Source: an uncultured Halieaceae bacterium
Lineage (GTDB): Bacteria; Pseudomonadota; Gammaproteobacteria; Pseudomonadales; Halieaceae
Length of the DNA stretch: 39,823 nucleotides
NCBI GenBank assembly: GCA_913056165.1
Contig: CAJXMD010000019.1
Coordinates: 1-39,823 of the forward strand
Reading direction: 5' to 3'
Shown: one piece after another, positions 1 to 39,823 of the stretch
Layout: every line of letters starts with the position of its first letter
Numbering within the stretch: the stretch's first letter is position 1
Translations under genes and position numbers: made by a program
The notes under the pieces: model-generated
What the model was told of the DNA's origin: nothing
The model's input: only the letters and a program-made list of their open reading frames with translations
Database searches by the model: none

Positions 1-349
1 CCTCCAGCACCAGCTTGTCGGCCACCCATTTGAAGGCCTCGCCGTCTATGGCATGGCTGTCTGACTGGGGCTCTTCAACGGCGGCGCCCGCGCTGATCGC
101 CCGTTGCTCAAATTCCACCCCGAGACCTTCGCTATCGACGGTTTTTTCGTGACGATACCAGGCGAAACCCTCAACCCCGACCGCGGTGATGTTGCCCCCG
201 AAGCAGCCATAGCGCTCCAACAAGGTAACGCCCACCCCCGCCCGTGCCGCTGCTATGGCCGCCGCGAGCCCGCCGGGCCCAGATCCGACAACCAGCACGT
301 CGGTACGGTGGACAACAGGGGTCTTTTTGGGACTCTCTTCAATAAACAT
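1..349 (-). CDS. FAD-dependent oxidoreductase, N-terminal part (runs off the window)
   Basis: The minus strand is open from an ATG at 347-349 to the left edge (about 116 codons, no stop). About 15 residues in, it reads TDVLVVGSGPGGLAAAIAAA, a Rossmann dinucleotide-binding motif (GxGxxG) at the extreme N-terminus, followed by an acidic end of the second strand (LLER) and then GCFGGNITAVGVEG. The GG-x-x-T segment right after the first beta-alpha-beta unit is typical of the FAD_oxidored (PF12831-like) group, so FAD binding is well supported. The substrate cannot be judged because the catalytic part lies outside the window. It is divergent from the TonB-dependent receptor at 663 and shares a 313-bp intergenic region with it. 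Confidence 0.85.
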   Translation of the reverse strand, partial: MFIEESPKKTPVVHRTDVLVVGSGPGGLAAAIAAARAGVGVTLLERYGCFGGNITAVGVEGFAWYRHEKTVDSEGLGVEFEQRAISAGAAVEEPQSDSHAIDGEAFKWVADKLVLE

Positions 350-419
350 GGTGTTTTCGACCTGTTAACGCTGACCATGGAAGGGCCCCGATTATGCACC
401 TATTCATGAGACTTTGGCG

Positions 420-466
420 CCCAAGATCCGGGGCAGAGGTGTGAATTATGAGCCGACGATCTTGGG
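420..466. repeat. 9-bp inverted repeat in a divergent promoter region
   Basis: CCCAAGATC at 420-428 is matched exactly by GATCTTGGG at 458-466, with 29 bases between the arms. It lies between the FAD oxidoreductase start (349, minus) and the promoter-like sequence at 519-547, about 70 bp upstream of the minus-strand start. It could be a two-site operator (arm centres 38 bp apart) or an RNA hairpin in the leader of the minus-strand gene. No T-run follows either arm, so it is not a normal terminator. A TTTGGCGC octamer overlaps its left end (413-420). Confidence 0.45.
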
Positions 467-518
467 ACCCCTGTGTACGGATGTTTATTGCGGGAAAAAG
501 GCCCTAAAAACGGTTGAT

Positions 519-547
519 TTGAAGGGTATTACCGAGGTATTTATACT
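519..547 (+). promoter_or_regulatory. sigma70-like promoter for the TonB-dependent receptor gene
   Basis: TTGAAG (519-524), a 17-bp spacer and TATACT (542-547) give near-consensus -35 and -10 hexamers at the ideal spacing. Transcription would start near 554 and leave a leader of about 108 bases before the ATG at 663. A purine-rich AGGGGGG ends about 11 bases before that ATG. The rest of the 350-662 gap shows only the inverted repeat at 420-466. Confidence 0.6.
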
Positions 548-662
548 TGGTGTACTGATAATCAATAAGCGCCGCCTGTCTTCCTTGGCATAGCGGTACA
601 TTGCTTACTGGCCCATCGCTGGCCGAAAGCCACAGTTTCCAGAAAGGGGGGAAACACCACTC

Positions 663-3086
663 ATGAATACACCGGTTAAAAAGCAACGATTCATACCGAT
701 ACCGCAAGCCGCAGCCCGACCTCTGGCGGTCGCAGTGGCAACCGCCTGCAGCGCTGTGGGCTCCGTCGGGTGGGTAGCGTCTACTCAGGCGCAGTCCCTT
801 GAGGAGGTCGTGGTTACTGCTACCCGTCGAAGCGAGAGTGTGCAAGACGTTCCTATGTCAGTAAGCGTGCTTGGGGAGGCGCAACTGACAGATCTTAATA
901 TCACCGATATGGAAGATTACCTGATGATGCTTCCCAATGTGGGCTACATCTCCCTGGGCCCAAGCACAGGTAATATTTATATTCGAGGTATTTCCAGTGG
1001 CGGTGATGCGCTGGGACTTGGCTCCAACCCTGCGGTCGCGGTGTACCTGGATGAGCAGCCCGTGACGGTCGTTGACGCTTACCTCAATCCTCATATCTAT
1101 GACGTTAATCGTATCGAGGTGTTGGCTGGCCCGCAGGGAACGACCTTCGGTGCCAACGCCCAGTCGGGAGCGATCCGGATTATTACCAACGCCCCTGAGA
1201 TCGGTGAATTCTCCGGCGGTTACAGCCTCGACGGTAGTCAGCCAAAGAGTGGCGACATGAGCTACCGGGCCGAGGGCTTTGTGAATATCCCCTTGGGTGA
1301 GCGGTCTGCCTTGCGTGTGATGGGTTTTTATAAGCGCGATGGCGGTTATATCGACAATGTGGCCGGTAGTCATACGTTTAGCCGCAGTAATATCCGCGCC
1401 GGACTGGCTCCCGATGACCCACTGCGTGCGATCGCTGCAGACGTGACGGTAAGTAACGGCGATGTTGTTGAGGAAAATTTCAATGAGGCGACCACGTATG
1501 GTGGCCGAGCGGCACTGCGGGTCGACCTCAGCGACACCTGGACCTTCACCGCTACCGCCATGCTCCAGGATCTAGAGAGAACCGGTGTCTGGGATCACGA
1601 CCCAACAGTCGGCGACCTCGAGGTCATGTTGCTGCTTCCAGAGGGGATGGATGACCAGTGGACCCAGTTTTCCGGCAAACTCGAAGGCGAATTATTCGGT
1701 GGGACGCTGGTGGCCACAGCCGCAAGGCTTGACCGTGAATACGAGGTATACAGCGACTATTCGTTATACAGTGATCAGGATATAGCCTCCGGCTTTGTCG
1801 AGCCTTTCTATAACTGCTACGTCAGTTATTTCGGAACCTGCGGGGACCCCAGACAGCAGCTCACCTACGATAACGCGCAAGATCGGACTACCTACGAGAT
1901 TCGATACACGTCTGATCCGGATAAGCGCTTCCGGTACATGCTTGGCTATTACAACGTTGACGTCGAAGATAGCAGCGATGGCGAATGGCATGTGCTGGGC
2001 CTCAATGAGACCCCTCAGGCGGCTGTTGATGCACCCGATATTTACTGGACCACAGACTTTTCAAGGGTCTATGAGGAGTCCGCTATTTTTGGTGAGGTCT
2101 CGTTTGATATCACTGAGTCACTGACGATTACCGGCAGCGCTCGACAGTTTGACTTTGAGAGTACGCTGGACGGCTTCTCGGGAACGATTTGGTGGCCTTG
2201 TGGTGGTTTTGGGCCGCAGGGTGATCGTCCAGAGAGCAACTACGGCGCCGACTGTGCGTCTGTGGGTCGAACGACCGAAGACAAGGACGAAGTCTATCGG
2301 GCGAGTCTCGAGTGGAAGGTCAGCGACGACATTATGCTCTACACGACGTGGGGTGAAGGTTATCGACCCGGTGGTTTGAACCGGTTTTGCGAGACCAGAA
2401 TTCCCGACGGCCTCGGCGGTCAGGGCGGAGTCAATATTGGTTGTGCCTTCGAGTCAGACATACTGACGTCCTACGAGTTTGGTATCAAATCAGAGCTTCT
2501 GGATGGGCGGTTGCGGTTCAATGCGGCTGCCTTCTGGCAAGAATGGGACGACTTCCAGTTGTCGCGTCTGGATACCTCGATTTCACCTATCACGCTTACC
2601 TTCAACGTTGGTAATGCGGAGAGCAACGGTGTCGAGTTCGACTTCACGTCTTTGATTACCGAGAACTGGACGGTGAGCGGTGCGGCGAGCTTCCTCGATT
2701 CGACTCTTGTTGAGGATTACCGACAGAGCCCGAGCAGTGTAGAGCCCGATGCCGCGGCAGGGACCAGACTGCCTCGGGTACCAGAGGTGAAATGGAATCT
2801 GTCAACGCGCTACACCTTCAATAATGACTGGTTCGTGCAGGCCGCTTACATGTACACCGGTGATTCTTACAATGATCTGTATGGTGGAGATCGGCAGAGA
2901 CAGGATTCCTATGATGTCGTTAATGCCTCTTTCGGCCTGAATCGCAGTAACTGGACAGCTGAAGTTTATGTCCAGAACGCTACTGATGAGCGCGGTGACG
3001 TCTACATCAATAACAACAATTGGGATGACCGGATCACCATCAACCAGCCACGCACGCTCGGCGTAAGATGGCAGCAGCGATTCTGA
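663..3086 (+). CDS. TonB-dependent outer membrane receptor
   Basis: An 807-residue outer-membrane transporter that takes up a substrate with energy from TonB-ExbBD. Residues 1-44 form a long signal peptide ending around TQAQ. The TonB box reads LEEVVVTATRR at about 46-56, followed by a plug domain (DVPMSVSVLGEAQL, then LPNVGY and IYIRGISSGG). The remainder is the 22-strand barrel, rich in alternating aromatic residues and ending in the terminal Phe expected for BAM insertion (GVRWQQRF). The length and plug fit the large family seen in marine gammaproteobacteria that includes receptors for carbohydrates, polyphenols and unknown compounds. No siderophore-specific sign is visible, so the substrate is unknown. 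A promoter lies at 519-547 and a terminator at 3110-3140, so it is probably monocistronic. Confidence 0.95.
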   Translation: MNTPVKKQRFIPIPQAAARPLAVAVATACSAVGSVGWVASTQAQSLEEVVVTATRRSESVQDVPMSVSVLGEAQLTDLNITDMEDYLMMLPNVGYISLGPSTGNIYIRGISSGGDALGLGSNPAVAVYLDEQPVTVVDAYLNPHIYDVNRIEVLAGPQGTTFGANAQSGAIRIITNAPEIGEFSGGYSLDGSQPKSGDMSYRAEGFVNIPLGERSALRVMGFYKRDGGYIDNVAGSHTFSRSNIRAGLAPDDPLRAIAADVTVSNGDVVEENFNEATTYGGRAALRVDLSDTWTFTATAMLQDLERTGVWDHDPTVGDLEVMLLLPEGMDDQWTQFSGKLEGELFGGTLVATAARLDREYEVYSDYSLYSDQDIASGFVEPFYNCYVSYFGTCGDPRQQLTYDNAQDRTTYEIRYTSDPDKRFRYMLGYYNVDVEDSSDGEWHVLGLNETPQAAVDAPDIYWTTDFSRVYEESAIFGEVSFDITESLTITGSARQFDFESTLDGFSGTIWWPCGGFGPQGDRPESNYGADCASVGRTTEDKDEVYRASLEWKVSDDIMLYTTWGEGYRPGGLNRFCETRIPDGLGGQGGVNIGCAFESDILTSYEFGIKSELLDGRLRFNAAAFWQEWDDFQLSRLDTSISPITLTFNVGNAESNGVEFDFTSLITENWTVSGAASFLDSTLVEDYRQSPSSVEPDAAAGTRLPRVPEVKWNLSTRYTFNNDWFVQAAYMYTGDSYNDLYGGDRQRQDSYDVVNASFGLNRSNWTAEVYVQNATDERGDVYINNNNWDDRITINQPRTLGVRWQQRF

Positions 3087-3109
3087 GTTCCACTCTGCGG
3101 TAATAGGAC

Positions 3110-3140
3110 AAAGGGCGTCCCTTGGGACGCCCTTTGCTTT
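3110..3140 (+). terminator. Rho-independent terminator after the TonB-dependent receptor
   Basis: AAAGGGCGTCCC (3110-3121) pairs with GGGACGCCCTTT (3124-3135), giving a GC-rich stem of at least 11 bp with a CTTG-type tetraloop, followed by GCTTT. It starts 24 bases after the stop codon at 3086. It also marks a transcription boundary before the TPR-sulfotransferase gene. Confidence 0.85.
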
Positions 3141-3211
3141 GGTGGTGTACACCCACCATACTCACCTCTTCTCCAGTCAATCACTCGGAAACGGTTCCTG
3201 AAGAGCACGTA

Positions 3212-5182
3212 ATGCAGTCCACTGAACTACTCTTTGAACGAGCCAGAGACGCGCTGCGCAATCAGGATGCAGCTACCGCCTGTGAACTATGTGAGCAGGC
3301 GAGGCAGATCAATGCCGAGGACACACGGTTTACGTTATTACACGGCTTTGCCTTGCGGCGACTCGGCGAGCATGGCGCGGCAGAGCCCCTCCTACGGGCC
3401 GTGCTGCGCGAGAATCCCTCGATTGATCTGGTGCACCATGAGCTGGGACAGGCGCTTGTCGGCTTGGGGCGCCTTGGTGAGGCACGGCTATCTCTGGAAC
3501 AGGCGGTGCAGTTGAATCCAGAGCTTGTGGCCGCGTGGCGGGACCTGTACGAGGTTCGCGCTGCCGAAGGCGACGACCTAGGTGCCGCAGAAGCCTATCG
3601 ACAGAGTATGAGGAAAAAAGAGCTTGACCCGCTCCTGAAAAAAGCGATTGAGCTTATTGGTCAGGGTCGCCTAGGTGTGGCGGAGGCTATTTGCCGTGAG
3701 TACCTGAAGCGGCGTCCTCATGATGTAGATGCGATCAGACTGCTGGCAGAAATTGGCATCGGACTGGATTTGGTTGGGGAAGCTATTCTGCTTTTGGAAC
3801 GCTGTCTTGAGCTTGCCCCCGACTTTCATGTCGCTAGATCCAACTACGTCACGGCGTTATCTCGCTATCAGAAATTTGATGATGCCCTTCGGGAGAATGA
3901 ACGTCTTCGGCACAAGCAACCTGATAACCTCTCTCATCAGGTTCAGTTCGCTTCTACCTTGTCGATGGCCGGCCGCTTCGAGCAGGCACACGGTGCCTTT
4001 GAAAGGGCTCTGGAACTGGCACCCGCCAGCGAGCGTATTCTCACAAGCTACGGGCATTCCCTCCGCTATGGAGGCAAAGGCAGCGAGGCAATCGACATTT
4101 ATTTACGTGCTATTGAGGCTGATCCAGCAGCGGGCGAAGCCTATTGGAGTCTTGCCAATCTAAAGACATTTCGCTTTGACGACGCTCGTCTCGCTTCGAT
4201 GGTGGATCAATACAACGGGCTTGAGAATCCGAGCGAAAATAAATTTCATCTGGCATTTGCGATTGGCAAGGCTTTTGAAGATCGTGAAGACTTTGATCGT
4301 TCTTTCAAGGCTTACGCAGAGGGAAATGCTATCAAGAGACAATTCAGCAGCTACGATGCTGACAAGACGTGTGCGCGGGTGGATAGGTTGATTGAGCATT
4401 GCGACTCAACGCTATTGGAGATAAATGGCCACCCCTCGAATGAGCCTATTTTTATCGTAGGTCTTCCTCGTGCTGGTTCCACATTGCTCGAACAAATTTT
4501 GGTTAGCCACTCGAAGGTTGAGGCGACCGCGGAACTTCCTTTTATCGGGAGAATCGCAAATGAAATTGGCGGCGGAAAAGCTCGAGAAGAAAAGCTGTCG
4601 TACCCCGAGGCGTTGACAACACTCGCGCCGGATGACCGCGTGAAATACGGCCAGCAATACTTGGATCTTTGCGATGGCTACCGAACCGGGAAACCTCATT
4701 TTATCGATAAGCTACCCAATAATTGGCAGCATGTTGCGCTGATTAAAACCATCTTACCCAACGCGACCATTATCGACGCCAGACGCCACCCCATGGCAGC
4801 CTGCTTCGCAAACTTTAAGCAGCTATTCGCTCGGGGTCAGGAATTTACCTACTCCCAAGAGGACATTGGTCGTTATTATGCGGATTACCTTCGGCTGATG
4901 AATCATTGGCATAAGGTCTTCGCTGGTGGACTGCTTACGGTGCAGTACGAATCGGTAGTAGCGGACCTGGAGTCTCAGGTGCGGCTATTGCTTGAGCACT
5001 GCAAGCTGGACTTCGAGGACGCGTGCGTGACGTACTACGAGAAGGACCGCGCAGTGCGCACCGCCAGTTCGGAGCAAGTGCGACAGCCGATCTACCGGGA
5101 TGCGCTCGTCCTTTGGGAGAACTATCGCGAATTCTTATCGCCTTTGGAGTCGACATTAGCTCAACAGGGCGTCGAGTGGTGA
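3212..5182 (+). CDS. TPR-repeat sulfotransferase
   Basis: A 656-residue two-domain protein. Residues 1-345 are tandem helical TPR units with typical A-x3-F/Y-x-A-L-x-L-P spacing, for example FERALELAP near 263-271. Residues 410-640 form a Sulfotransfer_3-like domain. The PAPS 5'-phosphosulfate loop reads GLPRAGSTLLEQIL at about 417-430, and a later RRHPMAACFANFKQ carries the usual 3'-phosphate-binding arginine region. The family would transfer sulfate from PAPS to an acceptor chosen by the TPR part. There is no signal peptide, so it is cytoplasmic. The ATG at 3212 was preferred over upstream in-frame codons because these lie inside the preceding terminator. TPR-sulfotransferases often sit beside TonB-dependent receptors in marine gammaproteobacteria, but the acceptor is unknown. 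Confidence 0.88.
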   Translation: MQSTELLFERARDALRNQDAATACELCEQARQINAEDTRFTLLHGFALRRLGEHGAAEPLLRAVLRENPSIDLVHHELGQALVGLGRLGEARLSLEQAVQLNPELVAAWRDLYEVRAAEGDDLGAAEAYRQSMRKKELDPLLKKAIELIGQGRLGVAEAICREYLKRRPHDVDAIRLLAEIGIGLDLVGEAILLLERCLELAPDFHVARSNYVTALSRYQKFDDALRENERLRHKQPDNLSHQVQFASTLSMAGRFEQAHGAFERALELAPASERILTSYGHSLRYGGKGSEAIDIYLRAIEADPAAGEAYWSLANLKTFRFDDARLASMVDQYNGLENPSENKFHLAFAIGKAFEDREDFDRSFKAYAEGNAIKRQFSSYDADKTCARVDRLIEHCDSTLLEINGHPSNEPIFIVGLPRAGSTLLEQILVSHSKVEATAELPFIGRIANEIGGGKAREEKLSYPEALTTLAPDDRVKYGQQYLDLCDGYRTGKPHFIDKLPNNWQHVALIKTILPNATIIDARRHPMAACFANFKQLFARGQEFTYSQEDIGRYYADYLRLMNHWHKVFAGGLLTVQYESVVADLESQVRLLLEHCKLDFEDACVTYYEKDRAVRTASSEQVRQPIYRDALVLWENYREFLSPLESTLAQQGVEW

Positions 5183-5275
5183 TGTTTGTCCGGCGCCGAG
5201 CTTAGGGCGCACCCATCAAAATCATCGTAGGCAGTATCGACTTCATCGCGCGCCTCCAGTGCTATGCTTTCCGCT

Positions 5276-5740
5276 ATGAAAGGGTCGGCTCATTTTTCAC
5301 GCTGCGGACAGTATCGGTACCAACTTAGCCGTTGCTGGGACCCCACCCTGCCGCGTTGTACCTTCATTGGCTTAAACCCGTCAACAGCGGATGCGAATAC
5401 CAATGATCCCACCATCCGGCGCGTTATTTCTTTTGCTCAGGAGGAGGGTTTTGGGGGTGTGATCGTCTGTAACTTGTTTGCCTTTCGTGCGACTCGTCCA
5501 GAGGATCTGAAAGCGTCGATCGATCCAGTAGGTCCCCGCAACAACTTCTGGATCCGGCGGTCTCTTGCGGAGAGTGACCTCACGGTGGTCGCTTGGGGAA
5601 ATCACGGCACCTTCAACAACAGAGCCGCGCGGGTACTGCGATACCTGACAGACCCTATGTGCCTGGGAACAACCTCGCTGGGGCAGCCGAAACACCCACT
5701 CTATTTGGCTAAAACAACCTCCTTGCGACCTTTCCTCTGA
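5276..5740 (+). CDS. DUF1643 family protein
   Basis: A protein of about 154 residues recognisable as DUF1643: an N-terminal CGQYRYQLSRCWD, then the signature FIGLNPSTADANTNDPTIRR, then IVCNLFAFRATRP and LTVVAWGNHG. The last third ends with LGTTSLGQPKHPLYLA, also typical of the family. No biochemical function is established; the family occurs in phages, plasmids and chromosomes. The ATG at 5276 puts the N-terminus (MKGSAHFSRCG) where family members usually begin; an ATG at 5264 in the same frame is possible. Neither has a good ribosome binding site. It converges with the esterase gene that ends at 5759. Confidence 0.85.
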   Translation: MKGSAHFSRCGQYRYQLSRCWDPTLPRCTFIGLNPSTADANTNDPTIRRVISFAQEEGFGGVIVCNLFAFRATRPEDLKASIDPVGPRNNFWIRRSLAESDLTVVAWGNHGTFNNRAARVLRYLTDPMCLGTTSLGQPKHPLYLAKTTSLRPFL

Positions 5741-5758
5741 GTATGTTGTCCAAGTGAG

Positions 5759-6808
5759 CTAGGTGGGTCGGCACTCCTCGACCCAGCGGGTGAGATCGGC
5801 CCCGGTCATGCGGGTGTGGTCAGTAAAGGCCGTAATAAAAAGCTCGATGGCGTGGAATGTTCCCATCACCTGCCGGCAATGGGCTTTCACGCCAGCGGCA
5901 AGAAGGGTTCTGAAAAAGGCGATGCCTTCATCCCGCAAGGGATCACACTCGTTGACGCTGATAAGGGTAGGCGGGAACTGGGCGACGTCTTCTTCCGAAG
6001 CAAAATAGGGCCATGCCAGCGGATTTTTGGCCTCCAGATGCTCAATACCGTAGGCCATCGCCCCATGATTGTTGTTGACCGAGATAAAGATACCGGCGTT
6101 CTCGGTCGTCGAAGGCAGCTCCGCTCGAGGCCATTCCCCGGAGATATAGGGGCACAGAGCATACAGGCCGGCCACCGCGTCAGGATGACCGTCCTTGATC
6201 AACTTCATCGTTGTGGCAATGCTCAGGTTGCCACCGCCGCTCTCGCCCGACAGGACAATATGCCGAGGATCGATATTTAAGGCTCTCGCGTGTTCAACGA
6301 TCCAGTGAAAGCCCGATACGCAGTCATTTAAACCTGCGGGAAAGGGTTCGACCTCGGGTGCTGAGGAGGGACGGAGTGCATTGCGAAAATCCACCATCAC
6401 CACGCAAAGATTCTGGTGGGCGAGGAGTCGCGCCCAGGTTTGATAGCAACCCCGAAAGCACGATGCCGTCATCATCCCACCGCCATGCATGTAGTAGACG
6501 CAGGGTAGCGTTTCATCCGTATCCGGGCGGAAGCTTTGCAGTTTGATGGTATTGTCATCAGGCGCGGAGCGAATGTCGTGGGTTTCAATCCTTAACCCAT
6601 CGCGACTCGCGATGCGCTCATTGTCCATCAGATCCATCAGTGCGTGGGTCTGCTCCTCTCTCTCAAGGGCGGCGGGTGTCGATGTAATGGCGATAAGCTC
6701 TTCCCGTGAGGCAACGTCGAGATTCTTGGGCGCGGTTTTCCGCAGATTCTCAAGGATAGGGACGCATCGGGGGTCGAGGCGCTTATCATGATGGTATTGC
6801 TGAGACAT
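5759..6808 (-). CDS. alpha/beta hydrolase, hormone-sensitive-lipase-type esterase
   Basis: A 349-residue cytoplasmic hydrolase. The oxyanion-hole motif HGGG is at 108-111 (YYMHGGGMM), the nucleophile elbow GESGG puts the catalytic Ser at 190, and the Asp and His are likely D289 (NECDPLRDEG) and H319 (GTFHAIE). This full set defines the HSL/family IV esterases that hydrolyse short-chain esters or lactones. The ATG at 6806-6808 is preceded by AAGAGG six bases away; the frame stays open upstream to 6982 but without a comparable site. An N-terminal cap of about 95 residues precedes the core. The gene is divergent from the class IV aminotransferase at 6965. The natural substrate is unknown. Confidence 0.9.
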   Translation of the reverse strand: MSQQYHHDKRLDPRCVPILENLRKTAPKNLDVASREELIAITSTPAALEREEQTHALMDLMDNERIASRDGLRIETHDIRSAPDDNTIKLQSFRPDTDETLPCVYYMHGGGMMTASCFRGCYQTWARLLAHQNLCVVMVDFRNALRPSSAPEVEPFPAGLNDCVSGFHWIVEHARALNIDPRHIVLSGESGGGNLSIATTMKLIKDGHPDAVAGLYALCPYISGEWPRAELPSTTENAGIFISVNNNHGAMAYGIEHLEAKNPLAWPYFASEEDVAQFPPTLISVNECDPLRDEGIAFFRTLLAAGVKAHCRQVMGTFHAIELFITAFTDHTRMTGADLTRWVEECRPT

Positions 6809-6964
6809 TGAATTCCTCTTTACGCAGCGATGTTTGGCTAGAGTGGGAGCAGTAGGGCAGTATATCGGGTCGAGTGGGGCTGCAGTGCGCTGCTGGTTTG
6901 AAAGCCAAACAGAGTGACATGATTGCTCTGGCTTCAGTCTAGCGGTGTGTAGAGCGAGGTGATC

Positions 6965-7876
6965 ATGACGAATAGTACGCACACGTATACACAGGATTCA
7001 CGCAACGACGATATTTTGATCAATATCAATGGAGAGTTGGTGCACCGTTCTCAAGCCGTTGTATCCGTATTCGACAGTGGCTTTATTCTCGGTGACGGAA
7101 TCTGGGAAGGGTTGCGGGTACACCGTGGCAGGATTCCCTTTCTTGGCAGACACCTGAAGCGACTATGGGAGGGCGCGAAAGCCCTGGATCTTAATATCGG
7201 TCTGACTCAGGACGACATGGCCCAACGGCTGTATGACACCCTGCAGGCCAATCACATGGAAGACCATGTGCACATTCGGCTGATGGTGAGCAGGGGCATT
7301 AAGTCGACCCCCTATCAGGACCCTGCTGTCACGATCAGCCCGCCGACCATCGTCATTATTCCGGAGTACAAGTCACCTGATCCCACGCTCAATGATCGAG
7401 GGGTTCGCTTGTATACAGTTTATGTGCGCCGGGGCTATGCGGATGTTCAGGACCCCAGGATTAACAGTCACTCAAAGTTGAACTGCATATTCGGCTGTAT
7501 TCAGGCGGCAAAAGCTGGCTATGACGAAGCGCTGATGCTCGACCCTCATGGTCATGTGGCAACCTGTAACTCCACGCATTTTTTTATTGTACGGGAAGGG
7601 GAAGTATGGACATCGAGCGGTGACTATTGCCTCGATGGAATCACGAGACGCAACGTGATCGATCTGTGTAAGGCCAACGGCATACCAGTCTTTGAAAAAA
7701 ACTTTTCCGTGATGCAAGCCTACAGCGCCGACGAAGCCTTTGTGACCGGCACGTTTGCGGGATTAACCCCCGTTGTCGACATCGACGGACGGGTCATTGG
7801 CTCTGGACAGCGTGGTGCTATGGTTGATCGGCTACAGGAGCTTTATGGACGCTTAATTGACAGCGAGTGTCAGTAG
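6965..7876 (+). CDS. class IV PLP-dependent aminotransferase (BCAT / D-amino acid transaminase fold)
   Basis: A 303-residue fold-type IV PLP enzyme. The N-terminus carries VSVFDSGFILGDGIWEGLRV (about 34-53), the standard entry motif of branched-chain aminotransferases, D-amino acid transaminases and aminodeoxychorismate lyases. The Schiff-base lysine is in INSHSKLN (about K171). EALMLDPHGHVATCNSTHFF and EAFVTGTFAGLTPV match the later conserved blocks that bind the cofactor phosphate. Substrate specificity cannot be read with confidence. The ATG at 6965 follows GAGGTGAT at good spacing; an in-frame GTG lies six bases upstream. Only nine bases separate it from the sulfotransferase-like gene, so the two are probably co-transcribed and act together. 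Confidence 0.88.
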   Translation: MTNSTHTYTQDSRNDDILININGELVHRSQAVVSVFDSGFILGDGIWEGLRVHRGRIPFLGRHLKRLWEGAKALDLNIGLTQDDMAQRLYDTLQANHMEDHVHIRLMVSRGIKSTPYQDPAVTISPPTIVIIPEYKSPDPTLNDRGVRLYTVYVRRGYADVQDPRINSHSKLNCIFGCIQAAKAGYDEALMLDPHGHVATCNSTHFFIVREGEVWTSSGDYCLDGITRRNVIDLCKANGIPVFEKNFSVMQAYSADEAFVTGTFAGLTPVVDIDGRVIGSGQRGAMVDRLQELYGRLIDSECQ

Positions 7877-7885
7877 CCAACACCC

Positions 7886-8605
7886 ATGACCATTCGAATT
7901 GCCATGTGGTCCGGGCCGCGCAATATATCCACCGCGATGATGCGTGCCTGGGAAAACCGGCCTGACTGCTCGGTAGTCGATGAGCCCTTTTATGCCTGTT
8001 ACCTCTCTGAGAGCGGTGCCGACCATCCCTGTCGTGAGGCGGTGCTGGCGAGTCAATCTAACCAGCGGGAGGAGGTGGTAGAGGAACTTAAAAGCCCGGC
8101 GTTAGTGCCGCTGCAATACGAAAAACACATGACCCATCACATGCCGGTGGGATGTGATCTTGATTGGGTGAACCAATGTCGGAACGCCTTTCTTATCCGA
8201 TCACCTGCCGCTGTTATCGCCTCTTACCTGCAGAAAATGAATAGCGTCACCGAGGAGGATATCGGGATTACCAGGCAGCGGTCTCTGTTCGAGGAAATCA
8301 CGGCGATTATAGGGAGGCGCCCGCTAGTAGTCGATGCTGCTGATGTTCTCCGTGAGCCAGCCAACATGATGCGCAAACTTTGTGAGGCGCTCGATGTGCC
8401 TGTGGATGTTGCCTCGATGACGGCGTGGCCAAAAGGACGTAGAGACAGCGACGGGGTGTGGGCGAGTCATTGGTACCAGGCCGTTGAGGCCTCGACCGGA
8501 TTTTCCGCGCCGAGAGACAACCTGGTGCTGCCAGACGAGCAGGCCGCGCTACTGGCGGAGGCAATGCAGGAGCATTACGAGGCGCTGTACTACTACCGGT
8601 TGTGA
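7886..8605 (+). CDS. sulfotransferase-like P-loop protein paired with the aminotransferase
   Basis: A 239-residue protein starting MTIRIAMWSGPRNISTAMMR, a P-loop-like sulfotransferase entry motif (SGPRNxST in place of the usual PRSGST). VVDEPFYACYL follows at about 34-44, and NAFLIRSPAAVIASY near 108-122 resembles the 3'-phosphate-binding strand and helix. This small branch is usually annotated as sulfotransferase family, but sulfotransferase activity is not shown for it as far as I know. It follows the class IV aminotransferase after nine bases. From memory, the same two domains are fused in plant proteins called branched-chain-aminotransferase-like, with the sulfotransferase-like part first. 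That supports a shared pathway, although the reaction is unknown. Confidence 0.8.
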   Translation: MTIRIAMWSGPRNISTAMMRAWENRPDCSVVDEPFYACYLSESGADHPCREAVLASQSNQREEVVEELKSPALVPLQYEKHMTHHMPVGCDLDWVNQCRNAFLIRSPAAVIASYLQKMNSVTEEDIGITRQRSLFEEITAIIGRRPLVVDAADVLREPANMMRKLCEALDVPVDVASMTAWPKGRRDSDGVWASHWYQAVEASTGFSAPRDNLVLPDEQAALLAEAMQEHYEALYYYRL

Positions 8606-8625
8606 TGCTGGTGGGCGGCTTGTCT

Positions 8626-9873
8626 CTATTGGTTCTCGTTACCGGCAGGTAAAAACAGTGCCCGGACTTCCGCGTGGGGGAGTCGCTTAACCCGAAGCCC
8701 GTCAATACCAATGACGGTATCTGCGGCCACCATGGCATTCACGATAGCCTCTTCGGTGGCATCGATGCCTGCCCGGAAAATGGCGCCCAAGGCGTAATTT
8801 GGAAATACGGTAGCGGTTCCGAAGTTATTTTCGTCCATAGCCTCAGCATTGGCGGTGGAGAACGCCACAAAAATATCTCCCGACCCCGGCGTGCTGATAG
8901 CACCCAGTCGACCGAGGGCGAGGGATGGTCGTTTGGCGAGTCGCGTCAATTGGTGAGGCAACAGGGGCGCGTCGGTGGCCATGACGACAATAATAGAACC
9001 GTCACGGGTCCTGCCATTCAGCGATACCTCCACTGGGTCACAGTAGGGGTACCACGGTAACGTTCGCTCGATTGTTGTATCTACATGGCAGTGCTCACCC
9101 ACTGGGAGTTTATCCGCAACGGCCTGCGATCCCAGTCGTAGATCGGTTCCATCCCAGTTGTAATTGCACTGCACCAAGACGCCAACGGTAAAAGACCGAC
9201 CCTCGATGCTTAGCGTCCTGGATGCAGTGCCGATGCCGCCCTTGAATCCATTACACACCATGCCAGTGCCGCCGCCGACCGCACCTTCCAGCACTGGACC
9301 AGTCGACGCGTTCAATAGCGCGTCCTGAACGTGCTCGGGCTTTACATGCTGGCCGTTAATGTCGTTGAGTGCGCCGTCGTAGGTCTCCGCGACTACCGGG
9401 GCGTGCCAGTCGGCACTCCAGCCTTGATCGACCATCCACGCCACCAGGCTATCTCTGACCACGCCAACACTATGGGTGTTGGTGATGGCGATTGGGCCAT
9501 CAATCAGGCCGCGCTCGGTAAGCCATGTTGTGCCCGTCATTTCTCCCGATGCATTTAACGTAAACCAGCCGCTAAAAACTCCCTGGGTACTATCTTTCCC
9601 ACGGGGGTGAATCACAGTGACACCGGTGCGAATTGGCCCTTGGCCCCGTTCAAGCGCCCCCTCGCCTGATATCAGGGTGGTATGCCCCACCTCGACGCCC
9701 GGGACGTCGGTGATTGCGTTTTCGACCCCACTGACTCCTGCAAAGGGAATGCCCAGATCTCGTGCCCGTTCTTCGGTCGCAGCCACCGATAGGGTGGTCA
9801 GTAAAAGAGTAAAAGGTAGTGCGTAAAAAGCGCGACGCGCTGGATGGCGTTCCAACTGGGTAAGGGTGGACAT
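8626..9873 (-). CDS. exported P1 family peptidase (DmpA / L-aminopeptidase-D-esterase type, S58)
   Basis: A 415-residue protein whose N-terminal hydrophobic stretch (about 14-31, ending SVAATEE) looks like a signal peptide, so it should act in the periplasm. Family marks are NAITDVPGVEVGHTTL near 52-67, TGVTVIHPRG near 83-92 and NTHSVGVVRD near 132-141. The segment NGFKGGIGTASR near 208-219 is where S58 enzymes cleave themselves to expose the nucleophilic N-terminal residue of the beta chain. Known members remove N-terminal residues from peptides, amides or beta-peptides. The ATG at 9871-9873 has GGAG about ten bases upstream; the frame is open to 9927 without a better site. It converges with the sulfotransferase-like gene. 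Confidence 0.9.
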   Translation of the reverse strand: MSTLTQLERHPARRAFYALPFTLLLTTLSVAATEERARDLGIPFAGVSGVENAITDVPGVEVGHTTLISGEGALERGQGPIRTGVTVIHPRGKDSTQGVFSGWFTLNASGEMTGTTWLTERGLIDGPIAITNTHSVGVVRDSLVAWMVDQGWSADWHAPVVAETYDGALNDINGQHVKPEHVQDALLNASTGPVLEGAVGGGTGMVCNGFKGGIGTASRTLSIEGRSFTVGVLVQCNYNWDGTDLRLGSQAVADKLPVGEHCHVDTTIERTLPWYPYCDPVEVSLNGRTRDGSIIVVMATDAPLLPHQLTRLAKRPSLALGRLGAISTPGSGDIFVAFSTANAEAMDENNFGTATVFPNYALGAIFRAGIDATEEAIVNAMVAADTVIGIDGLRVKRLPHAEVRALFLPAGNENQ

Positions 9874-9976
9874 TGATGAATGCTCCGCGGGGCGATTGGC
9901 CTCCAATATAAAAGAGGAGTCGCCCATAGCGCTAGCGCCAGAGCGCCCCCGCGGTGGGTGGTGAGCTGGCTAGAGC

Positions 9977-10675
9977 TTACTCTGCTGCGTAATGCTGGAC
10001 ACAGCTTTCAAAGGTATCCAATTCCAGGGAATCGATCGTTGAAAGCATTTTGGCGTAGGGCTCCATCGCCCACGGCGCTCGTTGGAGAAAGTCGTTCACC
10101 ATCATGCCTGCAACCTCGGGGGTGACGGCGAAGATGCGCACATCGAGCATGTTGGCTTTCTGATGCCCGTTGCCCATCGGCTGAAAGATACCAACCTCAA
10201 CCTTGTGCCCGTTTTCCTGCATGACTTTTTCAAGGGCAGTTGCCGCAGCAATGTAGCCTGCTACGTCATTCACAACGATCTGATAGCGCCGCTCAAAGCC
10301 AGATGGCAGGGTGAAGGGCTTCAAAATAGCGTAGAACTCTGTAGAGATAACGCTACTGATGTCATTTAACTCTCCGCTTCTGGGGCGTTCTGAAAACATC
10401 TGAGCGCCTTTAAAAGCAGCACTCGCGTTTTCAAAAATACTCCAGGCAAAGGCTTGGCCTGGGTAGCGATGCCCGCTCAGCGTAACGCAGGTTCCTCCAG
10501 CTTGAGCCCCCAGAGTGGAGAAGACAGATGGATTCTTGCTTACGACGTCAACATAGGCGTTTGGGTTGTCTGCCTGTACATTGACGACAGTGACAACAGG
10601 CGTGTCGTTGGCCGCGGTGAATGATGTGGCGAGACCAAGTAACACACCTGCCAGATAGGATATACGTTTGACCAT
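9977..10675 (-). CDS. exported protein of unknown function
   Basis: A 232-residue protein with a clear signal peptide (MVKRISYLAGVLLGLATSF, cleavage near TAANDT), predicted periplasmic or secreted. No catalytic motif is recognised. The mature part appears to hold two similar alpha/beta halves (TVVNVQADNPNAYVDVV near 29-45 and VEVGIFQPMGNGHQK further on), which could be a ferredoxin-like or dimeric alpha-beta barrel fold, but this is only an impression. Two Cys remain (in GGTCVTLSG and ESCVQHYA) and might form a disulfide. AAGGAACA lies seven bases before the ATG at 10675. The 21-bp direct-repeat element at 10799-10828 lies 124 bp upstream and is shared with two other genes for exported proteins here. 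Confidence 0.75.
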   Translation of the reverse strand: MVKRISYLAGVLLGLATSFTAANDTPVVTVVNVQADNPNAYVDVVSKNPSVFSTLGAQAGGTCVTLSGHRYPGQAFAWSIFENASAAFKGAQMFSERPRSGELNDISSVISTEFYAILKPFTLPSGFERRYQIVVNDVAGYIAAATALEKVMQENGHKVEVGIFQPMGNGHQKANMLDVRIFAVTPEVAGMMVNDFLQRAPWAMEPYAKMLSTIDSLELDTFESCVQHYAAE

Positions 10676-10705
10676 TTTATTGTTCCTTATGATGAGATAA
10701 AAATC

Positions 10706-10764
10706 ACGGGTCCATGGAGTCGGCTTGCAACGCCGGCATCCACTATCAAAGCACAGGGACCCGT
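10706..10764. repeat. 8-bp inverted repeat upstream of the exported-protein gene
   Basis: ACGGGTCC at 10706-10713 matches GGACCCGT at 10757-10764 with 43 bases between. It lies between the start codon at 10675 and the direct-repeat element at 10799, so it would fall in the leader or core promoter of the minus-strand gene. It could form an RNA stem or be chance. Confidence 0.25.
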
Positions 10765-10798
10765 CTCTCGTTGAGACATTCGGAGCAATCTTCTAGGC

Positions 10799-10828
10799 TT
10801 GGCGGAAAATCATCGGAAATTGGCGCAA
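10799..10828 (-). promoter_or_regulatory. Direct-repeat operator-like element, copy A
   Basis: On the plus strand TTGGCG occurs at 10799-10804 and again as TTGGCGC at 10820-10826, exactly 21 bp apart (two helical turns). Read toward the minus-strand gene at 10675 this is GCGCCAA, 14 bases, then CGCCAA, at 124 bp from the start codon. Copies B (25729-25758) and C (27294-27321) have the same spacing, orientation and approximate distance. Two direct half-sites 21 bp apart is the geometry used by AraC-type activators. The plus-strand GNAT gene at 10896 is about 70 bp away on the other side and could also be affected. Confidence 0.55.
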
Positions 10829-10895
10829 GAGCGGGCGCGGCCAGCGTCCAGAAAGCTTTGCCGATTCTTCATGAACATATTGAGGTAAAGAGATT

Positions 10896-11378
10896 ATGGC
10901 TATTTCCATCGCGCCGGCGACACCGGAAGATGTCCCGCAGATCTGGCAGTTCGTGGTTGAACTCGCTATCTATGAGCGAGAGCCGGAGGCGGTGATAGCG
11001 ACCAAAGAGGATTTCCATCGGGTTTTATTCTGCGAATCTCCGCGCGCTTACGCCGTCATGTGCCGCGACGGCGATGTACCCATCGGTTTTGCACTCTACT
11101 TCTATAATTTTTCAACCTGGTTAGGTCGACATGGTCTGTACCTTGAGGATCTATATGTCACCCCCGAGCACCGTGGGAAGGGAGCGGGCAAAGCTCTCCT
11201 GCAGCACCTGGCGGGCATTGCCGTGGCGGAGGGTTGCGGTCGTTTTGAGTGGAGCGTGCTGGACTGGAATCAGCCGGCTATCGATTTTTATGAGTCCATG
11301 GGTGCCAAGCCCCAATCAGAATGGGTCGGTTACCGACTAACAGGAGAGGCGCTACAAGCCCTCGCGTCCCGAGACTGA
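10896..11378 (+). CDS. GNAT family N-acetyltransferase
   Basis: A 160-residue single-domain GNAT enzyme that would transfer acetyl from acetyl-CoA to an amine. Motif A is clear: LYLEDLYVTPEHRGKGAGKA at about 81-100, with the R-G-K-G-A-G pyrophosphate loop. FEWSVLDWNQPAIDFYESMG near 112-131 matches motif B. VPIGFALYFYNFSTWLGRHG just before motif A resembles diamine (spermidine/spermine-type) acetyltransferases, so a polyamine or other small amine is a reasonable guess. The ATG follows GAGGTAAAGAG. The gene converges with the cysteine-synthase-like gene, 18 bases beyond its stop. Confidence 0.88.
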   Translation: MAISIAPATPEDVPQIWQFVVELAIYEREPEAVIATKEDFHRVLFCESPRAYAVMCRDGDVPIGFALYFYNFSTWLGRHGLYLEDLYVTPEHRGKGAGKALLQHLAGIAVAEGCGRFEWSVLDWNQPAIDFYESMGAKPQSEWVGYRLTGEALQALASRD

Positions 11379-11396
11379 CAACAGAGCGAGGGCTTG

Positions 11397-12452
11397 CTAC
11401 ACGCTGTCAGCCAGAGCCTGTTCTTCTTCGTCCATTTCAGCCGGGATCGTCTCGAAAAGTGGCGTCGATAGATAGCGCTCACCCGTATCCGGGAGCATCA
11501 CCAGCATGACCGATCCCTTGGGTGCTTGCTCGGCGACTTCGATAGCAGTGGCAAGGGTAGATCCGCCGGAGACACCTGTGAGAATGCCCTCTTCGGCAGC
11601 CAGTCGAGCCGCCCATTGCATGCCAATAGTTCCATCGACGGGTAACACCTGATCGAAACCCTTGTTGTCGATGCTTTCCTGCAGAACCTTGGGTATAAAA
11701 TCTGGCGTCCAACCCTGAATGACATGGGGTTCCCAGGCTGGGTGACTGCCCGCCGGTGAATCATCCGCGTTTCGCTGCTGAGGTTCTCCTGAGCCCACGA
11801 GTCTCGCATTGTGCGGCTCGGACAAAATGATCTTGCAGTTGGGTAAGTCCTTGCGGAGGACCCGCGCCACCCCGGATACGGTACCCCCCGTGCCATACCC
11901 GGTTACCCAATAGTCGAGACCGATATCTTTGAAGTCGTTGACGATCTCCCGCCCCGTCGTACTTTCATGAATGTCTGCGTTTGCCGATGATTCAAATTGC
12001 CGCGCAAAAAACCAGCCATTTTTCTCAGCCAGCGCCTGCGCCTTACGGTACATGCCAATGCCTTTTTCAGCGCGGGGTGTCAGCACGACTTTGGCCCCGA
12101 GAAATCGCATCAGGCGCCGCCGTTCAATGGAGAAGCTATCGGCCATGGTGATGACAAGGGGATAGCCCTTGGCTGCACAGACCATCGCTAGGCCAATGCC
12201 GGTGTTGCCTGATGTTGCTTCCACGACAGTTTGCCCGGGTGACAGGAGGCCCTCTCGCTCTGCAGCTTCAATCATATTGAGTGCGAGGCGATCTTTTACC
12301 GAGCTCAGGGGATTGAAAGATTCGACTTTGACGTAGAGGCTGACATGATCGGGAGCGATGTGATTTAAGCGAACGCAGGGGGTGTCGCCCACCGTCTCCG
12401 TTACAGAGTCATAGAGTTTGCCCCTGCCCGATGTTGTGTACAGATTCCCCAC
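11397..12452 (-). CDS. cysK: cysteine synthase family PLP enzyme (CysK-like)
   Basis: A 351-residue fold-type II PLP enzyme. The lysine is at about 53 in NPLSSVKDRLA, the phosphate-contacting TSGNTG follows, and SFSIERRRLMRFLGAKVVL and TGERYLSTPLF are closer to O-acetylserine sulfhydrylase A than to CysM. The reaction would be O-acetylserine plus sulfide to cysteine. It is longer than E. coli CysK: between SEPHN and HVIQGWTPDFIP there is an extra polar loop (GSGEPQQRNADDSPAGSHP), and an acidic tail (PAEMDEEEQALADSV) follows. A related beta-replacement enzyme cannot be excluded. A GTG at 12452 sits eight bases after AGAGG and was preferred to the GTG at 12461, which overlaps that site. Confidence 0.82.
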   Translation of the reverse strand: MGNLYTTSGRGKLYDSVTETVGDTPCVRLNHIAPDHVSLYVKVESFNPLSSVKDRLALNMIEAAEREGLLSPGQTVVEATSGNTGIGLAMVCAAKGYPLVITMADSFSIERRRLMRFLGAKVVLTPRAEKGIGMYRKAQALAEKNGWFFARQFESSANADIHESTTGREIVNDFKDIGLDYWVTGYGTGGTVSGVARVLRKDLPNCKIILSEPHNARLVGSGEPQQRNADDSPAGSHPAWEPHVIQGWTPDFIPKVLQESIDNKGFDQVLPVDGTIGMQWAARLAAEEGILTGVSGGSTLATAIEVAEQAPKGSVMLVMLPDTGERYLSTPLFETIPAEMDEEEQALADSV

Positions 12453-12534
12453 GACACTCACCTCTGGTTTTGTGATGTTGGGTAGAACACTACGCCACTT
12501 TGGGAGCCTGTGTCACTTCCGTTGTGATGGTCGC

Positions 12535-12984
12535 TCAGCGCTCTTTATCCCCAGCGAGAGCTTGATGCTTGAGTCGAATAAATTCCTGGTGGGGAACATA
12601 AAGTAAATCGGCGACCCGACGTATCAGATGATCTTCGTACTTGCTTAGATCCCCATCCGCGGCGGCAACTTGCCACATGAGCCCGATGAGCTCGCTTCTC
12701 TCCTCGGGCGAACAGTGCTCGTTGATGACGCGGGTAAAGTCATGGAGCGAGACGGCATTTTCTACCTGATCATTGGCTTGTTGGGTTACCAGCTCCACGT
12801 CCTCCGGGCTCATATCAAAGGTTGCGGCGAGCAGGCTGATAAGGCGCGCTAACTCCTCTGGGGTGATCTCAAAGTCCGCCCTGGCGACCTCGACAAGCAG
12901 GGCTGCTGAAGCGAGCTCCCGCGTACTGCTCTGTTTTTGCTCGATTTTTTCGCTAAAAAGTGTCTCGAAAAGGGATTTAAGCAT
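12535..12984 (-). CDS. TerB-like (tellurite resistance TerB / DjlA-type domain) protein
   Basis: A 149-residue acidic, all-helical protein. Two similar halves show the TerB pattern: LLVEVARADFEITPEELARL at about 29-48 and MWQVAAADGDLSKYEDHLIR near 103-122, each with the acidic loop that could bind a metal. TerB-like proteins are small cytosolic or membrane-associated proteins, often of unclear role; this solitary copy has no ter operon genes around it, so tellurite resistance should not be assumed. It is divergent from the glucosylglycerate operon, with about 90 bp between starts. Confidence 0.8.
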   Translation of the reverse strand: MLKSLFETLFSEKIEQKQSSTRELASAALLVEVARADFEITPEELARLISLLAATFDMSPEDVELVTQQANDQVENAVSLHDFTRVINEHCSPEERSELIGLMWQVAAADGDLSKYEDHLIRRVADLLYVPHQEFIRLKHQALAGDKER

Positions 12985-13074
12985 CGGAAATTGGGTTCAA
13001 ATGAGGTGGTTGTGTCTTAATGGGCACGATTATTGCTGACCTATACTCGGGGGGCTCTGGCATATCGGCCCAGT

Positions 13075-14058
13075 ATGAGGTCAGGAGCTAAAGGATACGG
13101 GTTGTTGCGACAGCTGCAAAGTTGCACGCCCAGGCGAGAGAGTACGGTTTTGGTGGAAGCAGTCAGGGAACTGATCGAGAAGTTTGCCCGGGAGAGAGAT
13201 GTTTCCGGAGAATTCGTTCAGACGGCGAACGACTGGTATCTCGAAGCGCTGGCACTCATTACCGCGCGGCACAGAGAGGCGGGACGGCCAATTTTAGTCG
13301 GGATCTCGGGTTGCCAGGGGTCTGGCAAGTCGACCTTGGCCGAGTTGCTATTCGCTCTTCTGGAGGAACACAGCGGCTATAAAGTTGCCTTGCTTGCACT
13401 TGATGATTTTTATCTGGGACGCGAGGACAGGGCGGACCGGGCCCGGAAGTTACACAGGCTTTTCGCCACTCGTGGCGTACCGGGGACTCACGATACTGCT
13501 TGGATGAGCCGTTCTATTAACGATCTGCTGACAGGCACCGGCGACGTTGTCACCCCCGTATTTGACAAGTCGAGGGACGATCGCACTGGAAGTGAGCGTT
13601 GGCACCATTATGGTGCGCCGGTTGATGTGGTCCTTCTGGAAGGTTGGTGTCTGGGAATTCCCGCCCAGTCAGAGGCAGACCTGAGGTCTCCCTGCAATGA
13701 GCTGGAGGCCAGTCAGGATCCTGGTGGCGAGTGGCGCGGCCATGTGAACCGATTTTTGGCGGCAGACTACCAGCCTTTGTTCGACCGACTCGACTTATTG
13801 CTGCTGCTTCAGGCGCCTAATTTCGACGCCGTGGCTCAGTGGCGATTCGAGCAGGAACAGCACCTGGCAAGACAACAAACTAAACGAGGTGAAACCACAG
13901 GGAGGGCGCTCATGGATGAGCAACAGATAAAGGATTTTGTACAGTACTTTGAGCGACTAACGCTGCACGGGTTTGAGGAGCTGCCTAAGCGTGCGAATTT
14001 GGCCTGGCAGCTGGGCGCCGATCGCACGGTGAGCGGTCGGCTGGGGAGAGCGTCGTGA
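13075..14058 (+). CDS. D-glycerate kinase, P-loop (plant GLYK-like) type
   Basis: About 327 residues. A Walker A motif GISGCQGSGKST lies near 76-87, followed by VALLALDDFYL (a lid and substrate-binding strand as in phosphoribulokinase/uridine kinase-like enzymes), RGVPGTHDT and VVLLEGWCLGI. This arrangement is that of the P-loop D-glycerate 3-kinases (plant and cyanobacterial type): D-glycerate plus ATP to 3-phosphoglycerate. The start is uncertain: ATG 13075 has no strong ribosome site, a TTG at 13102 follows AAAGGA, and an upstream TTG exists at 13033. A TATACT at 13042-13047 could be a -10 box. The gene overlaps the phosphatase by a GTGA, so the four genes 13075-17883 form one coupled unit. 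It would return the glycerate released by the phosphorylase to glycolysis. Confidence 0.85.
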   Translation: MRSGAKGYGLLRQLQSCTPRRESTVLVEAVRELIEKFARERDVSGEFVQTANDWYLEALALITARHREAGRPILVGISGCQGSGKSTLAELLFALLEEHSGYKVALLALDDFYLGREDRADRARKLHRLFATRGVPGTHDTAWMSRSINDLLTGTGDVVTPVFDKSRDDRTGSERWHHYGAPVDVVLLEGWCLGIPAQSEADLRSPCNELEASQDPGGEWRGHVNRFLAADYQPLFDRLDLLLLLQAPNFDAVAQWRFEQEQHLARQQTKRGETTGRALMDEQQIKDFVQYFERLTLHGFEELPKRANLAWQLGADRTVSGRLGRAS

Positions 14059-14891
14059 AGCGTCCCGTTATTTACACCGACCTCGATGGCTCCCTTCTCG
14101 ATCACTATACCTATGAGGCAACGCCAGCCAAGCCTTTGCTTAGACAGTTGGATCAGCTTGGCACCCCGGTCATTCCCTGCACCAGCAAAACCGTCGCGGA
14201 AGTGATTCCCCTCTGCCGCTCACTCAACCTCTCGGGACCCTTCATTGCGGAAAATGGGGCGCTTATCTGCGTACCGACGAGCTGGCCAATACCGATTCCA
14301 AAAAATAGCGGGCGAACAGGGGCCTATTGGTCTCATTGCATGGGCTACCCCAGATCCGCGCTGCGGGCCGTGCTGGATTCACTGCCGAAACTATGGGCGG
14401 ATCGATATCAGCCTCTGGTGGATCTCTCGGTTGATGATGTGATGGCACTGACCCAGCTGGACGCACGCGCTGCGGCGCGAGCCTTGCGCAGGGACTTTAC
14501 TGAGACGCTGGTGTGGCATGGGAGTGATACGGACTTTGATACCTTCTCGACGTTGATGACTGACCGGGGATTGCAATGCGTTCGTGGTGGCCGATTCGTT
14601 CATTTGATGGGGCCAAACAACAAGGCGCGGGCGATGGAGTGGCTGCAGCTGGCTATTGGGCACTACCTAGGGGGAGAGGTGGTCAGCATCGGTATCGGGG
14701 ATGCCGACAATGACCGATCCCTGCTCGAAGCAACAGACATCGCACTTCTCGTCAGGTCGCCAGTTCACGATTTCCCCGTTCTCGATCGGACCGACAATAC
14801 CTTTCACAGCCGCTCCTATGGCCCAGAGGGCTGGGTCCAGGGGGTGGAGACAATATTGACAACCCTGTTGGGTAAGGAGGCATTGGCGTGA
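14055..14891 (+). CDS. gpgP: HAD phosphatase, mannosyl/glucosyl-3-phosphoglycerate phosphatase
   Basis: A 278-residue HAD protein of the Cof/MPGP type. Motif I is YTDLDGSLLD with D9 and D11, motif II is IPCTSKTVAEV, and motif IV is GDADND near 215-220. FIAENGALI and FVHLMGPNNKARAM are typical of mannosyl-3-phosphoglycerate phosphatases. It should dephosphorylate the product of the next gene (glucosyl-3-phosphoglycerate) to glucosylglycerate; enzymes of this family often accept both the mannosyl and the glucosyl ester. It overlaps the kinase at its start and the synthase at its end by GTGA on each side, indicating translational coupling. The gpg naming rests on the neighbouring GpgS-type synthase. 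Confidence 0.87.
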   Translation: MKRPVIYTDLDGSLLDHYTYEATPAKPLLRQLDQLGTPVIPCTSKTVAEVIPLCRSLNLSGPFIAENGALICVPTSWPIPIPKNSGRTGAYWSHCMGYPRSALRAVLDSLPKLWADRYQPLVDLSVDDVMALTQLDARAAARALRRDFTETLVWHGSDTDFDTFSTLMTDRGLQCVRGGRFVHLMGPNNKARAMEWLQLAIGHYLGGEVVSIGIGDADNDRSLLEATDIALLVRSPVHDFPVLDRTDNTFHSRSYGPEGWVQGVETILTTLLGKEALA

Positions 14892-16141
14892 GTGATTTTT
14901 TTCAAAATGGGACCATCACCACCCTGCATGATCTGGGCGATCGATCGACAGAGAGTTATGAGGATGCGCTGGTCACTTTCTCCCAAAAAAGACCGATAGG
15001 TCTTATTCTGCCCTCTCTCTATTCAGAGCTGGGTACGGAGGCCTTACCAAATATCGTGAAAGAACTGACCCGGGTGCCCTATCTGAGTCAGGTAGTGATA
15101 GGTCTGGATCGGGCAGATCAGAGCGAGTATCAGCACGCGATCGATTTCTTCGGCCAGCTGCCGCAACATCATCGAGTGTTGTGGAATGATGGCCCGCGCC
15201 TTAGGGCCATTGATCAGCGGCTACAAGAGGCAGGGCTCGCACCCCGAGAGCTGGGCAAAGGGCGAAATGTTTGGTACTGCATGGGCTATGCGTTAGCGAC
15301 AGCGAAGGCGGATGCCATCGCACTGCATGATTGCGACATTCTTACTTACGACCGCAGTTTACTGGCACGTCTGGTTTACCCGGTGGCCAACCCCCTCTTT
15401 AACTACGAGTTTTGTAAGGGTTATTACCCGCGAGTGGCTGATAACAAAATCAATGGTCGCGTCTGCCGACTGCTGGTCACACCGATGATTCGGGCCATGA
15501 AGCGAGTTGTTGGTGACTCTCAATACCTCGCCTATCTGGACAGCTACCGCTACATTCTCGCCGGTGAATTCGCTTTTCGCCGGGAGTTGTTAAATGACCT
15601 GCGCATCCCCTCCGACTGGGGGCTGGAAATTGGCGTGGTTTCCGAGGTATATCGAAGTAACAACAACAGACAAATTTGTCAGGTCGATATCGCGCATAAC
15701 TACGATCACAAGCACCAGAATCTGTCGCTCGATGATGCGACCCTCGGCCTGTCTCGCATGTCCATGGATATCGCGAAGTCGATTTTTCGAAAGCTCGCCA
15801 TACAAGGCACGGTGTTTAATCAGGAGACGTTCCGGACTATAAAGGCGACCTACTATCGGATGGCGCTGGATCTCGTCGAGGCTCATCGCGATAACGCAAT
15901 CATGAACGGGCTCGGTTACGACATCCACCAGGAAGAAGTCGCGGTTGAGCTCTTCGCTGAAAATATCATGGAGGCGGGCAAGCAATTCCTCGAGCGACCG
16001 ATGGACGCGCCATTCATTCCTACCTGGAATCGTGTGGTGAGTGCGATCCCCGAGATTCTGGATGACCTCCGCGAGGCGGTGGAAGAGGACTACCTCGAGT
16101 TTGGTGTTGATGCGGGGGGCTCTCGAGTACGCGCATGTTAG
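14888..16141 (+). CDS. gpgS: glucosyl-3-phosphoglycerate synthase (GT81-like)
   Basis: A 417-residue GT-A retaining glycosyltransferase. After a strand GLILPSLYSELG near 38-49 come VVIGLDRADQ, the conserved GKGRNVWYCMGYAL near 123-136, and the metal-binding DxD as D148-C149-D150 in ALHDCDILTYDRSLL. LAGEFAFRRELL and WGLEIGVVSEVY match the acceptor side of GpgS enzymes. It would transfer glucose from an NDP-glucose to 3-phosphoglycerate. The motif set fits GpgS better than mannosyl-3-phosphoglycerate synthase, though sugar specificity is inferred. The start GTG overlaps the phosphatase stop (14888-14891), and the end overlaps the phosphorylase start by seven bases. Confidence 0.88.
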   Translation: MSDFFQNGTITTLHDLGDRSTESYEDALVTFSQKRPIGLILPSLYSELGTEALPNIVKELTRVPYLSQVVIGLDRADQSEYQHAIDFFGQLPQHHRVLWNDGPRLRAIDQRLQEAGLAPRELGKGRNVWYCMGYALATAKADAIALHDCDILTYDRSLLARLVYPVANPLFNYEFCKGYYPRVADNKINGRVCRLLVTPMIRAMKRVVGDSQYLAYLDSYRYILAGEFAFRRELLNDLRIPSDWGLEIGVVSEVYRSNNNRQICQVDIAHNYDHKHQNLSLDDATLGLSRMSMDIAKSIFRKLAIQGTVFNQETFRTIKATYYRMALDLVEAHRDNAIMNGLGYDIHQEEVAVELFAENIMEAGKQFLERPMDAPFIPTWNRVVSAIPEILDDLREAVEEDYLEFGVDAGGSRVRAC

Positions 16142-17883
16142 TGGAGGCTCTGGTTGATCGCCTCAAGGCACAGCTAAACACAATATATGGCGGGGTAATT
16201 GGGGAGCAGGAGCAGCTGGATTGGCTGCAGCGGTTTTTGGTCACCATGGGTCTTTCCCAAGACCAGATGCCTCCCGAGGCACACCGAAATATCTGGAGCG
16301 AGAAGGACATTGCCTTAATCACCTATGGTGATTCAATCTTGTCTGAGGGTGCGGCACCTCTTCAAGTTCTCGAGAGTTTTCTGTCAGGGTATCTGAAGAG
16401 CGTAATAAGCTGGGTTCATATCCTTCCATTTCACCCCTGGACCTCCGACGACGGTTTTGCGGTGATGGATTATTCCAGCGTCAATGAGGCCCTTGGAGAT
16501 TGGTGTGACATTACGTCCCTGAGTCAAAGTTATAAGGTGATGGCTGATGTGGTACTCAACCACTGCTCAAGCCGATCCGCGTGGTTTGAGAATTTTCGCC
16601 AGGGGCTCCACCCCGGTGCCGATTATTTTTATGTGCCCGAGCAGGACTTCGATACATCGAAGGTGGTAAGACCGCGGACCAGTCCTTTGTTGGTACCCGT
16701 AGAGACCAGTAGTGGCGAGCGATCAGTCTGGTGCACCTTTAGCGCGGATCAGGTTGATTTTGATTTTAGAAACCCAGCGGTTTTAAATGAATTTCTGGGC
16801 ATCATTCGCCAGCAGCTGGATGCAGGCGTGCGCGTCTTTCGATTGGATGCGGTCGCTTTTGTCTGGAAGGCCTCGGGAACAACCTGCGTCAACCAGCCCC
16901 AAACCCACGCCATTGTTCGATTGCTGCGCACTATGATTGAGTGTGCCGCGCCCGAGGCGGTATTGATCACCGAGACAAATCTTCCCAACAGGGAAAACTT
17001 GTCCTATTTTGGAAACGCCAATCAGGCTCATGCGGTTTACAACTTCTCGCTGCCGCCGCTACTGCTGGACTGCCTATTGTCGGGAAACAGTCGGTACTTG
17101 AGCCAGTGGATGATGAGCATGCCACCCGCTCAGGACGGCACCACGTATTTCAATTTCATCGCGTCTCATGACGGTATTGGTTTGCGCCCCGCGGAGGGCC
17201 TGTTGTCTGAGGCTGAAATTGAGCGCCTCATCGACACGATGACCTCATTTGGCGGCTTGGTTTCCTATCGAGAAACTGATGGTGATAGAAAGCCCTACGA
17301 AATTAACATAGCGCTTCGAGATGCACTGACGGGAACTTACGAGGGGGTTGATGATCTCGGTATTCAGCGGTTTATGTGTGCCCATGCGGTGATGTTGGGG
17401 CTTGAGGGAATACCGGCTTTTTACATTCACTCACTTATCGGTACGCGCAATGATCATGAGCGCGTCAATCATACCGGCAGGAATCGCTCTATTAACCGGC
17501 ATCAATGGGGCCTGGATCAGCTAGAGCAGGCCCTCGAGGATGAAGACTCCGAACACGCCACGGTACTGCGAAAGCTATCCTCTCTCATTGCCCTGCGGCA
17601 GCGCCAGCCGGCATTTCACCCAAATGCCACACAGTTCACGCTGCGATTGGCTACTGAACTGTTCGGGTTCTGGCGTCAGAGTCAGGATCGCCGGCAGAGT
17701 ATTTTTTGCGTTTACAACGTATCCAGTGCGCCACAAATGTTACCGCTTGCGGAGCTTAATCTGATTCTCACCGATGAGTGGTATGACCTTATCTCCGGGA
17801 CTCGATTGTCAGATGCGTCAGCGGAGATGACACTTTCTCCTTATCAGGTGCTCTGGATAAGCAATCAATACCTGGGCTTTTGA
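16135..17883 (+). CDS. GH13_18 glycoside phosphorylase, probably glucosylglycerate phosphorylase
   Basis: A 582-residue GH13 enzyme of the sucrose-phosphorylase subfamily. The four GH13 regions are visible: DVVLNH (138-143), GVRVFRLDAV with nucleophile D238, ITETN with acid/base E280, and SHDGIG with D346. The N-terminal IALITYGDSI and HILPFHPWTSDDGFAVMDY are family marks. Three activities are close in sequence: sucrose, sucrose-6'-phosphate and glucosylglycerate phosphorylase. The coupled genes for glucosyl-3-phosphoglycerate synthesis and glycerate kinase argue strongly for glucosylglycerate plus phosphate giving alpha-glucose-1-phosphate plus D-glycerate. No sucrose gene is nearby. It is cytoplasmic, with no signal peptide, and is the last gene of the operon. 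The 126-bp gap after it shows no clear terminator. Confidence 0.87.
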   Translation: MLVEALVDRLKAQLNTIYGGVIGEQEQLDWLQRFLVTMGLSQDQMPPEAHRNIWSEKDIALITYGDSILSEGAAPLQVLESFLSGYLKSVISWVHILPFHPWTSDDGFAVMDYSSVNEALGDWCDITSLSQSYKVMADVVLNHCSSRSAWFENFRQGLHPGADYFYVPEQDFDTSKVVRPRTSPLLVPVETSSGERSVWCTFSADQVDFDFRNPAVLNEFLGIIRQQLDAGVRVFRLDAVAFVWKASGTTCVNQPQTHAIVRLLRTMIECAAPEAVLITETNLPNRENLSYFGNANQAHAVYNFSLPPLLLDCLLSGNSRYLSQWMMSMPPAQDGTTYFNFIASHDGIGLRPAEGLLSEAEIERLIDTMTSFGGLVSYRETDGDRKPYEINIALRDALTGTYEGVDDLGIQRFMCAHAVMLGLEGIPAFYIHSLIGTRNDHERVNHTGRNRSINRHQWGLDQLEQALEDEDSEHATVLRKLSSLIALRQRQPAFHPNATQFTLRLATELFGFWRQSQDRRQSIFCVYNVSSAPQMLPLAELNLILTDEWYDLISGTRLSDASAEMTLSPYQVLWISNQYLGF

Positions 17884-18009
17884 TACTCTCCCTGCCGACC
17901 CACAGTTGAGCAACCCATAAATATAAAAAACGTAACGAACGTGAGCTAAATAGCCCTACTAACCCAAGGAATCCCTTTTATTTCTTGGCAATGGGGTGTA
18001 GGTTTGTCA

Positions 18010-19845
18010 GTGGGGGATACAACAAGAAGAATTACCGTGAAACCAACCGACACGTCGCACCCTGAGTATTTCCACAAGGTTGTGGATTGCCAGTACGCCT
18101 GCCCGGCACACACGCCGGTGCCCGAATACATCCGTCTTATCGCAGCAGAGCAATACACCGACGCCTACATGGTGAACTGGGAGTCTAATGTTTTCCCTGG
18201 AATTCTAGGTCGCACCTGCGATCGCCCATGCGAGCCTGCCTGTCGCCGTGGACGCGTCGATGAGGAGCCGGTCGCGATCTGTCGACTGAAACGAGTCGCT
18301 GCGGATAATAAATCTGACGTCAGTGGTTTATTGCCGGTACCTCCCAAGGCCAAGAATGGCAAGCGCATCGCTCTGATTGGCGGTGGTCCGGCATCTTTGA
18401 CGGTGGCGCGAGATCTCGCGCCCCTTGGGTATCAAATTGATCTTTACGACGATCAGGCGCTGGCAGGCGGTTTCATGCGCAGCCAGATCCCCGCCTTTCG
18501 GCTCCCGCCGGAGGTGCTCAATGAAGAGGTCAACTTCATTCTCGACATGGGTATCAGTCAGCACTTTGAAACCTATGTGGACAGTCTGCAGGCAATCGTA
18601 AGTAAGGGATATCACGCGATCTTTATTGGTACCGGTGCCCCCCGAGGAAGCAATCTGGATATACCGGGCCGCGAGGAGTGTGATGCTTCTATTCACGTGG
18701 GTATCGATTGGCTTGCATCGGTAGCTTTTGATCACGTATCCAAGATTGGTAAGCGTGTCCTGGTATTGGGCGGTGGTAATACCGCAATGGACTGCTGCAG
18801 AACCGCCAGACGATTGGGTGGGGAAGATGTGCGGGTGGTTGTTCGTTCCGAGTTTGCCCGCATGAAGGCGTCTCCCTGGGAGATCGAAGACGCGGTCGCC
18901 GAGGACATTCCGATTATTAATAATCATGTGCCCAAGGAGTTTGTTCATGAGGATGGCCGGCTTAAGGGTATGGTTTTTACTGTGGTTGACGTCGTCTACG
19001 ACGATGAGGGAAAGCGCAGTCTGGTGCCCACCGGTGAGGAAGTGTTCTTCGAGGCCGACGAAGTCATCATCGCGATTGGCCAAGATAACGCCTTTCCCTG
19101 GATTGAGCGGAATTTGGGTATCGAATTTGGTAAGTGGGACATGCCCGTGGTTGATAAAACCACCTTCCAGAGCACTCTGCCCCATGTATTTTTTGGTGGT
19201 GACGCTGCATTTGGGCCCGAGAACATTATTACGGCGGTTGCTCATGGGCATCAGGCGGCGGTATCGATAGATCTTTATCTGCGTGGCGAAAATATCAACA
19301 AGCGACCGCCTCCCGGGGTCAATCTTGTCAGCCAGAAAATGGGGATGCACGAATGGAGTTATGACAGCGAGGTCTCGCCAGATGATCGCTTTGCCGTTCC
19401 TCATGTGAGCAAAGACAAGGCGTTGCGGGATAGAAAGCTTGAGGTTGAACTGGGGTTCAGTAAAGAGGTGGCTTACTTTGAGGCCGAGCGCTGTTTAAAT
19501 TGCGATGTTCAGACGGTTTTCACCACCTCGAAGTGCATCGAGTGCGATGGTTGTGTGGATATCTGTCCCACAGACTGCATCAACTTTATCGACAATGCCG
19601 ATGAGCCAGAGCTTCGATCCGCCTTGAGGCGGCCTGCCACCAATGCCGAGCAAGACCTGTATGTGTCCGAGGCCTTGGACCAAACAAAACGGGTCATGGT
19701 GAAAGACGAAAATGTGTGTTTGCACTGCGGGCTGTGCGCTGAACGCTGCCCAACAGGTGCCTGGGACATGCAACGATTTTTATACAGCGTTACCAAGGCT
19801 GGGACATCATGCAAGCAAAGCAGTCCATTAACGACTTCGTCATAA
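18010..19845 (+). CDS. GltD-like NAD(P)/FAD oxidoreductase with C-terminal 4Fe-4S domains
   Basis: About 611 residues. An N-terminal Fe-S domain of the GltD/dihydropyrimidine dehydrogenase type (VDCQYACPAHTPVPEYIRLI and CDRPCEPACRRG) is followed by an FAD site RIALIGGGPASLTVARDL, an NAD(P) site VLVLGGGNTAMDCCRTARRL and the late FAD motif HVFFGGDAAFGPENIITAV. After CLNCDVQ the C-terminus adds two ferredoxin-like motifs, CIECDGCVDICPTDC and CLHCGLCAERCP. It most likely carries electrons between the oxidoreductase encoded by the next two genes and NAD(P)H or ferredoxin. The start could be TTG 18004, GTG 18010 or GTG 18037; GTG 18010 has an AGG at workable spacing. Its last 37 bases overlap the next gene. 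Confidence 0.85.
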   Translation: MGDTTRRITVKPTDTSHPEYFHKVVDCQYACPAHTPVPEYIRLIAAEQYTDAYMVNWESNVFPGILGRTCDRPCEPACRRGRVDEEPVAICRLKRVAADNKSDVSGLLPVPPKAKNGKRIALIGGGPASLTVARDLAPLGYQIDLYDDQALAGGFMRSQIPAFRLPPEVLNEEVNFILDMGISQHFETYVDSLQAIVSKGYHAIFIGTGAPRGSNLDIPGREECDASIHVGIDWLASVAFDHVSKIGKRVLVLGGGNTAMDCCRTARRLGGEDVRVVVRSEFARMKASPWEIEDAVAEDIPIINNHVPKEFVHEDGRLKGMVFTVVDVVYDDEGKRSLVPTGEEVFFEADEVIIAIGQDNAFPWIERNLGIEFGKWDMPVVDKTTFQSTLPHVFFGGDAAFGPENIITAVAHGHQAAVSIDLYLRGENINKRPPPGVNLVSQKMGMHEWSYDSEVSPDDRFAVPHVSKDKALRDRKLEVELGFSKEVAYFEAERCLNCDVQTVFTTSKCIECDGCVDICPTDCINFIDNADEPELRSALRRPATNAEQDLYVSEALDQTKRVMVKDENVCLHCGLCAERCPTGAWDMQRFLYSVTKAGTSCKQSSPLTTSS

Positions 19846-21689
19846 AGTTTGCCAATGTGAATGGCACAGGTTCCGCCAGTGCCAATGGCATGTTCGCCAA
19901 AGCAATTTTTCGGATGGGTATCCCCGTAAGCCCCCGCAACATATTCCCCTCTAACATTCAGGGGATGCCCACCTGGTATGAAGTACGTGTGAGTCAGGAT
20001 GGCTATCTGGGCCGTCGTGGAGGCACCGACATCATGGTCTGTGTCAATCCACAGAGTATGAAGCGCGATGTCGCCGAGGTTGATCCTGGCGGTTATTTTA
20101 TTTACGACTCTACCAAGCCCCTCGATCTGAGGCTGGTGCGACAAGACATTCATTACATTGGTATCCCGCTGACAGAAATTTGTCTTCGGGAGTACACCGA
20201 CGCAAGGCAGCGCCTGCTTTTCAAGAACGTCATCTATGTGGGCGCTTTGTCGGCCCTACTGAACATCGATTTTGGGGTGCTCAAAGATCTTGTTGCTGAT
20301 CAGTTCAAAGGCAAGGAAAAGCTCATCACCCCCAATATATATGCCCTTGAATTGGGCCACCAATATGCCAGCAAGCATTTTGACTGCCCGATTGGTATTC
20401 GCCTTGAGCGCGGTCATAAAGTAGCGAAGCACATCGAGGATTTTGACAATATCCTCATGGATGGTAATACCGCCGCCGCACTCGGTGCGGTGTATGCGGG
20501 CGCCACGGTAGCCGCCTGGTATCCGATCACTCCTTCCACGTCGGTCGTGGATGCTTTTGACAAGTACTGCCGACGCCTTCGGATAGATCCGGGCACTGGC
20601 AAGAAAAACTACGCCATCATTCAGGCAGAGGATGAGCTGTCAGCCTTGGGCATGGTTATCGGCGCTAACTGGAATGGGGCGCGGGCATTCACCGCGACCA
20701 GCGGTCCGGGCATGTCTTTGATGAGTGAGTTTTTGGGTCTGGCGTATTTTGCTGAAATTCCAACGGTCCTGATCGACGTTCAGCGGGCGGGTCCTTCGAC
20801 CGGCATGCCAACACGGACCCAGCAGTCCGATGTTCTCATGGCGGCCTATGCCTCCCATGGTGATACGAAACATGTATTACTTTTTCCGGCCACGCCTGCT
20901 GAGTGTTTCAGCATGACCGTCGAGGCGTTTGATTTAGCGGAGCGCCTGCAGACACCGATTATTATCATGAGTGATCTGGATCTCGGCATGAATGAGTGGA
21001 TGTCGCCGCCGCTTGAGTTTGACGACGACTATCGTTACGACCGCGGCAAGGTGTTAAGCGCCAGCGATCTAGACGCCATGGAAGAGCGCTTTGGTCGCTA
21101 CAAGGATGTTGATGGTGACGGCATTCCCTACCGCACCTATCCTGGTGTTCATCCCGATAAAGGGGCTTATTTTACGAGAGGCTCCTCTCGTGATGAGTAT
21201 GCCGCCTACACAGAGGACGGTTCCGAGTACGTTCGCAATATGGATCGCTTACTTCAAAAATTTGAGTCGGCAAAAGAAATTGTTCCAGAGCCAAAAATAA
21301 AGCAGTCAGAGCTAGAGACCCGTTACGGTGCGGTCTTTTTTGGTACGACCGCTTCTCCAGCCTATGAGGCCATAGAAATTCTGGAGAAAGAGGGCATCGA
21401 GTTGGATACGATGCGTGTCCGTGCCTTCCCTTTCAATGCCGATGTTGAGCAGTTTTTGCGGGAGCACGATCGAATCTTTGTGGTAGAGCAAAATCGAGAT
21501 GGGCAAATGCGCAGGTTACTGCTCAATGAGACCAGCGTCCCGGCTAATGAGAAGCTCATTCCCATTCTTGAATATGATGGTCTGCCAGTCACTGCGAGGA
21601 AGATTGCCGGGATGATTAGAAACTATATCACTCATGGTAACGTCACACCGTTGGTGCGCCGTATACTAAAAGAGGAGGCCACCGCGTGA
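19809..21689 (+). CDS. korA: 2-oxoacid:ferredoxin oxidoreductase, fused gamma-alpha subunit (KorA-like)
   Basis: A 626-residue fusion. Residues about 1-190 are the gamma domain (VIKFANVNGTGSASANGMFA, then GMPTWYEVRVS and GGTDIMVCVNP). From about 205 it is the alpha subunit with the pyrophosphate-facing AAWYPITPSTSVVDAF, then AIIQAEDELSALGMVIGANW, FTATSGPGMSLMSEFLGLA and QRAGPSTGMPTRTQQSD. The enzyme cleaves a 2-oxoacid (2-oxoglutarate, pyruvate or a branched-chain acid) with CoA and reduces ferredoxin. The gamma-alpha fusion with a separate beta is usual for KOR-type enzymes; 2-oxoglutarate is likely but not proven. It overlaps the beta gene by GTGA at 21686-21689, giving tight coupling. Confidence 0.88.
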   Translation: MQAKQSINDFVIKFANVNGTGSASANGMFAKAIFRMGIPVSPRNIFPSNIQGMPTWYEVRVSQDGYLGRRGGTDIMVCVNPQSMKRDVAEVDPGGYFIYDSTKPLDLRLVRQDIHYIGIPLTEICLREYTDARQRLLFKNVIYVGALSALLNIDFGVLKDLVADQFKGKEKLITPNIYALELGHQYASKHFDCPIGIRLERGHKVAKHIEDFDNILMDGNTAAALGAVYAGATVAAWYPITPSTSVVDAFDKYCRRLRIDPGTGKKNYAIIQAEDELSALGMVIGANWNGARAFTATSGPGMSLMSEFLGLAYFAEIPTVLIDVQRAGPSTGMPTRTQQSDVLMAAYASHGDTKHVLLFPATPAECFSMTVEAFDLAERLQTPIIIMSDLDLGMNEWMSPPLEFDDDYRYDRGKVLSASDLDAMEERFGRYKDVDGDGIPYRTYPGVHPDKGAYFTRGSSRDEYAAYTEDGSEYVRNMDRLLQKFESAKEIVPEPKIKQSELETRYGAVFFGTTASPAYEAIEILEKEGIELDTMRVRAFPFNADVEQFLREHDRIFVVEQNRDGQMRRLLLNETSVPANEKLIPILEYDGLPVTARKIAGMIRNYITHGNVTPLVRRILKEEATA

Positions 21690-22735
21690 CTTATGTCAAA
21701 CCCGCATTTCGGCACCCAGATGCACCGGTCAATGAGTTAGGTAGAACGAGAGCGGAATATGAGGGGGGCCTCTCTACCCTGTGTGCTGGTTGTGGTCATG
21801 ACTCCATCAGCGCAGCCATAATTGACGCTTGTTTTGAGCTGAATATCGAGCCTCACAAGGTCGCCAAACTTTCAGGAATTGGCTGCTCGTCCAAGACTCC
21901 TGCCTATTTTCTTTCCGGTTCCCACAGCTTTAACAGCGTGCATGGTCGAATGCCCTCGGTAGCAACCGGGGCAAATTTGGCCAACCGAGAGCTCACGTAC
22001 ATTGGTATTTCCGGTGACGGTGATACTGCGTCGATTGGTCTGGGTCAGTTCGCCCACGTGGTCCGACGCAACCTCAACATGACCTACATCGTCGAGAATA
22101 ATGGATGTTACGGCCTGACCAAAGGTCAGGACTCCGCGACCATGGACACCGGAGCTAAAAATAAAAAGGGCGATATAAATCTCTATTCTCCGATCGATCT
22201 TGCGCGGTTGGCGATTGAAATAGGCGCTACCTTTGTCGGCCGGAGTTTCTCCGGAGACAAGCAGCAGCTGGTGCCATTGATCAAGGCGGCGATTAGCCAC
22301 CGTGGCTTTGCTCTTCTGGATGTGATTTCTCCCTGTGTCACCTTCAACAATCACGGGGAATCGACAAAGAGTTATGAACACGTCCGCAAGGTGAATGACG
22401 CTATGCCGGTGGATTTCGTGCCCATGAAAGAAGAGATCACGGCCACCTACGATTCCGGCACCACCTTCGAGGTGTGTATGCACGATGGCTCGGTGGTTCG
22501 GTTATACAAGCAGGACAATGATTACGACATTGAAGATCGTCATGCGGCGCTGGAGGCGACCAGCCACTACACCCAGGAAGGAAAAATTCTAACCGGATTA
22601 CTTTATATCCAGCGAGATAGTGAGGAGTTACACGATCAGCTGGGTACTACCCGACGGGCCTTGAATTCGATGGATGAAAACGAGCTGTGTCCCGGGTCGC
22701 GCTTTCTCGATTCTATCAATGCAGGTCTTCGCTAG
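21686..22735 (+). CDS. korB: 2-oxoacid:ferredoxin oxidoreductase, beta subunit (KorB-like)
   Basis: A 349-residue thiamine-diphosphate-binding subunit. Cysteines C33 and C36 (TLCAGCGHDS) and C67 (GIGCSSK) are the conserved 4Fe-4S ligands of this subunit, with a fourth probably in ISPCVTFNNHG. The ThDP/Mg site is GISGDGDTASIG at about 107-118 followed by ENNGCYGLTKGQ near 137-148. No separate ferredoxin-domain delta subunit is encoded; the two C-terminal ferredoxin motifs of the first gene in the cluster may replace it. AGAGGAGG lies about seven bases before the GTG start. It converges with the transporter gene, with 21 bases between the stops. Confidence 0.9.
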   Translation: MTYVKPAFRHPDAPVNELGRTRAEYEGGLSTLCAGCGHDSISAAIIDACFELNIEPHKVAKLSGIGCSSKTPAYFLSGSHSFNSVHGRMPSVATGANLANRELTYIGISGDGDTASIGLGQFAHVVRRNLNMTYIVENNGCYGLTKGQDSATMDTGAKNKKGDINLYSPIDLARLAIEIGATFVGRSFSGDKQQLVPLIKAAISHRGFALLDVISPCVTFNNHGESTKSYEHVRKVNDAMPVDFVPMKEEITATYDSGTTFEVCMHDGSVVRLYKQDNDYDIEDRHAALEATSHYTQEGKILTGLLYIQRDSEELHDQLGTTRRALNSMDENELCPGSRFLDSINAGLR

Positions 22736-22756
22736 CGCCGAAAACAGGTAGCAGCG

Positions 22757-24181
22757 TTAGCGCCGGCCTAGCCGCAACAGATTGGACTCGTGCTCGCTCT
22801 TGTTCAATCGGTAATAGGCCAGAGCCCACAGCATCAGGCCCCATAGTAACCATTGCATGGGTACCAACACGGCGCCTAGGTTCCACATGATGGCGGTATC
22901 GACCTCAGCCGGGCTCGTCCCCTCGGGAAACTGAACGGCAGCCAGCACAATACCCGCTATAAAGACACCGATCCCCTGATTTGTTTTTCTTACAAAGGTT
23001 AATGTCGAAAAAAAGATTCCTTCGCTTCTCCTTCCGGTGGAGAGCTCCGATTGCTCGACTAAATCGGCGATCATCGAGGCGGAGATAATTTGCATCGCAA
23101 TAATCAGTCCTAAATCAACCGTATTAATGGTTGCGACCAGCGGGAACAGCAGGGGCGCGCCATTCTCGGGGAGCACATTCAGCAATCGTAACAACACCGG
23201 AAGCGGCTGAATTGAAAAAGCCAGCACCCCGAGAACCATAACGGCTTTCTTTTTTCCGAGTTTTCTGGCCGCTTTGGGCGCGATCACAAACCCCAAGAGC
23301 GCTGAAATCACTACCAATCCGGTCCAATAAAAGATCTGCATGGAGCTGAAATCCCAGAAGTAGGTCAGCATCAGGAAGGTCAGTGCGGCGGTGAGTCCAG
23401 AGGCGACCGATCCGGCGATCGTTGAAAGAAACAATGCAAAGAAGTTTGGATTGACTAGGGTTTCTTTAATGTCTGTGAAGGCTCGTGTGATGGAGGCCTT
23501 TTGTCTGGAAGTCTCCTCACCGAAGTAGCGTATGTGGCGCTGGGTGCCCAGGGAGGAGATCATGATGGCAAAAAACATGATCCACGCGGAGAGCCAGCCA
23601 TAGGTGCTGTACCCCTCCCGATTTAAGGTGCCGACAGGTTGGCTCTCGGTAGGTACCAACAAAAAGCCAAAGGCAATGACGGCGAGCAGCGAGCCACCGG
23701 TCCATCCGAAAAAGTGACGAAAGGATTGCAGAGAGGTCCTCTCGTCATAGTCTGACGTCAACTCGGGTAGCAATGAGGAGCTGGGTGTTTCAAAAAACGT
23801 AATCAGCGTTCTGATCAGCACCGCCATGATCAGTAAATAGAAAAAAAGGCCCTCATTACTGAGTTGTGGTGGGTTCCATAAGAGCGCATAGCAAGCGGCC
23901 ACGGGAACTGCGGATGCATACATGAATGGGTGTCTTCGCCCCCATCGCGATCGGGTATTGTCTGACAGATAGCCGACGATCGGGTCGCTGAGGGCATCTA
24001 GTATCATGGCGATGAGGAGTGCTGTGCCAACCAATTCCGCATCGAGACCGACGACAGTGCTATAGAACATCAGTAAGAAATAGGCAAAGCCGTTGTCTTT
24101 AATGCCGTAGGCGACAGACCCGATGCCATGGAAGATCTTTACATGAATGCCCAGACTCACAGGACGAGATGTGGGGTGCAT
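22757..24181 (-). CDS. MFS_2 / GPH-type (MelB-like) symporter
   Basis: A 474-residue inner-membrane protein with about 12 hydrophobic segments. The early loop reads ALSDPIVGYLSDNTRSRWGRRHPFM at about 63-87 (the D-P-x2-G-x3-D...RWGRR pattern), the signature of glycoside-pentoside-hexuronide:cation symporters such as MelB. The substrate is unknown: many GPH members move sugars or glucuronides, but others are unassigned. It lies 25 bases downstream of the homocysteine S-methyltransferase gene on the same strand, so they probably form a two-gene operon and the transported compound may be related to the methyl donor. The start codon has no convincing ribosome site. Confidence 0.87.
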   Translation of the reverse strand: MHPTSRPVSLGIHVKIFHGIGSVAYGIKDNGFAYFLLMFYSTVVGLDAELVGTALLIAMILDALSDPIVGYLSDNTRSRWGRRHPFMYASAVPVAACYALLWNPPQLSNEGLFFYLLIMAVLIRTLITFFETPSSSLLPELTSDYDERTSLQSFRHFFGWTGGSLLAVIAFGFLLVPTESQPVGTLNREGYSTYGWLSAWIMFFAIMISSLGTQRHIRYFGEETSRQKASITRAFTDIKETLVNPNFFALFLSTIAGSVASGLTAALTFLMLTYFWDFSSMQIFYWTGLVVISALLGFVIAPKAARKLGKKKAVMVLGVLAFSIQPLPVLLRLLNVLPENGAPLLFPLVATINTVDLGLIIAMQIISASMIADLVEQSELSTGRRSEGIFFSTLTFVRKTNQGIGVFIAGIVLAAVQFPEGTSPAEVDTAIMWNLGAVLVPMQWLLWGLMLWALAYYRLNKSEHESNLLRLGRR

Positions 24182-24206
24182 TGGGTGTGACCGGCTCGTT
24201 GCCTTT

Positions 24207-25130
24207 TCAATGGCTTGACATCCCAGAGACGTGCTGCCCTCTCTCTTTGATCAACGCGTGCAGCGTTGCAATATGATCGGGTCCGACTTCACAGCATCCG
24301 CCGACAACGGATGCTCCTGCATCAAGCCAACGCGACACCCAGCCCGCATGCTCGATGGGACCCAGATCTTTTCTGGATTCAAGGACGTCGACGGTCATCC
24401 CCGGTTTGAGAGCTTCTATCGAGGTAAAACCGTTGCAGTAAGCGCCAAAGGAGTGAGTGCTGTTGGCAAGAATGGGAATGGCCTGCTCGATGGCTTCGGG
24501 AATCGAGCAATTTGCCAGAACGGCATCGACATTACTGTCATCGGCCCTTTTTACGGCACTCTCGAGGGGTTCTCCTGATCGAAGTTTCGAGCCATCGCTG
24601 TCCAGGACCGTAACCCCCAGCAATAGGCGAACCCGTGTTTGGGCAGCTGCTTCCAGTACGGCGTCAACCTCCTCTATGGAGGAGAGGGTTTCGGCAATAA
24701 AGCCATCAACACGCGCCTTTTGCAGCTCAATCAGTTCACGATACTCGGCCACCATCTGTTCTCGAGATAGAGGGCTTTTGGCGACGTAAGAGGCTGTGAG
24801 CGGGGGTAATGAGGCAACGACGTCTATATCCTTACGGTCAATCTCTGCGGCAGCGATACCTTGGCAGGCAAGCTCGTAGGCGAGGTTTAAAAATTCTTCA
24901 AGCCGCGATGGGTCAGCGTATTGGGTAAGGCGATGACGCGTACAGCTGTAGGTGTTCAGACACAGCACTTTCGCTCCCGCCAAACAAAAATCCCGATGAA
25001 CTTCTGCGACCAAGTCGGGCTCATCGATCATGACCTGCATCGACCAGAGGGGATGTGGCCGTTCGGCACGGCTGCGTTTCACCAGCTCTTGTCCGAGCCC
25101 CCCGTCGAGAAGCGTGATATCTGCTTGCAC
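24207..25130 (-). CDS. homocysteine S-methyltransferase family protein
   Basis: A 307-residue zinc methyltransferase. LLDGGLGQELVKRS opens the barrel, LCLNTYSCTRHRL follows, and the zinc ligands are C208 (VLANCSIPEAI) and C279-C280 (GASVVGGCCEVGPDHI). This is the MmuM/BHMT-like family, which moves a methyl group from S-methylmethionine, betaine, a sulfonium or a similar donor to homocysteine. It lacks the folate and cobalamin domains of MetH. GTG 25130 has AGGAG nine bases upstream, and that site touches a 14-bp palindrome (25143-25156). It is followed after 25 bases by a GPH-type transporter that could bring in the donor. Confidence 0.88.
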   Translation of the reverse strand: MQADITLLDGGLGQELVKRSRAERPHPLWSMQVMIDEPDLVAEVHRDFCLAGAKVLCLNTYSCTRHRLTQYADPSRLEEFLNLAYELACQGIAAAEIDRKDIDVVASLPPLTASYVAKSPLSREQMVAEYRELIELQKARVDGFIAETLSSIEEVDAVLEAAAQTRVRLLLGVTVLDSDGSKLRSGEPLESAVKRADDSNVDAVLANCSIPEAIEQAIPILANSTHSFGAYCNGFTSIEALKPGMTVDVLESRKDLGPIEHAGWVSRWLDAGASVVGGCCEVGPDHIATLHALIKERGQHVSGMSSH

Positions 25131-25142
25131 CTGCCTGTTCTC

Positions 25143-25156
25143 CTGAGTGTACTCAG
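25143..25156. promoter_or_regulatory. 14-bp palindrome next to the methyltransferase ribosome site
   Basis: CTGAGT-GT-ACTCAG is a perfect two-fold element 13-26 bases upstream of the GTG at 25130, directly beside the AGGAG on the minus strand. It could be an operator or a small hairpin that masks the ribosome site. It does not match MetJ (AGACGTCT) or MetR (TGAA-N5-TTCA) sites. Confidence 0.4.
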
Positions 25157-25410
25157 AGGCGCAGGGTAGGGTAATAATCGATGAAGCTCCAGCAATTAAC
25201 CGGGCTAATTCTTTCGCAGCTCACGTTTTTTCACGACGCAAACCATCGATTATTTTTCGCCCATTTCGGCGACCCGCTGTTTGGGGTTGATAGGTTATCA
25301 AACGCTGTGGAAGCGGGAGCCGAGAACGTACTTCGGCAGGCTCTGATCCACCTTCTGGTTTCCCTCATTGAGGGCCGCTTGCCTTGTGGCCTTTCGGGGC
25401 CCGCCAAACT
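25157..25410. other. Intergenic region with an unsupported plus-strand ORF
   Basis: No gene is called here. A plus-strand frame from ATG 25181 is open to 25489 and its first 70 residues look protein-like (for example LFFAHFGDPLFGVDRLSNAV), but it has a poor ribosome site, no recognisable family, and its end runs antisense to the small membrane protein at 25411-25494. It may be a gene remnant or chance. Confidence 0.3.
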
Positions 25411-25494
25411 TCAGATCACGGCAATGAGCATGGGCAGGGCGATTGCAAATGCACCGAGAGCGACAACGAGAAGATCTTTAGTCGATTGATTCAT
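25411..25494 (-). CDS. 27-residue single-span membrane protein
   Basis: A very short gene. ATG at 25492-25494 is preceded by TTTGGAGAAAACTC, a strong ribosome site (GGAG, eight bases away). The product starts MNQSTKDLLVVALGAFAIAL and ends PMLIAVI: a polar, charged N-terminus of seven residues followed by about 20 hydrophobic residues, enough for one transmembrane helix. No family is recognised. Small single-span proteins of this shape often modulate a membrane complex or respond to stress, but nothing here names a partner. It would be transcribed from the AT-rich region to its right. It is not explained as a shadow of a recognised gene. Confidence 0.55.
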   Translation of the reverse strand: MNQSTKDLLVVALGAFAIALPMLIAVI

Positions 25495-25580
25495 GAGTTT
25501 TCTCCAAATAAGTCTCAAGAGGAATTAAATATCTGGGGATTCATACGGAAAAGCCAAGGGCTGGATGGCACTCGCGAGCG

Positions 25581-25640
25581 TAAATATTCCATATAATAAT
25601 GTAAAAAAATTAAAAATATAACCATAAATTATTTAAAAGG
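25581..25640. other. AT-rich block
   Basis: Sixty bases made up almost only of A and T, with runs such as TAAAAAAATTAAAAATATAA, in an otherwise GC-richer window. It lies between the small membrane protein (minus) and the exported AhpD-like gene (plus) and is likely promoter or UP-element DNA, or a bend or H-NS-like binding site. No iterons or DnaA boxes were seen, so an origin is not supported. Confidence 0.4.
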
Positions 25641-25728
25641 CTTGGATGGGCTTGCCCCTAGTTTAAAGCGTAATCGGTGAAAGGCCCCGAGTCGTCACTT
25701 CTTCCGGCCAAAATTTGCCGATAGCTAG

Positions 25729-25758
25729 GCGCCAAATAGTCTCGCCAAAGCGCCAAAT
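25729..25758 (+). promoter_or_regulatory. Direct-repeat operator-like element, copy B
   Basis: GCGCCAAAT occurs at 25729-25737 and at 25750-25758, identical over nine bases and exactly 21 bp apart, with an extra CGCCAAAG between them (25743-25750). The element is 150 bp upstream of the AhpD-like gene at 25908. A TTATAT at 25778-25783 would be a -10 box whose -35 position falls on the end of the second repeat, the classical place for an AraC-type class II activator. It is the best of the three copies (A at 10799, C at 27294). Confidence 0.6.
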
Positions 25759-25907
25759 CAAAGGAGGGGGTCTTGTCTTATATCTCGATTGGGCTAGCGT
25801 GGGGCCTGAAGTAATGGGCCGTCGTTCCCGCGGTAGTTGGTCTATCTGACTGGGCGGACAGCGGTGGTGTCTTTTAGTGCAGCACTCTATTTAAAGAGGA
25901 AATTCCT

Positions 25908-26309
25908 ATGTCGAAACTCCCATCGCTGATGATGTTGATTACTTTGTTTTTGGCCCCCCCGTTGATGGCTGAAGATGCCATGCGAGAGGTGAAAACTGCT
26001 AACCCGTTTATTCTGTTGCACCCTGAGTCCCAGCAGGCGGCGGCGAGCGACTACTATGCGGCCGTCGAGAAGAATGTATTTAACGGTGCCATTCCCCTCA
26101 AATATGCTCAGCTGGCCGCGCTGTCAGCATCGGTAGCGATGAAGTGCGTGTACTGTATTCCTGCCCACGCGACGTTTGCACGCGCTTCAGGGGCAACCGA
26201 GGAGGAGATTAAAACGGCTGTGGCGATAGCCGCCGATGTTGCGCTTAACAGTTCCATGCTTTACGGCAGTCAATTCGACATGGATACGTTTATGAAGATG
26301 TTTGAATGA
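25908..26309 (+). CDS. exported AhpD-like (carboxymuconolactone decarboxylase fold) protein
   Basis: A 133-residue protein with a signal peptide (LPSLMMLITLFLAPPLMA, cleavage near A21), followed by an AhpD/CMD core. The redox motif CxxCxxxH is C80, C83, H87 in MKCVYCIPAHATFARA, followed by GATEEEIKTAVAIAADVA, the standard next helix. AhpD-like proteins use this motif as a disulfide reductase or peroxidase partner; most are cytosolic, so an exported form is uncommon and suggests periplasmic thiol or peroxide chemistry. AAAGAGG precedes the ATG by eight bases. A strong terminator follows at 26347. The 25495-25907 gap holds the AT-rich block and operator-like copy B. Confidence 0.85.
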   Translation: MSKLPSLMMLITLFLAPPLMAEDAMREVKTANPFILLHPESQQAAASDYYAAVEKNVFNGAIPLKYAQLAALSASVAMKCVYCIPAHATFARASGATEEEIKTAVAIAADVALNSSMLYGSQFDMDTFMKMFE

Positions 26310-26346
26310 TTAGCTCATGAAGTCGTAGGTTCACTTATGGGCATAA

Positions 26347-26372
26347 AAAAATCCGCCTTTCGGCGGATTTTT
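26347..26372. terminator. Bidirectional Rho-independent terminator
   Basis: An A-run, then ATCCGCC-TTTC-GGCGGAT and TTTTT: a 7-bp GC-rich stem with a tetraloop, extended by A-T pairs and with T-runs on both strands. It separates the converging AhpD-like gene (stop 26309) and the exported unknown protein (stop 26436). Confidence 0.88.
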
Positions 26373-26435
26373 CATTTCAATGTGGTGAAGGCGCAAGGCG
26401 CTCCCGGTGCAAAGCACTCTTATACCGGGTTTGTT

Positions 26436-27191
26436 TTACTCGGCCGCCTTACCACCCACTGGTTGCGCGTGCCAGATACGCCATCCGTCACACTCGGCGA
26501 TACTGTCATCACCGGCGATGTGGTAGGACTCGTCACCCCAATCATTAGCGCCAAAAATTTGTAGGCCCTCGCCTCGTTCCGCCAGAGATTGGGTAATCCA
26601 AACGTTATAAAAATCTATGTCGCTCTTGATGGCGGAGCCTGTGCCGGGCCACCACAGGTAATTACCTCCAGGCACACCTTTTTCCTCCATCCACTCGGCA
26701 ATTTCCATGTTGGTACGGCGAACTTGGCCCCAGCTCACACCGGGCTTCATGGTGCAGGAACGAACCTGAACGTAACCCGCCTCACCAAGTTGCGGATAGG
26801 GGCGCAGTTCCATGCTGCCCATGTAGTTATGACTCATGCAGGGGGACACTTTGTCAAATTTAGCCTGAAGCTTGTCTCCCTTGGCCAACCACTCATCGTT
26901 TACCGTTCCCATCTGTGATGGCGAATCACTGACACCAAGCCAGATCCAGTCCATTGGGAAGTCGCTCTTGGTAAAAAATAGCGGAGTCATCATGTAGGCT
27001 CGATAGGGCTCTGAAAAGTTGCTGTCGGCCCACTTGTCCCACTCTGCAGCCACATTCAGTACATCTTGTCGCCCCTTGCCGTCTGCGTAGTTACACGCAA
27101 ACATTTCCATACTCTTGACATGATGATCAGCAAAAGCCCCCTGCGTTATAAACGCTAATGCTGCGCTGCAGCCCAAAACAAACTTTCTCAT
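26436..27191 (-). CDS. exported protein of unknown function
   Basis: A 251-residue protein with a signal peptide (MRKFVLGCSAALAFITQGAF, cleavage after ADA-like FADHH). I do not recognise the family. The mature part is rich in Trp and aromatic residues (NYLWWPGTG, MDWIWLG, YNVWITQ) and appears to contain two related alpha/beta halves: FACNYADGKGRQDVLNVAAEW near the start and CTMKPGVSWGQVRRTNMEIA later. This hints at a tandem ferredoxin-like (dimeric barrel) fold. Several Cys (FACNY, SPCMSH, RSCTM, AECDG) could form two disulfides. The ribosome site is AAGGAG-like before ATG 27191. Upstream at 27294-27321 is operator-like copy C. Confidence 0.75.
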   Translation of the reverse strand: MRKFVLGCSAALAFITQGAFADHHVKSMEMFACNYADGKGRQDVLNVAAEWDKWADSNFSEPYRAYMMTPLFFTKSDFPMDWIWLGVSDSPSQMGTVNDEWLAKGDKLQAKFDKVSPCMSHNYMGSMELRPYPQLGEAGYVQVRSCTMKPGVSWGQVRRTNMEIAEWMEEKGVPGGNYLWWPGTGSAIKSDIDFYNVWITQSLAERGEGLQIFGANDWGDESYHIAGDDSIAECDGWRIWHAQPVGGKAAE

Positions 27192-27293
27192 TATAAAATC
27201 TCCTTGATTGGATTAGCCTCAACCAGATACTGGCCGCGGGTCAGCTACAAGCTTCTCGCAAATGATGGAGAAGTGGCTCTTGAAATCCGGTTA

Positions 27294-27321
27294 GTGGCGT
27301 TTTGGCATTGATTTTTGTCGC
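27294..27321 (-). promoter_or_regulatory. Direct-repeat operator-like element, copy C (degenerate)
   Basis: On the plus strand GTGGCG at 27294-27299 and TTGTCGC at 27315-27321 are 21 bp apart, and a middle TTTGGC sits seven bases after the first half-site start, as in copy B. Read toward the minus-strand gene it lies 103 bp before the ATG at 27191. Each half-site has one mismatch to TTGGCG, so alone it would not be called; the spacing, orientation and type of gene match copies A and B. Confidence 0.4.
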
Positions 27322-27416
27322 GTGAGCGCTACTGAAGGGTCGATACTGCAGGGGCGAGAAGCAGTAGGTGCGCCGTTGAGGGCGCGACGCTCAAGCCCTG
27401 TATCGCCTTGGTAGTG

Positions 27417-27782
27417 TTACATCAACGCCATGGCCATCATGGCAAGAACAACAAGGGCGGCAATCCACACAAGGGAGCGAATGTAGGCGACACCGGCGAC
27501 ATAAAGAATGAGATAAACCACCCGGAGCCCAAGCCAGTACATCGCAAGCTCCGCCACATCAACCTGCTGAATCGACGCGAGTATGGCCAGCGTCAGAAAG
27601 ACAGGAGCTGTTTCCATAAAGTTTGCCGCTGCGCGCTTCGCGCGCTGGGTAAGGACGGAAAACTCGACTGGATCATCCCGATTACCCAGCAGCCAGGTAG
27701 CGTTGCTCAGATTAAGTATCATTGGCAGGAGCCATATATGAACCATCAGCAGTGCGAGAGCCGCCAGAATTTCGTGTGTCAT
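27417..27782 (-). CDS. MAPEG family membrane protein
   Basis: A 121-residue protein with four hydrophobic segments. WLLGNRDDPVEFSVLTQRAK between the first and second segments and RAAANFMETAPVFLTLAIL in the second are the MAPEG signature (R-A-x2-N-x2-E). MAPEG proteins include microsomal glutathione transferases and eicosanoid enzymes; bacterial members of this size are mostly uncharacterised, and many are called YecN-like. AAAGGATC precedes the ATG. The 27192-27416 gap to the right of the exported-protein gene contains operator-like copy C only. To its right, 27783-28008 is a divergent intergenic region in which no clear promoter was seen. Confidence 0.85.
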   Translation of the reverse strand: MTHEILAALALLMVHIWLLPMILNLSNATWLLGNRDDPVEFSVLTQRAKRAAANFMETAPVFLTLAILASIQQVDVAELAMYWLGLRVVYLILYVAGVAYIRSLVWIAALVVLAMMAMALM

Positions 27783-28008
27783 AGCTTTGATCCTTTTGTT
27801 GTCATTATGGTCATGTCTGCTGTCTGCCGACGTCAGTTGTGACTGTAGCCACTATGACGCCAACAGCGTAATCGTGGCAGAAAGGTGGGAGGCGGTCTAT
27901 GATCCGATCAGCCCTTGTTACTTGAGGGACGGTAACAGTAGGGATGCAAGGCTATCTGCTAATGGTAGACATTACAGTGCGGCAAGTGACTGACAACGAG
28001 GTAAGTTG

Positions 28009-28833
28009 GTGGGCTATTTTTCGAATAAGTGCGCGATAATTTCCGGGGCGGGGGACGGCATCGGCCGGGAGCTAGCAGTGCAGCTGAATGCACAGGGGTG
28101 TGATTTATTTCTCTGCGATATTAATGAAGCGCGACTCTCTGAAACCGCATCGCTTTTGTCATCGGATCGCGGGGCGATTGACTGCAAGGTAGTCGACTGC
28201 GGTGTGCGGGCAGAAATAATTCACTGGGCCGAATCCATCAGTCAGCATCGCTCCCACGTGGACGCGGTGTTCAATAATGCAGGAGTGGCGTACGGCGCGC
28301 TTTTCGAAGAGTCCACCGATGAGAATTACGAGTGGTTGATGAACATCAATTTTTGGGGCGTTGTGTGGTCATCTCGTGCCTTTTTGCCCTTACTTAAAGC
28401 TGCACCGGTAGGGCATCTTGTCAATGTTTCTTCAATTTTCGGCATGGTTGGAATTAGCACCCAGTCGGCCTACAACGCCTCGAAATTTGCAGTCCGCGGC
28501 TTTACCGAAGCGCTGCAGGCGGAGTATCGCGGGAGTCCGCTGAAGATAAGCTGTGTGCACCCCGGCGGTATTGCGACCAATATTGCGCGACGGGCAAGAA
28601 CTGACGGGGCAACGGTCGCGGGGAGCAGTGAGGAGCGTGACGCACAATTTCGCCGACTCGCGAAAACAACGCCGGCCACGGCAGCCAGCGTTATCCTTAA
28701 GGGCACTGCAAAGGGTAAGCCCCGAATTCTGATCGGCCTCGACGCCTGGATCGCCTATCTCCTGACATTCCTGATGCCGACCCGGTACCACGCCATCACT
28801 GGAAGACTGCCCGCAGAGAGTGAGCGCGAGTAA
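28009..28833 (+). CDS. short-chain dehydrogenase/reductase (SDR)
   Basis: A 274-residue classical SDR. The cofactor motif is SGAGDGIGRE at about 12-21, then DAVFNNAGVAYG near 85-96. The catalytic set is S141/S142 (LVNVSSIFG), Y155 and K159 (SAYNASKFA). D37 after the second beta strand (FLCDIN) favours NAD over NADP. After VHPGGIATNI the C-terminus ends in a hydrophobic stretch (IAYLLTFLM), as in SDRs that act on lipids. The substrate is unknown. GTG 28009 lies seven bases after GAGG; a TTG at 28006 is adjacent. The transporter gene follows after 32 bases. Confidence 0.9.
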   Translation: MGYFSNKCAIISGAGDGIGRELAVQLNAQGCDLFLCDINEARLSETASLLSSDRGAIDCKVVDCGVRAEIIHWAESISQHRSHVDAVFNNAGVAYGALFEESTDENYEWLMNINFWGVVWSSRAFLPLLKAAPVGHLVNVSSIFGMVGISTQSAYNASKFAVRGFTEALQAEYRGSPLKISCVHPGGIATNIARRARTDGATVAGSSEERDAQFRRLAKTTPATAASVILKGTAKGKPRILIGLDAWIAYLLTFLMPTRYHAITGRLPAESERE

Positions 28834-28865
28834 GACGTTGGTTCTGTGATAAGCAGGGAATCATA

Positions 28866-29744
28866 ATGAGGTATTACGGCTATCTGCTCTGCTCGGTCGT
28901 GCTCATGGCATCGGCCTTTATCGCGGCGAAGCTGCTGCTCAACACAGGTGCCCCTCCCACAGCGCTTGCGGCCGTCAGATTCGCTGTCGCTGGACTGCTC
29001 GCAGGGGCTTTTTTGGGTGCCTATAAATCGCTGGATTATCCGGGAAGCCTACGAGACCTTCTCGGCCTTTTGCTCGTTGGTTTGCTGCAGACGGCAGTGC
29101 TATTTGGCACCGGATTTCTCGCGATGCTGCATCTGAATCCTGCAACGGTGGCGCTGTTCACGCTGACGATGCCTATTTGGGTGGTGTTGTTCGAGAGTCT
29201 TATCGACAGGAAATGGCCCGCAACGCCAACGCTCATGGGCGCTTTCATGGGTGTCTTTGGTGTAGCCCTCATCGTACAGGCGGGGATTGCGATGGGAACA
29301 GCAGATTTAATCTGGTACCTACTGCCTCTAGTCGGTGCCGTCAGCTGGGCGTGGGCGACTATCTTCACTAAGCGTGCCGGCCTCGCTTTTTCAGGTTGGA
29401 GCATGAATGCCTGGCAGATGCTTTTTGGCGGATCCATGCTCGGGTTTCTTTGCTGGTGGTTTGATCTACCGTTGCTGGAATTGCAGACCACTCAAGACTG
29501 GCTAACCTTTTCATGGTTGGTAATACCGGGTTCGATTCTCTCCTTTGGTCTCTGGTTCGCGGCATTGCAAATTGGAGGGGCTACCGTGACCAGTGGTTAT
29601 CTATTTCTTGTGCCCTTTTTCACTGCCTTGCTGTCCATGCTAATGCTCGACACGCATTTTTCGGGCTATCAGATCGTGGGTGGCATCGCGGTTGGATTGG
29701 GCATCTGGTTGATGTCAAAGAATCGATCCATTCCTGATGAGTAG
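28866..29744 (+). CDS. DMT superfamily (EamA) transporter
   Basis: A 292-residue inner-membrane protein with ten hydrophobic segments in two EamA repeats. Each repeat has the usual pattern: the first starts YYGYLLCSVVLMASAFIAAK and PTALAAVRFAVAGLLAG, the second has LVGAVSWAWATIFTKRAG and ends FLVPFFTALLSMLMLD before a final helix. Members export amino acids, metabolites or drugs, or import nucleotide sugars; the substrate cannot be told from the sequence. It is 32 bases downstream of the SDR gene and probably co-transcribed. No good terminator was found in 29745-29862. Confidence 0.9.
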   Translation: MRYYGYLLCSVVLMASAFIAAKLLLNTGAPPTALAAVRFAVAGLLAGAFLGAYKSLDYPGSLRDLLGLLLVGLLQTAVLFGTGFLAMLHLNPATVALFTLTMPIWVVLFESLIDRKWPATPTLMGAFMGVFGVALIVQAGIAMGTADLIWYLLPLVGAVSWAWATIFTKRAGLAFSGWSMNAWQMLFGGSMLGFLCWWFDLPLLELQTTQDWLTFSWLVIPGSILSFGLWFAALQIGGATVTSGYLFLVPFFTALLSMLMLDTHFSGYQIVGGIAVGLGIWLMSKNRSIPDE

Positions 29745-29862
29745 GTCCCGAGACGGCAAATCTACAGGTTCCGCGAACGGAAGACCTTAACCCTGCTCGG
29801 GATTCCGGCTACCATTGCGCTCTGAAATATTGTCAGACGACACATCCGTAAGGAATTAAGTC

Positions 29863-30585
29863 ATGGGTCGAGCCTATCAAAACCGAAAGCTGTCGATGGC
29901 CAAAACCGCAGCGATGAAGACCTCGGTTTACTCGCGGTATAGTCGGGAGATTTACGTCAGTGCCAAATCAGGAGGCACCGACCCGGCGGCAAATCTATCA
30001 CTGAGGTCCCTGATAGAGAGAGCAAAAAAAGACCAGGTGCCATCCCACGTTATTGAAAAAGCGATTGATAAAGCGGGATCCGGGGTGGGAGAGGATTATC
30101 AGACCCTGCGCTACGAGGGCTTTGGTCCCGGCGGTGTTATGGTCTTGGTGGAGTGTCTCACGGATAACGCTAATCGCACTATCGGGGACGTGCGGCCCGC
30201 CTTTACCAAGGGCAAAGGGAAGATCGGCACCCCGGGTACAGTGGCGCATATGTTTGATCACGCTGCCGTCTTTGTTTTTCAGGGCGATGAGGATGAGGTG
30301 CTAGAGACCTTGCTCATGGCAGATGTGGATGTATCGGATGTGGAGACCGAGGAGGGCATGCTGACGGTTATGGCGCCCAATACCGAGTACGCCAAGGCGC
30401 GAAATGCGCTCACTGATGCGTATCCCGATATTGATTTCGAGGTGGATGAAATCCAATTTGTCCCCAAAGGCGAGACGCCAATTGCCGGCGAGGAGCTGGC
30501 ACAGTTTGAGAAGCTCCTCGACCTTCTGAACGCCTGTGAAGACGTTCAAAATGTCTATCACGATGCCAAGTTTGAGGCGTCCTAG
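29863..30585 (+). CDS. YebC/PmpR family protein, YeeN type
   Basis: A 240-residue protein of the YebC family. The first residues, [20 protein letters not shown], are those of the YeeN branch rather than the YebC branch (which usually starts MAGHSKW). [20 protein letters not shown] and [20 protein letters not shown] follow, then a C-terminal half with [14 protein letters not shown]. YebC proteins were named as transcription regulators, and some members have more recently been linked to translation of proline-rich stretches; the role of YeeN types is less clear. AAGGAATTAAGTC precedes the ATG. It is probably a single-gene unit, converging with the MetE-like gene. Confidence 0.92.
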
Positions 30586-30612
30586 CGCCTGACCCCAGTC
30601 GAGTCTTGTTGG

Positions 30613-31755
30613 CTACGCAAAAAGCTTCTTGGAAGCTATCTCACAGCCTTGGGCGAGAGATGCCAATTTGGCGAAGGCCACATCCGGATCAATACTGGTG
30701 CTGCCAACGTGCACCGAGAAACCGCAGTCCACTCCCGCCATCAACCGCTCCGGATCAATGACCTGCGCCCACTGTGTCAATCGTTGAGCAACCAGATCCG
30801 GGTGTTCAATGTAGTTTGACTGAGGTTCGATCAGGCCTGGACACAGTTTCTTGTGGGAAGGCACCCCCAACTCCTTGAGCACGGCCCATTCATGGGCATG
30901 CCGGGAATTGGCGCCTTCGACCAATACTGTTTGCGGCTTGGCGGTCCAGACGATATCGATGATGTCCTTGATGGGAACATCATGATGATGAGGTCCCGGG
31001 TAATTACCCCAGCAGAGGTGCATTCGGAGCTGCTCTTCCGGGATGTTTCTAACCGCGTGATTCAATGCCTCGATATTGACGCTGATTGTTTTCTGGAACT
31101 CGGCCAGATCTTGGGTGGCGTAGGCTGAGTGGCGTCCCATGGCCAAATCGGGGCAATCAAGCTGAACAACGGCGCCTGCATTGGCAATCGCCTCGTATTC
31201 GTGACGCATGGCCTCGGCAATCGCAAAAACATACTCCTCATGACTGTCGTAGAAGTCATTGCCGAAAAAGAGTGAAATTACGCCGGGGGAGGCGGCACTT
31301 GAAAATATCTGCTCATGGCCTCTGGCTTTAGCAGCGGCGACCAGTGCTGTCATATCGTCGATGGCAGCCTGTCCGTTAACGACCGTAATCGCTTCCGTAC
31401 AGCTCGGGGCTTTTCGTTTTCGTCGGCCGGGATTGCCCGCGACCATTTCGGCACTGCGCGGGAAGTCCTGCAGGTCATCAAAAAAGTAGTTTTGAACCGA
31501 TTCGCCGCAAAACCCCGACAGGCGATCCTGCACGTAGGTCGCGTAGGATGGTTTGGACATCTCACCATCATTAATGACGGTGACACCGGCATCGATCTGC
31601 TTCTGCACAATTTCATCGATAGCCTTGGCGATGGCATCGTCGAGGGCTGATGAATCGACTGGGATTTCATCCGCCACTGCAAACATCAGTTTGACCAGAT
31701 TGTCTGGTCTTGGAAGGCTGCCAGTATGTGTGCAGGGAATCATACGCTGTGCCAT
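30613..31755 (-). CDS. cobalamin-independent methionine synthase II-type protein (MetE C-terminal domain-like)
   Basis: A 380-residue single-barrel protein matching the C-terminal half of MetE. It opens with CTHTGSLPRP (8-17). Zinc ligands are visible as H246 and C248 (MHLCWGN), E280 (VLVEGANSR) and C344 (GVDCGFSV). The N-terminal folate-binding half of MetE is absent, as in the many short paralogues that use corrinoid, epoxyalkane-coenzyme M or other thiol chemistry, so methionine synthesis should not be assumed. An arginine/lysine-rich insert (NPGRRKRKAPSC) lies near 108-119. ACGGAG precedes the ATG at suitable spacing. It is 24 bases downstream of the giant amidohydrolase gene on the same strand. 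Confidence 0.87.
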   Translation of the reverse strand: MAQRMIPCTHTGSLPRPDNLVKLMFAVADEIPVDSSALDDAIAKAIDEIVQKQIDAGVTVINDGEMSKPSYATYVQDRLSGFCGESVQNYFFDDLQDFPRSAEMVAGNPGRRKRKAPSCTEAITVVNGQAAIDDMTALVAAAKARGHEQIFSSAASPGVISLFFGNDFYDSHEEYVFAIAEAMRHEYEAIANAGAVVQLDCPDLAMGRHSAYATQDLAEFQKTISVNIEALNHAVRNIPEEQLRMHLCWGNYPGPHHHDVPIKDIIDIVWTAKPQTVLVEGANSRHAHEWAVLKELGVPSHKKLCPGLIEPQSNYIEHPDLVAQRLTQWAQVIDPERLMAGVDCGFSVHVGSTSIDPDVAFAKLASLAQGCEIASKKLFA

Positions 31756-31779
31756 CTGCGGTCTCCGTAGTCTTTTAAT

Positions 31780-34700
31780 TTAGTGTCGCCAGTGATGGCG
31801 TTCTGATTTGGTTTTGACAGCATCTGCGGTCTCGGTTGGTATTAAGTGTCCACTAGCACCCTCGAAGAAGAAAGGTTTGCGATTGCGTGTGCCGGTCGTG
31901 ATTTCGTTCATGGTGGCAGCTTCATACAGGCGACCATTAAGCATGGTAAGGGACACGTATTCGGACCGCCTAATATCATCCAGGACATTTCCATCAACAA
32001 TAGCCATATCTGCGAGCTTGCCAGCCTCGATCGAGCCCAGATCTTTCTCCATACCGAGATGTTTAGCGGCATCGATTGTTGCGCCTCTGAGTGCCTCCCA
32101 GGGACTAAACCCGCCTTGCACCATCATCCACATTTCCCAATGAGCGGCGAGGCCTTCCCGCTGCCCATGAGCGCCAATCATCACCGGCACCCCACGATCC
32201 CTAAGCGCTTTTGCAGTGCTTGCTACATTGATGTGATTGTAGTGATGGTCGGGCGCGGTCGTTCTTCGCATGCTTCGGGGCTCGACAAACTGGCGGGGGG
32301 TGTAACGCATCAGGCGCTCGTTACGCCACACCTCGGTTCGGTCATAGAAATAGTTTTCTCCAGAGATTCCACCATAGGCAACGCCGAACGTGGGGACGTA
32401 GCCCGTCTCCGTCGCTTGCCATAACTGTTTCACGTCATCATAGATATGAGCGATCGGGATTGAGTGCTCAATACTTGTATGCCCATCTACCAGTTGATTG
32501 AGGTTGTGTTGGAATTTCATGCCACCCTCGGGCATCACCATGATTTCATGGCGATCGGCAGCTTCGATAATCTGCTGGCGGGCGCTCCGCGCAAGCTGGT
32601 TATAACTCTTAACCGATATGGCACCCGCTGCCTTCAAGCGCTCAATGTGGAATTCAGCCTCTTCAAGATCATGAACCTCGGAGGTGGCATTTGGCGAATT
32701 TGCTCCATAAAGAATAGTCCCGGTTGAGTAGGTGCGAGGTCCCAATACCTGGCCTGTGCGCTGCATTTCTGCATGGGCAAAAATCTCACTGGTGTCATTG
32801 CTCGGGTCGTGAATTGTAGTAACGCCAAAGGCGAGGTTTGAAAATTGCATCCAGTTTTGCTGAGGAATGATTTCCTCGTTCGCCATCCCTCCATGGGCGT
32901 GGGCGTCTATTAACCCGGGCACAATCGTTTTTCCTGACACATCAACCACGCTTGCGCCCTTGGGGATTTTGATAGCAGTACTTTCACCCACGGCTGCAAT
33001 GCGGTTGCCCACAACAACAACGGTCCCGTTTTCAATCACTTCATTTAGAGTCTCGGCATCGCGCATGGTGACGATTGTTGCGCCAACCAGTGCAATAGTA
33101 GACGAGGGCATCTCGGTCTCTACTTCGAAACTCAAATCAAATGCAGCGATTTGGGCCGGGCTCTCCTCTTCTGCTTCCTCTTCGTCCTGCGAGGAAGAGG
33201 ACAAAAATACATCGCTTAGATCGCGGCGCATCAGAGAGGGGCCGCTGGACCAAAGAAGGGCGCTGCTGTCGTGACTCCAGTGCAGGAATTCTCCCGCTTT
33301 CATTGACACCGCCTTCGTGGGGATTGCGGTCCCCTGTCGCCCGATACTGAGGGGGCTGCCGGTGTCGGTGAATGGCATGACATGGACAGTGAAATGCTCC
33401 GTGAAAGCGAGCCACTTGCCGTCAGGTGACACTTCGTAGCCGGTAACGTTTTTGCCCGTCGCATGGGTGATCTCGTCATGTCCTTGCAGGTTGACGCTGC
33501 GCAACTCAAGACCAGCTTCTCCTCGAGTGGAGAAGAAAATCCGATCGCCTGCGGCGTTGAAATGGGCTCCCGACCCACGGCTGGAAACTTTGACCGGTGC
33601 CGATCCATCAAGAGTAAGCCGGTAAATGCCCGGTTCGGTGGACCAAACGGGACTTAGCAGATAACCCCCAGTGATTTTTCGATAGACGATCTGGCTTCCG
33701 TCGGGCGAGAAACGAGGTTCCACATAGTGTCCGGGTTTGGAGGTCAGGGTTTCCGGTTTTCCACCGCGGTGACTAACCTTTTTGATGGCGCCGAGGGTTT
33801 CATCATTCCATGTGGCGTATACCACCGATCGACCATCTGCAGAGAGGGATGGCCAATATTCGAATTCAGTTTTTTGTTGTGTTAGCCGTTTTGGGTTGCT
33901 GGTTGACTCGCCGGCCAGGCCTTTGCGATAGAGATGTCCCAGAGCTTGAAAGATGGACGCTTTGCCGTCAGGGGTTTGTTGCGCCCAGCGCAACATTTTT
34001 ACCGCGAACGTGTCTGGCGCCACGTCGACAGGAAAGCGGACGGTATCACGCAGTTTTAGTGTCGCCTGAACACGGACGGGGATGACTGAGACCTCTCCCG
34101 TCGTGACGTCAACACGATGAAATTGGCCGGCACTCCAGAAGACGAGTTCTTCGCCATTGGGCAACCAGTCAAAAGCGGTTGTGTTGCCATGGCTACCGGC
34201 GGTTTCCTGATTGTCCCGTTCAAGGGTGCCATAGACCATCCGCTCAGATCCCGATTCGAGATCCTTAACGTAAATTGCGCTGTTGAAGTCTGGTAGCCTT
34301 TTTACGAAAGCAAGCAAACGACCATCCGGCGATGGAACCGGTCTTACTGCACCACCCGCGCCGCCAGTGATGGTGACGGTATCTCCTGTCGCCAGGGTTA
34401 GTCGCTTGATAGCAAAAAGTTCCCCCGTTGAATCCTTGTTGTACTGCCACACCCACCCTGGCGTGACATCCTGACTGTAGTAGATGCTGTTGCCATCTGG
34501 TGTGAAGGCTGGCTCAGCAATGGACTTTTGGGCTCTTTCTCCGTCCGGATGCTCTACCAGGGGTACGCCGCCTCCGCCCATGGCGCTGTAAAGCCAGATT
34601 TCCCCGGCAGGAATACTGCGTCGGGACACCGTACCCTTGCGCCCTGCAAGCCACTGACCATCTGGCGACCAGGCAGGGTTGTGGATGTTGTGTTTTCGCT

Positions 34701-35160
34701 CGCTTGATACCTGTCTCAGAGCGCCTCCCTCTCGATCCATAATCCAGAGATTGTCATTGCCATCGCGATCCGAGATAAAGGCGATTGAGCCGCCATCAGG
34801 ACTGAATATGGGTTGAAAGTTCCACTCGATCCCTTGAGTGAGGGGGGTGGCGTTGCCCCCCTCGATAGGGACCGTATAGATATCCCCCAGCATGTCGAAG
34901 ACCAGCTCTTTCCCGTCCGGACTTACATCTAAAAAAGACCAGGTCGTGGTTGTCGTATCAATGGGGATTTCTCGCCAATTACCCGGGGGCGCCATCACGT
35001 CCCAAGCGTTTTCGTCCTCTGCCGCAAGCGAGGAAATACCTGCTCCAGCGAGTCCTGAAGCCACCAAAAGCACCCGAAGTCGATAGCCAAACTCTGACGG
35101 GGGTGTCTGAGCGAAAATCGTTTTTTTTGAGCGTGCCAAGCGAGAAAAAATGGCTAGCAT
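31780..35160 (-). CDS. exported TolB-like beta-propeller / amidohydrolase fusion
   Basis: A 1126-residue exported protein. After an N-terminal signal segment (LRVLLVASGLAGAGISSLAA, near 28-47) come many WD40-like/PD40 repeats (SPDGKELVF, SPDGGSIAFISDRDGNDNLW, SPDGQWLAG, SADGRSVVY) from about 75 to 620. An acidic linker (SSQDEEEAEEESPA) leads to a metal-dependent amidohydrolase from about 685. Its metal site starts at about 750 with VPGLIDAHAHGG, followed later by GHTSIEHSIPIAHI and PVMIGAHGQREG, and LGSIEAGKLADMAIVDG closes the barrel. This architecture is known in marine and soil bacteria and is linked by annotation to peptide or imide hydrolysis in the periplasm; the substrate is unknown. 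It is divergent from the amidohydrolase at 35365. Confidence 0.9.
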   Translation of the reverse strand: MLAIFSRLARSKKTIFAQTPPSEFGYRLRVLLVASGLAGAGISSLAAEDENAWDVMAPPGNWREIPIDTTTTTWSFLDVSPDGKELVFDMLGDIYTVPIEGGNATPLTQGIEWNFQPIFSPDGGSIAFISDRDGNDNLWIMDREGGALRQVSSERKHNIHNPAWSPDGQWLAGRKGTVSRRSIPAGEIWLYSAMGGGGVPLVEHPDGERAQKSIAEPAFTPDGNSIYYSQDVTPGWVWQYNKDSTGELFAIKRLTLATGDTVTITGGAGGAVRPVPSPDGRLLAFVKRLPDFNSAIYVKDLESGSERMVYGTLERDNQETAGSHGNTTAFDWLPNGEELVFWSAGQFHRVDVTTGEVSVIPVRVQATLKLRDTVRFPVDVAPDTFAVKMLRWAQQTPDGKASIFQALGHLYRKGLAGESTSNPKRLTQQKTEFEYWPSLSADGRSVVYATWNDETLGAIKKVSHRGGKPETLTSKPGHYVEPRFSPDGSQIVYRKITGGYLLSPVWSTEPGIYRLTLDGSAPVKVSSRGSGAHFNAAGDRIFFSTRGEAGLELRSVNLQGHDEITHATGKNVTGYEVSPDGKWLAFTEHFTVHVMPFTDTGSPLSIGRQGTAIPTKAVSMKAGEFLHWSHDSSALLWSSGPSLMRRDLSDVFLSSSSQDEEEAEEESPAQIAAFDLSFEVETEMPSSTIALVGATIVTMRDAETLNEVIENGTVVVVGNRIAAVGESTAIKIPKGASVVDVSGKTIVPGLIDAHAHGGMANEEIIPQQNWMQFSNLAFGVTTIHDPSNDTSEIFAHAEMQRTGQVLGPRTYSTGTILYGANSPNATSEVHDLEEAEFHIERLKAAGAISVKSYNQLARSARQQIIEAADRHEIMVMPEGGMKFQHNLNQLVDGHTSIEHSIPIAHIYDDVKQLWQATETGYVPTFGVAYGGISGENYFYDRTEVWRNERLMRYTPRQFVEPRSMRRTTAPDHHYNHINVASTAKALRDRGVPVMIGAHGQREGLAAHWEMWMMVQGGFSPWEALRGATIDAAKHLGMEKDLGSIEAGKLADMAIVDGNVLDDIRRSEYVSLTMLNGRLYEAATMNEITTGTRNRKPFFFEGASGHLIPTETADAVKTKSERHHWRH

Positions 35161-35364
35161 GGGAGAAATCCGATGTCTGGTGGGGGGAGGAGGAAGCTAC
35201 TACAACCATTGATTACTGGGAAGCACTAGCAACCAATAGACCTCGACAGAGGAGGGTGTACCCTGAAAAATCCTGCAAACCCGCCAGCGTGACGCCTCGA
35301 AGAGATGACAATATCCGATGAAATGCGCACACTATGGCCCGCAATCACGAATGGGGGATCAGCC

Positions 35365-37233
35365 ATGACGACACAGTGGGATGTGTTAATCAGCGGCGCC
35401 AAGGTTTTTGACGGAACGGGCAGCCTGCCTACGATTCAGGATGTGGCCGTGAAAGATGGACGGGTTATCGCGAGAGGTGAAAACCTCCCTCGAGAGATAG
35501 CCGCTGATGTCATCAACGCTGAGGGTCGCTGGCTGATACCGGGGATGCTCGATATTCACACGCACCTCGATCTTGAGGTTGATCTCGAGCCCGGCCTTCC
35601 CGAGGTGGTGCGACATGGGACGACCACCGTCCTCGTGGGTAATTGTAGTTTGGGCACCTGCTTCGGACGTCAGGAATCCGATGGACAGGAGCCCATCGTC
35701 GATTGTTTTACCCGCGTAGAAAATATACCCAAGTCGGTCCTGCGAAAGTGCGCGGATACCCTCACTTGGGACAATACGGGGGACTATCTAGATCACTTCA
35801 AGCAGATTCCCCTGGGGCCGAATGTCGCTGCATTTGTGCCGCACTCCATGCTTCGAATCGAGGCGATGGGTCTGGAGAACAGCATCAGCCGTGCGCCCAC
35901 CCGTGCCGAACTTGAGAAAATGGAGTCTCTTCTGGAAGAGGCCATGGGGCAGGGTTATGTGGGCATGAGTACCGATGGATTGCCTTTCCACTACCTATCC
36001 AACGATCCAAATACCGAAAAACGCATACCGACCCAATTTGCGAGCTTTGGGGAGTTGAAGCGCTTGCTTTCCGTCGTTCGGCGTCACGACCGAGTGTGGC
36101 AGACCACGCCGATTATTGAAAATCGACTGAAGGCTTTTTTATATTTTACCCTCACCAGCGGCCGACTTTTTGGAAAGACACTTAAGACCTCGGCACTATC
36201 TGCAATGGAAATGACCGCGGCGCCAAAGCTCAGTCGCACATTGCTCAAGTTTGCCAAACTCATGAACTCCTGGTTGTTCAAGGGCGACATGCATTTTCAG
36301 GCGTTGGGAACCAATTTCCGGGTGTGGTCGGACGGCATTGTCAGCCCGCTGTTCGAGGAGATGAGTTCGACTTCCCAGCTTATTGCCAAGGAGTATGACG
36401 ATGTTGAGGGCCGTTTGGCCTTACTCAACGATCCCGCATGGGAGGCAGAATTCAGGCGAGAGTGGATGCACGGCCGCACCGGAGGTGATTTCGCCAGTTG
36501 GAAAACCCGGATGGGGATACCGGACAATTTGGTCATTCGAGATCCCTCTCTTTTGATCTTTGACGGTGCACCGGTAAGCGAGTGGGATGGTGAAAGTTTC
36601 GAGAAGGTCACTGCCCGACTTAATCGGTATAGGGCCGGGGAGTTGCCACTGGCGCGCTCTGATCAGGAGAGAGAGGTGTTTGATTCCTTTCCCGCGATTC
36701 ACACCGACGAGCCCGGATTTATTCTGCACTTGCTGAGACGATACGACCGGCATTTTCGCTTTTACGCGGATGTGGGAAATCAGGGCAATCGGGCAACTTT
36801 GGAGCTATTGCTCGGCGAGGACACCTTGCCTGGCTTCAATGACTCTGGTGCCCATATCACCAATATGGCGTTTTTTGACGCGAACCTGATGTCCCTGAAG
36901 TTGGCCAAACAACAGGACGAGGCAACAGTCGCCCAAATGGTCCACCGTCTCACCCGAAAGCCTGCAGAGGTGTTTGGTCTCGATGCAGGCAGCCTTGAAA
37001 TAGGCGCTCGGGCAGATTTGGTGTTGCTCAACCCCGATTCGCTGGATGCGTGGGAACCCGACAAGACTCGGGAATTAGTCCATCGAGAAGTGTTTGATCA
37101 CGCGCAAATGGTAAATCGTTCGGAAGGTATCGTGGAGCAGGTTTGGATTGCAGGGACCAGTGCCTGGGAGGCGGGCGCTGCCGCCCCCGCCCTTGGTACC
37201 AAGCCCCTCGGTCAGGCGCTACGCGCGGCCTAG
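35365..37233 (+). CDS. N-acyl-D-amino-acid deacylase-like amidohydrolase
   Basis: A 622-residue metal-dependent hydrolase. WDVLISGAKVFDGTGSLPTI opens a small beta domain, PGMLDIHTHLDLEVDLEPGL (about 58-77) carries the first metal ligands, and VRHGTTTVLVGNCSLGTC near 79-96 holds the Cys typical of D-aminoacylases. The barrel ends with PGFNDSGAHITNMAFFD (the catalytic Asp region) and the closing SLEIGARADLVLLNPDSLD. The family removes acyl groups from N-acyl-D-amino acids or related compounds. There is no signal peptide. ATG 35365 follows GGGGGAT; an ATG at 35305 is in frame, but its extension does not look conserved. It is divergent from the propeller/amidohydrolase gene, with about 200 bp between starts. 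Confidence 0.88.
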   Translation: MTTQWDVLISGAKVFDGTGSLPTIQDVAVKDGRVIARGENLPREIAADVINAEGRWLIPGMLDIHTHLDLEVDLEPGLPEVVRHGTTTVLVGNCSLGTCFGRQESDGQEPIVDCFTRVENIPKSVLRKCADTLTWDNTGDYLDHFKQIPLGPNVAAFVPHSMLRIEAMGLENSISRAPTRAELEKMESLLEEAMGQGYVGMSTDGLPFHYLSNDPNTEKRIPTQFASFGELKRLLSVVRRHDRVWQTTPIIENRLKAFLYFTLTSGRLFGKTLKTSALSAMEMTAAPKLSRTLLKFAKLMNSWLFKGDMHFQALGTNFRVWSDGIVSPLFEEMSSTSQLIAKEYDDVEGRLALLNDPAWEAEFRREWMHGRTGGDFASWKTRMGIPDNLVIRDPSLLIFDGAPVSEWDGESFEKVTARLNRYRAGELPLARSDQEREVFDSFPAIHTDEPGFILHLLRRYDRHFRFYADVGNQGNRATLELLLGEDTLPGFNDSGAHITNMAFFDANLMSLKLAKQQDEATVAQMVHRLTRKPAEVFGLDAGSLEIGARADLVLLNPDSLDAWEPDKTRELVHREVFDHAQMVNRSEGIVEQVWIAGTSAWEAGAAAPALGTKPLGQALRAA

Positions 37234-37321
37234 GGGCCACGCTTTGGGCGCCGAGCTTCGGGCAAACCGAGCAACGACGCGCCCGGCCTCGGCAACTGGG
37301 TCTACTTTGGGTCCAGCGAGC

Positions 37322-38440
37322 TCAATCGCTAACGGATACCCAATCTTCGCTGCCCGAAAGCATATCAGCGACCCATTGATAAACAGCTACACCGCCGACT
37401 TCCCGCGTGAATTGAGCCTGAAGGAAGGTGTGACTGTTGCCGTCGGCAATGAGGCTTCGAAAACGGTCGGGCTCTCCTTCCTCGAGTGCAGCCATTTCCG
37501 CAATGAGCTCAGCCTCAAAGGCTTCCCCTCCAATGCCCACAAAAACATCGGCGATGACCACGTCACGTTTGGTATTCATAAAGCCCATGCGTAAGTTCGC
37601 ATCTTCGCTGAACTGGTATAGGTGATAGCCGGTCAGGTGGCCACCCTCGGTGATGCAATCATCACAACTGTCAGGGATAAACTGCGTGGCATTCCACTCT
37701 TCGCTCAGGAATTCCACGAAACCTGGCTTGGAGACGCCAACGCCCGAGTCGTTAATAAGGTCGATGGCAACATCCGGATATAGTTTTCGCACCAAGGGTA
37801 GTGCGTAATCGGTGCCAAATCCTCCGGCACTGTTTCCCGTCAGCACGATTCTTGAGGGACTGGGATAAGTTGACGCGACCACATCAAGGCCTGCAGACAG
37901 ATTTCTCAGGCCTCGGTGATGTCGATCAATGATGCCATCGTCATCGTCGTCAATGTCGATATCCCCAGAGAATACTGAACCATCACAATAGGGAAAGTAC
38001 GCGACGTTAAAGTCCTTGGCGGGGTTGTTTTCCCCGGCAGGGTCCAGGATGCCTCGGGCAGGAACACCTGGGGATGCTTCTTGGGTTGCTTGGCAGAAAT
38101 CACTCCAACAGGCGCCGCCTCCCTCGAGAAAGATCATGAGGGTGTCGTCACCGCCGTCCCGGGTAGCCATAGTGTACTCTCCTCCGGTCAAGCAAAGCGG
38201 TCCATCGCCAGCACCAAATGTGTGCTGAACAATGCCATCGGCTGGTTCTGCACTCATTGGCGTAAATTCCCCGAGGTAGCGATCAACTCCCTGTTCGTAA
38301 AGCTCTGCGAAGGGCACGGGCTCCGGTTCCGCCTCGGGAGCGGGTGAAGGCGTTATCGGCGGTGGCTGGTAATTTGAATCCGAGCAAGCGGTAAGTCCAA
38401 TAACGAACGGCAGGACGAGTGCGATAGCGCGATGTTTCAT
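37322..38440 (-). CDS. pectinacetylesterase/Notum-like lipoprotein
   Basis: A 372-residue serine esterase with a lipobox (L16-T-A-C19) after a signal peptide; Ser and Asp follow the Cys, so an outer-membrane lipoprotein is possible. A Pro/Glu-rich linker (PPPITPSPAPEAEPEPVP) precedes the catalytic domain. Family marks are IFLEGGGACWSDFC near 103-116, YCDGSVFSGD near 151-160, HRGLRNLSAGLD near 175-186, nucleophile S204 in LTGNSAGGFG, D231 in NDSG and a late His in GNSHTF. These fit the PAE/Notum family (PF03283), which deacylates polysaccharides or lipidated peptides. Between FSGD and HHRG is an Asp-rich insert (residues 162-172) that looks like an EF-hand calcium loop. It converges with the D-aminoacylase-like gene. 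Confidence 0.88.
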   Translation of the reverse strand: MKHRAIALVLPFVIGLTACSDSNYQPPPITPSPAPEAEPEPVPFAELYEQGVDRYLGEFTPMSAEPADGIVQHTFGAGDGPLCLTGGEYTMATRDGGDDTLMIFLEGGGACWSDFCQATQEASPGVPARGILDPAGENNPAKDFNVAYFPYCDGSVFSGDIDIDDDDDGIIDRHHRGLRNLSAGLDVVASTYPSPSRIVLTGNSAGGFGTDYALPLVRKLYPDVAIDLINDSGVGVSKPGFVEFLSEEWNATQFIPDSCDDCITEGGHLTGYHLYQFSEDANLRMGFMNTKRDVVIADVFVGIGGEAFEAELIAEMAALEEGEPDRFRSLIADGNSHTFLQAQFTREVGGVAVYQWVADMLSGSEDWVSVSD

Positions 38441-38753
38441 GGTGATTCCCTTTTAGTTGGAGCACTAACTTATTATTAGGTTCGGGATCGGGCACTTTGC
38501 TTAGGAAAATACTCCGGCTGTGGAAGTCGTGTTTTTTTTGAAGGCCGAGACCCGATGTTCAAGTGTCTAAGTCTACCTGTATGTGACGCCCGCACAATGG
38601 CTGCCTCGAAACCGCTATCAACCCCGACAACTTGTCATTGTCTTGTCGTGGTTTCTCTGCCACCTTCTGATGACCTCTAAAGATTTTTCCTGCCTCTGTG
38701 ATTACCCTTCCCCGGCGGCCACTTTACTCCCCTCAACGCGTCAAGGAAACCAA
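38441..38753. other. Intergenic region between divergent genes
   Basis: A 313-bp gap between the esterase start (minus) and the TIGR03643 gene (plus). An open plus-strand frame from 38583 is in phase with the TIGR03643 gene, but its 57 added residues do not look conserved. A T-run (TTTTTTTT near 38532) follows no good hairpin. No clear promoter hexamers, repeat or direct-repeat element was found. Confidence 0.4.
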
Positions 38754-39002
38754 ATGATCAGCGCAAGCGACAGAAGCCGGATTGTCGAGATGGCGTGGGA
38801 AGATCGAACACCCTTCGAGGCGATACGTCGAGATTATGGATTAACGGAGCCTCAGGTGATTACGCTCATGCGTACCGAGCTTAAGCCGAGATCCTTCCGT
38901 CTCTGGCGGGCCCGAGTATCGGGGCGGAAGACCAAACATCAGGCGAAGCGTGGCTATGCCGTGGGGCGCTTTTGCTGTCCAACCCAGAAAAATAGAGGGT
39001 AG
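38754..39002 (+). CDS. TIGR03643 family protein
   Basis: An 82-residue protein. ATG 38754 follows AAGGAAACCAA, a good ribosome site, and was chosen over the longer frame from 38583. RIVEMAWEDRTPFEAIRRDY, then GLTEPQVITLMRTELKP and SFRLWRARVSGRKTKH match a short family of unknown function common in marine proteobacteria and Bacteroidetes. The order of helices resembles a helix-turn-helix (MAWEDRTPFEAI as first helix, GLTEPQVITLMR as turn and recognition helix), and the basic tail (RKTKHQAKRG) fits nucleic-acid binding, but no function is established. The tail after GRKTKH is longer than usual and ends in FCCPTQKNRG. No photolyase-like neighbour is present. Confidence 0.85.
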   Translation: MISASDRSRIVEMAWEDRTPFEAIRRDYGLTEPQVITLMRTELKPRSFRLWRARVSGRKTKHQAKRGYAVGRFCCPTQKNRG

Positions 39003-39108
39003 CCGAGTGTCGTCCAGACCCTGACGAAGCGCGTAAATATACTAAGCCACAGGGCTCGCTAATCATTCAAACCGGGCAGGGGCAAGGGGTCCCCAAGGAC
39101 GTTTTTAG

Positions 39109-39672
39109 ATGCAAGGCCATCCAGTTTCCTACTCAAGAAGTACCATCATCGAACTGATGATTCCCGCCTATACCAATTTCGGAGGCAAGGTACATGGGGG
39201 CACGCTCATGTCGATGATGGACAAGTTAGCGTACGTTTGCGCGAGTAAGCATGCGGGCAACTATTGCGTGACGGTCAGTGTTGACGCAGTGGAGTTCTTG
39301 CAGCCGGTCGAGGTAGGGGAGGTGGTGTCGCTGTTGGGCTCGGTAAATTACGTGGGGTCAAAATCTCTGGTTGTCGGCATAAAAGTGGTTGCTGAAAACA
39401 TCCATACGGGCGCTCATCGGCATACAAATACCTGTTACTTCACCATGGTAGCCAAGGATGCAAAAGGTGAGACAGCAATGGTTCCTCCCCTCATTCTTGA
39501 AACCGAAGAGGACGTTCGTCGGTATTGTGCGGCGCTGCAGCGCAAACGCTTACGCGATCATGCGAGAAATTATATGAACGACTACCGGGAGAATTTTGCT
39601 GTGGATGCCGATGTCCAGCAGTTTCTTGAGAAGCAACGTTGTGTCGTCGCTCTGGAAATAGAGGAATCCTAG
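39109..39672 (+). CDS. hotdog-fold acyl-CoA thioesterase
   Basis: A 187-residue single-hotdog thioesterase. The helix motif is YTNFGGKVHGGTLMSMMDKL at about 21-40, where N23, H29/G30 and D38 fit the catalytic set of YciA/BACH-type acyl-CoA hydrolases. VTVSVDAVEFLQPVEVGEVV and RHTNTCYFTMVAKDAKG are the other two family blocks. It would release CoA from fatty or branched acyl-CoA. The C-terminal 45 residues (from RRYCAALQRKRLRDHARNY) form a charged helical extension. AAGGACG precedes the ATG by seven bases. A TATACT at 39038-39043 may be its -10 box. A terminator-like palindrome lies at the window end. Confidence 0.9.
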   Translation: MQGHPVSYSRSTIIELMIPAYTNFGGKVHGGTLMSMMDKLAYVCASKHAGNYCVTVSVDAVEFLQPVEVGEVVSLLGSVNYVGSKSLVVGIKVVAENIHTGAHRHTNTCYFTMVAKDAKGETAMVPPLILETEEDVRRYCAALQRKRLRDHARNYMNDYRENFAVDADVQQFLEKQRCVVALEIEES

Positions 39673-39796
39673 ACAGACCACCTCAGCGATACCTCCCAAA
39701 GGGATTTCAACGCCCGTTAGTCAGTCCGGTGCGATAACGCTCGCAGGCCAGCGTCACTTTTAACTCGAGCGGACAGTATCCATATCCTCCAGTCCA

Positions 39797-39823
39797 CAAA
39801 AAAGGGCCCCCATGGGGGCCATT
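39797..39823. terminator. Terminator-like palindrome at the window edge
   Basis: An A-run, then GGCCCCCATGGGGGCC (39805-39820) and ATT to the edge. The stem is 6 bp of pure G-C with a CATG loop. The A-run makes a T-run on the minus strand, so it could end transcription from a gene beyond the window as well as the thioesterase gene. The plus-strand T-run is cut off. Confidence 0.65.

Follow-up and report, generated by a model that had tools for sequence, protein, structure and literature searches.

How could a marine bacterium make a sugar acid that protects against salt, and dismantle it again, from one short run of genes? The window (the whole stretch of DNA analysed, 39,823 nucleotides from an uncultured Halieaceae bacterium) holds four plus-strand genes with overlapping ends, which an earlier note read as a complete set for synthesis and recycling of glucosylglycerate (GGA). 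Are the four enzymes correctly assigned? Is their arrangement special to this genome? And does the kinase belong to the pathway? The layout, with overlaps of 4, 4 and 7 bases, is exact in the sequence (Table 1), and the four assignments, together with a putative synthesis and phosphorolytic recycling of GGA, are backed by families, motifs and fold. We consider it very probable that the block encodes intracellular GGA metabolism.

Table 1. The four-gene block, its junctions and its diagnostic motifs (positions in the window)
Feature	Position	Strand	Basis
Upstream intergenic region, divergent TerB-domain gene to kinase	12985..13149	.	Possible promoter space
D-glycerate 3-kinase family (GLYK) gene	13150..14058	+	PDB profile matches; start set by homology
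Walker A of kinase, GISGCQGSGKST	13300..13335	+	Alignment of 8
Kinase/phosphatase overlap, 4 bases, GTGA	14055-14058	+	ORF coordinates
Predicted glucosyl-3-phosphoglycerate phosphatase gene (GpgP/MPGP type, HAD-IIB)	14055..14891	+	TIGR01486; 1xvi, 3ztw; frame re-read
Phosphatase/synthase overlap, 4 bases, GTGA	14888-14891	+	ORF coordinates
Predicted glucosyl-3-phosphoglycerate synthase gene (GpgS, presumed GT81 type)	14888..16141	+	NF040724 (below cut-off); Foldseek; frame re-read
DCD motif of GpgS, residues 148-150	15329..15337	+	Invariant in 21/21 aligned
Synthase/phosphorylase overlap, 7 bases, ATGTTAG	16135-16141	+	ORF coordinates
Predicted glucosylglycerate phosphorylase gene (GGaP, GH13_18 type)	16135..17883	+	YcjM identity; motifs; frame re-read
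TETN motif (residues 279-282), with acid/base E280	16969..16980	+	Motif comparison
Loop A PYEIN (residues 387-391), Glu marking GGaP	17293..17307	+	Motif comparison

What the four genes encode

Re-reading the frames bore out the coordinates of the phosphatase, synthase and phosphorylase genes, but a kinase start at 13075 is possible and less likely. The frame can be read from the ATG there (residue 19 of the stop-to-stop frame), but the family profile does not set in before residue 51, which makes TTG 13150 or GTG 13153 more likely. An AAGGAGG ribosome-binding-like site lies ahead of the phosphatase/synthase overlap, and an alternative phosphorylase start, GTG 16141, would reduce the last overlap to 1 base.

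A profile built from eight relatives of the kinase has as its best PDB matches the D-glycerate 3-kinase 6ckg (8.2e-36) and the GLYK 7xpc (2.1e-32), followed by the unnamed yeast protein 1odf (3.5e-28) and then pantothenate kinase (5e-10). Walker A residues G54, Q56, G57, G59, K60, S61 and T62 are invariant in all eight aligned kinases; the intact motif and the solved-enzyme match place the protein in the D-glycerate 3-kinase family. No NCBIfam kinase model reached its cut-off for the window kinase, and the sole Pfam family to do so was MeaB, over the P-loop stretch. D-glycerate 3-kinase is the closest type, with 3-phosphoglycerate as the predicted product. The phosphatase scores 211.3 bits against TIGR01486, above the subfamily cut-off of 164.75, and misses the equivalog models (266.6 of 362 bits); its structural matches 1xvi and 3ztw are both named MPGP, and its prediction as a GpgP/MPGP-type enzyme holds.

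The synthase, which we take to be a GT81 enzyme, has no match in a Pfam search and stays below the curated cut-offs of NF040724 (E 1.9e-107, 359.6 bits against 700), a model that, judging by its name alone, we take to be set for a methanogen-type subgroup, and of NF010496 (67.8 bits against 262). Both models pick up all 21 aligned synthase relatives at E <= 0.001, and the GKG motif is invariant in these proteins, as the DCD motif is. Ranks 1-11 of a Foldseek search against the PDB are all GpgS chains, M. hassiacum GpgS giving E 4.3e-13 and TM scores of 0.47 (query length) and 0.62 (target length). With the GpgS fold, DxD and GKG all present, the third gene holds as a GpgS with a predicted glucosyl donor.

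What does the phosphorylase cleave? It is 39% identical to the characterised GGaP YcjM of E. coli over 572 aligned positions (E 5e-140), and catalytic residues D238, E280 and D346 are present exactly. According to the part of PMC7178133 available to us, GGaPs are recognised by (T/S)ETN at the tip of strand beta-5 and by a Glu replacing Gln in loop A. TETN or SETN is found in 126 of 126 GGaP-type rows and in neither of two controls of glucosylglycerol phosphorylase type. The acceptor-site comparison that the earlier note had proposed, carried out here, indicates glucosylglycerate and not sucrose, and the fourth gene holds as a glucosylglycerate phosphorylase, GGA being the predicted substrate.

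Two other substrate readings deserve weighing. A sucrose phosphorylase model (TIGR03852) is the top NCBIfam match of the phosphorylase, and its best PDB match bears the same name; nevertheless, it is hardly credible that the enzyme acts on sucrose, sucrose-phosphate or glucosylglycerol, as the score (185.2 bits) is well under the cut-off of 334.4 and both diagnostic motifs are of the GGaP type. A sucrose phosphorylase needs N(L/V)D(I/L/V)YQ in loop A, where this protein has PYEIN; the VGAIYQ of glucosylglycerol phosphorylases is absent from it, and the two controls that carry VGAIYQ differ at both motif sites; the sucrose-phosphate phosphorylase reading is likewise ruled out on motifs. Might the synthase instead take GDP-mannose, so that the pair makes mannosylglycerate and the phosphorylase works on something else? 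The best-matching phosphatase models are named mannosyl-3-phosphoglycerate phosphatase, and the mannosyl enzyme MpgS of Rubrobacter sits among the GpgS matches, at rank 12 in the fold search and third in the profile search. However, the synthase is matched by two NCBIfam models, both of them for GpgS, and the adjoining phosphorylase carries the glucosylglycerate signature; we regard a mannosyl pathway as very unlikely.

A common block with variable edges

All four genes stand in the window's order in 54 of the 80 named best-matching loci (49 with separate genes, five with kinase and phosphatase fused). The full set of four is also present in a cultured relative, Luminiphilus syltensis NOR5-1B (L045). 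This is the result that a search for the gene order in other genomes, suggested in the earlier note, has given, and since the same genes and order recur in more than 20 named genera, the block is far beyond chance. The view that no more than parts of these clusters had been described is not supported: the full block is common, and the association already appears in the part of PMC7178133 available to us. That source covers GGaP (EC 2.4.1.352) and its gene neighbourhood, from Franceus et al. 2017: the phosphorylase signature is the same, and so are the companions glycerate kinase, GpgS and GpgP; we found no qualitative difference from what it describes, the window quartet being contiguous with overlapping ends. 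GGA gene clusters are also reported in the accessible portions of PMC11631117 and PMC10873239. The former describes a 'glucosylglycerate metabolism operon' in Prochlorococcus NATL2A that, like the window block, combines synthesis and recycling genes, but it includes a putative transporter gene, whereas none directly adjoins the window block; among the 30 genes of the window that were scanned, the transporter closest to the block, a GPH-type symporter (22757-24181), lies past other genes and on the other strand. For Marinobacter, PMC10873239 gives GPGS/GPGP/GGAP together in 198/250 isolates, as homologue counts rather than gene order; in our set the window's gene order is complete in six Marinobacter loci (L070, L072, L075, L077, L085, L088), and L062 has the last three genes. 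Unlike the window, E. coli ycjM-U has no GpgS, GpgP or GLYK relative within 17 kb around its homologous GGaP; its ABC transporter, sugar dehydrogenases and kojibiose phosphorylase make a catabolic setting.

How fixed is the arrangement? Among 58 phylum-wide loci, GpgP lies at most 300 bases upstream of GpgS in every one, GGaP directly downstream of GpgS in 26, and the phosphorylase on the opposite strand in 14. GLYK is not an obligatory neighbour, since it does not adjoin the block in 38 of these 58 loci or in 26 of the 80 named ones, at least four of which (L038, L084, L105, L112) have too little upstream sequence to judge. Kinase-phosphatase fusions occur in six loci overall and require at least four changes on the GpgS tree. 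Across the window and 138 loci (starts set by a rule; pairs left out when they overlapped by at least 100 bases or stood at least 400 apart), the ends overlap in 26/69 kinase/phosphatase, 28/133 phosphatase/synthase and 14/107 synthase/phosphorylase junctions, a minority that rules out translational coupling as a conserved feature. In 81 stretches compared (the window and the 80 named loci) no fixed regulator or transporter partner was seen, the commonest neighbour family occurring in 15 at varying positions.

Two draft genomes have an internal deletion of synthase and phosphorylase, with two different excision scars, and retain kinase and phosphatase. No simple empty site was found in the genus; by coordinates only, the OFO-CysK spacing varies among relatives with both on one contig. 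The nearest relative, G002, has its GpgS in seven pieces, which may reflect decay or sequencing error, as other genes of that assembly are also split and the gap count flags GLYK too, whose frame is open there. The window block is an ordinary member of a block common in marine bacteria and known in outline. New are the fusions, the lack in the genus of any other recognised glycerate kinase family and the deletions in the two drafts.

The proposed cycle and the place of the kinase

How would the four enzymes work together? GpgS would couple the glucose of an NDP-glucose to 3-phosphoglycerate, and GpgP would dephosphorylate the product to GGA, which would serve as a nitrogen-free anionic compatible solute. 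At a surplus of solute, GGaP would use phosphate to cleave GGA into glucose-1-phosphate and D-glycerate, and GLYK would return the latter to 3-phosphoglycerate. Gene order, family resemblance, active-site motifs and conservation are seen in the sequences; from the families we infer the reactions and the cycle. Ectoine synthase was not found in this genome (assembly 86.7% complete) and is present in 2 of 57 genus genomes, the sole positives of a search in which 0 of 14 control genomes matched.

The kinase is not dedicated to this cycle, as GLYK persists in relatives without synthase and phosphorylase. Is it mainly a general glycerate kinase, a passenger in the block for which the cycle is a minor use? 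GLYK is present in 17/17 genus genomes at least 90% complete, against full-length GpgS in 14/17. It occurs in examined stretches with no GpgS, GpgP or GGaP (G003, G011, G038, G039). In G008 and G051 it lies apart from the block, and in G006, G015 and G049 apart from synthase and phosphorylase; MOFRL-type and Gly_kinase-type glycerate kinases were not found in the 57 genus genomes, with controls positive. Against this, the kinase's first place in 49 named loci and its fusion to the phosphatase in five more argue for co-expression with the pathway. The passenger reading is a lesser but real possibility, and GLYK probably acts on glycerate of other origin too. It is quite unlikely that GGaP works in the synthetic direction, joining glucose-1-phosphate and glycerate as a second route to GGA: the reaction is reversible, and the characterised GGaPs in the accessible part of PMC11009771 have a K_M of 1-5 mM for D-glycerate, but the neighbouring kinase would compete for glycerate, and the available part of PMC7178133 names GGaP as the only known possible GGA sink in many producers. 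Recycling through GGaP and GLYK is the reading we prefer. The split, fused, relocated and excised versions of the block in relatives offer a comparative handle on the role of glycerate-kinase recycling. The literature surveyed contains little work on GGA in marine heterotrophs; as their genomes commonly carry the make-and-recycle set, the compound may form a genuine reservoir of labile carbon in the ocean.

Control and nitrogen

Does one transcript force control after translation, as had been proposed? Overlaps that are not conserved and the strand flips in 14 of 58 loci leave this unsupported, as do transcripts for synthesis and recycling that changed in opposite directions in the Prochlorococcus operon, according to the part of PMC11631117 available. 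Three sigma-70-like sites were observed in 12400-18200 (shuffle mean 3.5), none of them in the upstream intergenic region, and there is no promoter-like site on the plus strand inside the block. The window has no Rfam match at gathering score.

A broader idea makes the block a portable substrate cycle, in which an ever-turning GGA pool would buffer carbon and charge against nitrogen supply, and which would disappear when synthase and phosphorylase are cut out together, leaving kinase and phosphatase in place. Its tie to central metabolism would come from the kinase being the only recognised glycerate kinase of the cell. We hold this to be unlikely, and slightly lowered our estimate because three of seven nitrate neighbours are weakly named. 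Leads for it are the nitrate neighbours, the two excision scars and the unfixed flanking genes. Of 138 loci, 4 from different genera have nitrate sensing or transport genes next to the block, and three more may have them; the link was sought only after the neighbours were seen, and a rough estimate, not computed, puts the expected adjacency at about 0.6% per locus if there is one cluster per genome. We took the names NasS and NasT from the pairing of an NMT1-like domain with an ANTAR regulator, and no NCBIfam family matches these proteins at 1e-20. Nitrate reductase may be the wrong name for the molybdopterin proteins of L101, L161 and L162; the one in L101 matches formate dehydrogenase best and then NasC, both below cut-off. 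Weak matches were left out of the count: NirB-like (L100, L101, L161), ABC (L106, L132, L169, L170), CysG (L146), further ones in L044, L078, L111, L117, L127 and L136, and a partial one in L036. A NasT-like gene occurs in 17 of 41 genomes searched and adjoins the block in two (L036, L051).

Enzymes of the block

The four genes lie where the earlier note placed them, with ends overlapping by 4, 4 and 7 bases. Are the enzymes what they were taken for? Sequence and structure comparisons indicate that they are, given the phosphorylase motifs and YcjM identity, the GpgS fold, the MPGP subfamily score and the kinase profile. The phosphorylase has the catalytic residues as first read (D238, E280 and D346), scores under the cut-off of the sucrose phosphorylase model (185.2 bits, cut-off 334.4) and shares 39% identity over 572 aligned positions with E. 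coli YcjM, annotated as a glucosylglycerate phosphorylase. By a published rule (PMC7178133), glucosylglycerate phosphorylase (GGaP) specificity is recognised from (T/S)ETN together with a loop A Glu, and both motifs are present in the window protein (TETN and PYEIN). Of 128 rows compared, the 126 of GGaP type, which include the window and YcjM, all carry TETN bar one with SETN, and all have the loop A Glu, as PYE, AYE or IYE; the two control rows with the glucosylglycerol phosphorylase loop VGAIYQ have neither (T/S)ETN nor this Glu. The synthase matches two GpgS models, each below its cut-off, and in a fold search with its structure model (mean pLDDT 80.1) mycobacterial GpgS chains take ranks 1-11, with Rubrobacter MpgS at rank 12. 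The phosphatase scores above the MPGP subfamily cut-off (211.3 vs 164.75). For the kinase, a profile search is led by solved D-glycerate 3-kinases (8.2e-36 and 2.1e-32), followed by an unnamed yeast protein (3.5e-28) and by other kinases at 5e-10 or worse. Two results count against a D-glycerate 3-kinase identity: none of the curated kinase models is matched above its cut-off, and the sole Pfam family over its cut-off is MeaB, in the P-loop stretch. The kinase start in the table is the most likely one because the family profile begins at residue 51 of the frame, in which ATG 13075 is residue 19. GTG 16141 is an alternative start for the phosphorylase.

Coordinates of the block, of altered loci in relatives and of other window genes
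Feature	Sequence	Positions	Strand
Kinase (GLYK)	window	13150 or 13153 to 14058	+
Phosphatase (GpgP)	window	14055-14891	+
Synthase (GpgS)	window	14888-16141	+
Phosphorylase (GGaP)	window	16135-17883	+
Locus with GpgS-GGaP junction, L174	G024:C8	5855-7875	
Locus with GpgS-GGaP junction, L175	G050:C88	1848-3884	
Broken GpgS region, L182	G002:C11	7070-8321	
Genes following the block	window	18004-22735	
232-residue protein	window	9977-10675	
Sulfotransferase-domain genes	window	3122-5182, 7886-8605	

A known gene association and its core

As far as the available parts of the papers go, GGaP genes often have glycerate kinase, GpgS or GpgP as companions (PMC7178133), the set of GPGS, GPGP and GGAP was counted in 198 of 250 Marinobacter isolates (PMC10873239), and a GGaP was proposed in a marine alphaproteobacterium from the same motifs (PMC10608839). 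With this association already in print, the window block belongs to a known type. Which of its parts are constant? Among 80 named loci, the best of 547 confirmed candidates and thus biased toward the window's type, phosphatase, synthase and phosphorylase are consecutive in 77, and the other three (L038, L084, L112) are truncated by a contig end. The kinase precedes these genes in 49, is part of a fusion with the phosphatase in 5 and is missing from that place in 26, at least four of which (those three and L105) have insufficient upstream sequence to judge. A phylum-wide sample of 397 genomes, each at least 90% complete, gave a GpgS match in 59, including the window's own. In each of the other 58 the phosphatase precedes the synthase at a distance of at most 300 bases, which makes the GpgP-GpgS pair the constant core. 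In 26 of the 58, 24 of which belong to the window's class, the phosphorylase follows immediately downstream; elsewhere it is upstream on the same strand (4 loci), on the opposite strand (14) or not found within the stretch (14). The kinase adjoins the block in 19 of the 58 and is fused in one. Kinase and phosphorylase join the core mainly, not solely, in the window's class. In L113, L114, L122, L126, L150 and L151, the distance between the core and an opposite-strand GGaP ranges from less than 100 bases to some kilobases.

Single kinase-phosphatase frames of 584 to 602 residues occur in several lineages (L056, L078, L090, L104, L107 and L129). The fusion state takes at least four changes on the GpgS tree (136 rows), which was built by a quick method and has 38 of 131 inner branches weak. 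A narrow search, itself weak evidence of absence, found no mention of such a fusion in the literature on glycerate kinase with glucosylglycerate.

The kinase outside the cycle and apparent deletions in relatives

Does the kinase serve this cycle only? Judged from its distribution among genomes, it is not dedicated to the glucosylglycerate cycle. The genus group of the window holds 57 genomes, 17 of them at least 90% complete; all 17 have the kinase and 14 a full-length GpgS, with none in G003 and G039 and a 44-residue remnant in G024. Phosphatase, synthase and phosphorylase are together, with the kinase elsewhere in the genome, in G008 and G051 (taken as loci L033 and L034), and the kinase is apart from synthase and phosphorylase in G006, G015 and G049. 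It is the only block gene found in the stretch compared in G003, G011, G038 and G039 (G011 and G038 being 83% and 82% complete). Glycerate kinases of the MOFRL (PF05161) and Gly_kinase (PF02595) families were found in none of the 57 genomes; of 14 named genomes used as controls, 4 and 5 respectively were positive.

Two relatives carry what look like scars. In G024 GpgS breaks off after residue 44 and is followed, in a different frame, by the final 46 residues of GGaP, and in G050 about 62 to 67 N-terminal GpgS residues are joined in frame to the GGaP end, giving a frame of 95 residues. Both relatives keep open frames for kinase and phosphatase, and the end points are not the same, making these two different internal deletions. 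They may reflect excision of the GpgS-GGaP interior; both assemblies are drafts, and an assembly error is possible. The nearest relative of the window, G002, has its GpgS region broken into many frames, by decay or sequencing error.

Control of the pool and neighbouring genes

How is the level of the solute set? The earlier note held that genes for making and dismantling it on one transcript force control after translation; right about the enzymes, it over-read the regulation, and three results count against this claim. The overlaps are not conserved, being present at 26 of 69 kinase/phosphatase, 28 of 133 phosphatase/synthase and 14 of 107 synthase/phosphorylase junctions. Synthesis and breakdown genes are on opposite strands in 14 of the 58 phylum-wide loci, in other lineages. 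Finally, the available part of a Prochlorococcus study reports that, for the glucosylglycerate operon of dark-tolerant cells, precursor-synthesis transcripts are depleted and recycling transcripts enriched (PMC11631117).

Nitrate-type genes are found no more than about 4 kb from the block in 4 clear and 3 possible cases among 138 loci, a post hoc count with no random-region baseline. An NMT1-like protein and an ANTAR regulator, a pair taken for NasS/NasT, adjoin the block in L036 and L051. L052 has a nitrate ABC transporter next to it (TIGR01184, 359.4 bits, cut-off 291.8) and L037 a relative of that transporter, 76% identical; L101, L161 and L162 have molybdopterin oxidoreductases in the vicinity of the block that are candidate nitrate reductases, those of L161 and L162 being 86% alike. 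No nitrate gene was recognised among the 30 window genes scanned.

For the first gene after the window block, NAD(P)-binding and glutamate-synthase-small-subunit-like models give the best matches, below their cut-offs, and 25 of the 57 genus genomes have a match to this gene at E <= 1e-100; next come 2-oxoacid:acceptor oxidoreductase alpha and beta subunits. The 232-residue protein, with no match in a Pfam search, has an 85% identical copy in the same neighbourhood of G002. One of the two sulfotransferase-domain genes has TPR repeats, and a TonB-dependent receptor is encoded nearby.
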